In this document: one piece after another, positions 1 through 64,000 of the stretch | Numbering within the stretch: position 1 is the first letter of the stretch | Layout: the number at the start of each line of letters is the position of its first letter | NCBI GenBank assembly: GCA_020523885.1 | Contig: JAJAPY010000007.1 | Span: forward strand, 62,001-126,000 | Source: Candidatus Liberimonas magnetica | GTDB taxonomy: Bacteria; Elusimicrobiota; Endomicrobiia; Endomicrobiales; JAFGIL01 | DNA: 64,000 nucleotides | Reading direction: 5' to 3' | Notes under the pieces: generated by a model | Databases searched by the model: none | The model's input: the letters and a program-made list of their open reading frames with translations, nothing else | Told to the model about the DNA's origin: nothing | Program-made: the position numbers and the translations under genes

Positions 1-1001
1 TGTATAAAATATATCCCTTCTTTATTAATGATGAGCGTAGGAAGAAGAAAGAATATAGCCCATATTGTGCCAAACCATACTTTTCTCATCTGCCTGCCCT
101 TGGAAAGATATAATAACAGCGACAAACCGCACACGACACATATCCCGGCAAAAGCATTGATATCTTCGGCAAAAGGAGCTACGGACAAATTAAAAGGAAA
201 GAAAATATTCCCGAAATACCACAACAGTATTCTCGGGGTATGCCATGAATAAGGGAACAGATACTGATACGGGATATTATCGTAACGAATGGCAAATAAG
301 TTTGCGGCAAAATAGGCGGCCGCTGTTATCCCCCAGCCTGTAAGAAGTGCTTTCCGATCTGCAGTTGAGGCCCTTTCTCTCATTAAAATAAGAAAAGCAA
401 CAGCAACGGGGAAAACGGCGACAGCCGTTTCTTTTATAAGCAAGGATACAGCTGTAAAAAGGATATGAAGATAAAAATCACGCGTCCGATGCCGTTCCAG
501 GTAATCGATCAAGAAAATAAACGATGCAAGGACCCCTATACCCAATAATGAATCATTCCTGCCGGGGACCCACGCTACAGAAGGAAGTACAAGAGGGTGA
601 ACGGCAAAAAATACTGCAAACACAAAAGAACGGAGACCCCCTACGTTCAACTTCTTGAAGAAAATATAGATGAGCCAGGAAGCGATGATGTGAAACAAAA
701 TATTCGATATATGATAACCGAAAGAGTTCAACCCGCTTATATGAGCGTCTATCATTAACGACAGCATATAGAGCGGGCGGTAGAAATGGCTGAAGTCAGC
801 ATGAATCCCATGCAAAAACACAGCGTAGATACTCCCCGGGTCCTTTAGAAAACTTTGATTCTTCACGATCAGGGAGGATTCATCATAGTTAAGAAAATCA
901 AACCCGGTTGTTTTGCTGTAGATTAAAAGTACTATCAGCGCTATCCAGATGAATGGATAGCACCCGAAAAGAAGAAAATAGCATTTATTATTTGGCTTCA
1001 T
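1..1001 (-). CDS. Polytopic membrane glycosyltransferase, TMTC/O-mannosyltransferase-like (3' end outside window)
   Basis: The frame is open from an ATG at 1001 down to base 1 with no stop, so the gene continues beyond the window; about 333 codons are visible. The product has many hydrophobic segments, starting with one at residues 8-28. It carries an N-terminal FLNYDES motif (about residues 36-42) and an HPLVLPSVAWVPGRND stretch near residues 135-150. Both are typical of TMTC-like and bacterial protein O-mannosyltransferase-like enzymes, which transfer sugars from polyprenyl-phosphate donors at the extracytoplasmic face. It starts 12 bp after the stop of the upstream glycosyltransferase, so the two probably form one transcript. 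The exact acceptor cannot be told from sequence. The family-level call is fairly secure; the substrate is unknown. Confidence 0.72.
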   Translation of the reverse strand, partial: MKPNNKCYFLLFGCYPFIWIALIVLLIYSKTTGFDFLNYDESSLIVKNQSFLKDPGSIYAVFLHGIHADFSHFYRPLYMLSLMIDAHISGLNSFGYHISNILFHIIASWLIYIFFKKLNVGGLRSFVFAVFFAVHPLVLPSVAWVPGRNDSLLGIGVLASFIFLIDYLERHRTRDFYLHILFTAVSLLIKETAVAVFPVAVAFLILMRERASTADRKALLTGWGITAAAYFAANLFAIRYDNIPYQYLFPYSWHTPRILLWYFGNIFFPFNLSVAPFAEDINAFAGICVVCGLSLLLYLSKGRQMRKVWFGTIWAIFFLLPTLIINKEGIYFI

Positions 1002-1013
1002 AGCATAAACCTC

Positions 1014-2684
1014 TCATGTTCTTCTTTTATACAAGAGTATCGGATAAGAAGTGGGGTCTCTGTAATACTGTTTAGACAGTGAAAGGCAAGAAAATTTATT
1101 TATATCGAAGTAATTCAGGATTCCGGCATCTACAGCTTTTTTTGTTTCACCCGGTCCCCAAAAATACAGCGTACTTTTAGAAACGAATACTAAACTGTCC
1201 AAAAAATAGTCTTTTTTTAATATCTCAGGCAAACGTTCGTAAAAATATGACTCTGTCTGATATATGAAAAAGTTGGATTTAATAAAATAAAAAATAATTA
1301 TGAATTTTGGCTGATTAACAAGGATGTCCCGTTCCAGTTCCTTGTGGTAATCCGTAACTTTATCAGGGTCGATAAAAACATACTGGTTTGTCAGCCTTGT
1401 ACAGCTTCTTCTTTTTGCATAAAACAGTATCTGAGGTTCTGTCCCTAATATAAATAAGGTATCTTTTTCATTCGTGTTATTTTTAATGTAATCGGCGATT
1501 TGCAGTGATTCATAAAAAGGGTTATTCCCGTAGTTTAACCTTGACACTTCCTCCTTATTAGCATTGTAGTAATTCAGGTAGGGGGCCACGGACAGGATGA
1601 TCACAATAACCGTAAAAGGAAAAATCAATAATCTATGGTTAAATCTTTTCAGCAAAGTTTCATATACTGCGAAAAGGCCAAAACCCGCTATTAATGATTG
1701 AGATAAATAGATTTGCTGGAAATAATGCCCGGAAAACGTAAAAAGAGGGAAGATCGCTGATGCCGCTCCCAAAAACCATGAAATTAAAAAACAAAAAATT
1801 ATTACCCTTTTTTGTTTAAACAGAGAAATCAACCCCAATATACCGGCAAACCAGTAAAGCCAGTCGCTTTTAGCCATTACAGACAGCACTCCGCTTAAAC
1901 GGCTAACGGCCTGCTCCATTGAAACGGTATTTAGAGGCCTGACGACAAAAAGATATTTGATCGTAAAATATAGATATTCATTAATTAAATGGTGGTACCA
2001 GAAATAAACTGCCGATAATATAAAGACAGCCAGATATCCCATAACGTAGTTCGATAAATATAAAACAATATTTTTAATGTTTTGATTGTTTTTAAAATTT
2101 AAAATCACAATAAAAGCTGAAAATATGCAAATTTCGGCTATTGAAGTTTGTTTGATTAAAAAAGCGGCCCCCATGAAAATACCGCTTAATAAATAATGTT
2201 TACATTTTCCGCTTTCAACCCCATAAAAAATCATGATGGCACCCAAGGCAATAGGCAGTGACATATATAATTCAGTTAGGGCAGCAATACCCATTCCGTA
2301 AACCGGTTTAAATGTCAGGAATATGAAGGATAAACAGGAAAAAAATGAAACGGCTTTATTGCTGAATATTTTTAGAGCCAGAATATAAATTAAGGCCACG
2401 GTTAACATCAACCACAGGCTCATCATCGTATGAATTGCGGCTGTTGTGTATCCAAATAATATAAAGGCCAATCTATAAATGAAATAAACCAAGGTTCCTT
2501 TTACATCTACAAAATCCCTGAAAGGCACGCCGCCGGCTGCCATTATAAAAGCGCCGTAAGCATAGTCACCTTCGTCCCTTTCCAGAGGAATGTTTGTATA
2601 AGGCAGTCTTATAACGAACACTAATAATATCAGAAATATAATAGGTATTAAATGTTGTTTTATTATTTTATAGTTTATATTCAT
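1014..2684 (-). CDS. GT39/ArnT-like membrane glycosyltransferase
   Basis: A 556-residue integral membrane protein with about a dozen hydrophobic segments. The first loop contains RLPYTNIPLERDEGDYAYG, with an acidic pair at D37-E38. This is the signature of the PMT/ArnT (GT39, DUF2029-like) superfamily, where the acidic pair lies near the catalytic site for transfer from a polyprenyl-phosphate sugar. A long soluble C-terminal part follows (roughly residues 400-556). It is followed 12 bp later by a second membrane glycosyltransferase in the same direction, suggesting an operon for decoration of glycans, lipids or proteins. The sugar and acceptor are not predictable. Start chosen at the first ATG, just before the hydrophobic N-terminus. 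Confidence 0.8.
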   Translation of the reverse strand: MNINYKIIKQHLIPIIFLILLVFVIRLPYTNIPLERDEGDYAYGAFIMAAGGVPFRDFVDVKGTLVYFIYRLAFILFGYTTAAIHTMMSLWLMLTVALIYILALKIFSNKAVSFFSCLSFIFLTFKPVYGMGIAALTELYMSLPIALGAIMIFYGVESGKCKHYLLSGIFMGAAFLIKQTSIAEICIFSAFIVILNFKNNQNIKNIVLYLSNYVMGYLAVFILSAVYFWYHHLINEYLYFTIKYLFVVRPLNTVSMEQAVSRLSGVLSVMAKSDWLYWFAGILGLISLFKQKRVIIFCFLISWFLGAASAIFPLFTFSGHYFQQIYLSQSLIAGFGLFAVYETLLKRFNHRLLIFPFTVIVIILSVAPYLNYYNANKEEVSRLNYGNNPFYESLQIADYIKNNTNEKDTLFILGTEPQILFYAKRRSCTRLTNQYVFIDPDKVTDYHKELERDILVNQPKFIIIFYFIKSNFFIYQTESYFYERLPEILKKDYFLDSLVFVSKSTLYFWGPGETKKAVDAGILNYFDINKFSCLSLSKQYYRDPTSYPILLYKRRT

Positions 2685-2813
2685 GTTAGATTTTTATTCC
2701 ATTCTAAATTCATAAGGACACTCATAACTTCCGTTATAAAGCTCATTGTATTTTTTATTATTATACTATATTCCCGGTTTTTAAGAAATAACCATGGCAG
2801 ATTTTGCTGTAAA

Positions 2814-2824
2814 TTTGCTATAAT
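2814..2824 (+). promoter_or_regulatory. Extended -10 promoter for the first flavodoxin gene
   Basis: TATAAT at 2819-2824 is preceded by TGC, which makes an extended -10 element. No good -35 hexamer is visible at 17 bp. Transcription would start near 2831, about 60 nt before the ATG at 2892. The second flavodoxin gene has the same TGn-TATAAT arrangement. Confidence 0.5.
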
Positions 2825-2891
2825 CAATAAAATTTACAGAAGTTGCTGCTGTTTGAAATTAATTTAGCAGCGGAAGAAAACAGGAGTTTCT

Positions 2892-3368
2892 ATGAAAAAT
2901 CTAGTGGTTTATTATTCTTACACCGGTAAAACTGAAATTGTCGCCAAGGCAATGGCGTCAGAACTAAATGCAGAATTACTTAAAATTGACGATGTAGAAA
3001 GGCCTTCAAAGTTAAAGGCATATTTTTCAGGAGCTTTTGCGGCCCTTAAAGGAAAAAGCTGGCCGATAAACCCATTAACTGCCGATATCTCGTCTTTTGA
3101 CCGCATATTTGTAGGGTCCCCTGTATGGTGCTGGAAAGCGGCTCCAGAGATAAACTCTTTTTTTGACCAGGCAAACCTCCCGGGTAAATCAGTTGTCGTG
3201 TTCGTTACAATGGGAGGGAGCAGCCCTAAAGAAGCGATAAGAACACTGAGCGCTAAAGCTGGAGCAAAGGGCGCAAAAGTGGTATCTTCCTTCTCCATAA
3301 AAACCGGCTGCATGACTAACGAGCAGATAGCGGCAGAGGCAAAAGAAATAGCTGCAAAATATAGATAA
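2892..3368 (+). CDS. Flavodoxin family protein (cytoplasmic)
   Basis: A 158-residue protein beginning with a beta strand (LVVYYSYTGKTE). Residues 9-14 (SYTGKT) form the FMN-phosphate loop of flavodoxins. The remaining features (VGSPVWCWKAAPEINSF, VVVFVTMGGS) match the flavodoxin-like fold of the short-chain 'flavodoxin_4' type, which uses bound FMN in electron transfer. There is no signal peptide, unlike the paralogue at 11804. Codons for residues 6-50 (2907-3040) are almost identical in DNA to 11909-12042 in that paralogue, while the flanks differ. Stand-alone gene with its own extended -10 promoter; the redox partner is unknown. Confidence 0.85.
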   Translation: MKNLVVYYSYTGKTEIVAKAMASELNAELLKIDDVERPSKLKAYFSGAFAALKGKSWPINPLTADISSFDRIFVGSPVWCWKAAPEINSFFDQANLPGKSVVVFVTMGGSSPKEAIRTLSAKAGAKGAKVVSSFSIKTGCMTNEQIAAEAKEIAAKYR

Positions 3369-3407
3369 AACCGGCAATAAAATATATATAATTGAAAGGA
3401 AGGCTAG

Positions 3408-4148
3408 ATGAAAAAATCGTGCTTGAGTTTAATGTTATTGTTTGTTTTTGTTCCTCTTAAGGCAGAACGGCAGCAAAAAATTCCTTTTAATGTTGGTGAA
3501 AAGTTGAAATATGAAGTTGGCTGGGAGTTTGTAAAAGCAGGGTATGCTACTTTAGAGATACCCGGTTTTGATAATTTAAAAGGCAATAAATGTTACCATA
3601 TTACCGCAAAAGTTGAGACAGCTTCCATGTTTAACAATGTTTTTAAGGTCAGTGACGTGTATGAATCCTGGATAGATTGTAATAAGCTATTTTCCTCAAA
3701 ATTCCTTACAAATATAAGTGAAGGAAATTATCTAAGAACTGAAACGCTTGTGTTTGACCAGAAGAACCACATTTATAAAATCCTTGAGTCAAAAAAAACA
3801 GGGAAAGTCCCGGCATCTGTGCAGGATGTTATCTCTGCGTTATACAGCATAAGGAACAAGGATTTAGGCGTCGGGAAATCATATCAGCTTGATGCCCATA
3901 TAGGAGACACTACCTGGCCTTTAGCCGTAAGGGTTTTGTATAAAGAAAAAATTACGGTCCCTGCTGGAGACTTTGACTGTTTTGTGGTTATGCCCAGGCT
4001 TCGCTCACAGAAGGCGGTGAGCCCGAATGTTCAGGGCACTCTTCTTGTATGGCTTACGGCAGATACAAACAAAATACCCGTAAAAGTCAGCTGTAAAATA
4101 CCTCTGGGCTCTATAACGGCGGATTTAGTGGAGATGAAACAACAGTGA
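3408..4148 (+). CDS. DUF3108 family exported protein
   Basis: 246 residues. The N-terminus (MKKSCLSLMLLFVFVPLKA) is a signal peptide, predicted to be cut near residue 19. The following segment, PFNVGEKLKYEVGWEFVKAG, is the hallmark opening of DUF3108, a beta-rich periplasmic family. The C-terminal half continues with strands such as VPAGDFDCFVV and VWLTADTNKIPVKV, also typical. Length agrees with the family. The start is supported by an upstream AAGGAAGG. Family members are thought to be periplasmic, but no biochemical function is established. It lies 39 bp after the flavodoxin gene and may share its transcript. Confidence 0.8.
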   Translation: MKKSCLSLMLLFVFVPLKAERQQKIPFNVGEKLKYEVGWEFVKAGYATLEIPGFDNLKGNKCYHITAKVETASMFNNVFKVSDVYESWIDCNKLFSSKFLTNISEGNYLRTETLVFDQKNHIYKILESKKTGKVPASVQDVISALYSIRNKDLGVGKSYQLDAHIGDTTWPLAVRVLYKEKITVPAGDFDCFVVMPRLRSQKAVSPNVQGTLLVWLTADTNKIPVKVSCKIPLGSITADLVEMKQQ

Positions 4149-4287
4149 TAAGTTGTAAGTGGTTGAGATCTGGACATCTAAAACACCTCTAGGTAAAAAA
4201 TCTCTTCATTCTACAGTTTTCTTTCCTTACTTGAACCTTTGAAATAAGGGTTTACCGGACATATTTCACAAAGATTTTTTAAATAGT

Positions 4288-4316
4288 TTATACATTAATT
4301 ATATATTTATTATAAT
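4288..4316 (+). promoter_or_regulatory. Possible promoter of the giant fusion gene
   Basis: TATAAT at 4311-4316 sits 17 bp after a weak TTATAC at 4288-4293, inside a very AT-rich tract. It lies about 100 nt upstream of the ATG at 4420. The rest of 4149-4419 shows no gene. Because the tract is so AT-rich, a chance TATAAT is plausible. Confidence 0.35.
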
Positions 4317-4419
4317 ATATATAATATTATCAAATCTGGTTTTTGTAAATATAGTTTCTGTCTGCGGTTTTAAAAATCAGGATTTTTTTTCTTTTCGTTG
4401 TTTCAGGGATCTTAAGAAA

Positions 4420-7400
4420 ATGAAAAAAGCAATAACACTTATAACATTATTCTGTTTCATCCTGTCAGGTGTAGCGGACCAGGCTTTGTACGGGATAGTT
4501 ACCGGGGTGCGCGATGAGAAGAAAGTAAACGAAGCCCTTGGCAAGATAGACGGTTTTATACTGCCGAAGAAGTACGGGCGTATAACCGGCGGTAACTACA
4601 GCGGCGGCGGTGCCCTGGTAGTCTGGATACAGGACCTGCACTGCCATCCTGAAGTACAGAGGAATATAAACGAAATAATACGGTTTTTCGACACAAAGTA
4701 CAATATGACGAAGCTGTTGATAGAAGGAGCGCCCCAGGGCAGGGCAGGCACAGAGCTTTTGGGCACTATACCGGACGAAAAACTGAAGCAGAAGACCATA
4801 GATACTCTACTGAGCAACGGGTTGTTAGGCGGTGCAGAGTACTACAGCGTAAAAGAAAAAAAGGATACATTGTACGGCCTTGAGGACTGGAGCGTATATA
4901 CCGAAAATCTGCACAGGATACAGGGCCTTTTGCGTCATAAAGAAGAAAACCGGAAGGTAGCGGACGAATTTAACCTGTGCCTTAAAGCAATAAGCGGCAG
5001 GTATGGAACAAAGAGGCTCAAGAAGCTTAATAAGTCCCTGGCCAAGATCAGTGAGAACGCAAACAGCCCCGATAAACTGTATGCGGTGTTTGAAAACCTG
5101 GAAGCTTTAACAGGCGAAAGCTTGTTGCAGTATCCTAACCTACAGCGGTACGGGAAAGTGCTTGAGGCAGGACGGCGTCTGCGCTATAAAAAGATAGCAA
5201 AAGAGCAGGCACAATATTTAGGTGAACTGCGGCAGGTGCTGTCTTTCGGCGTGTACCGGCAGCTGATGGACATGCTGAATGATACGTCCCGGGGTGCGGA
5301 CACATATTATTTTGGACTGGGGGAGATAAGCAGACAATATACACCGAAGATGAGCACCCGCTATCCGCACCTCAGTGCTTTTATCGAGTATATAAAGCAG
5401 AGATCTGCGATAAATCCGATCGAGGTCGTACGCGAGCAGAATGTTTTTATAAAAAAGGCCGGTGACCGCTGTGTGAACACGCTGGGTGACCGGGAACTGT
5501 TGTTCCTTGAACGTATGGGTGAGCTGCTTGGCAAGATGGCCGGGCTTGAGTTGAGTGCAGAAGAGTTGAGCGTATTTGAAAAAGACATTGGCCGGTTTAC
5601 CGCACTCCTGCCGAAATATTTCAGCCCGCGGGAACGCTTGGGGATAGAGGCTCTGGCAAAGAAAGACGAGTTGAGCAGGTACTACGAGGTAAACAGGCAT
5701 AGGAATAAGATATTCGTCCAGCATATATTAGAGGGTTTCAGCGGCGGTGCAAGTATACAGGCGGGAGTTCCAGGCATGGCAGGGAGTTATCAGGAAACTG
5801 CCGCGCGGCTTAAGAGTTTTAAAGAAGTAGAGGTTGTCGTGGTAGGAGGGTTCCATGAAGGGATGGCCGCGGCATTGAAGGAAAAGGGGATATCCTATCT
5901 GGTAGTTACGCCGAACGTGACCTCTTCGTATAACAGGGAAGTCTATGAGAACGTTTTGGCCAACAGCCCCGCACCTGCGAGCCTGCCGGGTGCAGCATTT
6001 GCGCCGCCTGCTATGGCGGGGCTGATAGAAAAAAATGATCTGGAGAGGTTTTATTCTACAGTTGCCTTAGGGGCAGCAGAGATAGAATTGGAGTTGCCGG
6101 ATAAAAGCAGCCGGGAACGCATAGCAATAATGGGTGAGTGGCTTAAAAAGATACAGGGCGAACTTGCCAAAAAAGGGATTAACCTATCTTTGCCTCAGGT
6201 CAGCATAGAAAGATCAGATACAGGGTTGACGGTCCAAATACAGCATGAAGGCAAGGTCCTTTCGTATCATGCATCTAAAAAAGAAGATACTGTTGTCGTT
6301 GACCGGATTGTCGAAGTAAAAACTGCCGCAGGTACAGCTACGGGGCCAGAAGAAAAAACCGGCCCGAAGCTTTCCTCGATTCTTGACCCGTTGGCTCAGC
6401 AATGGTTCAAAGACCGGCCTGTTGCTTATAAAAGGTTCACAGCAGCAGCATCAGTTGCAGAAGAAGGAATATTCCGTTTATCCCTGGGCCTGGCTATACA
6501 GCACGGGCTCATCCACGGCCCCTTCGGCATAGGGATTGCGGTGGCGCTAAGCATAATTATATTTTCTGCCGCACATGTCATTGTTTCCTGGCTTGCCTCA
6601 AAGGATAAGCCGTACACGTTCAGCGATGCTAAAAGGGATTTTTTAAACCATGCCTTTTCTTCCTTTGTTTTATCTGTAGTACCATACCTGGGCGTCTATT
6701 TCCTTTTACCTAGCATATTAATAACCACATTTTTTATTGCTCCTTCTACGGTATTTTTTATAGCTCCTTTTGCGGCATTTGTTTTAACTTCCCTTATTCA
6801 TGCGGTATATGATCTAACTCTTACGCATCTGAATTCAGAAAACAAATCTGAGGAGAAGGTAAAACAGCATCAAAATTACCGCCGTTTCATCGAAGTGGTG
6901 CTGATCGCAGCTGTGGTAAGCGAAACTATTATTGCTTTAAGCCTGTTCGGCGTCCCCCCACAAGTTATAGCATGGTATAAGTTCATTCAGGGCACATATT
7001 TCATAGCTTTTGCCGGGATGAAGATCCCGCTTATAAATATCGCTTTGGGCCAGGTTATTACGTTAGCTGTAGAGCCTTTAGTGATGTCCAAATTCCAGGA
7101 TAAAACCCAGTCCTTAGACAAAGCAGAAAATAGCAAGACTAAAATCCCGTTGTCCCAGCTGATAATAACCCTTTGTGTTAATCTTCTTTGGACCACTTCT
7201 ACTTTGGCTGTTACCCAGTCCGCGCTCATCATATTTCCTCATTCTGTTTTAGCCAGCTATTATTATATGTCTTTCCTGGGTGTAGGCTTGCTTTTTGCAG
7301 TGATGTTTTTAAGGGTAGGTCTTGAGAAAGGCGGAACTTTTATGCGCTATTTCTTTACCGATACGTCGATAATAGCCAGTTCTTTCGGGCTGGCCGCGGT

Positions 7401-10400
7401 ATTTTTCTCATCAATTCCAAGGTCTGTAAATTACTTTTTTTCACATCTTCCGTCTTTGCGGGAATCAGCAATAGCGATAGTCCTGTCTGCGCTTACAGCA
7501 GTATATAATGTACTTTTGACTATGGCACCGTTTTTATACCTCCCGGCGGCCGCAAAGGAGAAAAACCTTAACAATTACAGAAATGTACTGTTAGTCGGGG
7601 AACTGAATTACGTGAAAATGCCGTTCACCGACCTGGTGCTGCTGTTGGTCCTGAGCGCTGCCCAGGGAGACGTAAAGGTTATCTTTCAGCAGTTAATAGG
7701 AATAGCTTATTATATACTTTACGCATATTATTCTTATCTTACACGGACAAGCGGGACCCCGCCTCTTTCCAATTTCCTTTATTCTCTGCTTGTCAAAAGG
7801 TATAAAGCCAATGAAGAAGATTTGAACCTTGATAAATTGGCCGATGCCAGGGACAAGGGTGTCCTTGAAGAGGTAAAGGAAATACGGCAAGGCACTTCTC
7901 TAAAGGCAGACCTTGGCGGCACATGGGATATGGGGTTTGTACTGCCCGCGCAATTAGTCCAGGCAGCACCTGCGTTTAAAGATAGAGCCTTAAACAATAT
8001 GCCGGTCTTAAAAACAATAGTGCCTTATCTGGCACGGGTGTTACGTATGCATAGGGAACTGGAAGGGGCCGGGTCCGAGGGTACTAAGACCTGGCTTCAT
8101 ACTCAGGTCCCGGGAACAGCTTACGCCGCGCTTATTGAACATAAAATCATACCTGACCCGTTCAAAGGTATGCATGAAAAAGATGTTCAGTGGGTGGGAG
8201 AAACAGATTTTACGTTCGTAAAACGTTTTACCGTATCGCCGTCTTTGAGGAAAAAAGACAAAGTCAGCCTGACCTTCCACGGACTTGACACCTGCGCTAC
8301 TATATGGATAAACGGCATGAGGCTTCCTAAACCAGGTTCTGCGCCGGATTCTTTGGAAACGTACAGCGCCGACAACATGTTCACAGACTGGACTTATGAT
8401 GTTAAAGACTACCTCGATGACGGGGAGAACGTCATAGTTGTGGAATTTGATGCTCCTATGCGTGCCGCTCGGGAACGCGAGCAGAGATGGGGAACTCTTG
8501 GAGCGGTGTTTTCACGCCTGAGGATCTATCTGCGCAAAGAGCAGGCTTCGTTCGGCTGGGACTGGGGCCCGTCTATGCCTGATTCCGGTGTATGGCGTTC
8601 GGTTGAACTGGCAGGGTATGATACCGCCGAGGTGTCTGACAGCTCTGCCGAAGTCACTTTTGAAGGTGATGATCTGGCCCATCCGTTAGTAACCGCACAG
8701 GTCGAGCTTAATAAGTATGCTCAAGAGCCTTTCGATGTGAAAGTTGTGCTGAAGGGCCCGGACGGGACTGAAGTTGAAACTAAAACCATAAAGTATGAAG
8801 ATATAGTGTTTGATAAAGCGGGCAAAGCGCAACTGTCTCCTTTGTTCGCTGTCGAAAACCCTCAGTTGTGGTGGCCTAACGGTTATGGGGAACACCCGTT
8901 GTACCAGATAGACGTAAATATCTTTACCCGCAAAAAAAGCACGGGAGAACGTGTTTTAAGTTCTTCCAAGGCCCAGAAGTTCGGAATACGAAAGATCGAG
9001 CTTATGGAGGAAGAGCCAGGCCCGGACGGCAAAATGCAGAAATGTTTCAGGATAAAAGTTAACGGCATACCTATATTTGCGAAAGGTACGGCCTGGATAC
9101 CTTCCGACTCGGTCAACACTCATATGAATGAAGAGCGGTACAGTGATTTGCTTACCAAGGCGGCAGATTCCCATTATAATATGATGAGGGTCTGGGGCGG
9201 CGGGTATTATGAAGACGAGGCGTTCTATCGTGTATGCGACGAAAAAGGCCTTTTAGTTTGGCAGGATTTCATGTTCGCGTGCGCGGACTATCCGGAGAGC
9301 AAGGAGTTCACAAATTCGGTAAAGCGTGAAGTAGAACTCATTGTAAAGAAGCTGAGGAGCCATCCATGTATAGCTCTTTGGTGCGGGAACAACGAGAACC
9401 AGTGGCAGCAGCAGCAGGGATTGTTCAGCAGTTCCACCCATCTATTCGGTATTGATATATACGAAAAAATGATCCCCGAAATACTGGGCAGGCTCGACCC
9501 GGGACGAAAGCTTTTGTACCGCAAGAGCAGCCCCTGGGGCGGTAAAAACCCCAACAGCTTTAAGGAAGGAGACGCCCATATATGGGGTATATGGGATTAT
9601 TCGTTTTATCTCGGGGTAGATACACTTTTCGGATCTGAAGCAGGCTGGCAGGCACCGCCGGACCCAAGGACTATTTCCTCATATTACAAGGTCCCTTTAG
9701 GCAAAGAGCGCAATCCGTTCGATGAGATGGCGAAGTTCCACAATAAGAAAGAGCCCCTCGGTCCTGAAACGATATGGCATTTCATGCTGAAACATTTTCC
9801 AAAACCCGGTACGTATAACGACTATGTCTTATACTCTCAGCTCAACCAGGGGCTTGCACTTGATACCTTGGCAAAACATCTGAGGCGCATCAATTCGGGC
9901 GGTTGCCTTGTATGGCAGTTCAACGACATCTGGCCGTGCGATTCCTGGTCGGTCGTAGATTATTTCCACCGTGCAAAGCCGGCATACTATATGCTCAAAC
10001 GGGCTTTTGCTCCGGTACTTATCAGTATTGGCCGCGAGAAAAGTACGGAAGGCAGTGTTGTCATAAATAATGACAGGCCAGTACCCGTGAAGGGAAAAGC
10101 TGTTATTACCTTAAGCGATTTTGAAGGGAATATAATAAAAAGAGAGGAAAGGGATATCACCGTAAAAATGGGTTCGTCTGAAACAGTAGAAATCCCGTCT
10201 GCTATGCTCAATCCTTCTGACAGGCAGTCCCAGTTCCTGTCGGTAGAGTTTTACGATGATAAAAATGAACTCTTAAGCCAGGATATCCAGTTCTTCAGAG
10301 AGTTTAAAGATATAGATCTTCCCGCTAGTGACGCTGCAATAAATAAAGAGGATATCCAGCCCGTTGACACACGGCCTGAGACTGAACGCCGACTGCCCGC

Positions 10401-11514
10401 GGAAACCTTTGACACTTTTAGGGTGCCGGTGAGCGCAGAGCGGTTTGCTCCCTGGGCATACCTTGATATTGAAGGCGACATTGAAATAGAGTGCGACGAC
10501 AACTACTTCTGTATCCTTCCGGGCCAGATGCGGACTATAACGGTTAAGACAAAACAAAAGATGACCCCGGAAGAGTTCGCTAAAAGACTCGTGCTGCGGA
10601 TTACACCGGATAAAAATGCAAAAAAAGATGAACCGTCTTTAAAGCGTGCGCCGGCGATCATCCGGGACAGAGAAGTGGTCCGCATCCGCACAGGTGAAAT
10701 AACCGAGAAAAAAGCCGGAGAGCTCCACTCCATGGCGTGGCAGGGAGCACGGGTCGTAGATATCGGGATGATGGATGAAGAAACTAAAGAGCGCCTTTCG
10801 GATAATGGTGTGCCGAAGCTGGGTACTACCATTGTACCTATAGTTTTTGAAAATGGCTATATGATGTATGCATTGGTTGATGTGTACGGAGAAGAGATAG
10901 AACATTATAAAAGCGGAGGCCGGGTCGTACAACTTTACATGGAGCTATCCGAAGCTCAGGAAAAAGAGGTCCTGGACCGCGGTTTAAATATAGAAGAACT
11001 GAGAAAGCAGGTATCAGAACACGGGGCGTTCAAGGTAATAGCTGAACTGAAAGAAGGAACCGTCCTTGAACCCCGAAACAACAAAGAGATAAGAAAGCTG
11101 CTCGGCAGAAAGGAGTTCAAACCCTGCGCTGTTGAACTCGACACCAGAAAAGGCCGTACTGCAGGCGGGTCTACTTATGAATCGTTAGCCCGGGAAGCGC
11201 AGGAACGCGACACTTTCTTAGAAGGTGCAGGCTGGCTGGTGGATATTGTAGATAGAGACGTAGGCCCTGACGGCTGGGGCGGGGAACAGGATGCAGCTGA
11301 GTACCTCTCGGGTATTGCAGGAGACTCAGAAAAGAACATGAGCCTCCGCGGTAAAGGGCTGCTGCGGCAGTTATTAAATAAACTGCAACCGCCCGTTGCT
11401 GCGGGCCAGCCGGGCGACATATTCCCTGTCTTAGACAGTTCGGATATAAAAGAGACTATAGTTGACGAGGATTCTCTGCACCGCGCAACAATGGCAACGC
11501 TCTCTGCTTCATAA
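4420..11514 (+). CDS. Giant multidomain protein: TraB/ChaN-like + CPBP intramembrane protease + GH2 beta-mannosidase
   Basis: A 2364-residue protein with at least four modules. Residues 1-20: signal-like hydrophobic segment. About 60-500: a domain with D72-L-H74-C-H76, E102-G103 and GGFH at 476-479, resembling the TraB/TIKI/ChaN superfamily. About 665-1110: many membrane segments; the first part carries all three CPBP (CAAX/Rce1-type) protease motifs: EEGIFR (681-686), FSAAH (715-719) and HAVYD (794-798). About 1165-1965: a complete GH2 beta-mannosidase with GWDWGP (from 1379), acid/base E1659 in CGNNEN and nucleophile E1740 in FGSEAG. The last roughly 250 residues are unrecognised. The frame runs uninterrupted for 7.1 kb. 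Seen: the motifs and the single open frame. Inferred: a membrane-anchored, self-contained glycan enzyme. Substrate and cleavage behaviour are unknown. Confidence 0.85.
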   Translation: MKKAITLITLFCFILSGVADQALYGIVTGVRDEKKVNEALGKIDGFILPKKYGRITGGNYSGGGALVVWIQDLHCHPEVQRNINEIIRFFDTKYNMTKLLIEGAPQGRAGTELLGTIPDEKLKQKTIDTLLSNGLLGGAEYYSVKEKKDTLYGLEDWSVYTENLHRIQGLLRHKEENRKVADEFNLCLKAISGRYGTKRLKKLNKSLAKISENANSPDKLYAVFENLEALTGESLLQYPNLQRYGKVLEAGRRLRYKKIAKEQAQYLGELRQVLSFGVYRQLMDMLNDTSRGADTYYFGLGEISRQYTPKMSTRYPHLSAFIEYIKQRSAINPIEVVREQNVFIKKAGDRCVNTLGDRELLFLERMGELLGKMAGLELSAEELSVFEKDIGRFTALLPKYFSPRERLGIEALAKKDELSRYYEVNRHRNKIFVQHILEGFSGGASIQAGVPGMAGSYQETAARLKSFKEVEVVVVGGFHEGMAAALKEKGISYLVVTPNVTSSYNREVYENVLANSPAPASLPGAAFAPPAMAGLIEKNDLERFYSTVALGAAEIELELPDKSSRERIAIMGEWLKKIQGELAKKGINLSLPQVSIERSDTGLTVQIQHEGKVLSYHASKKEDTVVVDRIVEVKTAAGTATGPEEKTGPKLSSILDPLAQQWFKDRPVAYKRFTAAASVAEEGIFRLSLGLAIQHGLIHGPFGIGIAVALSIIIFSAAHVIVSWLASKDKPYTFSDAKRDFLNHAFSSFVLSVVPYLGVYFLLPSILITTFFIAPSTVFFIAPFAAFVLTSLIHAVYDLTLTHLNSENKSEEKVKQHQNYRRFIEVVLIAAVVSETIIALSLFGVPPQVIAWYKFIQGTYFIAFAGMKIPLINIALGQVITLAVEPLVMSKFQDKTQSLDKAENSKTKIPLSQLIITLCVNLLWTTSTLAVTQSALIIFPHSVLASYYYMSFLGVGLLFAVMFLRVGLEKGGTFMRYFFTDTSIIASSFGLAAVFFSSIPRSVNYFFSHLPSLRESAIAIVLSALTAVYNVLLTMAPFLYLPAAAKEKNLNNYRNVLLVGELNYVKMPFTDLVLLLVLSAAQGDVKVIFQQLIGIAYYILYAYYSYLTRTSGTPPLSNFLYSLLVKRYKANEEDLNLDKLADARDKGVLEEVKEIRQGTSLKADLGGTWDMGFVLPAQLVQAAPAFKDRALNNMPVLKTIVPYLARVLRMHRELEGAGSEGTKTWLHTQVPGTAYAALIEHKIIPDPFKGMHEKDVQWVGETDFTFVKRFTVSPSLRKKDKVSLTFHGLDTCATIWINGMRLPKPGSAPDSLETYSADNMFTDWTYDVKDYLDDGENVIVVEFDAPMRAAREREQRWGTLGAVFSRLRIYLRKEQASFGWDWGPSMPDSGVWRSVELAGYDTAEVSDSSAEVTFEGDDLAHPLVTAQVELNKYAQEPFDVKVVLKGPDGTEVETKTIKYEDIVFDKAGKAQLSPLFAVENPQLWWPNGYGEHPLYQIDVNIFTRKKSTGERVLSSSKAQKFGIRKIELMEEEPGPDGKMQKCFRIKVNGIPIFAKGTAWIPSDSVNTHMNEERYSDLLTKAADSHYNMMRVWGGGYYEDEAFYRVCDEKGLLVWQDFMFACADYPESKEFTNSVKREVELIVKKLRSHPCIALWCGNNENQWQQQQGLFSSSTHLFGIDIYEKMIPEILGRLDPGRKLLYRKSSPWGGKNPNSFKEGDAHIWGIWDYSFYLGVDTLFGSEAGWQAPPDPRTISSYYKVPLGKERNPFDEMAKFHNKKEPLGPETIWHFMLKHFPKPGTYNDYVLYSQLNQGLALDTLAKHLRRINSGGCLVWQFNDIWPCDSWSVVDYFHRAKPAYYMLKRAFAPVLISIGREKSTEGSVVINNDRPVPVKGKAVITLSDFEGNIIKREERDITVKMGSSETVEIPSAMLNPSDRQSQFLSVEFYDDKNELLSQDIQFFREFKDIDLPASDAAINKEDIQPVDTRPETERRLPAETFDTFRVPVSAERFAPWAYLDIEGDIEIECDDNYFCILPGQMRTITVKTKQKMTPEEFAKRLVLRITPDKNAKKDEPSLKRAPAIIRDREVVRIRTGEITEKKAGELHSMAWQGARVVDIGMMDEETKERLSDNGVPKLGTTIVPIVFENGYMMYALVDVYGEEIEHYKSGGRVVQLYMELSEAQEKEVLDRGLNIEELRKQVSEHGAFKVIAELKEGTVLEPRNNKEIRKLLGRKEFKPCAVELDTRKGRTAGGSTYESLAREAQERDTFLEGAGWLVDIVDRDVGPDGWGGEQDAAEYLSGIAGDSEKNMSLRGKGLLRQLLNKLQPPVAAGQPGDIFPVLDSSDIKETIVDEDSLHRATMATLSAS

Positions 11515-11653
11515 AAAAATGTAAATGTACCGTCATTCTTCGCGTGATAAAGGTTTTCTCTCCGAATGAAAAAATATAGTACAGTCTCTTGTTTAATTCT
11601 CATTCCAAACAGCAAGAAATAGGTCATACACCCTAACGGAAACTTTCCGCCGG

Positions 11654-11682
11654 TTCCAAGATCAAAATATTTTTGTTATAAT
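11654..11682 (+). promoter_or_regulatory. Extended -10 promoter for the exported flavodoxin
   Basis: TGT-TATAAT at 11674-11682 is an extended -10 element, with a weak TTCCAA (11654-11659) 17 bp upstream. Transcription would begin near 11689, leaving a leader of about 115 nt. The rest of 11515-11803 shows no gene. Confidence 0.5.
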
Positions 11683-11803
11683 ATGCTCATTAATAAAAAA
11701 CATAAGGAACGGCCGGTTTTTTTAAGGTTCTGCATAGTAGGGAAGATTTAACAAAACAAAAATCAGTAATTATTAGAATATGCACCCGGATAAGGAGGAT
11801 CAA

Positions 11804-12370
11804 ATGAAAAAAGTTATCAGCTTTATGTTTTTGTCCTGTATTGCAGCAACGTTTTGCATGAATTTGTCGGCTAAAGAAAAAAAAGAAGTTCCTTTGAAAG
11901 ACCTTATCGTTTATTATTCTTACACCGGTAAAACTGAAATTGTCGCCAAGGCAATGGCGTCAGAACTAAATGCGGAATTACTTAAAATTGACGATGTAGA
12001 AAGGCCTTCAAAGTTAAAGGCGTATTTTTCAGGTGCTTTTGCATCGCGTAAAGGGAAAGCCTGGCCTATAAAGCCTTTCAATACCGACCTTTCAGCTTTT
12101 AACCGCATATTTATCGGAGCTCCGATCTGGTGGAGTAAAGCAGCTCCTGAGATAAATTCTTTTATTGAACAAGCAGACCTGAGCGGGAAATCCGTTGTTG
12201 TGTTCGTTACCATGGGAAGCAGTGACCCGGAAGATGCGATAAAAGCGTTATCTGAAAAAATCAGGGCTAAAGGCGGGAACGTGCTGTCTTCCTTTTCCAT
12301 GAAAACCGGCAGAATAAAAGATGACCGGCTTTTGCAGTTGTCAAAAAAGATAGCTTCTACGTATAAATAG
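11804..12370 (+). CDS. Flavodoxin family protein with signal peptide
   Basis: 188 residues from the ATG at 11804. This start is chosen because TAAGGAGGATCAA lies directly before it and because it begins a clean signal peptide (MKKVISFMFLSCIAATFCMNLSA); a start 24 nt upstream would put charged residues in front. The mature part has the FMN loop SYTGKTE and the same fold as the protein at 2892. The exported location is unusual for a flavodoxin and suggests a periplasmic or lipoprotein-like redox role (inference). Codons covered by 11909-12042 are nearly identical in DNA to the paralogue, then identity drops, indicating recent gene conversion or partial duplication. Redox partner unknown. Confidence 0.83.
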   Translation: MKKVISFMFLSCIAATFCMNLSAKEKKEVPLKDLIVYYSYTGKTEIVAKAMASELNAELLKIDDVERPSKLKAYFSGAFASRKGKAWPIKPFNTDLSAFNRIFIGAPIWWSKAAPEINSFIEQADLSGKSVVVFVTMGSSDPEDAIKALSEKIRAKGGNVLSSFSMKTGRIKDDRLLQLSKKIASTYK

Positions 12371-12380
12371 GTGACCCAAG

Positions 12381-12420
12381 ATTCTCAAGATTCACAAGAT
12401 TTCAAGATTTCAAGATTTCC
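12381..12420. repeat. Short tandem repeat of CAAGATTTC
   Basis: Successive copies of CAAGATT(C/T) units follow the flavodoxin stop, for example three near-perfect CAAGATTTC/CAAGATTCA units. This low-complexity tract lies exactly where the conserved envelope genes end and the cassette array begins. Confidence 0.6.
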
Positions 12421-12435
12421 AAATTGGATAATGTA

Positions 12436-12464
12436 TTGAAATTTAGTTATAAATAAACTATAAT
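12436..12464 (+). promoter_or_regulatory. Promoter of AbiE-type cassette A, predicted leaderless
   Basis: TTGAAA at 12436-12441, a 17-bp spacer and TATAAT at 12459-12464. The ATG at 12471 lies 6 nt after the -10 hexamer, so the transcript should begin at or next to the start codon. The same spacer (ATTTAGTTATAAATAAAC) is conserved base for base before cassette B at 45402, suggesting a bound operator. Confidence 0.75.
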
Positions 12465-12470
12465 TCATAT

Positions 12471-13265
12471 ATGAACACCAATACTTATTCATTATTACAG
12501 GTAAGGGAAGTTTTTCATATAGAGTTTTTACGGCTTTTCGGTAAGAAAATAAAGGCTTCGAGTTATACGCTAAAAGGAGGCGTCAACCTGCGTCTTTTTT
12601 TTAAAAGCGTGCGTTATTCAGAAGATATGGACCTGGATGTAAGCGGTATCCAGGCGCACGCGTTGAAAGACGCCGTTATGAACGTTCTTCAGACTAGTTC
12701 GTTTGTGCATTCCCTCACGACCTTCGGGATAGAAAACATTATCCCACCTGATATTGCTAAAGCAAAACAGACGCAAACGACACAGAGGTTTAAAATTCAT
12801 CTTATTACCTCTCGCGGCGAAGATCTTTTTACCAAAATAGAGTTTTCCCGCAGGGGCACATCTGGCAACGCCGTAGTACAGCCGGCGGACTCTGAGGTTT
12901 TAAGAGCATATAAGCTTTCTCCCTTAATAGTGCCCCATTACGACACGAATTCTGCTATACTGCAAAAAATAGGCGCTCTTGCTAACAGGACGGTCATTCA
13001 GGCAAGAGACATATTCGATCTGCATGTTTTAAGTTCACAGTTTGTTCCGGGTTCTATTAAGAGTGGAGAAGTAGACAAACAGGCCGCTAAAAAGGCATAT
13101 GATAATTTGTTTACAATTTCTTTTGGACAGTTTAAGGATACGGTGGCCGGTTATTTGTCGTATGAGGACCAGGGCGTATATAGCAACCCTTCGGTGTGGG
13201 ACGAGATAAAGCTTAAAACAGCAAAATTCATAGAGGAAGACATATGCAAAATTTCTCTGTCCTGA
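12471..13265 (+). CDS. AbiEii-type nucleotidyltransferase toxin, cassette A
   Basis: 264 residues of the AbiEii/AbiGii toxin family. The nucleotidyltransferase core is visible: GG at 36-37 (LKGGVNLRL), then RYSEDMDLD at 48-56, with acidic residues D52, D54 and D56 for metal binding. AbiEii proteins are GTP-dependent nucleotidyltransferases that arrest growth or cause abortive infection when not balanced by their antitoxin. The partner gene overlaps it by 22 bp downstream. Order is toxin first, the reverse of the textbook abiEi-abiEii order. A second copy, about 85-90 percent identical by eye, is at 45431. The start is supported by the promoter, which leaves no room for another. Confidence 0.88.
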   Translation: MNTNTYSLLQVREVFHIEFLRLFGKKIKASSYTLKGGVNLRLFFKSVRYSEDMDLDVSGIQAHALKDAVMNVLQTSSFVHSLTTFGIENIIPPDIAKAKQTQTTQRFKIHLITSRGEDLFTKIEFSRRGTSGNAVVQPADSEVLRAYKLSPLIVPHYDTNSAILQKIGALANRTVIQARDIFDLHVLSSQFVPGSIKSGEVDKQAAKKAYDNLFTISFGQFKDTVAGYLSYEDQGVYSNPSVWDEIKLKTAKFIEEDICKISLS

Positions 13266-13867
13266 AGTACATAAAGGATCTTAAGCGGCCGGTTTTTACC
13301 ACATCAGAAATATCTAAACTTTCCGGCAAATCCCTGTCTTCTGTAACCCAGGCATTGAACTACCTCGTGCGCCAAAGGGCGATAACCAAGATATACAGGG
13401 GCATATGGTCTGAGATAACTGAAAAGCCTGTGAGCACGTATCTTGTCATCCCATTTTTGTTTCATACTCAAAGGGCTTATGTTTCATTTACCACGGCACT
13501 TCATCTTTATGGTATGATAGAGCAAATACCTCAGGTTATAACCCTTGCATCCACAACTCATTCTAAAATAATACGTACCGGTATAGGGACGTTTTCTGTA
13601 CATCAATTGGCGCCGTATTTCTTTGATGGTTTTGAATGGTATAAAGGAACCGGCGGTTTTCTGATTGCAACTCCGGAAAAGGCTTTGGTTGACTGCCTTT
13701 ATATAGCTACCAGGAAAAAAAATCAGTTTCAGTATTTTCCTGAACTTAATTTCCCGAAGTCATTCAATTTTAAAATTGCGGAAAAATGGGCTGATAAAAT
13801 TCAAGATGGCAAAATCAAAAGCCTTGTATTAGAGCGGTTAAAGCAGTTAAAGAAACAAAACGGCTAA
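13244..13867 (+). CDS. AbiEi-type antitoxin/regulator, cassette A
   Basis: 207 residues. The N-terminal 60 residues form a winged helix (PVFTTSEISKLSGKSLSSVTQALNYLVRQ). The rest matches the AbiEi antitoxin C-terminal fold, with VSFTTALHLYGMIEQIP and FLIATPEKALVDCLY typical. Known antitoxins of this type counter the nucleotidyltransferase and repress their own promoter. It overlaps the toxin gene by 22 bp, so translation is coupled. It is nearly the same as the protein at 46204. Self-repression at the conserved promoter before 12471 is inferred. Confidence 0.85.
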   Translation: MQNFSVLKYIKDLKRPVFTTSEISKLSGKSLSSVTQALNYLVRQRAITKIYRGIWSEITEKPVSTYLVIPFLFHTQRAYVSFTTALHLYGMIEQIPQVITLASTTHSKIIRTGIGTFSVHQLAPYFFDGFEWYKGTGGFLIATPEKALVDCLYIATRKKNQFQYFPELNFPKSFNFKIAEKWADKIQDGKIKSLVLERLKQLKKQNG

Positions 13868-13872
13868 TTCAT

Positions 13873-13930
13873 GGATTTGTTGAAGTGGCATTTTTGAATC
13901 CGGAGTTGTTTTTTAAGCTGGCCAATATTA
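13873..13930 (+). pseudogene. Fragment of a sugar-phosphate isomerase gene
   Basis: Read from 13873 the sequence gives GFVEVAFLNPELFFKLAN, matching GFVEVAFVNPELFLKLDN inside the intact isomerase at 42554; the DNA also matches with few changes. There is no start codon context and the match stops after about 55 nt, so this is a remnant. It begins only 6 nt after the antitoxin stop. Confidence 0.7.
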
Positions 13931-13936
13931 AAAGCC

Positions 13937-13965
13937 TTGACAAATTGATAAAAATGCAGTATACT
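13937..13965 (+). promoter_or_regulatory. Promoter of the first AAA/DUF4143 gene
   Basis: TTGACA (13937-13942), 17-bp spacer, TATACT (13960-13965). Transcription would start near 13972, 29 nt before the ATG at 14001, with AAGGA at about 13984 as ribosome binding site. It directly follows the isomerase fragment. Confidence 0.75.
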
Positions 13966-14000
13966 CCTAAATAGTTAAACTAATAAGGAATATAGTCTAT

Positions 14001-15164
14001 ATGCAAAACATTCATCGTATTCTAAATATAAAACTTCCCAAAGGGCAATCAGCGTTTTTATGGGGGGCAAGAAAAACCGGAAAAACAACGTATTTAAGAA
14101 GCGCTTTTCCTAAGAGTATTGTCTATGATTTTCTTAAAACAGATTTAATGATAGAGTTTTCTAAACATCCTCACAGGCTGCGCGAAGAACTGTTTGCTAA
14201 AAGCGCTGAAGAACTAAAAAGCCCGGTTATTCTTGATGAAGTGCAAAAAGTGCCGAATATCCTTGATGAGGTGCATTGGCTAATTGAAAATAAGAAAGTT
14301 TCATTTATACTCTGCGGCTCAAGCGCAAGAAAGCTTAAACGCAATCATGCAAATATGCTTGGCGGCAGGGCTTGGCGTTACGAACTGTTCCCTTTGGTAA
14401 GTAAGGAGATTAAAGATATTAATCTCCTGCGTTCGCTTAACCATGGGTTAATACCCTCGCATTATCTTCAACAGGAAGAAGAAGCAAGCAAATCGTTAAA
14501 AGCGTATGTTCAAGATTACTTAAAGCAGGAAGTTTTCGATGAAGGGTTGACCCGCAATATCCCCGCCTTTTCAAGGTTTTTTGACGCTATGGCTTTTTCG
14601 CATGGAGAGCTGACAAATTATTTAAACATTGCGCGTGATTGCGCCATAGATGCAAAAACAGTAAAAGAGTATTATCAGATTTTGGTGGATACTCTTTTAG
14701 GAAGAATAATTGAGCCTTTTTCGAAAAGACAAAGCAGGCAGGTAATTACCAAAGCTTCTAAATTTTATCTTTTTGATGTTGGCGCAGCAGGGTCTTTAAT
14801 AAACCGGAAGCTTGTTGATGAAAGAGGTGAAGCATTTGGCAGGGCCTTTGAGCATTTAATATTTATGGAGTTAAATGCGTATAGTTCGTATTCTGACAAA
14901 AATTACAAGATAAATTTTTGGAGGACAAAATCCGGATTGGAAGTTGATTTTATACTCGCGGAAGGCGAAGTGGCTATCGAAGTAAAAGGCGCTAAAACAA
15001 TTAATAGTTCAGATTTAAGGCCATTAAATGCTTTTATTGAAGAGGTGAAGCCCAAAAAGGCAATTTTAGTATGCAATGAAGGCAGAAAGAGAGTTGTTGG
15101 GCCTGTTTCTATAATGCCATGGCGGAACTTTTTAGAGAAATTGTGGACAGGAAAGATACTATAG
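14001..15164 (+). CDS. AAA-family ATPase with DUF4143 domain
   Basis: 387 residues. N-terminal P-loop WGARKTGKTT (K28) and Walker B VILDEVQKVP form an AAA_14 ATPase domain. A middle helical part and a C-terminal DUF4143 domain with a nuclease-like core follow (GLEVDFILAEGEVAIEVKG, about residues 310-330: acidic residue plus E-x-K). Such proteins are widespread, often present in several diverged copies in one genome. Their role is not established, though defence or mobile-element association is common. The next cassette codes for another member at 15506, only distantly similar. Own promoter and ribosome binding site are present. Family call secure; function open. Confidence 0.85.
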   Translation: MQNIHRILNIKLPKGQSAFLWGARKTGKTTYLRSAFPKSIVYDFLKTDLMIEFSKHPHRLREELFAKSAEELKSPVILDEVQKVPNILDEVHWLIENKKVSFILCGSSARKLKRNHANMLGGRAWRYELFPLVSKEIKDINLLRSLNHGLIPSHYLQQEEEASKSLKAYVQDYLKQEVFDEGLTRNIPAFSRFFDAMAFSHGELTNYLNIARDCAIDAKTVKEYYQILVDTLLGRIIEPFSKRQSRQVITKASKFYLFDVGAAGSLINRKLVDERGEAFGRAFEHLIFMELNAYSSYSDKNYKINFWRTKSGLEVDFILAEGEVAIEVKGAKTINSSDLRPLNAFIEEVKPKKAILVCNEGRKRVVGPVSIMPWRNFLEKLWTGKIL

Positions 15165-15174
15165 ACAAAAGATA

Positions 15175-15222
15175 AGGCAGATCCAGGAAAAAGCCAAAGA
15201 AATCGTCGCGCAGTATAAATAA
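15175..15222 (+). pseudogene. Possible flavodoxin C-terminal remnant
   Basis: The frame ending at 15222 reads RQIQEKAKEIVAQYK-stop, resembling the last residues of the flavodoxin at 2892 (QIAAEAKEIAAKYR). It has no start and lies 10 nt after the ATPase stop. The match is short, so this is tentative. Confidence 0.35.
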
Positions 15223-15470
15223 AAGCGAATAATACCGGGGGTTAGGGGTAAGAACGCCGGTCTCGAAATCATAAAAGACAAAAAACTAACTTCTGACGAA
15301 AAGTAATCCTACCGACGCTAAAACCGATAAAATCAATTTGTCCCAATTTGTAGCATTTGCCCCTATTTTGTCTATGAGATGGACACCAAATGGACACCTA
15401 AAAGCAAGTGTTTATTTCTTTTCGCTGATGAAAACGTTTTAGTAAATAATATACAAAATGGTAATATATG
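15223..15470. other. Non-coding spacer with paired TTTGTCCC/GGACACC boxes
   Basis: No gene seen. It holds AATTTGTCCCAATTTGTAGC (15335-15354) and GGACACC twice (about 15391-15408). These resemble the repeated TTTGTGACC boxes at 20681 and GGGACA boxes near 45140, all near cassette or element borders. They may be remnants of recombinase arm-type sites; that is inference. Confidence 0.4.
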
Positions 15471-15499
15471 TTGACAATCTGTATAAAAATATGTATTAT
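15471..15499 (+). promoter_or_regulatory. Promoter of the second AAA/DUF4143 gene, predicted leaderless
   Basis: TTGACA (15471-15476), 17-bp spacer, TATTAT (15494-15499). The ATG at 15506 lies 6 nt further, at the expected transcription start. An in-frame ATG at 15458 lies upstream of the promoter and cannot be used from it. Confidence 0.75.
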
Positions 15500-15505
15500 A
15501 ATCCC

Positions 15506-16669
15506 ATGATAAAACGAACGGCAGAACATACATTACGCTTGCTGACGAAAGAATTCCCTGTTGCAGTAGTCACTGGGCCGCGACAATCAGGAAAGTCAAC
15601 GTTGGTACAGTCCACGTTCCCGGGCAAGCCATATATAACTTTTGATGATATAGATATTTTGGAATCTGCCCGTACTGATCCCCGCGGTTTCCTTGAAGGG
15701 TTCCCAAAGGGTGCGATTGTTGATGAAGCCCAGAAGTTACCGGAATTATTTTCATACTTGAAGGCCCGAGTTGACCGTTCCCACAAGCCTGGCGAGTTTA
15801 TTCTTACCGGTTCCCAACAGTTTGGGCTGATGTCCCATGTCTCAGAATCCCTGGCAGGGCGTGCAGGTTTTATTCAGTTGCTTCCATTTTCTATTAAGGA
15901 ATTGGTTACGGCAAAAAAACTACCGTCTTTAGATAACCTTCTTTTCCAAGGGATGTACCCTCCTCAATACGATCGTGCAATAACTGCAAGGCACTGGCAT
16001 GCAGCGTATGTTACCACCTATCTTGAACGGGATGTTCGCTCCATGCTCCATATACGCGAGCTAAGCATATTCCAGCGGTTTCTGCGGATGTGTGCGGCAA
16101 GGGCTGGCCAACTGCTCAATATTTCAGCCCTCGCTAACGATTGTGGTATTTCCACACCCACAGCACGGAACTGGATATCGGTACTTGAAGCCAGCTACAT
16201 CGTTTTCCTGCTTCAGCCGCATTTTGTCAATTTTGGTAAACGTCTTGTAAAATCGTCAAAGCTTTATTTTTATGATCCTGGCCTCGTGGCTTGGCTTCTT
16301 AATATTCAGGATACGGCGCATCTTTCCATCCATCCCAGCAGAGGTGCCCTTTTTGAGAATTTAGTGATATCTGAACTCCTCAAACAGCGGTTCAATCGCG
16401 GCATGGCATCAAATCTCTACTTCTGGCGTGATAACCTGGGTGACGAAATTGATGTCTTGATAGACCATGGTGCTACACTGATTCCTGTTGAAATAAAGTC
16501 CGGGAAGACCCTAACCGATGATTATTTTAAGACCCTGAATAAATGGAAAAAGGTAACCGGCAAAGATATTGATTCATATCTTATTTACGCGGGCCATACA
16601 CCCCACAAACGAAACAATATCACTGTCCTGCCGTGGAATTCCATGCCCGATCTCGCTGTTACTCCATAA
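15506..16669 (+). CDS. AAA-family ATPase with DUF4143 domain (second copy)
   Basis: 387 residues from the ATG at 15506, chosen because a consensus promoter ends 6 nt before it and the family N-terminus (IKRTAEHTLRLLTKEFPVAVVTGPRQSGKST) starts there. P-loop GPRQSGKS (K30), Walker B GAIVDEAQKLP, sensor-like LTGSQQF. The C-terminal DUF4143 part has GDEIDVLIDHGATLIPVEIKSG, with the D and E-x-K pattern of a restriction-nuclease-like core. It belongs to the same broad family as the protein at 14001, but the two are only distantly similar, so they are separate acquisitions rather than a tandem duplication. Function is not established for the family. Confidence 0.86.
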   Translation: MIKRTAEHTLRLLTKEFPVAVVTGPRQSGKSTLVQSTFPGKPYITFDDIDILESARTDPRGFLEGFPKGAIVDEAQKLPELFSYLKARVDRSHKPGEFILTGSQQFGLMSHVSESLAGRAGFIQLLPFSIKELVTAKKLPSLDNLLFQGMYPPQYDRAITARHWHAAYVTTYLERDVRSMLHIRELSIFQRFLRMCAARAGQLLNISALANDCGISTPTARNWISVLEASYIVFLLQPHFVNFGKRLVKSSKLYFYDPGLVAWLLNIQDTAHLSIHPSRGALFENLVISELLKQRFNRGMASNLYFWRDNLGDEIDVLIDHGATLIPVEIKSGKTLTDDYFKTLNKWKKVTGKDIDSYLIYAGHTPHKRNNITVLPWNSMPDLAVTP

Positions 16670-16849
16670 TGTGTTTTCTCTATTCTTATAAATTCTCGAT
16701 TAAAATATTCTCATTTCTTGTCTTTCCCTGCGGTTAACCTGGTCTTTTTCTGCCTTTTCCTGCATATTTGCTGTTTTTATATATGAAAATGCTCGAATTT
16801 GCAGGTCTGAATTGAAAACCACTGTGAAGGACATAGCCCACACATTTTA

Positions 16850-16891
16850 GTCTATTTTCTGTTTGAAAATAGACATTTAAAGGTGTATAAT
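16850..16891 (+). promoter_or_regulatory. Promoter with overlapping operator-like palindrome, before the Y1 transposase
   Basis: TTGAAA (16863-16868), 17 bp, TATAAT (16886-16891). The inverted repeat with arms 16850-16859 and 16865-16874 covers the -35 box, the expected position for a repressor site. The transcript would carry the left terminal repeat in its leader. Confidence 0.6.
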
Positions 16892-16944
16892 ACATTAAAT
16901 ATTGGATAATTAATATGACTTAAACTAGGGAGAAAATCCGAATC

Positions 16945-16969
16945 CGTGTCAGGCTTGCCTAACTTGCCT
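16945..16969. repeat. Left terminal inverted repeat of REP/RAYT unit
   Basis: The 25 bases starting CGTGTCAGGC are the exact reverse complement of 17893-17917. Each arm contains the stem AGGC-TT-GCCT. Together they bracket the transposase gene, as REP palindromes do around RAYT genes. Confidence 0.8.
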
Positions 16970-16990
16970 AAACAATGATAGAATAATCAC

Positions 16991-17893
16991 ATGCCGCGTA
17001 AACCCAGACTTCACTTTCCCGGAGCATTATATCATGCCATGGCAAGAGGCAATAACAGGCAGAATATATTTTTAGATGAGAGCGATTACATCCTATTTCT
17101 TAAGCTCCTGTCTGAAATAAAGATTAAATATCCATTTTACCTCTATTCATATTGTCTTATGCCGAGCCATTTTCACTTGCTTATCGAAGCTAAAGAAACC
17201 CCACTTTCAGTAATTATGCAGCGCCTCCTTACCGGGTACACCGTAAACATTAACCGTAAATACAAAAAGTTCGGACACTTATTCCAGGGGCGATATAAAG
17301 CTATCTTGTGTCAAAAAGACAATTATTTACTGGAACTAGTGCGATACATTCATTTAAATCCCGTTAGGGCGCATTTGGCCGCAAAGCCGATGCAGTGGCT
17401 GTGGTCCGGACATAATGAGTACTTAAAGCCATCAGGAAATTCTCTGCTTGATGAGCAGTTTGTTCTTGAATACTTCAGTAAAGATAAGCTTAATGCAAGA
17501 AAGTTGTATTCGGAATTTGTTCGGGAGGGGATGGGCATGGGGCATCTGGCAGAAATGTATCCTCCGGAGAAAATGCCTTATGTGGGAAATGAAGAATTTG
17601 TTACGGAAAATGTTTGCAGGCATACTGAGATCATAGAGAAAAGAACCCCTGGAGCAACTTTTGCGGTTATTTCTTTGTCTGCAATTCTTGAGGATACCGG
17701 AAAGAAGCTAGGTGTAAAAGATGGCGTAATACAAGGCCCTTCTAGAAATAAGAAAGCAGCAGCGGCCCGCAGGGAGTTTGTACTTCAAGCTTATCGTTCC
17801 GGACACAAGATGGCGGATATAGCGAGATTTTTACAAAGGACCCAGGGGCACATATCGAGATTAATAGACAGAGAGATTGCGGCTGATCAATAA
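16991..17893 (+). CDS. REP-associated tyrosine (Y1/HUH) transposase
   Basis: 300 residues of the Y1_Tnp / RAYT family. The HUH metal-binding pair is HFH in MPSHFHLLIE. The candidate nucleophilic tyrosine is in LLTGYTVNINRKY, followed by the typical GHLFQGRYKAILC and RYIHLNPVRA stretches. The C-terminal 60 residues add a helix-turn-helix (KMADIARFLQRTQGHISRLI), common in the longer members. HUH enzymes nick single-stranded DNA at small palindromes; here the gene lies between perfect 25-bp inverted copies of such a palindrome, with a solo copy at 29979. Own promoter at 16863. Probably still intact. The activity is inferred from family membership. Confidence 0.9.
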   Translation: MPRKPRLHFPGALYHAMARGNNRQNIFLDESDYILFLKLLSEIKIKYPFYLYSYCLMPSHFHLLIEAKETPLSVIMQRLLTGYTVNINRKYKKFGHLFQGRYKAILCQKDNYLLELVRYIHLNPVRAHLAAKPMQWLWSGHNEYLKPSGNSLLDEQFVLEYFSKDKLNARKLYSEFVREGMGMGHLAEMYPPEKMPYVGNEEFVTENVCRHTEIIEKRTPGATFAVISLSAILEDTGKKLGVKDGVIQGPSRNKKAAAARREFVLQAYRSGHKMADIARFLQRTQGHISRLIDREIAADQ

Positions 17894-17917
17894 GGCAAGT
17901 TAGGCAAGCCTGACACG
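17893..17917. repeat. Right terminal inverted repeat of REP/RAYT unit
   Basis: Perfect 25-bp reverse complement of 16945-16969, starting at the last base of the transposase stop codon. A diverged third copy lies at 29979-30003. Confidence 0.8.
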
Positions 17918-17945
17918 TTTAGTTTACGTTTAGTTAGAATAAGCC

Positions 17946-17974
17946 TTGACAGAATAAAATTAAGTAATTATAAT
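17946..17974 (+). promoter_or_regulatory. Consensus promoter of the nucleotidyltransferase/winged-helix pair
   Basis: TTGACA (17946-17951), 17 bp, TATAAT (17969-17974): both hexamers match the sigma-70 consensus exactly. Start near 17981, leader about 29 nt, ribosome binding site AAGGA before the ATG at 18010. Confidence 0.85.
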
Positions 17975-18009
17975 GTATAGCACTTATAACAAGTGGCATA
18001 AGGACTATT

Positions 18010-18600
18010 ATGATTAATAAAGAGATATTACAAAAATCATTGAAACTGCTTGGTGAAATACTTGAAAGTGAACAGACTGATCCAATGAATCTTGTGGTTT
18101 GTGGCGGGTCTGCATTGTTATTTTGTGAATACGTTTATAGGACTACAAAAGATGTCGATGTTGTAGGGCTTGGCTATGGAGAACAGAAAATCGGCGCATC
18201 TAAGCCGTTGCCTGAGATATTGAGGAAAGCTTCTTTTCGTGTTGCTCGTGATTTAGGGCTTGATGAAAACTGGCTGAATTGCGGCCCCAGTGACTTGATG
18301 CAAGAAGGGTTGCCTCAGGGATATTTAGAGCGGGCAAAAACCGAAAAATTCGGCAGCAAGCTTATAATTCATTTTTTGGGCAGATACGATCAAATTCATC
18401 TCAAGGTTTATGCTTGCGTCGATTCCGGGCCCGGAAGGCATTTGGATGATTTACGCGTTTTAAAACCGACAGATGATGAAATGGAATCTGCGGCGAGATG
18501 GGCAATGAAACAAGACCCGAGTAGTGATTTCAGAACGATTTTATTTGATATGATGAGGAAGATAGGTTATGGAACAGCCGCTGATAGGTTTCAGGAATAG
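18010..18600 (+). CDS. Nucleotidyltransferase-fold protein (DUF6036-like), putative toxin
   Basis: 196 residues. The core motif is VVCGGSALLF (GGS at 32-34) followed by RTTKDVDVVG with D48 and D50: the GGS...DxD pattern of minimal nucleotidyltransferases such as DUF6036 and AbiEii. The rest is helical with a possible third acidic strand (IHLKVYACVD). A winged-helix protein gene overlaps it by 32 bp, the same toxin-plus-regulator arrangement as the AbiE cassettes. Family members occur in toxin-antitoxin-like loci, but the reaction here is inferred. It has a strong promoter of its own. Confidence is good for the fold and moderate for toxin function. Confidence 0.72.
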   Translation: MINKEILQKSLKLLGEILESEQTDPMNLVVCGGSALLFCEYVYRTTKDVDVVGLGYGEQKIGASKPLPEILRKASFRVARDLGLDENWLNCGPSDLMQEGLPQGYLERAKTEKFGSKLIIHFLGRYDQIHLKVYACVDSGPGRHLDDLRVLKPTDDEMESAARWAMKQDPSSDFRTILFDMMRKIGYGTAADRFQE

Positions 18601-19594
18601 ATTCCGCGAGCATTTGTCTTCTTTTCTGTGGAGGCAATGGCACGCGCTTGGAGTCGCCGGTTACGAAGGCGCTCTTGATGCATGGTATATAGATCCTGAG
18701 GCACTGCTCCTTTTTTCACTTACTATCTCAAGAAGCGAGGCGCGGCTTTTTGATGAGGTTATAGACTGGCTTGTTACAAACGGCAATTTTGTTAATATAC
18801 AGAGATTAAAAACCATTCTCGCGAAAGAAAATTTTTCCTCAGGGAAAGTGCTCATCCCCGTAGCGGAGATAATGTCTAAGGAAGGTAAATATTTAAAATG
18901 GAAGGGGCTTGTAAAATCCAGAGATATGAACAAGCCTGTACACGAGAACCTCTTCTTCCCGGCCGATGGTTCGCCCGTTCAAATGTTCGGTTCTCCTGAT
19001 AAAGTATTTTATAAACATGGATTTAACCGTGGAGAATTGAATTTGCGCCGGCATTCCGGGCAGGTTCGCAACATTCACAATACCGGGGTGTTATTCAAAC
19101 TTAGGGCGCTATTTGGTATTAATGTGCGCTGTGAAATTATCTTATATCTTTTAACTCATGAGAGCGCCCACCCGAGTAAAATAGCCCGTGAGACGTATTA
19201 TGCCCAGAAGACCGTCCAGGACACGCTCATTGACATGGTTAAATCCGGATTATTGTTTGTGAAGCCGTATGGCAAGGAAAAGCATTACTGGTTAAAGACA
19301 GACAAATGGTTTGAGTTTCTAGATATTGAAAAAACTAGTTTAAAATGGACAAACTGGCCGTCTTTGTTAATTGCACTGGAAAAAATATGGCTAAAGATAA
19401 ATGGCGATAACTTAATTAATATGGATCCTTTGATGCAGTCATCGGAACTGCGTCAACTGATGGGTGAAATAAGGCCGAAAATTGAAGCAGCCGGATTCGG
19501 GCAGTTATTGTCAGATGAAAAGCAGTATATAGGCGAAAGTTATCTGGATGTGTTTCTGAAGGACATAGAGAAAATATTGGTTACCTGGCTGTAA
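18569..19594 (+). CDS. Winged-helix protein, probable partner/antitoxin of the preceding nucleotidyltransferase
   Basis: 341 residues, not recognised by name. The middle part (about residues 195-245) reads as a winged helix (SAHPSKIARETYYAQKTVQDTLIDMVKSGLLFVKPYG), fit for DNA binding. The first 100 residues are helical and rich in aromatic residues (FLWRQWHALGVAGYEGALDAWYIDPEALLLF). The gene overlaps the nucleotidyltransferase gene by 32 bp, implying coupled translation. By analogy with AbiEi it may neutralise the enzyme and repress the promoter at 17946; this is inference from position and the wHTH. The start could also lie slightly downstream, but the ATG at 18569 has GAGGAAG upstream. Confidence 0.68.
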   Translation: MEQPLIGFRNRFREHLSSFLWRQWHALGVAGYEGALDAWYIDPEALLLFSLTISRSEARLFDEVIDWLVTNGNFVNIQRLKTILAKENFSSGKVLIPVAEIMSKEGKYLKWKGLVKSRDMNKPVHENLFFPADGSPVQMFGSPDKVFYKHGFNRGELNLRRHSGQVRNIHNTGVLFKLRALFGINVRCEIILYLLTHESAHPSKIARETYYAQKTVQDTLIDMVKSGLLFVKPYGKEKHYWLKTDKWFEFLDIEKTSLKWTNWPSLLIALEKIWLKINGDNLINMDPLMQSSELRQLMGEIRPKIEAAGFGQLLSDEKQYIGESYLDVFLKDIEKILVTWL

Positions 19595-19604
19595 ATGTTG
19601 AGAC

Positions 19605-19655
19605 TTGACAAATGACTACAATATGTATATAATTGACTACATAAAGTAGTCAATT
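19605..19655 (+). promoter_or_regulatory. Consensus promoter with palindromic operator before the MNT/HEPN pair
   Basis: TTGACA (19605-19610), 17 bp, TATAAT (19628-19633), again an exact consensus. A perfect inverted repeat with 10-bp arms AATTGACTAC (19631-19640) and its complement (19646-19655) covers the transcription start. A further half site TGACTAC (19613-19619) sits in the spacer. The wHTH domain of the next protein is the obvious candidate binder (autoregulation, inferred). Confidence 0.82.
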
Positions 19656-19669
19656 AGAGAGAGTGATAT

Positions 19670-20260
19670 ATGTTAGAGCAATTGTTTTCATCAAAAGCGC
19701 GTGTTGATATACTAAGGTTGTTTCTGTTTAGTTCCCCAAAAAGATTTTATCAAAGGCAAATAGAAATATTGACAGACCAGCCGATAAGGGCGGTACAGCG
19801 CGAAACGGAGAAGCTTGTATCCATGGGGCTTTTGGAAAAAGAATCCGAAGGTAACAGGGCATATTACAGGGTAAATAAAAATAGCCCTATATTTGCTGAA
19901 TTAAAATCTATTTTTTTCAAATATGTAGGAATTGCTGAAGTTCTGCGCAGCAGCCTTAACAGTAAGGAAAAAATAAGAACAGCTTTTATTTATGGGTCAT
20001 ATGCTAATGGAAATGAAACACCGTCAAGTGATATTGATCTGTTTGTAATAGGGACATTAACATCAAGAGAGCTTTCCGGTATACTCTCAAAACCGAAGAA
20101 GCAGCTAGGGCATGAAATAAATTACTCTGTTATTCCGGAAGCTGAGTTCAGGCAAAAAGTAAAGAATAAGGATCATTTTCTAACCAGTCTTATGAAGGAA
20201 AAGAAAATATTCATAATCGGAACACAAAATGAGCTTAAAGCAATTATTAGATCAGAATAG
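19670..20260 (+). CDS. Winged-helix + minimal nucleotidyltransferase (MNT) fusion protein
   Basis: 196 residues. Residues 1-75 form a winged helix (RVDILRLFLFSSPKRFYQRQIEILTDQPIRAVQRETEKLVSMGLL). From about 95 onwards is an MNT domain with GSYANG (G109, S110) and SDIDLFVIG (D121, D123), the metal and nucleotide binding motif. MNT proteins of HEPN/MNT modules act as antitoxins that AMPylate the HEPN RNase. The HEPN partner overlaps by 32 bp downstream. The fused DNA-binding domain and the palindrome over the promoter suggest the antitoxin represses its own operon. Confidence 0.85.
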   Translation: MLEQLFSSKARVDILRLFLFSSPKRFYQRQIEILTDQPIRAVQRETEKLVSMGLLEKESEGNRAYYRVNKNSPIFAELKSIFFKYVGIAEVLRSSLNSKEKIRTAFIYGSYANGNETPSSDIDLFVIGTLTSRELSGILSKPKKQLGHEINYSVIPEAEFRQKVKNKDHFLTSLMKEKKIFIIGTQNELKAIIRSE

Positions 20261-20672
20261 AATTATTCATCATACAACATCAAAACAGGAGATAAGTAAC
20301 CTGTTTGAACTGATACGTCGTGATCTTAACGATGCGAAAATTATACAGCTTTCCGCAGATAGAAGATTTGCTACAGCCTATAACGCAGCATTGCAACTGG
20401 GTACAATTCTCCTTTATTGTAAAGGGTATAAAACAAAAGGCATAGGGCACCATTTCATTATTTTCCAGGCAATGAAAGAAATATTAGACAAAGAGCATCA
20501 CTCGCTGGCCGATTACTTCGATTCTTGCCGCACAAAAAGAAATATTTCTGATTATACAGGTGCCGGGAATGTTTCAGATGCGGAAGTAGATGAAATAATT
20601 AAAGAAGTTGAATCGTTCTATGATTTTGTGATAAGCTGGATAAAAAAGAATTATCCCGGGCTAATAAAATGA
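20229..20672 (+). CDS. HEPN-domain protein, partner of the MNT protein
   Basis: 147 residues, all helical: AAQLGTILLYCKG-type helix, GHHFIIFQAMKEI, then CRTKRNISDYTG and a final helix with FYDFVISWIKKNYPG, the usual outline of small HEPN proteins paired with MNT. HEPN toxins normally carry an R-x4-6-H RNase motif. Here the matching place reads R-N-I-S-D-Y with no histidine, so it may be a variant or non-nucleolytic HEPN. Translationally coupled (32-bp overlap) to the MNT gene, under the promoter at 19605. Confidence 0.75.
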   Translation: MSLKQLLDQNRIIHHTTSKQEISNLFELIRRDLNDAKIIQLSADRRFATAYNAALQLGTILLYCKGYKTKGIGHHFIIFQAMKEILDKEHHSLADYFDSCRTKRNISDYTGAGNVSDAEVDEIIKEVESFYDFVISWIKKNYPGLIK

Positions 20673-20679
20673 GAAAAAT

Positions 20680-20784
20680 AATTTGTGACCAATTTGTGAC
20701 CACATGGTGTTCGTTTTGGGTCATTTTGGGTCGTTTCGTGACGGGTGCTGTCGCAATGGTATCGATTGAAAAATCAACAAAAAT
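20680..20784. repeat. Left copy of a long direct repeat upstream of tRNA-Ser
   Basis: 105 nt that align without gaps to 46943-47047. Boxes include AATTTGTGACC twice and TTTTGGGTC twice; the last 21 bases (20764-20784) are identical in both copies. Together with the tRNA part that follows, the repeat is about 154 nt. Likely att-related or the ancestral tRNA promoter region. Confidence 0.65.
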
Positions 20785-20791
20785 ATAAATT

Positions 20792-20833
20792 GGAGAGGTG
20801 GCCGAGTGGTTGAAGGCGCCGGTCTCGAAAACC
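20792..20833 (+). pseudogene. Truncated tRNA-Ser (5' half, to the anticodon stem)
   Basis: 42 bases identical to the first 42 bases of the intact tRNA-Ser at 47056. Identity ends just after the anticodon loop, at ...CTCGAAAACC, where the sequence turns to TACCC. The acceptor 3' strand, variable arm and T arm are missing, so it cannot be a working tRNA. Confidence 0.85.
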
Positions 20834-21013
20834 TACCCATCCTTTTAGTCCGTCGTCGGTAAATATCAAAATATCCCCCTGCTTGTGGCCGATTTGTGTC
20901 ATGTCATTGCAGAAGGGCAGTGTCCTTCGTAGCTTTAGCGAAGAATGGAGCAAGTTTTTATAGATTTCGGGGGCAGTAAATGACAGGAAAAATTATCTTA
21001 AAAGTAGTATAAT

Positions 21014-21046
21014 AAAAACCATACTGAATCAGACAGTGTGGTTTTT
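21014..21046 (+). terminator. Intrinsic terminator upstream of hsdM
   Basis: A 13-bp stem (AAAAACCATACTG with its complement, one G-T pair) and a 7-nt loop, ending in a run of T on both strands. It would isolate the hsd operon from upstream transcription. Confidence 0.75.
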
Positions 21047-21080
21047 GCTTTTAAATATAGTAAAGGAAGCTAATGAACAA

Positions 21081-21112
21081 ATTTGACTTTGTCAAATAGA
21101 AAAGAAGATAAT
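21081..21112 (+). promoter_or_regulatory. Promoter of the hsd operon with palindromic operator
   Basis: Perfect palindrome ATTTGAC-TTT-GTCAAAT (21081-21097) overlaps a -35 box TTGACT (21083-21088); GATAAT (21107-21112) follows after 18 bp. A GTAGTCAAT half site (21118-21126), like the operator at 19631, lies just downstream. Repression of a restriction operon at this position would make sense, but no dedicated C protein gene is seen. Confidence 0.55.
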
Positions 21113-21162
21113 AAAAAGTAGTCAATATAAAAGAAAAATATAGAGAAATAGGAGTTTAAATA

Positions 21163-23277
21163 ATGGAAAGACATAACGAAATATCAGAATTCATTTGGGG
21201 TATTAAAGAACATATCCGCGATGAATACAAAGAGAAAGATTACGAGGAAGTTATATTGCCTTTTACACTGCTAAGGCGTATTGACTGCGTGCTTGAAAAA
21301 ACTCATGAGAAGGTTGTTAAGACTTATGAAAAATATAAAGGCAAAGCAACTCCTGAAGTATTAGACCAACTGCTGAAAAAGGCATCCGGGCAAAACTTTT
21401 ATAACATCTCAGCTTTCACCCTGCTTGGCCTAACTAAAGATAAAGATAACATTGGCGAAAATTTTGATGCATATCTAAAAGGTTTCAACGAAAGCATTAA
21501 GGATATTCTGCTTAACTTTAGCGGTGGACCGGAAAAGGGGCTTTCTCCAATTTATGAAACTCTACTAAGGAAGGAACTGCTTTATATCGTTACCTTTGAA
21601 TTTACCAAACTTGATATGAGCCCGGACACAATAAGTAATCATGACATGGGAACTATATTTGAAATACTTATTCGTAAATCAAAAGAAGCATCAAATGAAA
21701 AAGCTGGCCAGTTTTATACACCCCGTGAAATCGTAAGACTAATGGTAAACCTTGTTTTTGCAAACGAAACAAGCAAACTGCAAAAAGCAGGAGCAGGTAT
21801 AAATGTTTATGACCCTTGTTGTGGAACAGGAGGTATGTTGACTACGGCAAAAGACTATTTACAGGAAAGTGTTAATCCTAAACTTACTGTATATACTTTT
21901 GGGCAGGAAATAAACGAACAAACCTACGCTATTGCCAAATCTGATATCTTAATGAAAGGCGAAAACGCTGACAACATCAAGCACGGCAATACTATTACCA
22001 AAGACAAGCTCATTGGTAAAACTTTCAACTATATGCTTACTAATCCGCCTTTTGGTGATGACTGGAAAAATATAAGAGAGTTTGTAGAAAATGAATCCGA
22101 AGAAAAAGGATTTAGCGGTCGTTTTGGTGCAGGAACACCTGATGTAAGTGATGGCTCTTTTTTATTCTTACAACACATGATAAGCAAAATGAACCCACAG
22201 GGCAGTACTATTGGTATTGTTTTTAATGGATCACCTTTGTTTAATGGCGATGCAGGCGGTGGCTGGAGCAATATTCGCGGCTGGATAATGGATGAGCCAA
22301 ATGATTTGCTGGATTGTATTGTGGCATTGCCAAAAGATCTGTTTTACGGTACTGGTATAGGTACTTATATTTGGATATTAAACAATAAAAAACCTGCAAA
22401 TAGAAAAAATAAAGTTCAATTAATAAATGCAATACATCCAAACTTCACTAAGAAAATAAAATCCCTGGGCAAGAAGCAATACGAAATAAGTGAAGATGGT
22501 ATTAGCCTGATAACCAAAATATACAAAGCTTATAAAGATCACAGTATTGAAGTAGAAGAAGACAGCAAAAAGCGTACAATTGAAATCAGTAAGATTTATG
22601 ATGTAGATGATTTTAAATATACTAAAGTAATCGTTGAACGGCCTTTGCGTTTGGCTTATGAAATAACCAATGAGAAAATTGAAGCACTAAAAAAGCACCC
22701 CAAATTTATAGAATTTGCCACAAGTAAAAAGAAAGACAAATCATCCGCAAAAGCCGATATTTCTGAAGGCAAAGCTATACAAGAAAAGATAGTCAAGGCC
22801 CTTGAAACATTTAAAGGTAAAGCAAGAGAAATGAATGATGCTAATTTCTTTTCAACTTTTGAAAAAGCTTTTGGAGCCAAGCCAAATAAAGCATTACTTA
22901 AAATGTATAGAGATTCCATTGGCGAAAAAGACGAAGAAGCAGAAGTCGTTTTTGAAGATCCCTATAATATACCTGTACAAAAAGGCAGGGTTTGCGATTG
23001 GAAAGAAAAGCCGATGCAGGATACCGACCTTCGCGATAGTGAAAGCATTAAATGGAAAGAAAATATTGATGAATATTTTGAACGGGAAGTATTACCCTTT
23101 GCCCCAGATGCCTGGATGGATAGAGAAAAAGACAAAATCGGATATGAAATCCCCTTTACTAAATTCTTTTATGAGTACAAGCCTTTGCGTGATTTGAGTT
23201 TGATTATGAAGGATATAGAAGCCCTTGAAGAGCAAACAGAAGATTTGCTTGAAGAAATTAAAGAGGTCGTTAAATGA
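21163..23277 (+). CDS. hsdM: Type I restriction-modification DNA N6-adenine methyltransferase (M subunit)
   Basis: 704 residues. N-terminal HsdM helical domain (about 1-140), then the methyltransferase core with SAM motif I DPCCGTGG (D217 onward) and catalytic motif IV NPPFGDD (N294). AGQFYTPREIVRLMV, typical of HsdM, precedes motif I. A C-terminal extension of about 250 residues ends in a coiled-coil-like tail (DLSLIMKDIEALEEQTEDLLEEIKEVV). It modifies adenine in the target chosen by HsdS and is required for the restriction complex. Ribosome binding site TAGGAG is upstream; the stop overlaps the hsdS start (ATGA). Confidence 0.95.
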   Translation: MERHNEISEFIWGIKEHIRDEYKEKDYEEVILPFTLLRRIDCVLEKTHEKVVKTYEKYKGKATPEVLDQLLKKASGQNFYNISAFTLLGLTKDKDNIGENFDAYLKGFNESIKDILLNFSGGPEKGLSPIYETLLRKELLYIVTFEFTKLDMSPDTISNHDMGTIFEILIRKSKEASNEKAGQFYTPREIVRLMVNLVFANETSKLQKAGAGINVYDPCCGTGGMLTTAKDYLQESVNPKLTVYTFGQEINEQTYAIAKSDILMKGENADNIKHGNTITKDKLIGKTFNYMLTNPPFGDDWKNIREFVENESEEKGFSGRFGAGTPDVSDGSFLFLQHMISKMNPQGSTIGIVFNGSPLFNGDAGGGWSNIRGWIMDEPNDLLDCIVALPKDLFYGTGIGTYIWILNNKKPANRKNKVQLINAIHPNFTKKIKSLGKKQYEISEDGISLITKIYKAYKDHSIEVEEDSKKRTIEISKIYDVDDFKYTKVIVERPLRLAYEITNEKIEALKKHPKFIEFATSKKKDKSSAKADISEGKAIQEKIVKALETFKGKAREMNDANFFSTFEKAFGAKPNKALLKMYRDSIGEKDEEAEVVFEDPYNIPVQKGRVCDWKEKPMQDTDLRDSESIKWKENIDEYFEREVLPFAPDAWMDREKDKIGYEIPFTKFFYEYKPLRDLSLIMKDIEALEEQTEDLLEEIKEVVK

Positions 23278-24635
23278 GACAATATCTAGCATATAAACCA
23301 AGCGGAGTGGATTGGTTGGGAAAAATTCCAATTGGTTGGGAACCTATTAAACTAAAATATATTTCTAACAGAATTACTAAAGGAACTACGCCTACAACAG
23401 TTGGTAAAGCATTTGTAGATAATGGGATTAATTTTATTAAAGTGGAATGCATATCAGAAACTGGAACTATTATTAAAGAAAATTGTGCATTTATTGATGA
23501 AGAAACTCATAATATTTTAAATAGGTCACAATTGAAAAAAGGTGATGTTATAATTGCTATCGCAGGAGCTATCGGAAGAGTTGCTATAATTGAAGATGAT
23601 ATTGTTCCTGCAAATACAAATCAAGCGGTTGGAATAATAAGTGTAAAAAAGAAAAAGTATAATTTACAGTGGGTCAAATATGTATTAAACTCCGATGCAG
23701 TAAAGCAATATTACAATATTGAAATTGTGAAAACAGCACAAGCAAACATAAGTTTAGAAAATGTTGGATTGGCAATTTTGCCTACTCCTTTGCTACCTGA
23801 ACAAAAATCTATAGTTTGTTTTCTTGATTATACAACAGGACAGATAGATACTTTTATTGCAAACCGCCAAAAGCAGATTGAATTGTTGAAAGAGCAACTG
23901 CATTTCAAAATAAACGAAGCAATTACTAAAGGTATCAATACTAAAGTACAATTCAAAGCTGCTGATATTAAATATGTCCCTGAAATACCGGAGCATTGGG
24001 ATATAAGAAAATTCAAGAGTCTTACTTCAATTCTTACCTGTGGTGTTGCGGCTACCCCAGAATATGTTGATGAAAATGAAGGTGTTGCATTCCTCTCAGC
24101 ACAAAATTGCAGACCTTTTGCAATGGACTTGTCTAAATATAGTTATATAAAACCAGCACTACACAAGCAGCTTACAAGATACAAAAAGCCACAAAAAGGT
24201 GATGTATTAGTAACCAGAGTTGGTGCGGGAATAGGACAGGCTTGTATAATTGATACGGATTTAGAATTCTCTGTTTATGTAAGTTTAACTCATATCAGAC
24301 CAAACAAGGAAATATTAAGCGAATATATAGTCTATTTTTTTAATACTGAATATTGCTATCAATTAAATCACGAAGGCACAGTTGTTGGTGGCGGGCAAGG
24401 AAACTTAAATGTAAAGAATGTTGAACGCTACCGTATACCGTTACCACCTATTGAAGAACAAAAAGAAATTATTAAATACCTTGATAAGTACAGAACAGAA
24501 ATGGATACCCTTATCTCCAAATACCAAAAGCAAATAGATTTAATGCAGGAATATAGAGCATCCTTGATCAGCCAAGCAGTAACAGGAAAAATTGATGTGA
24601 GAGATTGGCAGCCAAAAAAGAAGGAGAAACAATAA
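23274..24635 (+). CDS. hsdS: Type I restriction-modification specificity subunit
   Basis: 453 residues with the two-repeat plan of HsdS: target-recognition domain 1 (about 1-160), conserved spacer helix 1 (PLLPEQKSIVCFLDYTTGQIDT, then a long heptad-like helix), target-recognition domain 2 (about 230-390) and conserved helix 2 (PPIEEQKEIIKYLDKYRTEMDT) to the end (SLISQAVTGKIDVR). It sets the bipartite DNA target for methylation and cleavage. Start ATG overlaps the hsdM stop by 4 nt, and the stop overlaps the hsdR start by 1 nt, so all three are translated together. No second hsdS or inversion site is visible nearby. Confidence 0.95.
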   Translation: MRQYLAYKPSGVDWLGKIPIGWEPIKLKYISNRITKGTTPTTVGKAFVDNGINFIKVECISETGTIIKENCAFIDEETHNILNRSQLKKGDVIIAIAGAIGRVAIIEDDIVPANTNQAVGIISVKKKKYNLQWVKYVLNSDAVKQYYNIEIVKTAQANISLENVGLAILPTPLLPEQKSIVCFLDYTTGQIDTFIANRQKQIELLKEQLHFKINEAITKGINTKVQFKAADIKYVPEIPEHWDIRKFKSLTSILTCGVAATPEYVDENEGVAFLSAQNCRPFAMDLSKYSYIKPALHKQLTRYKKPQKGDVLVTRVGAGIGQACIIDTDLEFSVYVSLTHIRPNKEILSEYIVYFFNTEYCYQLNHEGTVVGGGQGNLNVKNVERYRIPLPPIEEQKEIIKYLDKYRTEMDTLISKYQKQIDLMQEYRASLISQAVTGKIDVRDWQPKKKEKQ

Positions 24636-27577
24636 TGAGCCAAACAAGAGAAATTAATTTTGAAGATACAGTGGTTGACTTCCTAAAAGGCAGTAAACTC
24701 TATACAACAAGGGACAGCGGCCACTTCAATTTAGACTATCTTTTAGATATTGAATTATTAGAGCAATTCATTCAAAATACCCAGCCTGAGACCTGGCAAA
24801 AGATACAAAGGCAATTCCCTTCAAATACAATGCAAGCAGTAGCCGATGAATACGCTAAGCTGCGGGATAAGAGAGGTGTACTCAATTTAATACGAGAAGG
24901 CTTTGTTTTGCAGGGTGCAAGCATTAAACTTATATCTTTCAAACCCTCATCAGGCTTAAATCCTGACCATAAAATTAAATATGAAGCAAATAGGTTTTCT
25001 ATAGTTCGGCAAGTGCATTATAGCGCACAATACCCAGATAAGAGCCTAGATTTAGTTATTGCTATCAATGGTATTCCAATTATTACCCTGGAATTAAAGA
25101 ACGAATTTACGGGACAAAATATAACTCATGCTGTTGAGCAATATAGCAAAAGGCGAGACAGTAAAGATCCATTCTTGAAAAATTGTTTGGTTCACTTTGC
25201 GGTTGACAACAATACAGCTTTAATGACTACAAAATTAGAAAATGGTAATACCAGATTTCTTCCGTTTAATCGTGATACAATAAACCCAATTATTAATGAT
25301 AAATTTGCCAGTAGTTACTTGTGGGAAGAGGTTTTGCAGGCAGATAGTTTATTAGAAATACTGAACAATTACGTTTTTATTGAAGAGGATGAAAAAACTA
25401 AAGAAGTAACAACAATATTTCCCCGTTACCACCAAAGAGACTGTGTCTGTGAGTTAGTGGCAGATGTAAAACAAAATGGAACCGGCAAAAATTATCTGAT
25501 TCAGCACAGTGCGGGAAGCGGTAAGAGTAAAACTATAGCCTGGCTAGCACATCAGCTATCCAATGTGTTTGGAACAAACCAGCAGCCGATATTTGACAGT
25601 ATTATTGTAATTACCGACCGCATAGTATTAGACAGGCAACTGCAAAGGCAAATTAAGCAGTTTGAGAAAATAAATGGAACTGTAAAAACTATTACTCAAG
25701 GCAGTAAACAACTTATCAAGGCTTTAACCGAAGGCGATAAAATCATCATCAGTACTTTGCAGAAATTTGGTTATATAGGTGAAATAGCTAGTCTAAATGG
25801 AAAGCATTTTGCGATTATTGTTGACGAAGCTCACAGTAGCCAAAGCGGTGAAAATATAAAAGACTTAAAAATCAGCCTTACAACTGAAGAAGCCTTAAAA
25901 GATATTGTTACGCAAGATGATGAAAATGGTGAGCCCAAGGATACAGTAGAAAAAGAATTGGAAAGAATAATGGCAAGCCGCCAGAAATTACCACATCTTT
26001 CATTTTTTGCTTTTACAGCAACGCCTAAACCCAAAACATTAGAGCTGTTTGGTATTCCTGATGCTACTCAAAAATCAGGTTATCGTGCTTTTCACGAATA
26101 TACCATGAGACAGGCCATAGAAGAAGGTTTTATTCTTAATGTATTAGATAATTACATAACAAAGAGCACTTATTTTGAGTTAATAGAAAATGAGAAAGCC
26201 GAAGAAGGTAAAGAGTTTGAAAAGCTTAAAGCAAAACGCTTGCTAATCAATGAAGTAAATAAGCATCCTTTTGCTATAGCAGCAAAAAGTCATATTATGC
26301 TGGCTCATTTTATGGAAAAAACTATACATAAAATAGGTGGAAATGCTAAGGCAATGTTAGTAACAAGCTCCAGAGCCCACGCGGTTCTTTATAAAAAAGC
26401 TTTTGATAAAATTGTCATTGAACAAGGCTACAACATACAAACACTTGTTGCATTTTCAGGGACAGTTGAAATAGATGCTGAAAAGTATACTGAAAACGGC
26501 ATGAACGGGCCAAAGGTGAAAGATATTGCAGAAGAGTTTAAAAAGCCAGGATACAAGATTTTAATAGTTGCTAATAAATTCCAAACAGGCTTTGACCAGC
26601 CTCTTTTACATACAATGTATGTTGATAAAATATTAGGCGGAGTTGCAACCGTTCAAACCCTTAGCAGGTTAAACAGAAAAATTAAAAATAAACAGGATAC
26701 ATTCATTATAGACTTTGTTAATAAACATGAAGAAATACAAAATGATTTTCAAAACTATTATCAAAGCACTAGCCTTGATAAGGCTACAGACAAACAGAAA
26801 TTGTATAACCTAAAATATGAAATAGAAAAAGCGGATATGTTTACTACTGACCAAGTTGCCTATTTTATTGAAATGTTTGTTCGTAAGAAAGTTAAGTCGG
26901 AAGTTCTTTCTCCGTTTTTTAGGAAGATTGCTGATGAAAATTATAAAAACCGGCCAATAGACGAAAAAACAAAGTTTAGAAAGAATCTTAATAAATACAT
27001 TAGGCAGTATTCCTTTGTATCTCAAATCATTACATTCATTGATACAGACCTTGAAAAGTTTTATCTCTTTACTAAACTGCTTTACAAGTATTTGCCTTAT
27101 GAAAAAGGAACATTGCCTCTGGAAGTGACCCAAATGGTGGATATGGATAAATACAGAGTTCAAGAAGAAGAAAATGGAAGCATAATGCTTAAGCCGGAAG
27201 ATGCCATGCTTGAAAACCCACAAGGTGATGGGCATAAAGGCAATAAGCAAGATACAAAAGAGATACTAGAAATAATTGTCAAAGAAATAAATGATAAATA
27301 TGCAATTGCTCTGGGTGATGATGATAAGGTTGTAAAGGAAATGTATGAATCTTTGAAAAAAGATGATGCATTAATGGCAAGTATGCGAGCTGACAATATT
27401 GAAGATGTAAAAAGAATGAAGTTGCGTGAAAGTATTGATCAGGCTTTATTGAAAAATGCTGAACCTCCTATTGAGTTTATGAATAGATTGTCAAAAGATA
27501 AAGGATTGGCAAATTATGTTGTAGGCCAGTTTTTTCACTTGTTGATGAAAGAAGTTAATGAAAAAGATTTAAAATAG
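24635..27577 (+). CDS. hsdR: Type I restriction endonuclease (R subunit)
   Basis: 980 residues from the ATG at 24635, preferred over an in-frame one 30 nt upstream because GAAGGAG lies at the right distance and the family N-terminus (REINFEDTVVDFL) starts there. Nuclease domain: D139 and E153-L-K155 (PD-ExK). Helicase domain: Walker A AGSGKS (293-298, K297), DEAH (397-400), FTATPKPKT, and QTGFDQP/QTLSRLNRKI for the second RecA lobe. It translocates and cuts unmodified DNA in complex with HsdM/HsdS. It ends with a helical domain contacting the methylase. All motifs look intact. Confidence 0.95.
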   Translation: MSQTREINFEDTVVDFLKGSKLYTTRDSGHFNLDYLLDIELLEQFIQNTQPETWQKIQRQFPSNTMQAVADEYAKLRDKRGVLNLIREGFVLQGASIKLISFKPSSGLNPDHKIKYEANRFSIVRQVHYSAQYPDKSLDLVIAINGIPIITLELKNEFTGQNITHAVEQYSKRRDSKDPFLKNCLVHFAVDNNTALMTTKLENGNTRFLPFNRDTINPIINDKFASSYLWEEVLQADSLLEILNNYVFIEEDEKTKEVTTIFPRYHQRDCVCELVADVKQNGTGKNYLIQHSAGSGKSKTIAWLAHQLSNVFGTNQQPIFDSIIVITDRIVLDRQLQRQIKQFEKINGTVKTITQGSKQLIKALTEGDKIIISTLQKFGYIGEIASLNGKHFAIIVDEAHSSQSGENIKDLKISLTTEEALKDIVTQDDENGEPKDTVEKELERIMASRQKLPHLSFFAFTATPKPKTLELFGIPDATQKSGYRAFHEYTMRQAIEEGFILNVLDNYITKSTYFELIENEKAEEGKEFEKLKAKRLLINEVNKHPFAIAAKSHIMLAHFMEKTIHKIGGNAKAMLVTSSRAHAVLYKKAFDKIVIEQGYNIQTLVAFSGTVEIDAEKYTENGMNGPKVKDIAEEFKKPGYKILIVANKFQTGFDQPLLHTMYVDKILGGVATVQTLSRLNRKIKNKQDTFIIDFVNKHEEIQNDFQNYYQSTSLDKATDKQKLYNLKYEIEKADMFTTDQVAYFIEMFVRKKVKSEVLSPFFRKIADENYKNRPIDEKTKFRKNLNKYIRQYSFVSQIITFIDTDLEKFYLFTKLLYKYLPYEKGTLPLEVTQMVDMDKYRVQEEENGSIMLKPEDAMLENPQGDGHKGNKQDTKEILEIIVKEINDKYAIALGDDDKVVKEMYESLKKDDALMASMRADNIEDVKRMKLRESIDQALLKNAEPPIEFMNRLSKDKGLANYVVGQFFHLLMKEVNEKDLK

Positions 27578-27592
27578 GATTTTTAAATAAAT

Positions 27593-28711
27593 ATGACTAA
27601 AGTATTAGAATTAATTATTAAAATAATAAAAACTGCGATTGAAAGCAGCAAACTATTTTTGGGATTAACCGGTCTTTTGGCTGTCCTAATCGCTTATAAT
27701 TATTTAACAAATAAACCAGAATTAGTTATTGAGAGATATGATCCATTTGTGTCTGTTAAAATGGATTTATTTTATGGTTTATTGAGAATTAGAGATGGGA
27801 ACAAATATGACAAAATCCATCAAGTAGAAGCGTTATTTAAAGACTTAAAAGTGCCACTCTGTGATGAGTCTCAGGATCCTGATGGACGTTTTATTATTTT
27901 TCCATTAGAAACTAATTTTAATAAGAACTTTATAAAACTATGGAATCAGATTGGTAGAATCAATGAAGCAAATTGGAAACCATTGTCTGATGAACAGAAG
28001 AAAACCAATCATTATAATGGAACTTTAGTAATGGCAGGTTATGATAAATATAATCTAAGTGTGTCATCTGAAGCAAGTTTCTATTTAGAAAATATCGGAG
28101 ACCCATGGAGTTTTTTTAGTTTGCTAAATATTCCGGCCCCTAAAAAGTACAAGAGTGAAAAGGACAATTACTACGAAAATGTTTTTAACTTCAATGACAA
28201 TTATAATAAAGATGTTATTAAGGATGCTTTGGATAAAATAAAGGACAGGGATTTAAAAACAGATTTCCTAGACTCATTTAATGGAAGCAGACAACTCTGG
28301 ACTCCATTTGTAATTAGAAATGCAGGTGATGCTCCAGCAAAAGATATAAGTATAATATTTCAACCGGGTTGTGTCAGTGGAATTCATGAGTTAATATATA
28401 GTAATTTGGATCATCAAGGTATAGGGTATACTTCCGCAGTAAAGACTCCCAGCAATAACCTATATGTTTTTGATGCAAAAAACAATGTTCTTCAAATACC
28501 TATTCTTAAACCTGGCGAAACAAAAATAGTAGTCATTAAAAGTATTTCTATGCTCCCAGGGGATGAAATACTTAGGGTAAAAAGCTATATAGGAGAACAG
28601 ATAAATAGGAACATGATTAAATGGTGGCTCATAATATCTTCAGTATTATCGTTCATTTATTTCTTTGTTTTACTTGTGTTGGAATACAAAAATGAAAATA
28701 ATAGAGGCTGA
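27593..28711 (+). CDS. Membrane protein of unknown function with N- and C-terminal membrane segments
   Basis: 372 residues; not recognised. A membrane helix near residues 20-40 (LFLGLTGLLAVLIAYNYL) and another near the C-terminus (WWLIISSVLSFIYFFVLLVL) enclose a soluble domain of about 290 residues, placing the bulk on one side of the membrane. The soluble part has no motif known to me. It starts 16 bp after hsdR and is followed 2 bp later by the HEPN-motif gene, so it is probably co-transcribed with the restriction operon. A defence-related role is suggested only by position. Ribosome binding site is weak (AGGATTT). Confidence 0.6.
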   Translation: MTKVLELIIKIIKTAIESSKLFLGLTGLLAVLIAYNYLTNKPELVIERYDPFVSVKMDLFYGLLRIRDGNKYDKIHQVEALFKDLKVPLCDESQDPDGRFIIFPLETNFNKNFIKLWNQIGRINEANWKPLSDEQKKTNHYNGTLVMAGYDKYNLSVSSEASFYLENIGDPWSFFSLLNIPAPKKYKSEKDNYYENVFNFNDNYNKDVIKDALDKIKDRDLKTDFLDSFNGSRQLWTPFVIRNAGDAPAKDISIIFQPGCVSGIHELIYSNLDHQGIGYTSAVKTPSNNLYVFDAKNNVLQIPILKPGETKIVVIKSISMLPGDEILRVKSYIGEQINRNMIKWWLIISSVLSFIYFFVLLVLEYKNENNRG

Positions 28712-28713
28712 CT

Positions 28714-29874
28714 ATGCCAATGCTAATAATCATGCCATGGTGTAGAATAAAGTGTGATATTGATCTTGGTGAAATAAAGTTACTTCGCTATCAAAGACAG
28801 GGAATGCCCTTTGGTGCAGATAAGGAAAAACAAGAAACGTGCGATAAGGTGATGTCTAATTATTGTATAAGCAAAGATAAACCAATATCAGCTGCTGTTA
28901 TTGTCCAATTGAAAGACAAAGAAATATTTGCTGACCTAACTGATGATGAAAGGTCCGATGTTTTTTCTCTCTGTAGCCTAATAACATTCTCTACTCTGTC
29001 TATGCGTCAATACTTCTCCTTTGGAGATACGTATTGGAACTCATCTAACTCAAACGTAGTTATTCAATCATTTAAAGAATCTCCTGAGCCATATTTCGCA
29101 ATAAATACTAGAAGACGAGACGGATATAGAATGAATGTGTTTGATACATCAGAGTACATGACATATCGTCCTCATTATGCAGATAATGGAGTTATTAATG
29201 TCGATATCCCTTTAGTAGATGCTTTGTTTAAAGCAAGACAAAGCAATAAAGAAGGTTGGTTATGTTATGAAGAAGGTATAGATAATTTTAACCGTGCGAA
29301 TACAGATAATACAGACATTATGCTGCACCATGAAATAATAATGATAGCAAGTGCTTTCCAAAGAATCTGTGATTCTTCTTATAAAGAAGATGATCTTGTC
29401 GACAAACTTTCCCCATTATTTAATCCAGATATAGGTGGAAGAATTAATGATTTGTCTGGATATTCTTTAACAACAAAATCTGGCAATACTATCCATTGTA
29501 AATCAGCCTTTGAGTTCTGGATACGTGATTTATATAGAGTACGCAATGGCTGCGCCCATGGAAAACGCAACGATGCATATCAGCCTATTTGGAGTATGCA
29601 GGAACATTTATTGTTTGTGTCTTATGTTTATCCGTTAATAGTAAAGTATAAGTTAAGTATTGAAGGCTACTACATGCTATCAGAAAAAGATGTGATGGAT
29701 ATTAATGTTTTTGAAACTCTTTTAGATTACGACAATGTATTTGAATCAATAACAGAGAAAAATGAGAATGTAAAATATCCTTGGAACGAAATTCGTAGCA
29801 AATTTCGGCTTAAATGGATTATAATCCAAGCAGTTAGACAACAGGGAGAACAAAATACATCCAATAGCTTATGA
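28714..29874 (+). CDS. Unknown protein with C-terminal HEPN-like RNase motif
   Basis: 386 residues. The C-terminal third contains EFWIRDLYRVRNGCAHGKR, where R277-N278-...-H282 fits the R-x4-H motif (with the common RN dipeptide) of HEPN ribonucleases of the ApeA type. The N-terminal 250 residues are not recognised and have no membrane segment. It lies 2 bp after the membrane-protein gene and may form a pair with it. ApeA-like HEPN proteins are known antiphage effectors; that this is one is inference. Start at the ATG at 28714 follows GAGGCTG. Confidence 0.65.
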   Translation: MPMLIIMPWCRIKCDIDLGEIKLLRYQRQGMPFGADKEKQETCDKVMSNYCISKDKPISAAVIVQLKDKEIFADLTDDERSDVFSLCSLITFSTLSMRQYFSFGDTYWNSSNSNVVIQSFKESPEPYFAINTRRRDGYRMNVFDTSEYMTYRPHYADNGVINVDIPLVDALFKARQSNKEGWLCYEEGIDNFNRANTDNTDIMLHHEIIMIASAFQRICDSSYKEDDLVDKLSPLFNPDIGGRINDLSGYSLTTKSGNTIHCKSAFEFWIRDLYRVRNGCAHGKRNDAYQPIWSMQEHLLFVSYVYPLIVKYKLSIEGYYMLSEKDVMDINVFETLLDYDNVFESITEKNENVKYPWNEIRSKFRLKWIIIQAVRQQGEQNTSNSL

Positions 29875-29978
29875 AAATAGTATGTTCGGGTAAGTAAACG
29901 GTGCTTGACTAATTGGACTTATTGTAGGAGTAAGAAATAAAATGATAGAGTGAAGCAAGACACGGAATAAGATCTAGT

Positions 29979-30003
29979 CAAGTTAGGCAAGCCTGATACA
30001 CGG
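29979..30003. repeat. Solo REP-like repeat
   Basis: CAAGTTAGGCAAGCCTGA (18 identical bases) followed by TACACGG matches the right terminal repeat at 17893-17917 with a 2-base insertion. No transposase is near, so this is a solitary REP or an internally deleted derivative, 12 kb from the transposase. Confidence 0.65.
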
Positions 30004-30032
30004 ATTTATATCGTGGCTCATGGAGAAATAGC

Positions 30033-33000
30033 ATGATAGATTGGTTAAAAGTTAATAATGATAAGACATTTCAAAATTTAGTTAATCACCTCTTTTTCTT
30101 GGAGTGTCCTTCAACTTATGGTTTTGTGCCGTTTAGCCCTTACATAGGCAAAGATGGGGGGTGGGATGGTAAATACGAAGGATATTATCCAAAAGAGAAT
30201 TTAGAAGGTCGGTATTGTATCCAGGCAAAATATACTAAGCATAATTTAAAAGCTGCTATGCCGTCGCTAACAAAATGGGTAAAGACAGAATTAATAAAGG
30301 CTAAGAAAAATAAGGTTGATCATCTTAGATTAGCGACATGTGCACAATTGCGAGACGAACATATCACTAAAATTGAAGCATTAAACAAAAGGCATGTAAA
30401 AACTTTCAAGATTTGGCATGGGCAAGACTTAACACTGAGGATTGAACAGGAGCCATTTTTACGTTTATATTATTTTGATGGTCCGTCAGTACCGCTATTT
30501 GTTCCTCCAACTATATATTTTGAAAAGGTAGAAACAAGACTTGCAAATATTACTGTTCCCCAAGGTATTAAAAGTGTAGAAGACCGCATTAATGAGGTTA
30601 TCGCATTTCTCAATGACAATAGTAATAAAATATTTGTGCTTAGCGCTTTCGGAGGGTTTGGGAAGAGCCATTTCTTAAGCCTATTTCCAAAAAAAGTTGC
30701 TAATTCTAAAATAGACAGGGAAGTATGGTTTATTCGAGATGGTGTAAGGAATGTTCAAGATGCAATGCAGGATGAAATTGGTGTTAGAGATAGTGCTCAT
30801 AAAAAGCATAAATATGTCTTTGTATTAGATGATGCGGACCGCGCGGGTGATGTAAAAGATATTTTGAATTGCATAAATAAGACAGGAATAGATGCAAAAC
30901 TTGTCATCACGCTAAGAACAATAGGATTGTCTAATTTAGAAGAAATTATAGATTCTATTCGGTGTAGGGATTTGACCATTTATAAATCTATTCCTGAGTG
31001 GTCAAAAGACGAACTAAAAACATTATTAAGGGCAGCAGCGCAGAAAGATAAGATTGATAATGAAGATGAAATAATTAGAAAGTATCCGAATCCCTATTTT
31101 ATTATACAAATCGGATTAAACATAAAAGGTCGGAACAGTTTTGATTTACAAACTTTTAAACAATCCATTATTCAATCTTTACTAAATGACGCGAGAAAGA
31201 TTTTGCCTACAGAAAAGGGAGATGTCGGGAATTTGCTTTTTCATCTAGCTTTGATTACTCCAGTAAACATTAATGACAGCCAAACAATTACTAAGCTATC
31301 AAAAATAGTAGATATATCTAGTAAAAACATAGAGAAAATATTGAATAATTTTGACAAAAATGGAGTTCTTAGGAAAATCGGTTCAGTTTTACGATTTATC
31401 CCAGATATGATTGGTGATGTTTATCTATTAGAAACGATGCAGAAAATTGGAGAAAATGAACGAAAAGAAGCTTTCCTGTATTGGCTTGACACTCATTCGA
31501 AAAATATATTTTGTAATTTGGGCGCGACTTTGCAGTACGGTAATCCAGATTGTTTGGTCCCTGTGGTAACAGATATTGTTTCCGGTTGGATAGACAATGC
31601 TACTAAATATGGCGGTTATGAGAAAAAACAAATATTAGAAAATCTAGAAGAGATTTGTTACTTGGTACCCGAGAAGGCATTAGATATGCTTTGGGCTTAT
31701 ATAAATACTCCTGAATTGAGCACTGATGATTATGGCCTTATCATTATACGATTAATTCATAGCGATTGTGAGCGACAAAAAATAGTAGATATATTAGAAG
31801 AAATACGAAACAAGGTAAAGCTTGGCACTTATGACAATTACAAGCCGAATACTCTAGTCAGGGATGCTGTTACCCCTTTAAAAAACAATATTGATAGGAA
31901 AATAATTCCGATTTTAGATATTATAGAAAAATCATTAAAAGGATTGCATCCGATAGTTGAATTTTCAAAAGCGGCTTTAAAGGAAGTGTTGGCTTCAGCG
32001 CATGAATGGACATATTCTACCTATGATAGCGTGCAATTTAGCAGTCGTTTTCTTATGGTAAACGAGCCGGTCTTGTTGATGCGAAAAAAATCAATTGAAA
32101 TAGTTAAACAAATGTTGTTGGATGTTCGCCCTGAAGTGCGTTTAGCGGGTATTGATATCGTAAAAGAAATAGGCGAATGTCATTTTGGTCCAGGTGTTTC
32201 ATCTGATATCCCTTTAAAGGATAGAATTGATGATGAGAGAAAGGAAATGCTAGAGTTTATAGACAAGAACAATCTCATAGAAAAAGAAAAAGATTATCAT
32301 GTTTTATGTTTATATGAAGATTTGTTGGTTAGTTGGTGGGCTCTTCAGAAAGTTTCGGATGAAATATCTTTGAAGCTTATTAATCATTTTAAACATGACC
32401 CTGAATATAGGATTTTTAGATACTATACTTCCAGGTATGATATTACAGATGATATTCAGGATAAATTTAAAAATGCTCCTGTAAAAGACAGATGGCCATG
32501 GACTGTAGATAATATAATGAGAAAATGGTATTTGACAGTTAATGATTTTGAAAAAGATGCAGTAGCTTTAAATAATAAATATTCTTCTTCAGAAGACATC
32601 GCAATATTTCTTGCTAAATTAGGAAAATCGGTAACTGTTTCATCTGCTAATGCATTATTTTTACGTGCGTGGTTTAAACAAAATCCAGAAGTATTTAGGC
32701 ATATACGAAATCAAAAAGAATTATGGGCAAATATTCCATTAGCATTCAAATATACGATTACTCAAGATTTGGTTGGGAAATATCCTGAAATGGCGAAGAT
32801 AATTATTGATGAAGTTTTGTTGACTCCGCATATATCCACAGATGAAGCAAAGATAGCTATAGACATTCTTTCGTATGACATCCCATCTCTTAATAAAAGT
32901 GAAATTATTAAGACGGTGGCAGAAAAGAATATTGATGATTTAAATTTGTCAATATTGGAAAGAATGCGCTTTATCGAAGACAAGATTTCAGCCAAGTCTA

Positions 33001-33839
33001 TGGCAGTTATTGTCTTAAATGTGATGAACCACTTGAGTTCTAGTTTTCAAGCCAAAGCGATTGATTATATTGCATTTATTTTGCACAACAAAAATAGTGA
33101 TTATGTTAGTGATTTCTTTGGCATAACTCATGATGTTATTTGTCAAGCTCTTTTACATAAAAGTGAGCTGGATTACCACGATTTTGAAGTGTCAGCCATT
33201 CTATTTAACAAGGCGGGTGAGTTTTTTAGTTTTATTGAAGCCCGCCTGGAGAAGGAAAGTAAAATAAAAACATATTCAGAATATAAGGCTATCCCTTATA
33301 GGGGTATTGAATTTGCAAGCAAGTTTATCAATACAAAAGAGAGCTTTGTTATTGCAATAAAAAAGGCACTTGAATGGGAAAGGAAATATAAAAATAATAT
33401 TAGTTTCAGTGTTTCTAAGTTATTTGAACAATTTATGTCCTTACGGGATGAATCAGGAACTTTGTATTTTGATAATGTTAAAAGCGAATTTTATAATAAA
33501 AATGACTTTTTAGAATATCTGCAATGCTTATTTAGTCTTCCATTAAATAAGAAGAATCTTGGCGCATTCAAAGAAGCTATTGGGAAAAGCGCGGAATTGA
33601 GATACGAAGAAAAAATGGCAGAGTTACTTAGAAGTAAAATATACCCAGAAGATGGTTGGAGTTCTTCTGTTGGGCAAATACCACCCGCTTTTATTGAAAA
33701 AAAGGAATGTTTTGAAGAATTAAAAAATATTGCTCCTGCGGGGAAGTTAAGAAATGCACTGGAAGAATGTGTGCGTGGTGTAGATAACATGATTAACCAA
33801 CATAAAAAAGAAGAAGAGAATCGCTCTCATTCACGGTAG
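30033..33839 (+). CDS. Large nuclease-NTPase, PD-(D/E)xK + STAND-like ATPase (Avs-like)
   Basis: 1268 residues in three parts. About 1-150: a restriction-nuclease-like domain with GKDGGWDG (D41, D45) and IQAKY (Q64-A-K66), the Mrr-type active-site pattern. About 195-420: a P-loop ATPase with GGFGKS (207-212, K211) and Walker B VLDDADR (D266, D267), like STAND/nSTAND NTPases. About 450-1268: a long helical C-terminal region without obvious motifs, as in sensor domains. This nuclease-STAND-sensor plan is that of antiviral Avs proteins, which recognise phage proteins and then cleave DNA. The sensor part is not recognised, so it may be a new type. It lies downstream of hsdMSR and the HEPN-motif gene. 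Confidence 0.75.
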   Translation: MIDWLKVNNDKTFQNLVNHLFFLECPSTYGFVPFSPYIGKDGGWDGKYEGYYPKENLEGRYCIQAKYTKHNLKAAMPSLTKWVKTELIKAKKNKVDHLRLATCAQLRDEHITKIEALNKRHVKTFKIWHGQDLTLRIEQEPFLRLYYFDGPSVPLFVPPTIYFEKVETRLANITVPQGIKSVEDRINEVIAFLNDNSNKIFVLSAFGGFGKSHFLSLFPKKVANSKIDREVWFIRDGVRNVQDAMQDEIGVRDSAHKKHKYVFVLDDADRAGDVKDILNCINKTGIDAKLVITLRTIGLSNLEEIIDSIRCRDLTIYKSIPEWSKDELKTLLRAAAQKDKIDNEDEIIRKYPNPYFIIQIGLNIKGRNSFDLQTFKQSIIQSLLNDARKILPTEKGDVGNLLFHLALITPVNINDSQTITKLSKIVDISSKNIEKILNNFDKNGVLRKIGSVLRFIPDMIGDVYLLETMQKIGENERKEAFLYWLDTHSKNIFCNLGATLQYGNPDCLVPVVTDIVSGWIDNATKYGGYEKKQILENLEEICYLVPEKALDMLWAYINTPELSTDDYGLIIIRLIHSDCERQKIVDILEEIRNKVKLGTYDNYKPNTLVRDAVTPLKNNIDRKIIPILDIIEKSLKGLHPIVEFSKAALKEVLASAHEWTYSTYDSVQFSSRFLMVNEPVLLMRKKSIEIVKQMLLDVRPEVRLAGIDIVKEIGECHFGPGVSSDIPLKDRIDDERKEMLEFIDKNNLIEKEKDYHVLCLYEDLLVSWWALQKVSDEISLKLINHFKHDPEYRIFRYYTSRYDITDDIQDKFKNAPVKDRWPWTVDNIMRKWYLTVNDFEKDAVALNNKYSSSEDIAIFLAKLGKSVTVSSANALFLRAWFKQNPEVFRHIRNQKELWANIPLAFKYTITQDLVGKYPEMAKIIIDEVLLTPHISTDEAKIAIDILSYDIPSLNKSEIIKTVAEKNIDDLNLSILERMRFIEDKISAKSMAVIVLNVMNHLSSSFQAKAIDYIAFILHNKNSDYVSDFFGITHDVICQALLHKSELDYHDFEVSAILFNKAGEFFSFIEARLEKESKIKTYSEYKAIPYRGIEFASKFINTKESFVIAIKKALEWERKYKNNISFSVSKLFEQFMSLRDESGTLYFDNVKSEFYNKNDFLEYLQCLFSLPLNKKNLGAFKEAIGKSAELRYEEKMAELLRSKIYPEDGWSSSVGQIPPAFIEKKECFEELKNIAPAGKLRNALEECVRGVDNMINQHKKEEENRSHSR

Positions 33840-33922
33840 AGGAATTCCAGCGACACTATACTTAATTAGGACATAAAGAAAGCTATGCCTGGTTTCACTA
33901 AGTATACTAACTGTTTTTTGCA

Positions 33923-34741
33923 TTATACCATCACTCGCTCGCATTTCATTGTAACTAAATCAACCACCACGTAGACCAGATCCTCTGTTTGTCCTGCCTG
34001 GATGCAGATAGTTGAATCTAATTGAGCCTTCCAGCAGCCTGTCATGGCAGGTGATTCATGAATATGACCGTGAAGGGTTAACAGAGGCTGATTGTCTCTG
34101 ATGAAAAAATACAATGCTTCAGAACCAACTCTTTCTTTATTTATGCAAACGTCCAGCTCTAGATTACACGGCGGCATATGAGTAACATAGATTGCCTTTT
34201 GCATATTAACCGGCCGCTCGAGTTTCTCAAGCTCTTCTTCTATTGTAGGAAGAGTTGCTACATATTGCTTCCAGTTTGGAATTTCCTTTAAACCGGTTTC
34301 TGTTGAATGCAGAGCCGTGCCTTTCTGGAATCCTATTTCACTATCCTCCGTGTCTTTCCGGCACCTATCTTTGAGTAGGAACGGATAGTCAACTACCCAA
34401 TTCATTCCGATAAAATCATACCCTTCAATTTGAATTCTACGCTGAGCGATGTTCTTGACATATTCATACCTATCGCACACTTCCTGAAACAGGTTATCAA
34501 ATACCATAAGATCATCGTTGCCAGGAAAGCATAGGTAGTGAATTCTATCGCTGTTAAAGGCCTTAAAATGCGCATTTATCTGGTTTTGGATATATTCGTT
34601 CTGGCTGTAGAGATTATTATCATTAGGGAACATATCTCCGGCGTTGATAACAATGCTGGAGCGCACTTTGCAGGCTTCTTTATAGAGCATTTCATATTTC
34701 CATGTGTTACCATGTAGATCGGAAGTTACCATTATTTTCAT
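33923..34741 (-). CDS. Calcineurin-like metallophosphoesterase
   Basis: 272 residues with the full metallophosphoesterase motif set: SDLHGN (D8, H10), NAGDMF (D36), PGNDD (in place of GNHD), VTHMPP and HGHIHE. These ligate two metals and cleave phosphomono- or diesters; cyclic nucleotides, nucleic acids or phosphoproteins are all possible substrates. GND instead of GNH removes the usual histidine that assists the leaving group in many members. Last gene of the minus-strand operon headed by a sigma factor; GAGAGGT precedes its ATG. Cytoplasmic (no signal). Confidence 0.85.
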   Translation of the reverse strand: MKIMVTSDLHGNTWKYEMLYKEACKVRSSIVINAGDMFPNDNNLYSQNEYIQNQINAHFKAFNSDRIHYLCFPGNDDLMVFDNLFQEVCDRYEYVKNIAQRRIQIEGYDFIGMNWVVDYPFLLKDRCRKDTEDSEIGFQKGTALHSTETGLKEIPNWKQYVATLPTIEEELEKLERPVNMQKAIYVTHMPPCNLELDVCINKERVGSEALYFFIRDNQPLLTLHGHIHESPAMTGCWKAQLDSTICIQAGQTEDLVYVVVDLVTMKCERVMV

Positions 34742-34772
34742 ATTTTTACCTCTCTATCGTTCTCCCTTTAGA

Positions 34773-34943
34773 TTATTTGGATAATAAATCTTTATTTTCC
34801 TTTCTTTTTTTCATTAGTTTAAAACTCTTTGACCAATTTTTTCTTGGTTCATCCTCAATCAAATACTTGTCATGATTTCTAGCCACATCTTTTTTGCCTC
34901 TAAACACTCCAATGATGCCTTTAAGTCTTATTGCTTTTTTCAT
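34773..34943 (-). CDS. Small basic protein of unknown function
   Basis: 56 residues (MKKAIRLKGIIGVFRGKKDVARNHDKYL...), very rich in Lys/Arg. The start at 34943 is chosen for AAAGGA 6 bases upstream. Not recognised. It lies between a strong hairpin (34963-34995) and the phosphoesterase gene (31 bp). The charge suggests nucleic-acid binding, but nothing more can be said. Confidence 0.5.
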   Translation of the reverse strand: MKKAIRLKGIIGVFRGKKDVARNHDKYLIEDEPRKNWSKSFKLMKKRKENKDLLSK

Positions 34944-34962
34944 GAATAATCCTTTCATCTAA

Positions 34963-34995
34963 AACACTATGCCGGTGGTTGGCCGGCATAGTGTT
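34963..34995 (-). terminator. Strong intercistronic hairpin, terminator-like on the minus strand
   Basis: A perfect 13-bp stem (AACACTATGCCGG and complement, 34963-34975 and 34983-34995) with a 7-nt loop. On the minus strand it is followed by TTTTAG. It divides the sigma-led operon: sigma and three genes lie upstream, the small basic gene and phosphoesterase downstream. It may be a partial terminator or an RNA stabiliser. Confidence 0.7.
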
Positions 34996-35009
34996 AAAGA
35001 ACATTTTAT

Positions 35010-35243
35010 TTAGATTGCTTCCATTTCCCGTTTTTGAACAGGTTTTGCATACTTTTCTTCGATAGGTCGCAGTATTTCATTTTTCAAGACGGTCAAGACA
35101 CCGCTGTTCAACACATTCTGTAACTCAAGCTTTGCTAGATTCATATCAAGACCGATCTCAGCGCAACCTGATACTGCTATGTCCATACCCTGCCCATCAG
35201 GCAGGTTAATGTGTTTTTTAACGGATATTTCCTTTACCTGCAT
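35010..35243 (-). CDS. Small protein of unknown function in the sigma-led operon
   Basis: 77 residues from the ATG at 35243. This start is favoured by a perfect GGGAGGTGATT upstream; it also lies 1 bp beyond the stop of the preceding gene. The sequence (MQVKEISVKKHINLPDGQG..., then a helical half) resembles no family known to me. Mixed charge, no membrane segment. Co-transcribed with the two paralogous proteins upstream; a hairpin follows its stop. Confidence 0.55.
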   Translation of the reverse strand: MQVKEISVKKHINLPDGQGMDIAVSGCAEIGLDMNLAKLELQNVLNSGVLTVLKNEILRPIEEKYAKPVQKREMEAI

Positions 35244-35244
35244 A

Positions 35245-35994
35245 CTAATCACCTCCCTTGGTTTTGTCGGCTCCAAACCAGCCGAGATATTTTGCTAATG
35301 CTTTATAACCATTTTTCCATACAACTTTATATACCTGTCCTACTTTTGGATTTTTAACAGTAGCCGTGTAACATTTAAAACTTTCTTTTTGTTTAAGATT
35401 GAATCCTAGGTTCTCTTTATAGAGGTTAACTTCCTTGAGTGTTCCAATCTTATGCTCTTTTCCGTTATCTTTAACAATTACAAGCACAGGATTAGTATCT
35501 ACAGGGGAAAACCTATGGAAAATAGCTTTAAATATGAGTTTCTTTGTGGGATATTCAACCTTTAACATACTATGCCGAGTTTCTTTCTTCTTGTATGTAG
35601 TAAACATTACCGGGCTTATCCAGCACCAGATATATTTTGCTTCACTTCTAAAGCCAAAAGACAGATCCCAGAATAACCTGAATGTTTTATATGGCTGATC
35701 AGTAGAAACCTCCTTGATTATTCCCTCATTGCGAAATCCTTGTTTTGATGCAACATGGAAACTGTACTCATTGCTGTTCTTGGGTTGTTTTTTGCTCAAG
35801 AACCTTTTCTGGGCTTCTTCAATACTTCCGAGGCATGGGGTTAAGCCTTCATCCCAGCCAAAGGTATGATCTATGGCAAAAGGCTCAGAACAATTCTTAA
35901 CAGCAGCAGTTATTTCATGAAATACTGCCCCATAGCCGCTAAAGGATGGTACGATGCATTTACAATACTCTTTGATTAATAATCTTTCTTTCAT
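35245..35994 (-). CDS. Unknown protein, paralogue 2 of a tandem pair
   Basis: 249 residues; not recognised. Clearly homologous to the next-upstream protein. Shared blocks: FSGxGAxFH near residue 18-26, WxWISPVMF near the middle, HRFxP, and a C-terminal YKVVWKxG followed by KYLxW. The conserved aromatic residues, His and Cys are spread over a beta-rich sequence of about 245 residues. AAAGGA precedes the ATG. The duplicated pair suggests a heterodimer or two-subunit complex (inference). Neither membrane segments nor catalytic signatures are evident. Position: third gene of the sigma-led operon, 21 bp after its paralogue. Confidence 0.62.
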   Translation of the reverse strand: MKERLLIKEYCKCIVPSFSGYGAVFHEITAAVKNCSEPFAIDHTFGWDEGLTPCLGSIEEAQKRFLSKKQPKNSNEYSFHVASKQGFRNEGIIKEVSTDQPYKTFRLFWDLSFGFRSEAKYIWCWISPVMFTTYKKKETRHSMLKVEYPTKKLIFKAIFHRFSPVDTNPVLVIVKDNGKEHKIGTLKEVNLYKENLGFNLKQKESFKCYTATVKNPKVGQVYKVVWKNGYKALAKYLGWFGADKTKGGD

Positions 35995-36015
35995 AGAATT
36001 TTCCTTTGTGCTCCC

Positions 36016-36753
36016 TTATCTGTTGGCTTCAAGCCATTCTAGATATTTTATCATCTGATCTAGTCCCAATTTCCAAACAACCTTATAAGTGTGTCCAATA
36101 GGTGGATTGTCAACCTCGATTTGAAAGCACTTAAAATGGAAATTGCCATCCATTTTAAAGGCAAAATCAGACTTTTTGTAACTAGTCTCCTTTAGTGGGC
36201 CTATTTTATCTTCATGCCCTTTTAGATCGACCTTTATCAGTTCCAGGCAATTTTCTAAAGGATAAAACCTGTGGTACATTATTTGGTAAACAAGTTTCTT
36301 TGTAGAGTATTTAACTTCAAGTGAACTTTGCTGAGTGCCAATATGGCTCAATGAACTGAACATTACGGGACTTATCCAGCCCCAGACATAAGAAGCCTGC
36401 TGTTTAGTGCCGAAATTATCTTTCCAGGATATACTGAAGGCTCTTTCTCTGTTTTTTGATTCCATTTCTTTGACGATTGGTTTTCCTCCAAATGCATCAC
36501 GAGAAGCGAACGCAAACGTATACTCGTTATTTTTTGCAGGTTGTTTCCCTGCAAGATAGTAATCATAGGCCTTTTTTACACCGATAATTTTTGCAAATGA
36601 GTTTATACTCTCGTCAGACCCAAATTTGTTCTTAATAATAAAGGGTTTCTTACCTTTATACTCTGCCAGAACAGCGTGGAATGCTGCGCCATTACCGCTA
36701 AAATACGGAAAAACGGTTTTGGTGTACTTTTTAATTAAAAAACTATTTTTCAT
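36016..36753 (-). CDS. Unknown protein, paralogue 1 of a tandem pair
   Basis: 245 residues from the ATG at 36753, chosen for CAGGAGGT upstream; an in-frame start 57 nt earlier would run back towards the sigma gene and lacks a binding site. It shares FSGNGAAFH, VWGWISPVMF, YHRFYP and YKVVWKLG with paralogue 2; the two diverge strongly elsewhere, so the duplication is old and both copies were kept. No known family comes to mind. It follows the sigma gene by 66 bp on the same strand, which makes it a likely target or partner of that regulator. Confidence 0.62.
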   Translation of the reverse strand: MKNSFLIKKYTKTVFPYFSGNGAAFHAVLAEYKGKKPFIIKNKFGSDESINSFAKIIGVKKAYDYYLAGKQPAKNNEYTFAFASRDAFGGKPIVKEMESKNRERAFSISWKDNFGTKQQASYVWGWISPVMFSSLSHIGTQQSSLEVKYSTKKLVYQIMYHRFYPLENCLELIKVDLKGHEDKIGPLKETSYKKSDFAFKMDGNFHFKCFQIEVDNPPIGHTYKVVWKLGLDQMIKYLEWLEANR

Positions 36754-36819
36754 ACTGTTGTACCTCCTGTTTAGATTTCCTACTACTGTATAGTAAACCA
36801 GTTGTGCCAAATCGGCAAC

Positions 36820-37533
36820 TTAAAGAGTGCGTAAATATTCAATTGTCTTTAACTCGATCTTTCTGACCGTTTCTTTTGAGATGTTTAAGATATGGCCAAC
36901 TTCGACATGACTCATTGGTTTGTTTAAATACCGCCTATTGGGACCTATCGAATAGCGTAGTTCTATTACTTCCCGAGACAATTTATGAGGTGCCTTTTGA
37001 TCCCTACTTAACTTAGAAAGCAAGTTATTGACTTCCATTATAAGGTACGCATTACTGTCTTCCTGACTTGGAATAATATCCTGTAATAATAGTGGATGAC
37101 CATCCTCAGTGTTGTCCAATATTATCTTTTCTAACGAATCTGTTGGATTTATGTCCTGATGTAGTTTCATTTTCTTAATACATAGCCTTCTCGAATATCC
37201 AAAGTTCTTAGAAAAAATTTCATTGAAAATATAGGCCTTTATTACTTTCGTCACATAATGATAGAAGTATCCTCGATTAAAAGAATGTTTTGAGACGGCT
37301 AAAGTTAGCGCGAGGCACCCTGTTTGGTAAAGATCCTCGAGCTGAATCCCGTATTTTTTAGAGAAGCTCATATAGCGGAACACATAGTTGCAAACAAGCC
37401 TCATTGTTCTTAAAATTATAATCTCTAATGCCTTGTCTCTGTCTTTCTTTAAAAGCTCCCTTATTTCTGTTTCGGTAAGAAGTTTTATTTGTTTAGCTTG
37501 TTGTGCAAGTGAAAAAAAGTTCAAATTGCTCAT
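36820..37533 (-). CDS. Sigma-70-family RNA polymerase sigma factor (regions 2 and 4)
   Basis: 237 residues. Region 2 is visible at about 65-115 (QLEDLYQTGCLALTLAVSKHSF...YVTKVIKAYIFNEIF), with the DLxQxGxxxL motif for core binding and -10 recognition. Region 4 is at about 180-235 (REVIELRYSI...MSHVEVGHILNISKETVRKIELKTIEYLRTL), a helix-turn-helix for the -35. No region 1.1 or 3 is clear, so it is an alternative or element-encoded sigma. AAAGGAGGG precedes the ATG. First gene of a minus-strand operon with unknown proteins; it may direct their expression or that of element genes. A terminator-like hairpin lies 38 bp upstream of the start. Confidence 0.82.
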   Translation of the reverse strand: MSNLNFFSLAQQAKQIKLLTETEIRELLKKDRDKALEIIILRTMRLVCNYVFRYMSFSKKYGIQLEDLYQTGCLALTLAVSKHSFNRGYFYHYVTKVIKAYIFNEIFSKNFGYSRRLCIKKMKLHQDINPTDSLEKIILDNTEDGHPLLLQDIIPSQEDSNAYLIMEVNNLLSKLSRDQKAPHKLSREVIELRYSIGPNRRYLNKPMSHVEVGHILNISKETVRKIELKTIEYLRTL

Positions 37534-37570
37534 TTCAATACCCTCCTTTAATTAATTTTTCGCAGAAAAT

Positions 37571-37617
37571 AAAAAACCAGTGATGCAGGTTTGATGAACC
37601 TATATCACTGGTTTTTT
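37571..37617. terminator. Long nested hairpin between divergent genes
   Basis: A 14-bp stem (AAAAAACCAGTGAT, 37571-37584, with 37604-37617) encloses a second 5-bp stem (AGGTT/AACCT, 37587-37601). Both strands end in T runs, so it can terminate in either direction. Because no gene ends here (sigma starts leftwards, the next gene starts rightwards), it would lie in a leader and may act as an attenuator. Confidence 0.65.
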
Positions 37618-37848
37618 TGTTTTACTATAAAGCAGATCCGTTCTTGGATTTTAATAAAAAGACTAAGTGTAGTTATCTGTTTTCATGATTAAATCCTCCT
37701 TACTATTACGATTAGAAAATAAAGAAATTAGTCCAAGATACATAAAACTCAAAATGATTATTTTTCTATTATTACATGAAAAAAAATTATAAATTGCGAT
37801 GTCAGGAAATGGGAAAATTTAAGTATAAATATATAGGGAGAGAAATAG
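37618..37848. other. AT-rich divergent spacer
   Basis: No gene. It should hold the promoters of the sigma operon (minus) and of the 37849 gene (plus), but I cannot pick hexamers with confidence. A GGGAG ribosome binding site (37837-37841) serves the plus-strand gene. Confidence 0.4.
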
Positions 37849-38463
37849 TTGTTAAATGGAAAAATAATGAATAAAACAGGTAGTACTAATTCTATAACCT
37901 ATAAATTTGATAGCCTTATAAGAATGGACGCGTTACTGATCCGCGAATATCTATGTAGAATTAAGGCACTCTCACCAGGAATTAGCAATTACGATATAAT
38001 GAACAATTTCCGCGAGTCACTAAGGTTAGCATTTGGCGACATTATGTCTAGGTATGAGATTATTGTTTATGAAGATTGTAGAGAAATAACATACCGAGGA
38101 AAAAAGATTAAGTTAGGTGAACAACAACATATTGTAGTATGTAAAACCATAACCAAACTATTTCACGATACTTTTCAACTTCATAGCACTGAAAGACCTG
38201 GACTCTGTAGAACATGGGAAGGGAAAGATCTTACTAAACGAAAACCTGAAGAGATAAAAAATAGTATGGACAATGTAATAAGAGATATACTTCCGGATTC
38301 CATAATTACATATTCTAATGTAAATTCAATTGTACGAGATATCCGTGACAAAACTTCTCCAGATATAATTGTAAATATTAAAAAACAGGGTATATATTTT
38401 AATTATTCTCCTCTTTTCATAAACTACATCAAAGGGCACGCATTTTCACACATTCTGGATTAA
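37849..38463 (+). CDS. Unknown protein of the integrative element
   Basis: 204 residues from a TTG at 37849, preferred because AGGGAG lies 8 bases before it; the alternative ATG at 37867 lacks a close binding site. The sequence is helical at the start (LIRMDALLIREYLCRI) with a mixed C-terminal half. No family recognised, no membrane segment. It is transcribed away from the sigma gene and towards the excisionase-like and recombinase genes, so it may belong to the element's recombination or regulation module. Function unknown. Confidence 0.5.
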   Translation: MLNGKIMNKTGSTNSITYKFDSLIRMDALLIREYLCRIKALSPGISNYDIMNNFRESLRLAFGDIMSRYEIIVYEDCREITYRGKKIKLGEQQHIVVCKTITKLFHDTFQLHSTERPGLCRTWEGKDLTKRKPEEIKNSMDNVIRDILPDSIITYSNVNSIVRDIRDKTSPDIIVNIKKQGIYFNYSPLFINYIKGHAFSHILD

Positions 38464-38602
38464 TCGCTCAATTCGTTCATCGTCGCAACCTACAATAATT
38501 TAAAACTAATTCACGCATTTTCAGTCTCTATCCACTGGTTTACCTTTCAGGTAATATTTAGGCATAAGCAGCATTAACGAAACCTATAAGTATGGAGGAA
38601 TC

Positions 38603-38782
38603 ATGGAAGATGAACTGTTAACACCCCAAGAAGTAGCTGATAACTACTTGAAATGCGATATTCGGACCCTTAGGAGATACATAAACAAAGATCTCCCTGT
38701 GGTTAGAATATCACCCAGGTGCATACGTATTCTTAAATCAGAGTTGATTAAATGGATAAATAAAAGAAAAGGAAATAGTTAG
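38603..38782 (+). CDS. Excisionase-like helix-turn-helix protein
   Basis: 59 residues: MEDELLTPQEVADNYLKCD, then IRTLRRYINKDLPVVRI, and SELIKWINKRK. This is the MerR/excisionase-type HTH_17 fold: an LTPQEVA helix, a RTLRRYI recognition helix, a small wing and a closing LIKWI helix. GGAGG lies 7 bases before the ATG. It sits just upstream of the two tyrosine recombinases, the usual place of a recombination directionality factor. Short length is normal for Xis proteins. Function inferred from fold and position. Confidence 0.75.
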   Translation: MEDELLTPQEVADNYLKCDIRTLRRYINKDLPVVRISPRCIRILKSELIKWINKRKGNS

Positions 38783-39103
38783 GTGCCACTATGAAACAAG
38801 GCCAGTTCGTTAAGTCCATAGTTAAATTGCGCGATATGGGTATTTTAGCAACAAAGATGAGTTGTCAAAAATACTCTTCGTCGGAACGTGTCCAACAGCA
38901 AATACAACCGGTTATGAGCCGATTCACTTCCAGCGTTAATTTTACTAGTTACACTGTCACCTCTTGCCACTTCTTGTCATCTTCGAAGACTTCGCTTTCA
39001 AGGATGTCCTATTTCGCGGTTGCAATAAATTCAACTTAAAGTTGCCGTTTCGGAATAAGTGGTTTACTAAGAATAGTAAGAAAACATTTAAGGAGGTACA
39101 GTC
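38783..39103. other. Spacer between excisionase-like and recombinase genes
   Basis: An 82-codon open frame (38791-39039) exists, but its residue make-up (Ser/Thr-rich, no folded pattern) and missing ribosome binding site argue against a gene. Only AAGGAGG before the recombinase start (about 39090) is recognisable. Confidence 0.45.
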
Positions 39104-41227
39104 ATGAAGGGTTACGATTTGTATAAGCATTACGGTATTGAAGTGCCCGGATTTTATATTGATCCGGAGCAGGTCTACAATGCATTAAAAGAAATAATCA
39201 AGAGGAGGCCCAAAACAATGTATTACATAAAGAAGCTAATAGAATATTTAAGGAAATTAAATATCAGTATTCAGGAGTTCATATTTGCTGATCATTATAA
39301 GGACTTACTTCGTAGCGAAGATATAGCTGATAATGAAGATACAGAAATGTTTTTTAGGTATATACTCAGTTCTTTATGCAAAGACCACAAAATACTGCCA
39401 CTTTCATATGAATTATGCATTGTACCGGATTTGAAAGAGAGGTGTGATTTATATGATCTGAGCAATCTTGAGACGGGTTTGTCAGAGGCAATTGTATCCA
39501 TTTATCCTTCTTCAATCATACCAAAAAATAGCAAGGTGAGTATTCTTCAGAACACTCAGATACCTATAGTTGTTGTAAATCAGGCGAAGTTATTTTTTAA
39601 ACATTATAGAACTAATAATGTAAAAAGAGACCTTACCACTAGAACTTTAGTGAACTTCTGGTACGCGTTAAGAAAACTTACCATAGTTACGGAGATAAGT
39701 GATCTTGGTAAGTTAGATGGTGAGAATGGAGCCAAACGACTAAAGGAATACTTTGAAAAAGAAAGAACGAGAAAATTAAAAACAGGGACACTTGTTTATA
39801 AAATTAAAGGCGACTCTGACACAATAGAAAACATAAAGATATTTTTCAATACTATGTGGAAACAGCTTGGTATGGTTGAAAATCCTTTTTCGGCACTTGA
39901 TACCTCAGATTCTGTGATTATAAAGGGAGGATCTAAGATACTCGATAGACTTAAGCTCCCTTATGATAGGAGCGAATATAAGGGCACAAAAATTGTGCGA
40001 AATCAATTGCAGATTAGAGTAAAAGGCATAGATAATAATGACTTGTACATTATTCCTTGCTTTGAAAAAGATGAAATAAGATTAATAAGGGATTATATAG
40101 AAAAGAAAGAAAATTCAATAAGAAATGGTACAGAACCTGATTTGGAGAAAATGGATTTGGAAGATCTAAGAAAATATCATGAGAAAGCTCAAGGTGATTT
40201 TATTCTGGCTTTAGGCATATTTAATGGACCGCGCCCACTAGACTACAGGTGTTTAAGTTTAGAGCAAATCGGGAAATTCAGTACGGATATCAATGATCCC
40301 ATTAACGAAAGATTTTTTAATGATATTCCAACTATACAAAGTGATATAAAGGAAAATCCGCTAAAACTAAGACCCGAAAAGAGATTTTTTGGTCCTATAT
40401 TTGTTTTGTTTGCACAGATGATAAAAGCGCGCAGGATATTATGTAGACGTAAAAACAAAAATATCCAACGTGATAAAAATCGGCATATGAATGATTTGGG
40501 AGAGCCTGTTTTGGTTACAGATGAATTAGTAAGAATATCTGATTTAGTTCTTAGAAAACTGACTAGAAATACCCTTGTACGTGTAGGTTTAAATATGACT
40601 AAGGCATTAAACTCAACGATATATTTTTTAAGAAAAGCATTCATAGTATATGCACGTATGTCAGGAATGCCTCTTGAGGCTATCAGCATAGTAACTGGTA
40701 CGGATCCTAAGACCTTAATGGATTTTTATCTCTATCTTGACTTGTTAAAGGATACCAATAAGCATTTTGCGGAAAAATATTTGCCATTTCTTGGTTTTAA
40801 GCATTGTATTCCGTGTGAAGGAGTAGTAACAGATATAGTGCCGGTTGATGCTAATAGGATAAGAGAAAATGTTTTAGAGACAATTGCAAAAGAGGATGAG
40901 TGTTCTATTGATGAAGCTATTCAGATATTTGAAAAAGGGAGTCGTCAAATGTCCAGGAATATGATTCTGGATGCTATTAAAGAAAAATACATCATCGCCG
41001 TGAAAAGAAGTAATCAGTGGATAGTGTCAAAGAAAAGTATAGAGGAATTCATAGAAAAATACATAGATGTAGAAGGTATTGTAGATGTGTTTAAAAACAG
41101 GCATATGAGAATTACAAAAAGGAGGGCACAGCAGGTAATTAAAGAACAGAATATAATTCCGCTGAGATTGTTAAATAAAGTGTTTGTTGATTACAAGTCA
41201 ATATCAAGCTACCTTGATCGTCGGTAA
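39104..41227 (+). CDS. Divergent tyrosine recombinase with C-terminal excisionase-like domains
   Basis: 707 residues. Catalytic region at about 360-550: R377 in NGPRPLDYRCLSLEQI; Y507-F-L-R510; T533 in TGTDPK; tyrosine Y542. Spacing from R510 to T533 (23) and T533 to Y542 (9) equals that in the canonical integrase downstream (R305, H328, Y337), so the alignment is firm, but both active-site histidines are replaced (by Tyr and Thr). The C-terminal 110 residues hold two HTH_17-like repeats (MILDAIKEKYIIAVKRSNQWIVSKKSIEEFI and a second). AAGGAGG precedes the start. Possibly a partner recombinase or DNA-binding accessory of the integrase 18 bp downstream. Confidence 0.75.
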   Translation: MKGYDLYKHYGIEVPGFYIDPEQVYNALKEIIKRRPKTMYYIKKLIEYLRKLNISIQEFIFADHYKDLLRSEDIADNEDTEMFFRYILSSLCKDHKILPLSYELCIVPDLKERCDLYDLSNLETGLSEAIVSIYPSSIIPKNSKVSILQNTQIPIVVVNQAKLFFKHYRTNNVKRDLTTRTLVNFWYALRKLTIVTEISDLGKLDGENGAKRLKEYFEKERTRKLKTGTLVYKIKGDSDTIENIKIFFNTMWKQLGMVENPFSALDTSDSVIIKGGSKILDRLKLPYDRSEYKGTKIVRNQLQIRVKGIDNNDLYIIPCFEKDEIRLIRDYIEKKENSIRNGTEPDLEKMDLEDLRKYHEKAQGDFILALGIFNGPRPLDYRCLSLEQIGKFSTDINDPINERFFNDIPTIQSDIKENPLKLRPEKRFFGPIFVLFAQMIKARRILCRRKNKNIQRDKNRHMNDLGEPVLVTDELVRISDLVLRKLTRNTLVRVGLNMTKALNSTIYFLRKAFIVYARMSGMPLEAISIVTGTDPKTLMDFYLYLDLLKDTNKHFAEKYLPFLGFKHCIPCEGVVTDIVPVDANRIRENVLETIAKEDECSIDEAIQIFEKGSRQMSRNMILDAIKEKYIIAVKRSNQWIVSKKSIEEFIEKYIDVEGIVDVFKNRHMRITKRRAQQVIKEQNIIPLRLLNKVFVDYKSISSYLDRR

Positions 41228-41245
41228 AAAACTAAAGGAGGATTT

Positions 41246-42355
41246 ATGAGCATATACAAAAGAGGTAAGATGTGGTACATGGATGAATGTAATAACGGAG
41301 TAAGAGTAAGAAAGCCTTTGAGCACTGATCAAAGAGTGGCCTTACAGATGAATCGTTCGTTATTAGTTAATAGAGACAAATTCAATGCCGGGCTGCCCGT
41401 TGATATTAAAGTTCAGCAGTTATTTGATGAATATGAAAAGTATTCAAAGGGTACTAAACGGGAGAAAACATATCAGAAGATTATGGATGGGATTAAGTTT
41501 CTCAAAAAAATAGTAAATGTTGACATGCCTATTTCCAAGGTAATAAATAGCCTTCCCAAAATTATAGATGATTATAAAGCGGATGCATTAAGCGCCGGTA
41601 AAAACCGTTTCACAGTTAATAACTATATGAAGACTGCAAGGCAAATATTTAATAAAGCTGTAAAATGGAATTATATTTCTTCTAACCCCCTTTCCCAAAT
41701 TGAGCTGGCGGAGGTGCCGCCGATACCAAGGCCGAGATTCCTGGACAATGAAGAATTGAAAAAAATATTAGCTGTGTGCACAGGAGACCTTTACGACATG
41801 ATCATAGTTTTTGCCTACACTGGTTTAAGAGCGGCAGAACTTATGAACTTAGAATGGCAGGATGTAAATTTTGAGCAGAATTATATAATGGTTACCGAGA
41901 AGGATATCTTCACTCCAAAAAACTATGAGCGTAGAACAGTGCCCATACATCCTGATTTAAGAGAACTGCTTATATTGCGCAAGAGTGGAACCACATCAAG
42001 TTTTGTATTCTTTGACAGGTCAAGAGATAGAAAACAAGATCAAATAATGAGAAAGGTTCCAAATGGCCGCCTGTACAGATCCATATATAAGAAGTTTAAA
42101 AGAAGGCTCAAGGAGTCAGGAATCAATAATATTGATAAGGTATGTATTCATACCCTGCGCCATACCTTCGGGAGCCACTGCGTTATGTCCGGCATTGATA
42201 TTTTTACTACTTCTATGCTGATGGGACATTCTTCTGTAGATACTACTAAGATTTATGCGCATGTCTCACCCCAGTACATGCAGGATGCCATATTTAAGCT
42301 TGATTACGACTTTTTGGGTAAAACCAAGGAGTTCAAGCTCAAATGTATTAAATAA
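41246..42355 (+). CDS. int: Tyrosine recombinase / integrase
   Basis: 369 residues with the complete catalytic set: R195 (TGLRAAEL), H302-x-x-R305 (HTLRHTF), H328 (MGHSS) and nucleophile Y337 (KIYAHV). An N-terminal core-binding (SAM-like) domain spans about 45-160. Starts 18 bp after the larger recombinase with AAAGGAGG, so the two are co-expressed. It most likely integrates the surrounding element at tRNA-Ser. A strong terminator follows 37 bp after its stop. It sits 4.7 kb from the right tRNA end rather than next to it, so later insertions may have come between. Confidence 0.93.
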   Translation: MSIYKRGKMWYMDECNNGVRVRKPLSTDQRVALQMNRSLLVNRDKFNAGLPVDIKVQQLFDEYEKYSKGTKREKTYQKIMDGIKFLKKIVNVDMPISKVINSLPKIIDDYKADALSAGKNRFTVNNYMKTARQIFNKAVKWNYISSNPLSQIELAEVPPIPRPRFLDNEELKKILAVCTGDLYDMIIVFAYTGLRAAELMNLEWQDVNFEQNYIMVTEKDIFTPKNYERRTVPIHPDLRELLILRKSGTTSSFVFFDRSRDRKQDQIMRKVPNGRLYRSIYKKFKRRLKESGINNIDKVCIHTLRHTFGSHCVMSGIDIFTTSMLMGHSSVDTTKIYAHVSPQYMQDAIFKLDYDFLGKTKEFKLKCIK

Positions 42356-42392
42356 GGGATGTTCAGGATTCCAAAATTCTCGGTAATCTTCT

Positions 42393-42421
42393 AAAAACTC
42401 TCGCCATTGGCGAGAGTTTTT
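42393..42421 (+). terminator. Intrinsic terminator after the integrase
   Basis: A perfect 13-bp stem (AAAAACTCTCGCC, 42393-42405, with 42409-42421) and a 3-nt loop, ending in TTTTTAG. It also works on the minus strand because of the A run at the start. Confidence 0.88.
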
Positions 42422-42477
42422 AGTTTGAGATGCAAGCCCATAAATCCTAGCATTTAAATAAATCAGCACGATATATT

Positions 42478-42526
42478 TTGAAGTTTTTTACCTAACAAAG
42501 TATAATATTCGCATATTTGTTAGGTA
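42478..42526 (+). promoter_or_regulatory. Promoter flanked by an 11-bp perfect inverted repeat
   Basis: TTGAAG (42478-42483), 17 bp, TATAAT (42501-42506). The arms TACCTAACAAA (42489-42499) and TTTGTTAGGTA (42516-42526) lie on either side of the -10 box, so a bound dimer would block transcription. Start about 42513, ATG at 42554. Confidence 0.78.
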
Positions 42527-42553
42527 ATTCTAATATCAAGGGGTATAAACAGA

Positions 42554-43333
42554 ATGAAAATATCAATCAGGGCCGCTTATCCGGAAAATGGCAATTATGA
42601 TTGGGCTCAATCACTAAAAATATATGAGGAAATCGGATTTGTTGAAGTAGCATTTGTAAATCCAGAGTTGTTTTTGAAGCTGGACAACAAAGAAGTAATC
42701 AAGCCATTTGCCTCTCTAAATATAAAAGTATCATCGCTGCATCTTCCTCATTTCAGCCTTGTAAACCTGGCATTGTTTTCAGAAATATTTAAGAAAGCAA
42801 CTGATTTAGCGAAATTGCTTGATTGTCAGGATCTTGTTATCCATCCAAGTTTTGGCAAGGCACGTTCCATAGAGAACTTTATTAAGGATGAAATAGACAG
42901 CGTGCTTGAAAAGAATGGCCTTTGTTTGTGCTGGGAGACATTTGAAAGTAAAAAGAGAGTATTTGGCGGCCTTGATCCTGTTGCCCAATATTGCCAGGGA
43001 ACCCAGAACCATGGAATATGTTTTGATTTTTCACATGTGCATAAAGAACAAAAGGAAGTGATAGCAACAATTGACAGGTACCTTCCGCTCATTAAAGTAT
43101 TCCATGTTTCAAACAGAATCAAAGATACTATAAAACAACATTATCCTATTTATTATGATAAGGAAGAAGCTGCCCTTGATTTCAAAGAGATATTTACTTT
43201 TTTGAAAGGCAAACAGTACGAAGGACATCTTGTGCTTGAATATTTATACGAATTTCATGATCAATTACTTCCAGATGCGATAAGTTTGTTGTCATTTTTA
43301 ACCTACAAAAGCAAAATAAACGATAAAATGTAG
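42554..43333 (+). CDS. Sugar phosphate isomerase/epimerase-like TIM-barrel protein
   Basis: 259 residues of the AP_endonuc_2 / xylose-isomerase-like TIM-barrel family. Strands such as MKISIRAAYP, VSSLHLPHF, LVIHPSFG, LCLCWETFESK, ICFDFSHVH and LVLEYLYE carry the usual metal-ligand positions (H in LHLPH, E in WETFE, D/H in FDFSHVH, E in LVLEY). Such proteins isomerise or epimerise sugars, or are endonuclease IV relatives; the substrate is unknown. Its promoter has a palindromic operator with no adjacent regulator gene. A 55-nt fragment of a homologous gene lies at 13873, so relatives of this gene have moved within the region. Confidence 0.75.
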   Translation: MKISIRAAYPENGNYDWAQSLKIYEEIGFVEVAFVNPELFLKLDNKEVIKPFASLNIKVSSLHLPHFSLVNLALFSEIFKKATDLAKLLDCQDLVIHPSFGKARSIENFIKDEIDSVLEKNGLCLCWETFESKKRVFGGLDPVAQYCQGTQNHGICFDFSHVHKEQKEVIATIDRYLPLIKVFHVSNRIKDTIKQHYPIYYDKEEAALDFKEIFTFLKGKQYEGHLVLEYLYEFHDQLLPDAISLLSFLTYKSKINDKM

Positions 43334-43358
43334 TTAAAAATAACTAGAAGAAATTTGT

Positions 43359-43387
43359 TTGAGAAATCAGGTCAAAAATGCTAAAAT
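43359..43387 (+). promoter_or_regulatory. Promoter of the DUF1016 gene
   Basis: TTGAGA (43359-43364), 17 bp, TAAAAT (43382-43387). Start about 43394, leader 17 nt with AGGAGA as ribosome binding site before the ATG at 43411. Confidence 0.6.
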
Positions 43388-43410
43388 TCCATTAATAGGA
43401 GAATGTAATC

Positions 43411-44460
43411 ATGGTTAAGAAAAACACTCTGGTAAAATCTGAAGATGCAGCGCTGAATAAAGCTTATTTGAATATTAAAGCAATAATAGAAAAAGCCCGC
43501 TCCAATATCGTCCGTGCTGTTGATACAACAATGGTTCAGGCATATTGGCTGGTTGGAAAAGAAATAGTAGAAGTAGAGCAGCTAGGAGCTAAAAAAGCTG
43601 AATATGGTACTTATTTGCTAAAAAATCTATCCGTCAAGCTTTTTAATGATTTTGGGAAAGGTTATGATGTCTCAAATTTGAAGCATTTCAGGAAATTTTA
43701 TCTATTATTTCCAAAAAGCGACGAGCTTCGTCGCCAATTGTGCTGGACACATTATAGGTTTCTTTTAAGGGTGGAAAATCCAAAAGCTAGAGAGTTTTAT
43801 ATAAATGAAATTGCCGAAAATAATTGGAGCACAACGCAACTTGAGAGGCAAATAAACTCTTTTTATTATGAAAGGCTTTCGGTCAGTCGTGACAAAAAAG
43901 CTGTGATTACAGAAGCCCGTAAAAAGCTAAAACCATTAGAAGAAAAACCGAGCAATATTATTAAAGATCCATATACTTTGGAATTTCTTGGTCTTAAAGA
44001 AAACATCAAATACAAAGAATCTGAAATAGAAAATGCAATCATAGATAAATTGCAGGATTTTCTTTTAGAGCTCGGCAAAGGTTTCTGCTTTGTTGCAAGG
44101 CAAAAGAGAATTTCTACCGAATCAAAACATTTTTATATTGATTTGGTTTTTTATAACTATTTACTGGATTGTTTTTTGCTGATTGATTTAAAAACTACCG
44201 AACTGACGCATCAGGATATTGGACAAATGGATATGTACGTTCGCATTTATGAGGATTTATACAAGCCCAAGAGAAGCAATCCTAGTATCGGGCTTATTCT
44301 TTGCACAGAGAAAGACCATGCAATGGTGAAGTATTCGGTGCTTAATAAGAGTAAGAATCTTTTTGCTTCCAAATACAGGCTTTATTTGCCTACAGAAAAA
44401 GAGTTAAAAGCGGAAATTGAAAGAGAAAGAAAATTGATTGATCAAGGAGCTAGTAAGTAA
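43411..44460 (+). CDS. DUF1016 (YhcG-type) PD-(D/E)xK nuclease family protein
   Basis: 349 residues. N-terminal DUF1016 domain (about 15-170): the AYWLVGKEIVE, YGTYLLKNLS, GYDVSNLKHFRKFYLLFP and LCWTHYRFLLRV stretches are diagnostic. C-terminal nuclease domain (about 190-340) with FYIDLVFYNYLLDCFLLIDLKTTEL, giving D and D-L-K of a PD-ExK-like site. Family members are common near restriction systems and in mobile islands; a role in defence or recombination is suggested but unproven. Own promoter; a strong hairpin follows its stop. Single gene cassette between the isomerase and the zinc-ribbon gene. Confidence 0.88.
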   Translation: MVKKNTLVKSEDAALNKAYLNIKAIIEKARSNIVRAVDTTMVQAYWLVGKEIVEVEQLGAKKAEYGTYLLKNLSVKLFNDFGKGYDVSNLKHFRKFYLLFPKSDELRRQLCWTHYRFLLRVENPKAREFYINEIAENNWSTTQLERQINSFYYERLSVSRDKKAVITEARKKLKPLEEKPSNIIKDPYTLEFLGLKENIKYKESEIENAIIDKLQDFLLELGKGFCFVARQKRISTESKHFYIDLVFYNYLLDCFLLIDLKTTELTHQDIGQMDMYVRIYEDLYKPKRSNPSIGLILCTEKDHAMVKYSVLNKSKNLFASKYRLYLPTEKELKAEIERERKLIDQGASK

Positions 44461-44495
44461 TTTAGGTACTCTGTTTATTCAGAACGGTTTCCTGA

Positions 44496-44522
44496 AATAC
44501 GCCACATTGGATGTGGCGTATT
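44496..44522 (+). terminator. Hairpin after the DUF1016 gene
   Basis: A perfect 12-bp stem (AATACGCCACAT and complement) with a 3-nt loop, 35 bp after the stop. There is no proper T tract (TTAGATAG), so termination is likely but not certain. Confidence 0.6.
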
Positions 44523-44555
44523 AGATAGACCAAAAAATGTCACATTGACGCCAAA

Positions 44556-44584
44556 GGCGCCATGCAATGGCTCATAATTGGCTC
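44556..44584. repeat. Direct repeat, left copy (29 bp)
   Basis: GGCGCCATGCAATGGCTCA and the next 10 bases match 45312-45340 with two mismatches. The two copies flank the zinc-ribbon gene and the GGACA-rich spacers. Confidence 0.7.
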
Positions 44585-44652
44585 AACGCCTCAGAGAACA
44601 TAGGGGGCATAGGATATTTCGGACATTTATCGGACATATCGGACAAGGACAA

Positions 44653-44979
44653 ATGAAGAAAAAACTAAAAAAATCGCATAACAAAAAAGATTATAAAAAA
44701 CTATTAAATAGCATAAGGCCGCTTGCTGCTCAAATCGTAAGGCTAAAAAGTGATATGAAGAAAATGGGCATGCATACAGGGGATTATGATTTAATAGAAT
44801 GTTCTAAGTGTCACTTGGCGGAAGATGTTCTTGCAGACAATAGGCTCGTAACGTTCTTTAATATTAATGTAGAAGATTTTGAAAAAGTAAAATTCACGAA
44901 ACTGAAATTTATGGAATTAAAGGATAGCTTGTTTTTGTGCCCTAATTGCGGAAACATAATTAAAGCAAAGGAATTTTAA
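44653..44979 (+). CDS. Small zinc-ribbon protein of unknown function
   Basis: 108 residues from the ATG at 44653. The frame is open for another 75 nt upstream, but that part consists of the repeated GGACA boxes and is unlikely to be coding. N-terminus is basic (KKKLKKSHNKKDYKKLL). Two CxxC pairs, CSKC near residue 45 and CPNC near 99, make a zinc ribbon split by about 50 residues. Not recognised further. It is bracketed by 29-bp direct repeats and by GGACA-box clusters, so it looks like a separate mobile cassette. Confidence 0.6.
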   Translation: MKKKLKKSHNKKDYKKLLNSIRPLAAQIVRLKSDMKKMGMHTGDYDLIECSKCHLAEDVLADNRLVTFFNINVEDFEKVKFTKLKFMELKDSLFLCPNCGNIIKAKEF

Positions 44980-45311
44980 TCCGATTCGACAGGCACTGTC
45001 TGTTGAATTACTTTAGAGATTCAGTTTAGTTGGTCTTTCAAATTGGCACGAGCCTCGTGACCAAATGAGTTGGAAAGATGGAGAACAGAATACATCTTAA
45101 CCCGCAATAAACCCGCAAAACCCGCAATGGCGAAACAAAGGGGACATTTGGGACAGAAGCGGTAAGGGGCACTAAAGGGGCAAAACGGGCATAGAATATA
45201 TGGGACATATTTGGGACATTTATCGGACATTTTGGAACAATCGGTTTAACCCGACATAAACCAGGTAAACAAGATATAAACGAGCCAAATGCGCCATTAA
45301 CGCGCCATAAT

Positions 45312-45340
45312 GGCGCCATACAATGGCTTATAATTGGCTC
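45312..45340. repeat. Direct repeat, right copy (29 bp)
   Basis: Partner of 44556-44584, two mismatches. It contains GGCGCCATACAATGGC followed by TTATAATTGGCTC. Confidence 0.7.
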
Positions 45341-45395
45341 ATAAATACCCCAAATGCCTCGCTAAGCACATCCTTTTCAAAAATATAACAATGTC

Positions 45396-45424
45396 TTGCA
45401 ATTTAGTTATAAATAAACTATAAT
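45396..45424 (+). promoter_or_regulatory. Promoter of AbiE-type cassette B, predicted leaderless
   Basis: TTGCAA (45396-45401), 17 bp, TATAAT (45419-45424); the ATG at 45431 follows after 6 nt. The spacer equals that of cassette A although the sequence further upstream differs. Confidence 0.75.
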
Positions 45425-45430
45425 ACATAT

Positions 45431-46225
45431 ATGAACAACAACACTTATTCATTATTGCAAGTAAGAGAAGTTTTTCATATAGAGTTTTTAAGATTTTTCG
45501 GCAAGAAGGTGAAGGCTTCAGTTTACACGCTGAAAGGAGGCGTTAACCTGCGCCTTTTTTTTAAAAGCGTACGCTACTCGGAAGATATGGACCTGGATGT
45601 AAGCGGCATCCAGGCGCATGTGTTGAAAGATACCGTTATGAATATTCTCAAGACTAACTCTTTTGTGCATTCTCTTAAAACTTTCGGTATAGAAAGCGTT
45701 ATTCCTCCGGATATTGCCAAAGCAAAACAGACGCAAACGACACAACGGTTTAAAATTCACCTTATTACTTCCCGCGGCGAAGATCTGTTTACCAAAATAG
45801 AATTTTCACGCAGAGGTACATCCGGCAATGCCATAGTAGAACCGGCTGACGCGGAGGTCTTAAGGGCGTATAAGAGTTCTCCTTTAATAGTACCTCATTA
45901 CGATACGAACTCGGCTATTCTGCAAAAAATAGGCGCTCTTGCTAACAGGGCCGTTATCCAGGCAAGAGACGTATTTGATCTGCATGTTCTAAGCTCACAG
46001 TTTGCCAAGGGGTCTGTTAAAGGTCAAGAGATTGACATACACGTTGCAAAAAAAGCTTATGATAATTTATTTACAATTTCTTTTGAACAGTTTAAGGATG
46101 CAGTAGTTGGTTATTTGTCTCATGAGGATCAGGGGGTGTATAGTACCCCCTCAGTTTGGGATGAGATAAAACTTAAAACAGCAAAATTCATAGAGGAAGA
46201 CATATGCAAAACTTCTCTGTCCTAA
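45431..46225 (+). CDS. AbiEii-type nucleotidyltransferase toxin, cassette B
   Basis: 264 residues, the same length as the copy at 12471 and about 85-90 percent identical by eye. GG at 36-37 and SEDMDLD (50-56) are unchanged. Differences cluster near residues 195-208, between the two conserved halves, and the catalytic core is untouched, which argues that both copies are under selection. Leaderless promoter as in copy A. It overlaps its antitoxin gene by 22 bp. Cross-neutralisation with cassette A is likely given the similarity (inference). Confidence 0.88.
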   Translation: MNNNTYSLLQVREVFHIEFLRFFGKKVKASVYTLKGGVNLRLFFKSVRYSEDMDLDVSGIQAHVLKDTVMNILKTNSFVHSLKTFGIESVIPPDIAKAKQTQTTQRFKIHLITSRGEDLFTKIEFSRRGTSGNAIVEPADAEVLRAYKSSPLIVPHYDTNSAILQKIGALANRAVIQARDVFDLHVLSSQFAKGSVKGQEIDIHVAKKAYDNLFTISFEQFKDAVVGYLSHEDQGVYSTPSVWDEIKLKTAKFIEEDICKTSLS

Positions 46226-46827
46226 AATATATAAAGGAACTTAAACGGCCGGTTTTCACCACATCGGAAATATCTAAATTGTCCGGTAAATCCCTGTCTT
46301 CCGTAACCCAGGCCTTGAATTACCTAGTCCGTCAAAAGGCAATAACCAAGATATGCAGAGGTATATGGTCTGAGATAACCGAAAAACCGGTAAGTGCGTA
46401 TATCGTAATCCCGTTTTTATTTCATACTCAAAGAGCTTATGTTTCATTTACTACAGCGCTTCACCTTTATGGTATAATAGAGCAAATACCACAGGTTATA
46501 ACCCTTGCATCCACGGCTCATTCTAAAACAATACATACCGGCGTTGGGACATTTTCTGTGCATCAGCTGGCACCGTATTTCTTTGACGGTTTTGAATGGT
46601 ATAAAGGAACAGGGAGTTTTCTGATAGCTACTCCGGAAAAGGCTATGGTTGATTGCCTTTATATGTCTACCAGGAAAAAAAATCAATTTCAGTATTTTCC
46701 CGAACTGAATTTTCCGAAATCGTTTAATTTTAAAATTGCCCAAAAATGGGCTGATAAAATTCGGGATAGAAAAATAAGAAGCCTTGTTTTAGACCGGTTA
46801 GAACAGCTGAAGAAACAAAACAAATAA
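46204..46827 (+). CDS. AbiEi-type antitoxin/regulator, cassette B
   Basis: 207 residues, nearly identical to the protein at 13244: winged helix TTSEISKLSGKSLSSVTQAL, then the AbiEi body ending FKIAQKWADKIRDRKIRS. It overlaps the toxin gene by 22 bp. It lies directly upstream of the tRNA-Ser end of the element (about 115 bp before the direct repeat), the same position the MNT/HEPN pair holds before the left tRNA fragment. Confidence 0.85.
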   Translation: MQNFSVLKYIKELKRPVFTTSEISKLSGKSLSSVTQALNYLVRQKAITKICRGIWSEITEKPVSAYIVIPFLFHTQRAYVSFTTALHLYGIIEQIPQVITLASTAHSKTIHTGVGTFSVHQLAPYFFDGFEWYKGTGSFLIATPEKAMVDCLYMSTRKKNQFQYFPELNFPKSFNFKIAQKWADKIRDRKIRSLVLDRLEQLKKQNK

Positions 46828-46942
46828 GGCATGTTTAATATAAAAAAATATTTAAAAGCAGAAATTTGTGACATACTTGCGTTTATAATTATTTTACAGG
46901 TGAGGATTTTATGTGGTATAATCAATTAAATATGACAAAAGT

Positions 46943-47047
46943 AATTTGTGGCAGATTTGTGACATACGAGTGGTCATTTCGTGTCATTTTGAGTCATTTC
47001 GTGTCAGCTCGTGTCCGATGTGTATTGATTGAAAAATCAACAAAAAT
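46943..47047. repeat. Right copy of the long direct repeat upstream of tRNA-Ser
   Basis: Collinear with 20680-20784 without gaps. It carries AATTTGTGGC, ATTTGTGAC and a series of CGTGTCATTT/GAGTCATTT boxes, and ends in the identical 21 bases 47027-47047. The tRNA gene begins 8 bases later. Confidence 0.65.
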
Positions 47048-47055
47048 GTGAATTT

Positions 47056-47140
47056 GGAGAGGTGGCCGAGTGGTTGAAGGCGCCGGTCTCGAAAACCGGT
47101 ATACTTTCGGGTATCGAGGGTTCGAATCCCTCTCTCTCCG
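47056..47140 (+). tRNA. tRNA-Ser(CGA)
   Basis: 85 nt folding as a class II tRNA: acceptor GGAGAGG with TCTCTCC (one G-T pair), D arm GCCGAGTGGTTGAAGGC, anticodon stem CCGGT/ACCGG with loop CTCGAAA (anticodon CGA, reads UCG), a long variable arm (TATACTTTCGGGTATC) typical of serine tRNA, T arm GAGGG/CCCTC with TTCGAAT, discriminator G. CCA is not encoded. Its first 42 bases recur at 20792. Confidence 0.95.
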
Positions 47141-47620
47141 TTTAGTTTTTGGTGGATATCTTCAGGGAAAATGCGATTTCTTGACTTAAAGTTTAAAAAG
47201 AGTTAAAATCTCACCATAGATGGACCAGATAAATAAAAAAGAAAGGATAATATTTGAACGACGAAGACCGTTCGAATAAATAATTTGATATAATGTTTTA
47301 AGATATTGTCAGCGCGGTACGGGCGATGCCGGTTGATATATGCAGAAGGGGGGATGTTTAATAAGGACTTAAAGCGATCCGCGTTATTACATGGACATTA
47401 AAACCCCTGACCTTCGTCGGGGAATGAATGCATAATGATGTCGCCCCTAAAGGGATTCCATTAAATTTAATTAAGAAAGTCTCTGTAGACTGCGTTATGA
47501 AAGAAGCCTCCGCTGCTTCGATTATGCTCGGCATTCTGAGTGCATCGAAAGGTCCCTGCTGGATGAGGATTTTTCTTAGAAGATAATTAATTTGGTCAAG
47601 AAGCCAGGAGATAAAAATCT
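47141..47620. other. Long spacer with two promoters and a structured leader
   Basis: No protein gene. Promoter 1: TTGACT (47181-47186), 17 bp, TAAAAT (47204-47209). Promoter 2: extended -10 TGA-TATAAT (47286-47294). An imperfect inverted repeat TTTGAACG/CGTTCGAA (47253-47276) lies between them. From about 47300 the sequence is richer in G and C, with a stem CCCC(T)GAC-CTTC-GTCGGGG (47404-47422) and smaller hairpins, then AGGAGA before the ATG at 47621. Either a 320-nt structured leader of the response-regulator gene or a separate small RNA; no Rfam family recognised by eye. Confidence 0.5.
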
Positions 47621-48763
47621 ATGAATAATAGCAACTCAAAAGCACAGGTTTTAATAATAGAGGACGAAAAAGGCATCAGGTCCCTTTTAAGCGCCGAACT
47701 GTCAAGAAAGAACTATGAAGTAGATACAGCTTCCGACGGGGAAGAGGGAATAGAAAAGGTAAAAAATAAGAAATATAACCTTGTTATAAGCGATATAATG
47801 ATGCCCAAGTTGAACGGCCTTGAAGCCCTGAAGATAATCAAAAAAATATCTCCTGAAACAGAAGTTATCATAATAACCGGTTATGCAACAGTAGAGAATG
47901 CCATTCAGTCAATGAAAGACGGAGCCTATGATTTTATTCAGAAGCCTTTTGACCTGCAAAAACTTTTTACACTTATAGAAAAAGCACTGGAAAAAGTCGA
48001 GCTGAAAGCGCTTGTTGCCATCTATGAAAGCAGTCAGGCTGTTTTTTCAACATTGAAACTCGAAGAACTTTTACCGATGATGATCAAATCATTAAAAGAG
48101 CTTTTAAAGGCCGATGAGGTGGCTTTGCTCCTTTTTGACCATCAATCACAGCTTTATCTTGCAGCAGCTTCTTTTCCCTTAACAAAATATTCCGCAAAGG
48201 AATTTTATCTTTCTTTAGCGGAAAGGTTAAAATCTTCGATAAAACTTAACAGGTCGCCTATCGTTATAGATGTTTCCACGGATACCGAGTTCATCCTTGA
48301 AGGTTCAAAAATAGACGTGGATATAAAATCGCTTGTTGTATGCCCGATAGTTTTAAAAGGGCGAAAATACGGCATATTGTGCGTGGCACGCGAAAAAGAA
48401 CATTCCGGTTTCGGGGGGCAGGACCTGCGGAACCTGGCAATTTTCACTTCACAGATGTCACAGGCGATAGCGAATACAAAATTATATGAACAACTTGAAA
48501 TAAAAATATCCGAACTTGAAGAGATAAATAACCAGCTGGCGGAGACAAAAGCAGAGCTCAGTTCTACGCAGAAGCTGGTGGAGAAAAACCGTGTATTTGT
48601 TGACATACAAAAGGAAATGAAAGAATCCTTATCCGAGGCTTTAAAGTATATACAGCCCATTTTAAAAGACATCAAAGCTTCCCATGATATTAAAAAGAAT
48701 GTAATCGGCGTCAAAGAAACGATAATTTCCTGCCACGACAAGATCCTCGCGTTCCTGAAATAG
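47621..48763 (+). CDS. Response regulator with GAF domain
   Basis: 380 residues. Receiver domain 8-125: acidic pocket E14-D15, phospho-acceptor D58 in VISDIMMP, TGYAT, and K in QKPFD, all in place. About 135-290: a GAF-like sensor domain (ASFPLTKYSAKEF..., VVCPIVLKGRKYGILCVARE). About 290-350: coiled coil (LEIKISELEEINNQLAETKAELSST). There is no DNA-binding or GGDEF output, so it may act through protein contacts or pass the signal to a kinase encoded elsewhere. AGGAGA precedes the start. It is followed 7 bp later by the AsmA-like gene. Confidence 0.85.
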   Translation: MNNSNSKAQVLIIEDEKGIRSLLSAELSRKNYEVDTASDGEEGIEKVKNKKYNLVISDIMMPKLNGLEALKIIKKISPETEVIIITGYATVENAIQSMKDGAYDFIQKPFDLQKLFTLIEKALEKVELKALVAIYESSQAVFSTLKLEELLPMMIKSLKELLKADEVALLLFDHQSQLYLAAASFPLTKYSAKEFYLSLAERLKSSIKLNRSPIVIDVSTDTEFILEGSKIDVDIKSLVVCPIVLKGRKYGILCVAREKEHSGFGGQDLRNLAIFTSQMSQAIANTKLYEQLEIKISELEEINNQLAETKAELSSTQKLVEKNRVFVDIQKEMKESLSEALKYIQPILKDIKASHDIKKNVIGVKETIISCHDKILAFLK

Positions 48764-48770
48764 CAATGAA

Positions 48771-49613
48771 ATGATAAAAAAACTGCTTGGCATATTCCTG
48801 GTATTTACCGGTATTGTTTCCATTTTACTGGCTGTACTAATACTCGGTTCAAGTATCCTTTTTCCAAAAACAAAAATAATAGACATAACATCCCGGAGGG
48901 TCAAGACATATTTAAACCGGGAAATTACAATCGATAAATTATCGTTCAGCGTACTCAGCGGGCTGAAGTTCCACGGGGTAAGACTGTCAAACCATCCGGA
49001 CTTTTCAAAAGGGGTGTTCTTCGAGGTTAAAAATGCGGAGGCCGGACTTGACCTGCAAAAGTTTTTTAAATACAGGGAAATATACGGCTTTGTTACTATT
49101 GACTCGATATATTTTGATATAAGGGAAAAAGAAAGCATCCTTGAAAGTATCGCTAAAAAACCGGGCCGATACCTTGAAAAGAGGAATTTTTTGATCTGCT
49201 ATTCTTTCCTGCCTTTCCCTGTATCTTCCGTCACTTTTAAGTTTAACGCAGGAAAGATGCATTTCGTGCAGGGCAAATATGCCATAAACCCGGATTTTGA
49301 CGGGGTTATCGATGTGAAACTGAACAGTTCCGTAAAAAGAATAACTTTTACGGACATTATCGTAAAAGACGACAAAGGCCATTTAAAAATATCCGGTTAT
49401 CTGGATAATTTTTATGACCCGAAGGACCTTTCGTATGCTTTGAACATAAAAGGCGACAGAGACCTTTTTGACAGGCTGATCAAATTCGTGGCATCCTCTG
49501 ACCTCAGCTACAAGCCCGGAAAAACCGCTTTTGTAGATATAGAAATAACCGGGAACACACGGGGTATAAAGATCTCCTCAAATGAATCCGGCCCTGCGGG
49601 CCTGCGGCTATAG
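48771..49613 (+). CDS. AsmA-like / DUF748-type membrane-anchored protein
   Basis: 280 residues. One N-terminal membrane helix (LLGIFLVFTGIVSILLAVLILGSSILF) followed by ITSRRVKTYLNREITIDKLSFSVLSGLKFHGVRLSN, the typical start of AsmA/TamB-like bridge proteins that span the periplasm and carry lipids. Family members are usually much longer; here the frame stops after ...ISSNESGPAGLRL, in the middle of a beta-strand repeat, and bases after the stop still look like degraded coding sequence. Truncation by a nonsense or frameshift change is possible. It directly follows the response regulator gene. Confidence 0.65.
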   Translation: MIKKLLGIFLVFTGIVSILLAVLILGSSILFPKTKIIDITSRRVKTYLNREITIDKLSFSVLSGLKFHGVRLSNHPDFSKGVFFEVKNAEAGLDLQKFFKYREIYGFVTIDSIYFDIREKESILESIAKKPGRYLEKRNFLICYSFLPFPVSSVTFKFNAGKMHFVQGKYAINPDFDGVIDVKLNSSVKRITFTDIIVKDDKGHLKISGYLDNFYDPKDLSYALNIKGDRDLFDRLIKFVASSDLSYKPGKTAFVDIEITGNTRGIKISSNESGPAGLRL

Positions 49614-49795
49614 TACCCTGTTCCTGCGCTTTAGGGTATTTGTAATATTCCTGTCTGCCCGCTGCCCGCACACATATTGGACAAAAGAAATATAATTTGC
49701 TAAACTCAATTAACAATCTTTTGCTCCCTGAAATTTCAGTGGGGCTAACCTGGCCAGCTGTAGAGCAGACCAGAAATCCTAAAAGGAGGCCGTAG
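49614..49795. promoter_or_regulatory. Leader of the rpsF operon
   Basis: 182 nt. It contains the palindrome CTGAAATTTCAG (49728-49739) and a CTGG...CCAG hairpin (from 49753) just before AAAAGGAGGCCGTAG and the rpsF ATG. Ribosomal protein S6:S18 binds leader RNA at a CCG element in many bacteria; GGCCG at the binding site is compatible, but I cannot confirm the fold. Confidence 0.4.
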
Positions 49796-50209
49796 ATGAC
49801 TCATTACGAGACCACGATAATTTTCTCGCCAGAATTACCAGCCGAAAAATTAGATGAACTAGTCGACAAAATCAAGAAAAACGTCGAAAATTCCGAAGGC
49901 AAGGTGTTGATCTCAGAAAAGATCGGAAGAAAAAAGCTAGCTTATCCCATCAAGAAATGCCAGGAAGGTTTATATGTTTATTTTGAGCTTAACGGTACAG
50001 GCAAGACTATCTCTTCGGTTGAGAACTTTTGCAAGGTAAATGACCAGGTCATTCGCTACTTAACCGTTAAAAAAGCTAAAAAAACGGCGCCGGCTAAAAC
50101 TGAAGCTCCAAAAACTGAAGCTCCCAAAGCCGAAGCTGTCAAACAAGAAGTTAAGGAGGTAAAAGAAAATGGCGACCAACATGAATCTCCGTCTCCCAGA
50201 ACAGAATAA
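49796..50209 (+). CDS. rpsF: 30S ribosomal protein S6
   Basis: 137 residues. YETTIIFSPELPAEKLDELVDKI and the KIGRKKLAYPIKKCQEGLYVYFEL core are typical of S6, the partner of S18 on the 30S platform. The C-terminal 40 residues are a low-complexity tail rich in Lys, Ala, Pro and Glu (repeated KTEAP), longer than in many bacteria. Perfect AAAAGGAGG before the ATG. The 3' end overlaps ssb by 41 bp, and the ssb ribosome binding site lies inside the tail codons. Confidence 0.95.
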   Translation: MTHYETTIIFSPELPAEKLDELVDKIKKNVENSEGKVLISEKIGRKKLAYPIKKCQEGLYVYFELNGTGKTISSVENFCKVNDQVIRYLTVKKAKKTAPAKTEAPKTEAPKAEAVKQEVKEVKENGDQHESPSPRTE

Positions 50210-50606
50210 TGTTATTTTGGTTGGAAGGCTGACCCATGACCCGGAAGTAAGGTTTACTTCCAAGAACCAGACGGTTTGCAGGTTTAACGTAGCCGTGAAC
50301 AGGCGCTATAAGGATACGAGCGGGAACTGGCAGGACAATGTTTCTTTTATTCCCGTCGTAGTCTGGGGAGAAGCGGCCACGAGGTGCGGCGAGCGTTTAA
50401 AGAAAGGTTACCCTGTCCATGTAGAAGGCAGGCTTCAGAGCCGTTCCTGGGAAACTAAAGAAGGCCAGAAAAGGAATTCCCTTGATGTGATAGCAAGAAG
50501 AGTCCAGTTCCTGTCTCGTGTTTCAGAAGATACGGAGATAGAGGCAACAGAAGCATCTCCGAGTGTAAATGCAGGTGTTTCTAATGAAGAGGAAATACCG
50601 TTTTAA
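50169..50606 (+). CDS. ssb: Single-stranded DNA-binding protein
   Basis: 145 residues. OB fold: NNVILVGRLTHDPEVRFT, VCRFNVAVNRRYKD, FIPVVVWGEAATRCGERLKKGYPVHVEGRLQSRSWET. It ends with EEIPF, the acidic C-terminal tip that binds replication partners. The start is set by AAGGAGG inside the rpsF 3' end, which gives a 41-bp overlap and translational coupling. Classical position between rpsF and rpsR. Confidence 0.95.
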   Translation: MATNMNLRLPEQNNVILVGRLTHDPEVRFTSKNQTVCRFNVAVNRRYKDTSGNWQDNVSFIPVVVWGEAATRCGERLKKGYPVHVEGRLQSRSWETKEGQKRNSLDVIARRVQFLSRVSEDTEIEATEASPSVNAGVSNEEEIPF

Positions 50607-50611
50607 ACAAC

Positions 50612-50700
50612 AGCGTTCAGGGTACAGCGTTTAGCGTATAGAAAAAACAAAATCACAATTTATTTTGACTTACCATACGCTCCACGCTATCCGCTAATAA
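50612..50700. repeat. Imperfect inverted repeat, GCGTATAG family (copy 1)
   Basis: Left arm TACAGCGTTTAGCGTATAG and right arm CCATACGCTCCACGCTATC surround an AT-rich centre. Same family as 51557-51640 and 58888-58981. Confidence 0.65.
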
Positions 50701-50716
50701 TTGGAGGTTTAATAAT

Positions 50717-50989
50717 ATGCCAGGAAGACCAGGTGGTAAATATCCAAGCAAAGGTGCACCAAGATTTAATAAGAAAAAAGGCATGATAAAAAAGAAAAAA
50801 TGCCGTTTCTGTGTAGATAAATCCGATATAGATTATAAGAACATTAATTTATTAAGAGGGTTTGTTACTGAAAGAGGCAAGATACTACCGAGTACGATAA
50901 CGGGAACATGCGCGACCCATCAGCGCCTGCTGACTACTGCGATCAAGCGCGCCCGCATGCTGGCCTTGATCCCTTTTGCCGCAATATAA
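50717..50989 (+). CDS. rpsR: 30S ribosomal protein S18
   Basis: 90 residues. Core: [63 protein letters not shown], typical for S18 with the CRFC pair retained. Partner of S6 in the small subunit. It follows ssb after a repeat-bearing spacer; TTGGAGG precedes the ATG. Confidence 0.95.
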
Positions 50990-50999
50990 AACATCCCGG

Positions 51000-51070
51000 T
51001 AAACGGGAAAAGGTAAATGGTAAACGGTTTTTAAAAAACCATCTACCGTCTACCTTCTACCATTTACCAT
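51000..51070. repeat. Imperfect inverted repeat, GGTAAATGGTAAAC family
   Basis: AAGGTAAATGGTAAACGGT and ACCATTTACC arms around TTTTTAAAAAA; further pairs TACCGTC/TACCTTC lie between. It fills the rpsR-rplI spacer. A different sequence from the GCGTATAG family but the same architecture. Confidence 0.6.
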
Positions 51071-51082
51071 TCTGGAGGTATA

Positions 51083-51553
51083 ATGAAAGTAATACTGAAG
51101 TCTGATATCTTGAATGTCGGAAAACAGGGCGATATAAAAAATCTTTCATCAGGTTATGTCCGCAATTATCTTGTTCCCAAAAATCTGGCTTTGGAAGCCA
51201 CACCTCAAAACCTGAAGATCTGGGAAAAAGAAAAGGTAAAGCTGGAAAAACAGAAAGAAGAAGTCCTTAAAAAGGCAAGAGAACTGGCGGAAAGAATAGA
51301 GAAAACGTCTATAACCATTTCCGTAAAAGTAGGGGAGACCGGAAAGCTTTTCGGTTCGGTCACCAGCGCAGATATAGTCAAGGTCTTGAACGACAACGGT
51401 TTTTCGATAGATAAACAAAATGTTTTGATCGAGGAACCTTTTAAAGAAATAGGTGTATACGCAGTAGATGTCAAAGTGCACCCGGAAGTAATAGCCAGGC
51501 CGAAAGTCTGGATCGTTGAGGAAAAGGAAGCAACTAAAGAAGAAAAATCGTAA
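51083..51553 (+). CDS. rplI: 50S ribosomal protein L9
   Basis: 156 residues. The N-terminal VILKSDILNVGKQGDIKNLSSGYVRNYLVPKNLA is diagnostic; a long connecting helix (45-80) and the C-terminal RNA-binding domain (KLFGSVTSADIVKVL..., VKVHPEVIARPKVWIVEE) complete the protein. Binds 23S rRNA near the L1 stalk. CTGGAGG lies before the ATG. Confidence 0.95.
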   Translation: MKVILKSDILNVGKQGDIKNLSSGYVRNYLVPKNLALEATPQNLKIWEKEKVKLEKQKEEVLKKARELAERIEKTSITISVKVGETGKLFGSVTSADIVKVLNDNGFSIDKQNVLIEEPFKEIGVYAVDVKVHPEVIARPKVWIVEEKEATKEEKS

Positions 51554-51556
51554 TAA

Positions 51557-51642
51557 ATACAGCGTAGAGCGTGGAGCGTATAGCGGATAGAACTTCAGAG
51601 TCTTTTCTATACGCTAAACGCTATCCGCTAACCGCTAGTTAA
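51557..51642. repeat. Imperfect inverted repeat, GCGTATAG family (copy 2)
   Basis: GGAGCGTATAGCGGATAG on the left and CTATACGCTAAACGCTATCC on the right, separated by AACTTCAGAGTCTTTT. It occupies the whole rplI-dnaB spacer. Confidence 0.65.
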
Positions 51643-51646
51643 ACAC

Positions 51647-53020
51647 ATGGCTGAATTAATGGATAAAATACCACCCCAGGCCCTTGAGGCTGAAATGGCA
51701 GTTCTTGGTTCTATGCTTATAGAAAAAGAAGCCATAATAAAAGTCCTTGATATCATCACCGACCAGGATTTTTATAAGGAATCGCACCGCCTCATATTCA
51801 GGGAGATAAGGGACCTTTATCTGGAAAATCAAGCGGTTGACGCAGTGGTGGTGTCTTCAAAACTCAAAAAAGACAAGCTGCTTAACGATGTAGGCGGGGC
51901 CTTCTATATCACGGAACTTATAAACAATGTTTCTACTGCGGCTAACGTCGAACATTATGCCCAGATAGTCAGGGAAAAAGCTATCTTAAGGCAGCTGATA
52001 AATACAGGAACGAATATAGTCACTTCTGCATTTAACGAAAAAACCCCTGCCGAAGAAATACTTGATACCGCCGAGCGGCTGTTATTCAGCATAGCAGAGA
52101 AGCGTTCGCACGGTTTCTCTCATATAAAGGAATTGACTCATCCTGCCATAGAATACCTGGAAAAACTCCATAAAAACAAGAAAGATGTCCCCGGGTTAAG
52201 GACGGGTTTTGCCGAGCTGGACAGTATGACGGCCGGGCTTCAGCCGTCGGAATTGATTCTTCTGGCAGGAAGGCCTTCGATGGGAAAAACAGCCCTGGGG
52301 CTTAACATAGTGGAACATGTGGCCCTTGAACAAAAAAAACCTGTAGCCATATTTTCAATAGAAATGTCGAAAGAATCTCTTATGATGCGCCTTATGTGTT
52401 CTGCAAGCCGCGTGAATGCGCATAAAGCAAGGACGGGTTATATAGGTACGCGCGATTGGCCGGCACTTACGACAGCTGCTACAAAACTTTCGGAGGCGGA
52501 TATTTATATTGATGACAGCACGAACCTGAGCATCCTTGAACTTCGTGCAAGGGCAAGGCGCCTTGCAACGGAACTTAAAGTTCAGAAGAAAGAGCTTGCG
52601 CTGGTAGTCATTGACTATATTCAGATGATGCGCGGCACAGGCAGGTCTGAATCACGCCAGCAGGAGATGTCCGAGATTTCCCGGTCATTAAAAGGGCTGG
52701 CAAGGGACCTTAGGGTCCCTGTTCTTGCGCTGAGCCAGTTATCAAGAAAACCGGAAGAAAAAGGAAGAGGGGAGAAAAAGCCGCAATTATCGGACTTGAG
52801 AGAATCCGGCGCCCTGGAACAGGATGCGGATGTGGTGGCATTTATTTACAGGGAAGAATACTACGGCCCTACCGAGGAAAATAAAAATAAAGCGACGATC
52901 ATACTGGCCAAACAGAGGAACGGGCCTACAGGAGAGCTGGAACTAAACTTTTTCAGGGACTATACCCGTTTTGAGAACCCTGTGAGATATGAAAATTCTG
53001 AGAAGATAGCCGTAGAATAA
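51647..53020 (+). CDS. dnaB: Replicative DNA helicase
   Basis: 457 residues. N-terminal DnaB domain (PPQALEAEMAVLGSMLIEKEAI) binds primase; the RecA-like C-terminal domain has Walker A AGRPSMGKTALG (K214), FSIEMSKESL, Walker B LVVIDYIQMM, SRSLKGLARDL and the arginine-finger region QRNGPTGELELNF. It unwinds DNA ahead of the fork as a hexamer. Position after rplI is conserved in many bacteria. No strong ribosome binding site is visible because the repeat reaches to 4 nt before the start. No intein. Confidence 0.95.
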   Translation: MAELMDKIPPQALEAEMAVLGSMLIEKEAIIKVLDIITDQDFYKESHRLIFREIRDLYLENQAVDAVVVSSKLKKDKLLNDVGGAFYITELINNVSTAANVEHYAQIVREKAILRQLINTGTNIVTSAFNEKTPAEEILDTAERLLFSIAEKRSHGFSHIKELTHPAIEYLEKLHKNKKDVPGLRTGFAELDSMTAGLQPSELILLAGRPSMGKTALGLNIVEHVALEQKKPVAIFSIEMSKESLMMRLMCSASRVNAHKARTGYIGTRDWPALTTAATKLSEADIYIDDSTNLSILELRARARRLATELKVQKKELALVVIDYIQMMRGTGRSESRQQEMSEISRSLKGLARDLRVPVLALSQLSRKPEEKGRGEKKPQLSDLRESGALEQDADVVAFIYREEYYGPTEENKNKATIILAKQRNGPTGELELNFFRDYTRFENPVRYENSEKIAVE

Positions 53021-53024
53021 GAGC

Positions 53025-53176
53025 TAATTCAAAATGCAAATTGCAAAATGCAAAATTGTTGTATCCCGCTGAGGCGGGATTAATTAAAATAAATCCCGCA
53101 AAGCGGGACACCTTAATTTTGAATTTTTCATTTTTCACTTTGCATTTAAGTTAGGTAGCCGAAGGCTGCCTAACTT
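53025..53176. repeat. CAAAATGCAAATTGC-family inverted repeat with nested hairpins
   Basis: Outer arms ATGCAAATTGCAAAATGCAAAATT and TTTTGAATTTTTC...TTTGCATTT; inside are CCCGC(TGAG)GCGGG and CCCGC(AAA)GCGGG hairpins. A separate 12-bp hairpin with one mismatch (AAGTTAGGTAGCC, 53148-53176) ends 5 nt before the alr ribosome binding site and may affect its translation. Confidence 0.6.
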
Positions 53177-53194
53177 GAGTACGGAGGTATTTTC

Positions 53195-54343
53195 TTGAGC
53201 TGGACCTGCAGCTGGAAACCAAGTAACGACCATATCTATCGGCCGACGTGGATAGAGATAAGCGGTTCTGTTTTTCAAAATAACCTCAAAAGTATATTTT
53301 CCTGCCTAAAACCCAAAACAAAATTACTGGCGGTTGTAAAAGCTAATGCCTACGGTCACCTGTCCGCCCCGCTTTCAAAAATCGCTTTGCAGAACGGTGT
53401 TTATGCCCTGGGTGTCTCATCCATCGAAGAAGGCATCGCCTTAAGGCAGAACGGCATAAAAGGGAAAATCCTGGTCCTTGGGAGTATTTATCCTCTTAGT
53501 AATTTTGCCGTAACTTCCAAATACGGCCTTATCCCTACCATATCAAGCCAGTTAAGCTTACATGAGCTGGCAAGTACGGCAAGAAAATTAAAAAAACGCC
53601 TGCCTTTCCACCTGAAAGTAGATACAGGAATGGGGCGCATAGGCATTTCTCCGAAAAATGCAGTAAAACTGCTCGACGAGATAGCTTCCGCTAAAAACGT
53701 GTCCCTTGAAGGGATATATACCCATTTTTCAGTTGCAGGTACAAACCAAAAATATACTCTTAAACAATTAAACAGTTTTAAAGCCGTTTTAAAATATGCG
53801 AAAAAACTGGGGTTTAATTTTATAGCGCACAGCGCTAATTCGTCCGCCCTATTGAGGAACAGGGCTTTCCATTTAGATATGGCCAGGCCCGGTCTCTTGC
53901 TTTACGGCATGTACCCTTTTAAGGGTGCAAGAAAACTTATAAAGCTGTCCCAGGTCCTTTCCTGGAAAACAAAGGTGGTTTTTTTAAAAAGGGTGCCTAA
54001 AGGAACTGCAATAAGCTACAGCCGTACTTATATTACAAAAAGGAATTCCGTGATCGCTACTTTGCCTGTCGGTTATGCCGACGGGTACTTAAGAAAGTTC
54101 TCGAACAAGGCAGATGTCCTGATAAGAGGCCAAAGGTGCAGGGTCGTAGGCCGTGTTACGATGGATATGATAATGGTTGACGTGACCGTCGTTAAGGGTG
54201 CCGGTATAGGCGATGAAGTTGTTTTAATAGGTTCACAGGGCAAAGAAAAGATACGGCCAGAAGAACTTGCGAACATAGCAGGGACAATAAATTATGAAAT
54301 AACCTGCGGTATAAGCTATCGTGTTCCAAGGATATTAATTTAA
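53195..54343 (+). CDS. alr: Alanine racemase
   Basis: 382 residues from a TTG start, supported by ACGGAGGT 7 nt upstream; no ATG fits. PLP-binding lysine K49 in AVVKANAYGH; substrate-side motifs FHLKVDTGMGRIGI, FIAHSANSSALL, ARPGLLLYGMYP; second catalytic tyrosine in TAISYSRTY; C-terminal PVGYADGYLRKFSNKADVLIRGQRCRVVGRVTMDM. Makes D-alanine for peptidoglycan. Complete length. Confidence 0.94.
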   Translation: MSWTCSWKPSNDHIYRPTWIEISGSVFQNNLKSIFSCLKPKTKLLAVVKANAYGHLSAPLSKIALQNGVYALGVSSIEEGIALRQNGIKGKILVLGSIYPLSNFAVTSKYGLIPTISSQLSLHELASTARKLKKRLPFHLKVDTGMGRIGISPKNAVKLLDEIASAKNVSLEGIYTHFSVAGTNQKYTLKQLNSFKAVLKYAKKLGFNFIAHSANSSALLRNRAFHLDMARPGLLLYGMYPFKGARKLIKLSQVLSWKTKVVFLKRVPKGTAISYSRTYITKRNSVIATLPVGYADGYLRKFSNKADVLIRGQRCRVVGRVTMDMIMVDVTVVKGAGIGDEVVLIGSQGKEKIRPEELANIAGTINYEITCGISYRVPRILI

Positions 54344-54360
54344 AGCATAGGAAATTCAAT

Positions 54361-54433
54361 AACAGAGAGATTGCTTCGTCTTCGGCTCGCACTTCTTGAG
54401 TCATTGCGAGAAGCGAAGCGACGAAGCAATCTG
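54361..54433. repeat. Inverted repeat of the ATTGCTTCGTC type
   Basis: Arms AGATTGCTTCGTC (about 54366-54378) and GACGAAGCAATCT (about 54419-54431) enclose ATTGCGAGAAGCGAAGC. This fills the alr-mlaE spacer and could form a 13-bp stem. Confidence 0.65.
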
Positions 54434-54453
54434 CTTTTGGAAAAGAGTAATAA

Positions 54454-55245
54454 ATGAATAACAAAATCCCTGATTATGTGGGTTTATGGTTCTTAGAAAC
54501 TGCATCTGAATTAGGCAAGGTAGCCAATATTATTTTCGGCACTTTCTACTGGGTATTCCGGGGTGCCATTAATTGGAGGAATACTGTTATTCAGATGGTC
54601 GAGGTCGGCTGGGCATCTTTCCCGGTCGTTTTTTTAACCTCTCTTTTTACAGGGATGGTGCTTGCGCTTCAGATGGGTTCATCCATGAAAAATATGTTCA
54701 ACGAGCCGATCTATCTCGGTTCCATAGTATGCCTTTCCCTTGTGCGGGAATTAGGTCCTGTGTTGACATGCATAGTTATATCAGGAAGGATAGGCGCGGC
54801 TATTGCGGCAGAAATAGGGACTATGAGAGTAACTGAACAGATAGACGCCCTGTACACGCTCGGCACTGACCCCGTACGGTACCTTGCAGTACCGCGGTTC
54901 CTTGCCTGCATGCTTATGATACCGATACTTGTGATTTTTTCAAATATCATAGGAACTTTTGGCGGGCTTTTGGTGACCATGTATAAATGGAACATCCCGT
55001 ACACTGTTTATTGGAACGATATAACGGACTATATAAAAATGAGCACTTTTATGCACGGTTTCATTAAAACTTTTATTTTCTCAGGCATAATTGTATTTAC
55101 TTCATATTACAAAGGAACTACCTGCAGCGGAGGGGCGGAAGGTGTGGGCAGGGCTACTACTAATGCTGTCATGGTCTCGATGGTATTGATCCTGGTTTCC
55201 GACTATTTTATTTCTGCGATACTCGTGGCATTAGGCATAGCATAA
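54454..55245 (+). CDS. mlaE: MlaE-family lipid ABC transporter permease
   Basis: 263 residues with five or so membrane segments. Typical MlaE stretches: TSLFTGMVLALQMGSSM, LVRELGPVLTCIVISGRIGAAIAAEIGTMRVTEQIDAL, YLAVPRFLACMLMIPILV, and the C-terminal GRATTNAVMVSMVLILVSDYFISAIL. Inner-membrane permease of the Mla phospholipid transporter that keeps outer-membrane lipid asymmetry. It heads a three-gene operon with the ATPase and the MCE protein. Weak ribosome binding site. Confidence 0.93.
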   Translation: MNNKIPDYVGLWFLETASELGKVANIIFGTFYWVFRGAINWRNTVIQMVEVGWASFPVVFLTSLFTGMVLALQMGSSMKNMFNEPIYLGSIVCLSLVRELGPVLTCIVISGRIGAAIAAEIGTMRVTEQIDALYTLGTDPVRYLAVPRFLACMLMIPILVIFSNIIGTFGGLLVTMYKWNIPYTVYWNDITDYIKMSTFMHGFIKTFIFSGIIVFTSYYKGTTCSGGAEGVGRATTNAVMVSMVLILVSDYFISAILVALGIA

Positions 55246-55254
55246 CGGCAAAAT

Positions 55255-56016
55255 ATGATAAAAGTAAAAGGTGTTTATAAGAGTTTTGGAAAAAACAATG
55301 TGCTTCGCGGCGTTGACCTAGATATACATGATGCAGAGACACTTACGATCATCGGCGGTTCGGGCTGCGGGAAAAGCGTTTTGCTTAAAAATATTATAGG
55401 TTTGATAAAACCCGACAAGGGTTCTATACAAGTTGACAACAAAGAAATAACGGGATTGAATGAAGACGATCTTCTTGAAGTACAGAAAAAATTCGGTTAC
55501 CTGTTCCAGGCTGCGGCGCTCTTTGATTCATTGACGGTAGGAGAGAATGTCGGGTTCGGTTTAAAAAACTTGAGCAGTTTAAGCGATTCTCTTATAGAAA
55601 CAAGGGTACAGGAATGCCTTGCTCTTGTCGGGCTTAAAGGCATAGAGCACCTAAAACCGGCGGAAATATCCGGCGGTATGAAGAAAAGAGTAGGGCTTGC
55701 AAGGGCGATCGCCCATGAACCGAAATATATCCTTTACGACGAGCCTACAACGGGCCTTGACCCCATAATGGCCGACGTGATAAATGACCTTATAATACAT
55801 CTGCAGAAAGAAATAAAGGTGACTTCTATCGTAGTAACGCATGATATGAAATCCGCGTACAAGGTTTCAAACCGGATAGCCATGCTTTACCAGGGCAAAA
55901 TAGTGGACAGCGGCACCCCTGACCAGATAAAAAACACTAATGACGCAATCGTGCACCAGTTCGTAGAAGGTTTAAGCAAAGGGCCCATTACCCTTGACCT
56001 TGAAAAAACTATTTAA
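55255..56016 (+). CDS. mlaF: MlaF-family ABC transporter ATP-binding protein
   Basis: 253 residues. Walker A GGSGCGKS (K40), Q-loop FGYLFQAAALFDS, signature ISGGMKKRVGLARA, Walker B ILYDEPTTGLDP and H-loop VTHD all intact. Energises the Mla permease. It starts 9 bp after mlaE and is followed by the MCE gene. The last 30 residues form the short C-terminal extension usual for this family. Confidence 0.94.
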   Translation: MIKVKGVYKSFGKNNVLRGVDLDIHDAETLTIIGGSGCGKSVLLKNIIGLIKPDKGSIQVDNKEITGLNEDDLLEVQKKFGYLFQAAALFDSLTVGENVGFGLKNLSSLSDSLIETRVQECLALVGLKGIEHLKPAEISGGMKKRVGLARAIAHEPKYILYDEPTTGLDPIMADVINDLIIHLQKEIKVTSIVVTHDMKSAYKVSNRIAMLYQGKIVDSGTPDQIKNTNDAIVHQFVEGLSKGPITLDLEKTI

Positions 56017-56053
56017 CTAAAATTATTATATAACGTTTTTAATTGGAGACTAT

Positions 56054-57382
56054 ATGAATCAGGAAACTAAACTAGGGCTTTTCGTGCTTGTCGGTATTAT
56101 CGCTCTTGCCACTACGATAGTGTTTTTGGGAGATTTTCAGTTCCAAAGGAGCTATTACCTAAATATCCTTTTTAACGACATAGCCGGCCTGCCTGCAAAA
56201 GCAAAGGTCAAGATATCTGGCGTTGAAGTCGGGGCCGTAAAAGACATAACTTTAGCGGAGAACAAGGCAAAAGTCACAGTATGGATCAAAAAAGATATAG
56301 TAATCCACGCTGACTGCCGTGCGAGCATCGTAGCTACAGGGCTTATAGGCTCAAAGTACCTTGAGCTTACCACAGGAGACCCGAATACCCCTATTCTTAA
56401 GGACGGGGATACAATTGTGGGAGTAACTCCGCTCTCTTTTGACAAGATAGTTGAAACCGCTATGGAACAGCTCCACGAAATACTAAACGCTTTTAAAGGC
56501 ACCGGAGGAAGGAGTTTGGGCCAAAACCTGTCGGAGACGCTTGATAATTTAAGGAAAGTATCCGAATCGCTCCGGGTTGCTTTGTACGACCAGGAGGACA
56601 GGGTTAACAGGATAGTCTCGAACATCGACAATTTCACCGGAGATCTGGCTGATATAACAGGCGATAATAAGGAAAACCTGAAATCAGCTTTAGCAAACAT
56701 AAAAAGTGCCTCAGAGAAACTGGACAGGCTTTTGGCAGGATTGGATAAAGGCGAAGGGACTATCGGAAAACTTATGGCTGATAAGGAGATGGGAGAAGAC
56801 CTGAAGGCTACTTTCAACGACCTCAAAGAGACGACAAAAGAAGCTAAAAGGGCGCTGCGGCGCATTAATTATATCGAAACTCAATGGGATTACGAACTGC
56901 GGTACGATTCAAGGTATTCCGTTGCAAAAAGCGATATAGGTTTAAGGTTTAACCCAAGCCCCGGGAAGTTCTATTATATAGGCGCTTCAAATGTAGGCGA
57001 AGCAAGTCTCGGGGATAATAACCCGGAAGAGTATAATACCATCAATCTGCTTATAGGAAAAAGTTTCGGGCCTACGACACTTTACGGAGGGATAATCCGC
57101 AAGAAAGCCGGTTTAGGTGTAAAAGTAAAACCTTTCTGGAACTGGCAGCCTCTTAAGAAACTGGAGATCACTGTTGAAGGGTATGACTTTGCAAGAAAGG
57201 TCCCGGTAAACTCGGCTAATGCCAACGTCGGAATGAGGTACCCCGTAACCAAGTGGGCCTATGTAGGCACTCAGCTGGAAGACCCTTCGTCCCGCTCAAG
57301 CGTTAACACTTATGTTAACTTTGTGATCCGCGACGACGACCTGGGATACCTGCTGGGGCTGGTGGGATTGGCAAGGCCGTAA
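56054..57382 (+). CDS. mlaD: MlaD-type MCE protein with a long C-terminal extension
   Basis: 442 residues. An N-terminal membrane helix (LGLFVLVGIIALATTIVFLG) and a single MCE domain (about 35-120: YYLNILFNDIAGLPAKAKVKISGVEVGAVKDI...GLIGSKYLELTTG). A helical/coiled-coil stretch follows (about 140-275). From about 290 to the end a beta-rich, alternating-pattern sequence (YELRYDSRYSVAKSDIGLRFNPSPGKFYYIGASN...), ending VGLARP, looks like outer-membrane beta-barrel strands. E. coli MlaD is only 183 residues. The layout suggests a protein bridging inner and outer membranes (inference). Confidence 0.85.
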   Translation: MNQETKLGLFVLVGIIALATTIVFLGDFQFQRSYYLNILFNDIAGLPAKAKVKISGVEVGAVKDITLAENKAKVTVWIKKDIVIHADCRASIVATGLIGSKYLELTTGDPNTPILKDGDTIVGVTPLSFDKIVETAMEQLHEILNAFKGTGGRSLGQNLSETLDNLRKVSESLRVALYDQEDRVNRIVSNIDNFTGDLADITGDNKENLKSALANIKSASEKLDRLLAGLDKGEGTIGKLMADKEMGEDLKATFNDLKETTKEAKRALRRINYIETQWDYELRYDSRYSVAKSDIGLRFNPSPGKFYYIGASNVGEASLGDNNPEEYNTINLLIGKSFGPTTLYGGIIRKKAGLGVKVKPFWNWQPLKKLEITVEGYDFARKVPVNSANANVGMRYPVTKWAYVGTQLEDPSSRSSVNTYVNFVIRDDDLGYLLGLVGLARP

Positions 57383-57386
57383 TGAC

Positions 57387-57500
57387 AATGTAAAATGCAA
57401 ACTGAAAAATGAAAAATTTAGGTATTTTTATAATAAATAAAATAGTATACCTTTGGCAAGCACAATAATTTTGCATTTTGCAATTTTCAATTTGCAATGA
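57387..57500. repeat. CAAAATGCAAATTGC-family inverted repeat (copy 2)
   Basis: AATGTAAAATGCAAACTG on the left and ATTTTGCATTTTGCAATTTTC on the right around an AT-rich centre. Same family as 53025-53147. Confidence 0.6.
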
Positions 57501-57513
57501 ATCAGTTAACTAT

Positions 57514-58887
57514 ATGGTTAAATCAAAGATAAAAACAGTGTTCCGGTGCCAGGAGTGCGGGTATACAAGCCCTAAATGGCTTGGCAGGTGCCCGGACTGC
57601 GACGCGTGGAACACTATGATTGAAGAGAAGGAAACCAGCCTTGCATCTTCTTTGAACATCAGAAACCTTACGGATTTTTCATCCGAGGTTTCAAAGCTTC
57701 AGGATATTTCTGTCGAAAACAGCGAAAGGCTCAAAACCGGTATCTCCGAATTTGACAGGATACTGGGCGGAGGCGTGGTGCCGGGCTCGGTCGTGCTCCT
57801 GGGCGGAGCTCCGGGTATAGGCAAATCCACTCTGATGCTTCAGGTTTCTGCGGTCCTTGGTTCAAAAGCATCTTTAAAAGTCCTCTATGTGTCAGGAGAA
57901 GAGTCGCTGTCCCAGGTAAAAGCAAGGGCGGACAGGCTTAAATTAAAAGCTGACAACCTCTACACGGTTTCAGAAACTAACCTTGAAAACATACTTGAAG
58001 ATATAAAAAAACTCGGGCCCAATATCGTTGTTATAGATTCGATACAGACTACCTACCGCGTTGATGTTACAAGCGCTCCGGGTTCTGTCAGCCAGGTAAG
58101 GGAATGCGCGGCTGAGTTCTTGCGTCTTGCCAAATCAAAAAATATCACGGTATTTTTGCTCGGCCATGTTACAAAAGAAGGGTCTATTGCAGGCCCAAGG
58201 GTCCTAGAGCATATAGTTGATACTGTGCTCTACTTTGACACGGAAAAACAGGAAGTTTATAGGATCTTAAGGGCGTACAAGAACAGGTTCGGCCCTACTA
58301 GCGAAATAGGCGTTTTTGAAATGAAAAGCGAGGGGTTGGCCGAGGTAACGAACCCGTCTTTGATGTTCTTAAATGAAAGGTCAACAGATGCACCGGGCAA
58401 TGTAGTGGTATCGACCATAGAAGGGACAAGGCCCATACTTCTTGAAGTGCAGTCGCTTGTCACAAGGACGAGTTTCGGGCTCCCCAGAAGAATGGTGACA
58501 GGCTACGACCTGAACAGGGTGATACTTTTAATAGCTGTCCTTGAAAAAAGGGTTGGGCTGCACCTTGAATCGCAGGATGTTTTCGTAAATGTAGTGGGCG
58601 GAGTGAAGATAAAAGAAACAGGCGTTGACCTGGGCATACTGTGCTCTATAGCTTCGGGTCACCTTAACTTTGTCTGTTTAAAAGATACTATAATCCTCGG
58701 CGAAGTCGGTCTTTCAGGAGAGGTGCGTTCCATATACAATTTGTCCGAACGTCTCCTTGAAGCCGAAAAACTGGGGCTTTTAAAAGCTATAATCCCAAAA
58801 AGCAACATGAACGGTTTGAAACATAAAGGAAAGATAAAAATTATCGGTGTCGAGAACGTTAAAGAAGCTATTGAACAAATTAAATAA
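57514..58887 (+). CDS. radA: DNA repair protein RadA
   Basis: 457 residues from the ATG at 57514; the in-frame ATG 36 nt upstream lies inside the intergenic repeat and would add residues not found in the family. Zinc finger CQECGY...CPDC, RecA core with Walker A GGAPGIGKST, IVVIDSIQT, the RadA-specific KNRFG (YKNRFGPTSEIGVFEM) and a C-terminal Lon-like domain (VGGVKIKETGVDLGI, GEVGLSGEVRSI). It promotes branch migration in recombination. Confidence 0.94.
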   Translation: MVKSKIKTVFRCQECGYTSPKWLGRCPDCDAWNTMIEEKETSLASSLNIRNLTDFSSEVSKLQDISVENSERLKTGISEFDRILGGGVVPGSVVLLGGAPGIGKSTLMLQVSAVLGSKASLKVLYVSGEESLSQVKARADRLKLKADNLYTVSETNLENILEDIKKLGPNIVVIDSIQTTYRVDVTSAPGSVSQVRECAAEFLRLAKSKNITVFLLGHVTKEGSIAGPRVLEHIVDTVLYFDTEKQEVYRILRAYKNRFGPTSEIGVFEMKSEGLAEVTNPSLMFLNERSTDAPGNVVVSTIEGTRPILLEVQSLVTRTSFGLPRRMVTGYDLNRVILLIAVLEKRVGLHLESQDVFVNVVGGVKIKETGVDLGILCSIASGHLNFVCLKDTIILGEVGLSGEVRSIYNLSERLLEAEKLGLLKAIIPKSNMNGLKHKGKIKIIGVENVKEAIEQIK

Positions 58888-58981
58888 AAGCGGATAGCGT
58901 TTAGCGTAGAGCGTATAGGAACAGCAAAATCTTTAAAGGTTTTGATTTTCTATACGCTATACGCTATACGCTCTGCGCTAA
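58888..58981. repeat. Imperfect inverted repeat, GCGTATAG family (copy 3)
   Basis: AGCGGATAGCGTTTAGCGTA and CTATACGCTATACGCTATAC arms, with TTTAAAGG in the centre. It fills the radA-aroC spacer. Confidence 0.65.
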
Positions 58982-58993
58982 AGAGGTGTTTTA

Positions 58994-60157
58994 ATGATTC
59001 GTTATATCACAAGCGGGGAATCGCACGGGAAACAGCTTACTGTAATTATTGACGGGGTGCCTGCAGGGCTTTCATTAAAACTTTCAGATATAAATAATGA
59101 CCTTGTAAGAAGGCAGTCTGGTTTTGGGAGAGGTATGCGTTCGACAAGCATTGAGAAAGACAATGTGGAGATAGTCTCAGGAGTCAGGTGGGGGCAGACT
59201 ATAGGTTCTCCCATTACCCTTGTCATTAAAAACGTGGATTGGGAAAATAACAAAACCCTTATGTCCGATAACCCGGATGCTGTTGATGAGAATACATTTC
59301 TTTTTAAGGCCCGTCCCGGGCATGCGGACCTGGCCGGGGTGCTCAAATTCGACAGAAAGGATATAAGGGATATTTTAGAGCGTGCATCAGCAAGGGAAAC
59401 CGCAGCCAGGGTAGCGGCAGGTGCAGTATTTAAAAAATTTCTGGCGGAGTTCGGCATAATCGTTTATTCCTTTACAAGAGAGATAGGGGGGATAAAAGCA
59501 GGGTTAAAGAACGCTTTTAACCTTAACTCTGTATCCCATATAGAAAGATCGTTGGTACGCACTCCCGACCCAAAAGCCGAAAAAGAGATGGTTGCATTGA
59601 TAGAGCAGGTCAAAAAAGACGGCGACAGTGTCGGCGGGGTATTTACTGTAGTTGCAAAGTGTATCCCGGCCGGGCTTGGAAGCCATACCCAGTGGGACCT
59701 AAAACTGGATGCAAAAATAGCTCAGAGCCTGATGTCCATACAGGCTGTAAAAGGTGTGGAGTTCGGCATCGGCTGCGAGTTCGCACAGAGGCTTGGTTCA
59801 AAGGCTCACGATGAAATATTCTACTCAAAGCCGAAAGGCTTCCACAGACTGACGAACAATGCAGGCGGGTTTGAAGGCGGCATGACAAACGGCGAGGACG
59901 TAGTTGTAAGCTGTACGGTCAAAGCTATACCGTCGTTAAAGAAACCTCTGAGGTCCGTAAATATTTCAACTAAAAAAGCCGAGCTTGCAGAGGCAGTAAG
60001 AAGCGATTTTTGCGTTGTCCCGTCCGCAGGTGTTGTAGGCGAGTCCGCTTTATCCTATGAGCTTGCTAAAGCTGTGAAAGAAAAATTCGGCGGCGATTCC
60101 ATAAAAGAAATGGACCGCAATTTCAGAAGCTATTTAAAACAGATCAAGGATTACTAA
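58994..60157 (+). CDS. aroC: Chorismate synthase
   Basis: 387 residues. Diagnostic motifs: SGESHGKQL (H11), RRQSGFGRGMRS, KARPGHADLAGV, RASARETAARVAAG, and the C-terminal NNAGGFEGGMTNGEDVV and DFCVVPSAGVVGESALSYELAKA. It converts EPSP to chorismate with reduced FMN. AAAGAGGTG precedes the ATG. Followed by the shikimate kinase gene; two more shikimate genes lie 2 kb downstream. Confidence 0.95.
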   Translation: MIRYITSGESHGKQLTVIIDGVPAGLSLKLSDINNDLVRRQSGFGRGMRSTSIEKDNVEIVSGVRWGQTIGSPITLVIKNVDWENNKTLMSDNPDAVDENTFLFKARPGHADLAGVLKFDRKDIRDILERASARETAARVAAGAVFKKFLAEFGIIVYSFTREIGGIKAGLKNAFNLNSVSHIERSLVRTPDPKAEKEMVALIEQVKKDGDSVGGVFTVVAKCIPAGLGSHTQWDLKLDAKIAQSLMSIQAVKGVEFGIGCEFAQRLGSKAHDEIFYSKPKGFHRLTNNAGGFEGGMTNGEDVVVSCTVKAIPSLKKPLRSVNISTKKAELAEAVRSDFCVVPSAGVVGESALSYELAKAVKEKFGGDSIKEMDRNFRSYLKQIKDY

Positions 60158-60210
60158 ACCGAAATTCCACCGCGTAGGTGGAACATGGTTACCGGTTGGT
60201 AAAAAATATT

Positions 60211-60741
60211 ATGAACATTGTACTTACTGGTTTTATGGGAACTGGAAAATCCGCGGCTGGGAAACTGCTTGCAAAGCGGCTTAAATGGCAGTATTTAGAT
60301 ACGGATGAAATGATAGAAAAAGACATAAATGTAAAGATATCCGATATATTCAAGTATCACGGCGAAGCCCGGTTCAGGGAATTAGAATCAAAAGCGATAA
60401 AACTCATAGGCCTGCTTGATAAAGCCGTTATAGCCTGCGGCGGGGGAGTTGTTTTAAAGGCCCAGAACATGGACGAGCTTGAAAAAAACGGAGTAGTAGT
60501 ATGCCTCAGCGCAAGCCCTGAAAAAATACTTGAACGGACCAAGGACAACGATGACAGGCCTCTTCTTAAAACCCCTGACCCTCTTTCCAAAATCAAAGAA
60601 CTCCTAAAAATCCGTGCCCCTTTCTATAAACGCTGCAGTTTTTCCGTAGATACAGATAACCTCTCCGTTGAACAAGTCGTAGATAATATATTAAATAATC
60701 CTACAATTAAAGATAAATTAATGAAGGACAACGTTGTTTGA
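60211..60741 (+). CDS. aroK: Shikimate kinase
   Basis: 176 residues from the ATG at 60211; a GTG frame 33 nt upstream overlaps a CCACC-GCGTA-GGTGG hairpin and gives a non-family N-terminus. P-loop GFMGTGKSAAG (K13), DTDEMIEKD for shikimate binding, FRELESKAI, ACGGGVVL, and the lid DNDDRPLL. Phosphorylates shikimate at the 3-hydroxyl. Second gene after aroC; weak ribosome binding site. Confidence 0.92.
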   Translation: MNIVLTGFMGTGKSAAGKLLAKRLKWQYLDTDEMIEKDINVKISDIFKYHGEARFRELESKAIKLIGLLDKAVIACGGGVVLKAQNMDELEKNGVVVCLSASPEKILERTKDNDDRPLLKTPDPLSKIKELLKIRAPFYKRCSFSVDTDNLSVEQVVDNILNNPTIKDKLMKDNVV

Positions 60742-60840
60742 TAGTACGATATACGAAACTATTTTTCAGCATAAACTATATATTTACGAAATGCTGAAAA
60801 AAATGAAGTAACAGATCAATCGGTAAATAAAGGAGTAAAC

Positions 60841-61389
60841 ATGAATTTAAATCCAGGCAGGTACATCGTTGACAAAGAATTCCAGTATTCATACATTTTT
60901 AGAAGCCTTTTACTGCTTTTCTTTGTAATGTTTTCTACGTTCGCAATAATAATTGTCTGGAACAATTTTAAATTTTATCAGGGTTACCTTTTAAACCCGC
61001 CGTCCGGGGAGCAGGTCACAGCCTGGGCTAAAGCGAACAACGTCCCGACCGACAGTATCGAGGCAGCATTCCAGTACTATGTGCAGGCAAAACCGTACCG
61101 TTTTTACGAGATAATTATCGTGCCTGTTCTGATAATTTTTGCGGTGAACGCGGTCGTCATTGCTATAGCGAGTCTCTATATCTCATATAAAATAGCCGTA
61201 CCTCTCCATGAGCTCAAGATTGCCCTCAGGAAAAAAGTGGAGACCGGTAATTTCGAAAAACAGCTTACTGTGCGAAAGGGAGACCCTTTCCATGAGCTTA
61301 CAAGTATCGCAAACCTGGCGTTTTTCGTTGCCGTTCACCCTGCACTTAAGCCATTTGCAAAAACTGATGAAACTGGTTCCGGGACGTAA
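60841..61389 (+). CDS. HAMP-domain membrane protein, probably C-terminally truncated
   Basis: 182 residues. Two membrane helices (about 22-42 and 88-112) enclose a periplasmic loop. A HAMP-like segment follows (SYKIAVPLHELKIALRKKVETGNFEKQLTVRKGDPFHELTSIANL). After IANL the frame turns into AFFVAVHPALKPFAKTDETGSGT, which does not look like HAMP or any output domain. The likely cause is a deletion joining this gene to the barrel remnant that follows. AAAGGAG precedes the ATG. No partner domain is left, so it may be non-functional. Confidence 0.65.
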   Translation: MNLNPGRYIVDKEFQYSYIFRSLLLLFFVMFSTFAIIIVWNNFKFYQGYLLNPPSGEQVTAWAKANNVPTDSIEAAFQYYVQAKPYRFYEIIIVPVLIIFAVNAVVIAIASLYISYKIAVPLHELKIALRKKVETGNFEKQLTVRKGDPFHELTSIANLAFFVAVHPALKPFAKTDETGSGT

Positions 61390-61391
61390 AC

Positions 61392-61802
61392 GTGCCGTTC
61401 GAAACTTTGGCAGGAATGGGCTACCGGTATTCCAAAAGAATGATCTTTGGTTTTGACCTGCAATATGCCAGGTTCCGCGGAGATGAAGTCCTTATAGGTT
61501 CAGGCCTGACCCCTGCGTATGATGATTATAAAGTTGCACGCAGCGCCTATTTGAGCCCGCACTTTGGAGCGGAATACAAAACTTCACTGTTTAAAAGGGT
61601 CCTATTTTTGCGGGGTGGGTACTACTACCAGCCGAACATATTTGAGGGTCTGTCTTCAAGGTACCACCTGACTTACAGTTTATCCTGGAGCCTTATAAAA
61701 ATGCCCAGGTTCATGTTTTTAGGAGACCTGGACATCGGGTTCAGCAACGATATAGCGGATAAATACAGCGTAAGCTCGATTACCTTAGACGGCAATTTTT
61801 AA
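61392..61802 (+). pseudogene. C-terminal remnant of an outer-membrane beta-barrel protein
   Basis: 136 codons from a GTG. Alternating hydrophobic/polar strands with aromatic girdles (GMGYRYSKRMIFGFDLQYARF, YLSPHFGAEYKTSLFKRVLFLRGGYYYQ, YHLTYSLSWSLI) and a terminal ...SITLDGNF; a final Phe is the outer-membrane insertion signal. No signal peptide and no ribosome binding site; the frame is closed by a stop 21 nt upstream. So it is the 3' part of a longer gene fused by deletion behind the HAMP gene. Confidence 0.6.
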
Positions 61803-61864
61803 TTTTAGAGATACATTATAATTAGTACAGGTTAGTGCATTTATGGTAAAAACTTTGGTTAAAC

Positions 61865-62344
61865 CTACTCCTGCTTTTTAGATAGGATTTCCATCACAGA
61901 ATCGAGGTTTACGTCGGTATCTACGCAGCCGTCTTTAGACAGAGGTACAAATTGAACGGTTATGTTGTTTTTCTCACAGAGTTCCATTCCTTCGCTTCCT
62001 TCATAGAAACACGCAACGCCGACTATGGCTTCAGGTTTTAATTCTAAAACTAGCTTCTCAACTATCCTTCCGCCTTTTAGTATGAATAACCCCTTATAGC
62101 CGAGTTCTTTGGATTTCTTGGAGATACTGCCTATTTTGCAGCCGCCGCATTCCGAGCATATATAGTACCCGCCTTCTTCTTTTGCTTTGCAAACTTTTAC
62201 GTTTCTCATGCATTGAGGCACGAATATTAAGCGTTCGCCAAAAGGAACAGAGATAAACTTGGCAGAATTTGATTTGTTTTTCTTTGCGGTTATTTTTTTA
62301 TAGGTTTCTTCTTTTAATTTAGAAGGTTTTAAACATTCGAACAT
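61865..62344 (-). CDS. DUF116 family protein
   Basis: 159 residues. FVPQCMRNVKVCKA, YICSECGGCKIG, and EAIVGVACFYEGSEGMELCEKNNITVQFVPLSKDGCVDTDV match DUF116, a cysteine-rich family that may bind a metal or an iron-sulfur cluster. At least seven cysteines are present. Function not established. It is the only minus-strand gene in the core part, convergent with the barrel remnant and divergent from aroB. Confidence 0.8.
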   Translation of the reverse strand: MFECLKPSKLKEETYKKITAKKNKSNSAKFISVPFGERLIFVPQCMRNVKVCKAKEEGGYYICSECGGCKIGSISKKSKELGYKGLFILKGGRIVEKLVLELKPEAIVGVACFYEGSEGMELCEKNNITVQFVPLSKDGCVDTDVNLDSVMEILSKKQE

Positions 62345-62380
62345 ACCCTAACTTTATCAAAAAATGACGGAAAAATCAAA

Positions 62381-62409
62381 TTGCTTTTTTGAGGCGTTTT
62401 TTATATAAT
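62381..62409 (+). promoter_or_regulatory. Promoter of aroB, near-leaderless
   Basis: TTGCTT (62381-62386), 17 bp, TATAAT (62404-62409). Start expected near 62416, only about 4 nt before the ATG at 62420, and no ribosome binding site is seen. Confidence 0.65.
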
Positions 62410-62419
62410 ATCAGGCAAT

Positions 62420-63505
62420 ATGAAGTTAATAAACGTCAGGCTGAAAGAACGGACTTATCCTATTTTAATAAATCGAAAGTTGAAAAACCTGGGTAGTTAC
62501 CTTAAAAACAAAAACTATACCCGAAAGGTCCTGGTGGTTACAAACCCGAAGGTAAAAAAGCTTTATTTTGCAGAGCTTGATAATAGCCTTAAAAAAGCTG
62601 GTTTTAAGGTTTATTCGGCCATTTTACCCGACGGGGAAAGGTACAAAACCCTTGGAACGGTAAATAAAATATATATTAAAGCGATAAAGGCCGGCATTGA
62701 CAGGGCCACCCCTGTTATAGCTCTTGGCGGAGGCGTGATCGGCGATATAGCGGGTTTTTTTGCCTCCACTTTCTTACGGGGTATTCCATTTATACAGGTG
62801 CCGACAACTCTGCTTGCAATGGTTGATTCTTCGGTCGGAGGAAAAACCGGAGTTGACTTAAAAGAAGGGAAGAATCTCGTAGGCACGTTCTACCAGCCTG
62901 ATCTGGTGTGGATAGATATCTCTACTTTAAAGACACTGCCTCTTGCAGAGATGAAGAACGGCATGGCGGAAGTCATCAAATACGGGGTCATTAAGGACGG
63001 TACTTTTTTTAAATACCTGAACGAGCATATACAAAATATCTACGAGATAGAAAATTCAAAATATGAAGCGATAATCGCAAAATGCTGTTCGATAAAGGCC
63101 AGGATCGTTGAATCCGACGAGAAGGAAAAAAAAGGCATTCGCGAGGTGCTGAATTTCGGCCATACTTTCGGCCATGCAATAGAAACCTTGAGCGGATATA
63201 AGGTTTACAAACACGGCCAGGCAGTGGCGATAGGCATGAACATGGCCGGCAACCTTGCAGTCAGCCTGGGTGTTTTAAGTGAGGTAGACAGGATAAGAAT
63301 AAAAAATATACTGGTTTCTGCAAAGCTTCCTGTAGGTATGAAAGAAAGATATTCGTTCAAACAGATCCTGCCGGTGCTCATGCGCGATAAAAAAGTTAAG
63401 AGAGGCAATCTGAGATTCGTCCTGCCGAAAAAACTCGGAAGTGTGTTCGTCCACAAAGGAGTGCCCCTTAAAGTTGTCAGAGATATACTTTCTTTAAAAG
63501 GGTAA
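62420..63505 (+). CDS. aroB: 3-dehydroquinate synthase
   Basis: 361 residues. NAD-binding and active-site motifs: LPDGERYKT, ALGGGVIGDIAGFFASTFLRGIPFIQVPTTLLAMVDSSVGGKTGVD, EMKNGMAEVIKYG, REVLNFGHTFGHAIE (metal ligands). Second step of the shikimate pathway (DAHP to 3-dehydroquinate). Promoter directly before the ATG. The aroQ gene follows after 23 bp, so the two are one transcript. Confidence 0.95.
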   Translation: MKLINVRLKERTYPILINRKLKNLGSYLKNKNYTRKVLVVTNPKVKKLYFAELDNSLKKAGFKVYSAILPDGERYKTLGTVNKIYIKAIKAGIDRATPVIALGGGVIGDIAGFFASTFLRGIPFIQVPTTLLAMVDSSVGGKTGVDLKEGKNLVGTFYQPDLVWIDISTLKTLPLAEMKNGMAEVIKYGVIKDGTFFKYLNEHIQNIYEIENSKYEAIIAKCCSIKARIVESDEKEKKGIREVLNFGHTFGHAIETLSGYKVYKHGQAVAIGMNMAGNLAVSLGVLSEVDRIRIKNILVSAKLPVGMKERYSFKQILPVLMRDKKVKRGNLRFVLPKKLGSVFVHKGVPLKVVRDILSLKG

Positions 63506-63528
63506 ATTAATAATAGGAGATGAAATAA

Positions 63529-63960
63529 ATGAAAATACTTGTTATAAACGGCCCGAACTTGAATTTGCTCGGAGAAAGAGAACCGGATATTTACGGAAAG
63601 ATAACGCTCGATAAGATAAACGGCGAAATGACTGCCCTGGCCAATGAATTAAAGATAGAACTTGAATTCTTTCAGTCAAATCACGAAGGAGAAATAGTAG
63701 ACATTATCGGTAAAGCGAGAAAAGATTTTAAGGCGATCATAATGAACCCTGCTGCATATACCCATACTTCAGTCGCTATAAGGGATGCCGTAAGTTCTTG
63801 CGCTCTGCCTGTTATTGAAGTGCATATTTCAAACATCTATGCAAGGGAAGAATTCCGCCATAAATCGTTGATAGCCCCTGTATGCAAAGGCCAGATATCA
63901 GGTTTTGGGTTAACCAGTTACTTATTGGCTCTTCGGGCGGTCAAAGAATTAATACAATAA
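63529..63960 (+). CDS. aroQ: 3-dehydroquinate dehydratase, type II
   Basis: 143 residues. [18 protein letters not shown] with R17 and catalytic Y22, [27 protein letters not shown] (catalytic H) and [17 protein letters not shown] are all type II signatures. Next step after AroB. AGGAGA lies before the ATG. Together with aroC, aroK and aroB it gives four of the seven shikimate steps in this region. Confidence 0.95.
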
Positions 63961-64000
63961 TTCATCAATTAATTCGGCAAATAAGACACCCTATATTTTA

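What the first reader, a model, noticed from the sequence alone, without database searches (positions are those of the whole stretch)
4420..11514. Single-chain fusion of a TraB/ChaN-like domain, a CPBP intramembrane protease and a GH2 beta-mannosidase
One uninterrupted 2364-codon frame carries a signal-like N-terminus, a TraB/TIKI/ChaN-like domain (D72, H74, E102, GGFH 476-479), all three CPBP protease motifs (EEGIFR 681-686, FSAAH 715-719, HAVYD 794-798), a complete GH2 mannosidase (E1659, E1740) and an unrecognised C-terminus. I know of no described enzyme with this combination. It may be a membrane-held mannan-processing machine whose glycosidase or N-terminal domain is released by its own protease.
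Basis: partly seen in the sequence, partly recalled or inferred. Interest (0 to 1): 0.85.

Follow-up and report, generated by a model that had tools for sequence, protein, structure and literature searches.

The report
Giant exported protein with shared leader
The 2364-residue gene is real and is the smallest complete member of a set of 18 giant genes in this Elusimicrobiota (Endomicrobiia) bacterium, which all begin with the same exported, enzyme-like ~510-residue head and then carry different cargo, here a membrane protease-like domain and an intact mannan-sugar-cutting enzyme.

Summary
The frame at 4420-11514 is real (2364 aa, chance about 1e-74). GH2 is an intact beta-mannosidase: E=7e-152 to a solved enzyme, both catalytic Glu present. 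The CPBP call holds: all three motifs are present, giant-type homologues pass the Pfam cut-off, and profile-profile comparison agrees. "TraB" is not supported as a family. The N-terminal module carries the TIKI-superfamily quartet (D72, H74, E102, H479; 75 of 75 relatives), and distant versions pass the ChaN Pfam cut-off; whole-module fold and profile-profile searches found nothing. It recurs, usually in several copies, in 44 of 150 Elusimicrobiota genomes, mostly heading long ORFs. A giant-specific CPBP often follows it. Payloads differ: GH2, GH94, GH77/GDE, PFK, UPRTase, deaminases, kinase, TPR. Orthologous giants elsewhere are under purifying selection across leader and payload, and payloads swap. 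The GH2 fusion is unique to this genome. Best reading: an exported leader-plus-cargo giant-protein family; self-cleavage is untested. Giant Elusimicrobiota proteins were known; I found no report of this shared leader.

The parts
4420..4497 (+). signal-peptide-like N-terminus (residues 1-26), conserved in sequence across the module family
   Evidence: hydrophobic stretch 5-23; aligned start K..T..CF..S.V..QPLxA in the own-genome copies
4555..5979 (+). TIKI/ChaN-like leader module (residues ~46-520); quartet D72, H74, E102, H479; shared by 18 large or giant ORFs of the genome
   Evidence: quartet 75/75 in A2; AF2 pLDDT 90.8
5980..6336 (+). linker, residues 521-639, no relatives found
6337..6909 (+). 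CPBP (Rce1-like) intramembrane glutamic protease-like domain, residues 640-830; EEGIFR, FSAAH, HAVYD
6910..7914 (+). further multi-spanning membrane region, residues 831-1165, with one paralogous region in the 12-kaa giant of contig C12
   Evidence: hydrophobicity; blastp E=5e-11
8047..10599 (+). GH2 beta-mannosidase, residues 1210-2060; acid/base E1659, nucleophile E1740
10600..11511 (+). C-terminal region, residues 2061-2364, no Pfam match; 2086-2279 related to residues 6619-6789 of the 7388-aa giant of contig C1

Best explanation
The ORF encodes one exported, membrane-spanning protein of an Endomicrobiia family of giant 'leader plus cargo' proteins. A signal peptide sends the chain to Sec (inferred). 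The shared leader folds outside the cytoplasmic membrane as a TIKI/ChaN-type domain with a complete D/H/E/H active-site quartet (residues shown, activity and location inferred). A membrane block that often begins with a giant-specific CPBP domain anchors the chain and may act as an intramembrane protease (motifs shown, activity inferred). The cargo is interchangeable between genes and species (shown); here it is an intact GH2 beta-mannosidase (sequence shown), which would cut terminal beta-mannosyl residues from manno-oligosaccharides at the cell envelope (inferred). The leader is the constant docking and processing head; the cargo gives each giant its job (inferred).
For: The N-terminal ~510 aa is the only segment shared by all 18 ORFs of 2.4-12.6 kaa; the rest of each protein has 0-3 paralogues in most places. 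The module occurs in 44 of 150 phylum genomes, mostly at the start of long frames, median about 3000 aa among the 150 listed matches. The quartet is invariant in 75/75 relatives, with H74-E102 spacing of 28 as in the TIKI enzymes VvRRSP (H3902/E3930) and Bcr135 (H85/E113) (PMC6254334). The AF2 model is confident, pLDDT 90.8. Distant modules pass the ChaN Pfam cut-off. CPBP; 28 of 84 order genomes carry the giant-type CPBP, with listed matches in frames of 657-9162 aa, mostly above 2000, and the leader lies 126-573 aa upstream in the same frame in ten giants. GH2 and GH94 cargo keep catalytic residues. dN/dS is about 0.1-0.25 across leader and payload in an orthologous giant pair, and a second pair shares 2300 aa and then carries unrelated payload.
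Against: Most cargo domains elsewhere (PFK, UPRTase, DnaJ, kinase, radical SAM) normally work in the cytosol, which sits badly with Sec export. Foldseek found no PDB match for the leader at E<=0.001, and hhalign against ChaN found none. The side of the membrane on which GH2 lies is not determined. There are no expression data. The window ORF itself has no ortholog, so selection on it could not be measured.
Confidence: 0.55

Rival explanations
1. Self-processing polyprotein: the TIKI-like leader and/or the CPBP domain cut the chain and release the mannosidase and other cargo.
For: Two protease-type domains with intact catalytic residues at the head of the chain; a peptidase M50 match, below the Pfam cut-off, inside another giant; cargo domains look like complete former stand-alone enzymes.
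Against: No conserved cleavage site was sought or found; CPBP is not detected in most of the 18 paralogues, so it cannot be the common processor; TIKI-fold proteins include non-proteases such as Ere esterases and ChaN.
Confidence: 0.2
2. Plain membrane-anchored mannosidase: leader and CPBP only anchor or scaffold, with no proteolysis or activity of their own.
For: CPBP homologues can act as scaffolds (general knowledge); GH2 is the only part with a proven enzyme relative.
Against: The catalytic residues of leader and CPBP are kept across many paralogues, unexpected for pure anchors; the same leader heads giants in which no glycosidase was found.
Confidence: 0.2
3. Multi-effector surface or delivery protein acting on a host or prey cell, like polymorphic toxins or giant proteins of predatory Omnitrophota.
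For: Constant exported head plus swappable cargo; cargo includes kinase, deaminase, phospholipase, PLD and UPRTase folds; giant proteins of related phyla have been read as predation or adhesion factors (PMC10066038, PMC12057145).
Against: No toxin-type C-terminus, immunity gene or delivery signal was identified; a mannosidase and glycogen or phosphorylase enzymes look like metabolism.
Confidence: 0.15
4. Artefact: assembly chimera or accidental read-through of adjacent genes.
For: Draft assembly in 29 contigs; no RNA or protein data; GH2 is stand-alone in other Elusimicrobiota.
Against: 17 more such ORFs in the genome and well over a hundred in relatives; orthologous giants under purifying selection across the frame; leader to CPBP linkage repeated in eight genomes.
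Confidence: 0.04

Closest known systems
Huge proteins of Elusimicrobiota and Omnitrophota (PMC11573180; PMC10066038; West-Roberts preprint as cited in PMC12057145)
   Same: Very long ORFs, several per genome, membrane helices, scattered enzyme domains, mostly unannotated
   Different: Those accounts, as far as held here, describe few annotated domains and poor conservation; here a conserved catalytic-looking leader unites the giants of a whole class
TIKI superfamily, closest Pfam ChaN/Cofac_haem_bdg PF04187
   Same: D-x-H ... E ... GGFH quartet with H-E spacing of 28; distant modules over the Pfam cut-off
   Different: Asp in place of the first Glu, ~300-residue helical insertion, fused to giant cargo; no whole-fold match in PDB
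CPBP/Rce1-like intramembrane proteases PF02517
   Same: EExxxR, FxxxH, HxxxN/D in order in a membrane region; hhalign 4e-6
   Different: A giant-protein-specific lineage; in the order searched no match was a typical stand-alone protease ORF
GH2 beta-mannosidases 5n6u (Dictyoglomus, organism from memory) and BtMan2A 2je8
   Same: Whole-domain match, both catalytic Glu
   Different: Those are stand-alone enzymes; here residues 1210-2060 of a membrane giant
MARTX and polymorphic toxins (works like, not a member)
   Same: Constant trafficking head plus variable cargo; MARTX toxins can carry TIKI-type domains (PMC6254334)
   Different: No RTX repeats, CPD or toxin C-terminus identified; cargo largely metabolic

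Membership tests
GH2 beta-mannosidase | GH2 domain set with acid/base and nucleophile Glu | tested here: met
CPBP/Rce1-like protease (PF02517) | three motifs EExxxR, FxxxH, HxxxN/D in order | tested here: met
   E42, E43, R47, F76, H80, H155 of the segment invariant in six giants
CPBP/Rce1-like protease (PF02517) | Pfam score over gathering cut-off | tested here: inconclusive
   window itself no hit; homologous giant segments L080 25.9 and L050 24.3 bits over 22.4, C1 paralogue 16.6 below
CPBP/Rce1-like protease (PF02517) | CPBP fold | tested here: inconclusive
   model pLDDT 47.6, no useful match
TIKI superfamily (ChaN PF04187) | 2His/2acid quartet with conserved spacing | tested here: met
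TIKI superfamily (ChaN PF04187) | Pfam score over cut-off | tested here: inconclusive
   window and the 18 own modules no hit listed; distant modules L186 29.7 and L189 28.4 over 27.7, L192 24.3 below
TIKI superfamily (ChaN PF04187) | fold or profile-profile match | tested here: not met
   Foldseek PDB none at E<=0.001; hhalign not in register. I therefore call the module TIKI/ChaN-like and do not file it as a member
TraB/PrgY (PF01963) | Pfam match | tested here: not met
Erythromycin esterase (PF05139) | Pfam match | tested here: not met
Polymorphic toxin or MARTX | RTX repeats, CPD, immunity gene | not tested
   only analogy of layout; no such domain appeared in the Pfam scan of this protein

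The most novel reading that the evidence does not exclude
A class-wide system of self-processing exported polyproteins: one TIKI-type leader protease, often helped by a built-in intramembrane CPBP protease, matures more than a dozen giant chains per cell and releases captured ordinary enzymes outside the cytoplasm.
Probability: 0.17. Interest if true: 0.88.

Novelty: new variant of a known kind. Interest (0 to 1): 0.66.

Why it matters
Giant bacterial proteins are among the least understood gene products, described so far as poorly conserved and unannotated. A single conserved, enzyme-like leader that heads about 11% of one genome's length and recurs through the Endomicrobiia gives them a common handle: it can be searched for, expressed, solved and tested, and it makes the question of what the giants are for directly testable.

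Tried and rejected
TraB and erythromycin-esterase Pfam models: no hits over the cut-off in the phylum. hmmsearch of the leader against PDB: nothing credible. hhalign of the leader against ChaN: failed. Foldseek of the leader against PDB and viral proteins: nothing at E<=0.001. AF2 of 640-1165 with four sequences: pLDDT 47.6, not used. Weak single-member Pfam matches to the leader (Nitro_FeMo-Co, PAH_ZNF598, N-SET) were taken as chance, being below cut-offs or biologically scattered. I considered Omnitrophota as the source; relatives show Elusimicrobiota. Whether other phyla carry the leader was not searched directly: the best 80 of 155 confirmed relatives in 84,980 species were all from Elusimicrobiota; the other 75 were not listed.

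Full report
Observation. Every residue cited is in place. GH2 is certain: Pfam domains over 1221-2060, 5n6u beta-mannosidase E=6.8e-152, catalytic E1659 and E1740 aligned to the known positions.

The protein is one of a set. tblastn of the protein against its own 3.39-Mb genome (29 contigs) found residues 1 to about 510 again at the head of 17 other long frames. I fetched them: 18 ORFs of 2364-12640 aa, 122 kaa in all, about 11% of the genome; four run off contig ends, so this is a minimum. All-against-all blastp shows the leader shared by all 18, and elsewhere 0-3 partners at almost every place. The window ORF is the smallest complete member. Its other parts have single paralogous matches: CPBP region and C-terminus with the 7388-aa giant, the later membrane part with the 12025-aa giant, GH2 distantly with the 11892-aa giant.

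Distribution. A scan of 84,980 species found 155 confirmed relatives of the leader; the 79 loci returned are all Elusimicrobiota, mostly Endomicrobia from termite gut, rumen and other sources. In 150 phylum genomes 44 have it, usually in many copies; small genomes of one genus of the order often lack it; five genomes outside the class carry a distant form. Median frame length of the 150 listed matches is about 3000 aa, up to 11.8 kaa; many of the short ones lie in heavily fragmented assemblies. In the fetched public loci 60 of 68 ORFs of at least 1500 aa carry the leader; the other 8 are five ORFs cut at the 5' end, two that begin like RpoC (my reading of the sequence), and one of 1551 aa. That sample was chosen by the leader, so the fraction is biased. 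The tree places the window leader with the 7388-aa paralogue and near RIFOXYA2 copies.

What the leader is. It starts with a conserved signal-like segment. The AF2 model is confident (pLDDT 90.8, pTM 0.86): a beta core (strands 53-59, 65-72, 98-108, 151-155, 469-476, 492-498) with a large helical insertion. Q71, D72, H74, Q80, E102, R428 and GGFH H479 are invariant or nearly so. D72-x-H74, E102 28 residues on, and GGFH fit the 2His/2Glu quartet of the TIKI superfamily, where VvRRSP has E3900, H3902, E3930, H4030 and Bcr135 has H85/E113 (PMC6254334). Leaders of other Elusimicrobiota families, found by the leader profile at E about 1e-43, pass the ChaN Pfam cut-off (L186, L189). Against this, Foldseek and hhalign gave no support. 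I therefore call it TIKI/ChaN-like, not TraB: TraB has no match over the cut-off in 60 phylum genomes.

CPBP. The window's three motifs recur in giants L050, L080 and L121 and the 7388-aa paralogue, with motif 1 also in the cut-off L127. L080 and L050 pass the Pfam cut-off, and hhalign to stand-alone CPBP proteins gives 4e-6 with motifs in register, while a control profile gives nothing. A search of 84 order genomes finds this type in 28, in frames of 657-9162 aa and mostly above 2000, with none in a typical stand-alone protease ORF. Comparing coordinates, the leader lies 126-573 aa upstream in the same frame in ten giants of eight genomes. The structure model of the region was too poor to use.

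Cargo. GH2 as fused here is found only in this genome; in the other four phylum genomes with a match the enzyme sits in 743-965-aa frames. Other giants carry GH94 (with GDWNDG kept), GH77 and GDE, PFK, UPRTase, adenosine and cytidine deaminase, HD, HAD, GNAT, kinase, radical SAM, DnaJ, phospholipase C, TPR and HEAT. Orthologous giants show dN/dS of 0.07-0.24 in nearly all windows along about 3500 aa (L113/L124; one window saturated), while L085/L095 agree at 80% for 2300 aa and then carry unrelated payload. These behave as functional single frames with exchangeable cargo.

Mechanism. Shown: the order of parts, the conserved leader with its quartet, the CPBP motifs, the intact GH2 active site, the exchange of cargo. 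Inferred: Sec export, location of the leader outside the membrane, any enzyme activity of leader or CPBP, and the envelope as the place where the mannosidase works. The awkward fact is that many cargo domains in sister giants are folds that usually work in the cytosol.

Known and new. Elusimicrobiota are already listed among bacteria rich in huge proteins, without assigned functions (PMC11573180), and related giants have been read as adhesion or predation factors (PMC10066038, PMC12057145). The 2024 Endomicrobia genome paper does not contain the words 'giant' or 'large protein'. I found no account of the shared leader or of the giant-type CPBP in the library held; subscription papers and preprints are not covered.

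Verdict. The larger finding is the leader-plus-cargo family.

Noticed in passing
window 2892-3368 and 11780-12370: Two flavodoxin genes, 84% identical over 300 nt, flank the giant ORF and the DUF3108 gene at 3408-4148.
   Followed up: partly
window 12421-13867 and 45381-46827: A duplicated AbiEii-type toxin-antitoxin pair, 300 nt 85% identical, same ORF sizes of 264 and 207 aa.
   Followed up: partly
window 14001-16669: Two AAA_14/DUF4143 ATPase genes side by side.
   Followed up: no
window 21163-33839: Probable defence cluster: HsdM-type N6 methylase at 21163, nSTAND-like NTPase ORF of 1268 aa at 30033 (weak, below cut-off).
   Followed up: no
L085 and L095, residues 1500-2100: Synonymous divergence drops from about 0.6 to 0.15-0.28 inside two orthologous giants, suggesting recombination within the gene.
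   Followed up: no
L186 and L192, just after the leader: Giants outside the class share a motif LSVFTQEKTPLxxLFDGEKLF right after the leader.
   Followed up: no
L026, L036, L037: Three own-genome giants carry about 180-200 extra residues with another hydrophobic stretch before the leader.
   Followed up: no
G023 and G017: A one-contig 1.6-Mb genome and a 1.1-Mb genome of the same order have no leader module at all.
   Followed up: no

Follow-up and report, generated by a model that had tools for sequence, protein, structure and literature searches.

A sigma factor-led operon as a candidate control module of integrative elements in Elusimicrobiota

The window that we analyzed, a 64,000-nucleotide stretch of a Candidatus Liberimonas magnetica contig, contains an operon of six closely packed minus-strand genes spanning 33923-37533 (Table 1). 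All six open reading frames (ORFs) reported in the initial annotation were located and confirmed. Of the encoded proteins, the sigma factor and the phosphoesterase alone were recognized in searches of Pfam, PHROGs, NCBIfam, and PADLOC, as had been proposed; the 77-aa protein, the 56-aa protein, and the two paralogues (A and B, hereafter the P family) had no match. Paralogues A and B are indeed diverged relatives, sharing 40% identity and the FSGxGAxFH, WISPVMF, and YKVVWK blocks. In comparisons with a second copy of the gene set in the same genome (C9), dN/dS was approximately 0.20 for paralogue B, 0.14 for the 77-aa gene, 0.15 for the phosphoesterase gene, and 0.12 for the sigma gene, the last value being computed with dS nearly saturated. 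Due to this purifying selection, the operon genes are not chance ORFs. The copy in the window (C7) is a reduced one that lacks both of the small membrane-protein genes present in the full module. A relic of one of these, TM2, sits between the 77-aa and 56-aa genes, and a second terminator considered at these positions was ruled out in favor of the relic.

Table 1. Features of the operon and of the integrative element around it, by window position
Feature	Position	Strand	Remarks
Duplicated 5' half of tRNA-Ser(CGA), left end	20787..20833	+	98% over 47 nt to 47051-47097
Calcineurin-like metallophosphoesterase	33923..34741	-	272 aa; PF00149; PADLOC PDC-S10; metal-ligand motifs intact
56-aa protein	34773..34943	-	Highly basic (net +12); homologues in C9 and C24
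Relic of small membrane-protein gene TM2	34960..35009	-	50 bp; local alignment to C9 TM2 gene
77-aa protein	35010..35243	-	Found in 5/5 module copies; purifying selection
Paralogue B, P family	35245..35994	-	249 aa; basic; double beta-sandwich (AlphaFold2 model)
Paralogue A, P family	36016..36753	-	245 aa; unmatched in four family libraries
Sigma-70-type factor, regions 2 and 4	36820..37533	-	237 aa; Pfam Sigma70_r2 and r4; homologues head 5/5 module copies
Intrinsic terminator	37570..37616	-	19-nt stem with 18 pairs, then T run; ends ~40 nt before sigma start codon
Short ORF MKTDNYT	37663..37686	-	Strong ribosome site; precedes C7 terminator
HTH_17 (excisionase-like) protein, recombinase set	38603..38782	+	HTH_17 match
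707-aa protein, recombinase set	39104..41227	+	Homologues: 723-aa (C9), 827-aa (G081 C20)
Tyrosine integrase	41246..42355	+	Phage_integrase, E 5e-26
Intact tRNA-Ser(CGA), right end	47055..47141	+	ARAGORN, Rfam

The operon lies in an integrative element at a tRNA gene, which is defined by its integrase and by border repeats of the tRNA end. The direct repeat of tRNA-Ser(CGA) is 47 nt long and 98% identical, and its two copies, 26,264 bp apart, delimit a 26.3-kb element from approximately 20,817 to 47,081 with a GC content of 0.35 versus 0.42 outside. These repeats confirm the placement of the operon inside an integrative element; as a correction to the initial annotation, the element extends past the integrase. 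We detected no relaxase, secretion, capsid, or terminase genes among the element ORFs scanned, a set that did not include 23274-24635 and 44578-44979. Several ORFs of the element were without any match. Integrative defense islands borne by tRNA genes include tycheposons and gamma-mobile-trio islands, with which the element has in common a tRNA target, tyrosine recombinases, and defense cargo; the match to GmtY of the gamma-mobile trio was weak (E 3e-5; 23.5 versus 340 bits).

Neighborhood comparison revealed that a sigma-led gene set, whose members are under purifying selection, recurs on mobile elements, in support of the initial annotation. The five copies are C7, C9, and C24 of the source genome (G000), and C20 and C7 of Elusimicrobia bacterium RIFOXYA2_FULL_47_53 (G081). 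Each contains the sigma gene, one or two P paralogues, and the 77-aa gene, and the membrane proteins, the 56-aa protein, and the phosphoesterase are variable parts; TM2 is intact in the four copies other than that of the window. Two recombinase sets accompany the module. C7, C9, and G081 C20 encode an integrase (369, 356, and 362 aa, respectively) with a partner of 707, 723, or 827 aa, and C24 and G081 C7 encode a 520-aa protein, by its sequence a serine recombinase, together with a 641- or 670-aa tyrosine recombinase. In another genome (G078), a P gene that has no sigma gene with it comes after genes for an integrase and an excisionase-like protein, and a possible 77-aa-like gene is next. The variable content, together with decayed copies in C23 and upstream of the C9 sigma gene, would suit an explanation in which the genes form no unit and were gathered separately at a recombination hotspot beside the integrase. 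We consider this the least probable of the readings, and very unlikely, as it is largely refuted by the order of the sigma, P, and 77-aa genes, which is constant among the five copies despite their spread over two genera and both recombinase sets; the shared position of a terminator and purifying selection also count against it.

This strong intrinsic terminator was found 19 to 53 nt before the sigma start codon in every module copy, compared with 2 of 154 other genes (Fisher P 3e-8). Only 19 and 24 nt separate the T run from the start codon in C24 and G081 C7, respectively, leaving no space for a promoter. A same-direction gene lies upstream in these two copies and could be the owner of the terminator. 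Antiterminator pairing with the 5' arm of the terminator was no better than in shuffled leaders. We also considered attenuation by a leader peptide encoded by the short MKTDNYT ORF and did not adopt it, since a decayed sigma gene begins at the equivalent site in C9 and nothing clearly equivalent exists in the remaining copies. By this comparison, the ORF may represent not a leader peptide but the beginning of an older sigma copy that has decayed.

Pfam matches to sigma regions 2 (E 3.5e-6) and 4 (E 3.6e-9) both passed curated cutoffs, and the sigma factor also matched RpoD/SigA in a PDB profile search and PHROG 351 (E 9e-23). Sigma-like genes are carried by Tn916-type elements. As with these factors and the phage sigma-70 factors of PHROG 351, the element supplies its own sigma-70-type factor with regions 2 and 4. 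Unlike in those systems, the sigma gene here heads a conserved operon of undescribed proteins behind a terminator, and no transfer or capsid gene was recognized among the ORFs scanned in the sigma-bearing elements. A search for a shared sigma promoter in 19 regions upstream of element genes yielded no motif exceeding those in shuffled sequences. The MZA anti-phage system likewise includes a defense-linked sigma-70 gene, encoding MzaA. We did not assign the operon to this system: the sigma factor matched MzaA weakly (38.5 bits; cutoff, 800), and no other Mza protein was matched among the proteins scanned.

The AlphaFold2 model of paralogue B (pLDDT 81, pTM 0.82; net charge, +17) indicates the probable architecture of the P family, whose members carry a positive net charge in every copy (+7 to +17). 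P is modeled as a basic double beta-sandwich similar to the noncatalytic domains of ribophorin I (VIA Z 12-13 over approximately 195 residues) and of M1 aminopeptidases (Z of approximately 10 to their N-domains). The likeness is one of fold only, as P is approximately 5 to 13% identical to these proteins, is basic, and has neither a peptidase domain nor a predicted membrane segment. P is thus not an M1 aminopeptidase; its 245 to 249 residues constitute the beta-sandwich part only, with no Pfam peptidase match. We also rejected a phage structural role for the paralogues, which matched no PHROG and no viral structure at E < 0.001, and no known family was found for them in the libraries searched. 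The suggestion of a paired A and B complex was not supported as a conserved feature. Paralogue B shares 88% identity with its counterpart in C9, and paralogue A only 25% with the other C9 paralogue, indicating that A and B were not inherited together as a single heterodimer, and the pair is not obligatory because three of the five copies contain a single paralogue. We found no P relatives outside the phylum in the viral contigs, plasmids, and phage records searched. One scan of genome contigs matched only RIFOXYA2_FULL_47_53; because it used short near-exact patterns, distant relatives may exist in other phyla. The literature searched contained no description of the module.

In one relative (G332), the P domain is fused behind a TIR-like domain, the usual place of the sensor in TIR effectors. 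This layout resembles the effector and sensor of TIR effectors of the Pycsar and CBASS type (PycTIR and TIR-STING; PMC11224242, PMC9402430). Unlike in PycTIR and TIR-STING, the libraries searched gave no match of P to STING or to a family that binds cyclic nucleotides, and the P proteins of the module are without a TIR half. Two further candidates were set aside: one TIR match, located in a miaA-like gene, was due to chance, and another possible TIR-like protein had a different N-terminal part and no Pfam match. The fusion favors the chief rival to a control function, an anti-phage system carried as cargo in which P would sense a phage or stress molecule, the sigma factor would boost expression on infection, and the membrane proteins, with or without the phosphoesterase, would kill or arrest the cell. 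Consistent with this possibility, the module neighbors restriction-modification, AbiE, PDC-S02, and STAND-type genes, and antiviral cargo is usual beside module copies, all of which are in Elusimicrobiota. The phosphoesterase also matches PADLOC candidate PDC-S10, a single-gene system (E 8e-16), which may be a generic phosphoesterase match; a literature search found no paper on PDC-S10. However, regardless of cargo, the module adjoins the recombinases on every one of the five elements, as is typical of backbone genes, and the copy in the window is constrained in its remaining genes despite the loss of both membrane-protein genes. Moreover, the TIR-like domain alone fell below Pfam cutoffs (TIR_2, E 0.005, 17.6 bits, cutoff 28; CAP12-PCTIR, E 0.007, 16.9 bits, cutoff 24.7), and AlphaFold modeled the TIR half with low confidence. 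We regard an anti-phage role as somewhat unlikely.

The phosphoesterase is a calcineurin-like metallophosphoesterase by its family profile (PF00149, E 7e-9) and its metal-ligand motifs (DLH, GD, GND, H, and GHIH), which are invariant in an alignment of four copies. Two relatives, the better one 53% identical, are on the mobilizable plasmid pHRM2a. This occurrence on a plasmid and on elements with intact metal ligands would fit a counterdefense function, with the phosphoesterase and a P partner clearing host immune nucleotides as second messengers while the element establishes. We consider this function improbable. The phosphoesterase is missing from two of the five modules, is common elsewhere alone, and had no fixed neighbor in other genomes of the phylum, and a clearing function leaves the sigma factor, P, and the 77-aa protein unexplained. 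Its inclusion as a fixed part of the set was therefore not borne out, and the most recognizable enzyme of the set is among its least constant parts.

The explanation that we favor, with middling confidence, is that the operon is one representative of a backbone control module that is conserved in a family of Elusimicrobiota integrative elements with defense genes. This function is one that we infer from the co-travel of sigma factor, P, and 77-aa protein beside recombinase genes of two different sets, the terminator enriched ahead of the sigma gene, the basic charge and noncatalytic-like fold of P, and dN/dS values well below 1. Such an operon would be mostly off and released by antitermination or read-through upon some trigger, and the element sigma factor would then steer RNA polymerase to element genes, its own operon included. 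The basic P protein may bind an anionic ligand, either nucleic acid or nucleotide, as a sensing or scaffold part that has the 77-aa protein and small membrane proteins as partners, with the phosphoesterase as an optional accessory. If this explanation is right, a group of defense islands in a poorly studied phylum brings its own transcription switch, by which element and defense genes could be kept silent and then released together, and the P family might connect this kind of switch with TIR-type immunity. Counted against backbone control are the missing promoter motif and antiterminator pairing, the G078 P gene without a sigma gene, and the possible ownership of the terminator by the upstream gene in C24 and G081 C7; the P domain joined to a TIR-like domain in G332 also points away from element control and toward immunity.

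A more specific proposal, which we advance only tentatively and judge rather unlikely, is that the module is a new kind of self-switching unit for both element control and immunity, in which a terminator-gated element sigma factor and a new double beta-sandwich sensor, one also employed as the sensor of TIR effectors, together switch on the defense cargo once the ligand is present.

The initial annotation had described six minus-strand genes led by a sigma factor, and we confirmed all six in the window, in the order and on the strand claimed. As that annotation also held, Pfam identified just two of their products, the metallophosphoesterase and, by its regions 2 and 4, the sigma factor. The other four proteins had no convincing match in Pfam, PHROGs, NCBIfam, or PADLOC (Pfam and PHROGs only for the 56-aa protein). 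We refer to the family of paralogues A and B as P.

The window spans bases 62001-126000 of contig 7 (C7) in the 3.39-Mb, 29-contig genome of Candidatus Liberimonas magnetica, and a search of that genome with paralogue A returned six places on four contigs. Within the order, a P domain was present in 3 genomes (n = 83), and within the phylum in 4 (n = 340), including G081 (Elusimicrobia bacterium RIFOXYA2_FULL_47_53), a member of the same order. Five copies of the module are sigma led, with recombinase genes adjoining every one. Since two different recombinase sets accompany it, the module does not represent the end of a single integrase cassette. Fuller copies encode TM1 and TM2, small hydrophobic proteins each predicted to have two or three probable membrane segments. 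Contig C23 holds a degenerate sigma and P copy, and a further phylum genome (G078) has a P gene without sigma, downstream of an integrase and an excisionase-like gene and followed by a gene faintly resembling that of the 77-aa protein.

Sigma-led module copies (C, contig)
Copy	Gene order	T run to sigma start (nt)	Recombinase set	Restriction or methylase genes on opposite side
C7 (window)	sigma, P, P, 77aa, TM2 relic, 56aa, phosphoesterase	43	1	yes
C9	sigma, P, P, TM1, 77aa, 61aa, TM2, phosphoesterase	47	1	yes
C24	sigma, P, 77aa, TM1, 59aa, TM2, phosphoesterase	19	2	yes
G081 C20	sigma, P, 77aa, TM2	53	1	yes
G081 C7	sigma, P, 77aa, TM1, TM2	24	2	not seen within stretch read

Between C7 and C9, substitution rates indicate that paralogue B (dN 0.063, dS 0.32) and the genes for the 77-aa protein (0.092, 0.66), phosphoesterase (0.084, 0.55), and sigma factor (0.26, 2.2) are clearly under constraint; the 56-aa gene (0.25, 0.49) is not clearly so. 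Paralogue B is 88% identical between these copies, whereas paralogue A shares 25% identity with the other C9 paralogue, implying that the pairs were put together independently or that divergence rates were very unequal. Upstream of the terminator and intact sigma gene of C9 lie decayed remains of an earlier sigma gene, from its 5' part, as though recombination had exchanged the start of this module.

In all five copies, the sigma gene is preceded by a hairpin and T run. Block-shuffled controls contained 0 to 0.2 comparable sites per region, and only 2 of 154 other genes (at least 100 aa, in nine stretches) had such a site in the 90 nt upstream. The automatic count missed the C24 sigma gene, whose ORF had been extended to an earlier start, and this gene was entered manually. 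The difference between sigma genes and others (Fisher P 3e-8) is overstated, as the test takes related copies as independent. By eye, the C24 and G081 C7 hairpins maintain pairing despite base changes on both sides. The gene upstream is oriented away from sigma in C7, C9, and G081 C20, and thus the terminator cannot be that gene's; in C24 and G081 C7 the space between terminator and sigma is too short for a promoter. The simplest reading of these arrangements is that the sigma operon would be transcribed from farther upstream and attenuated. A leader peptide or antiterminator explaining terminator passage was not found in the upstream regions of the module copies.

The C7 copy lies on an integrative element bordered by the single tRNA of the window, Ser(CGA) (ARAGORN). 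The tRNA 5' half is duplicated (46 of 47 bases identical), and the 126 bases preceding the tRNA recur with the duplicate in diverged form; such a repeat is the trace that integration in an anticodon region usually leaves. The repeat delimits 26,264 bp with a GC content of 0.35, versus 0.42 on either flank. From the left, the element carries type I restriction-modification, two unknown genes, a STAND-type NTPase (weak nSTAND match), the sigma operon, an unknown gene running divergently, an HTH_17 protein, recombinase-set genes of 707 and 369 aa, a TIM-barrel protein, a nuclease-like protein of the PDC-S02 type, and an AbiE pair. No relaxase, capsid, or terminase was recognized among the element ORFs scanned (all except 23274-24635 and 44578-44979). 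With three tRNA-Ser(CGA) fragments or copies in the window, the locus looks like a hotspot of repeated integration with tandem accretion. An AbiE-type gene and a TIM-barrel gene fragment occur within the element and again beyond its left border, suggesting an older element or tandem duplication. The NTPase, which adjoins the operon, combines its weak nSTAND match with an N-terminal part resembling a restriction-type nuclease and is a candidate Avs-like defense protein. Proteins with DUF4062 and HATPase_c_4 recur, cargo-like, near two elements.

Feature coordinates (window positions unless L-prefixed)
Feature	Position	Remark
Sigma factor	36820-37533	minus strand
Paralogue A	36016-36753	minus strand
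Paralogue B	35245-35994	minus strand
77-aa protein	35010-35243	minus strand
56-aa protein	34773-34943	minus strand
Phosphoesterase	33923-34741	minus strand
STAND-type NTPase	30033-33839	1268 aa
tRNA-Ser(CGA)	47055-47141	
tRNA 5'-half repeat	20787-20833	
tRNA fragment	15255-15273	
AbiE-type copies	12421-12720; 45381-45680	outside; inside element
TIM-barrel fragment copies	13873-13925; 42635-42687	outside; inside element
Degenerate sigma and P	L012:8928-9537	C23
Decayed sigma 5' part	L010, about 7770-7930	C9
DUF4062 + HATPase_c_4	L010:78-1529; L042:4957-6450	first on C9
TIR-like/P protein	L023:38-1147	369 aa
pHRM2a phosphoesterases	L049:1382-2212; L050:10493-11299	
LexA-like repressors	L011:12668-13291; L041:11520-12209	

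The phosphoesterase, which the initial annotation had counted as part of the operon, proved not to be tied to the module: it is missing from both G081 copies, stands alone on contig C8, and occurs in 21 of 340 phylum genomes with no fixed neighbor. Its metal-ligand motifs are intact, and it is well conserved between module copies. Two copies, the better 53% identical, occur on the mobilizable plasmid pHRM2a of the sulfate reducer Desulforapulum autotrophicum, one with an altered C-terminus without the GHIH motif. Two loci have a LexA-like repressor close to the phosphoesterase gene.

An AlphaFold2 model of P from nine sequences (pLDDT 81, pTM 0.82) consists of two beta-strand sandwiches and a C-terminal helix. 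Top-ranking structures (Foldseek, VIA-align) included ribophorin I of oligosaccharyltransferase (Z 12-13 and rmsd 4.7-4.9, spanning about 195 residues) and the M1 aminopeptidase N-terminal domain (Z about 10). Both are non-catalytic, and given the low identity and high rmsd the likeness is of fold alone. No viral structure matched at E < 0.001. Every P protein is basic (net charge +7 to +17, pI 9.2-9.7), as host proteins somewhat are, and P may bind an anionic ligand. In another family of the phylum (genome G332), a P domain (E 9e-10, profile built without this protein) forms the C-terminus of a protein with a TIR-like domain ahead of it; matches to TIR_2 and CAP12-PCTIR were both sub-threshold, and the model of the TIR-like half is of low confidence. 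The gene begins 38 bases from a contig end, with its upstream context off the contig.

Mobile elements that bring a sigma factor of their own are, as a class, already known. The family libraries and literature searched contained no description of the module, P, or the 77-aa protein. The sigma operon is conserved and under selection, lies behind an intrinsic terminator, and occupies a fixed position on integrative elements of two kinds. The terminator may gate the operon, and the sigma factor would serve the element by acting on its own operon, the recombinases, or cargo. The module could instead be a cargo defense system, which we consider possible but rather doubtful. That it is a control unit strikes us as an evenly balanced proposition. 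The control and defense readings are compatible, as a switch activating defense cargo would fit both.
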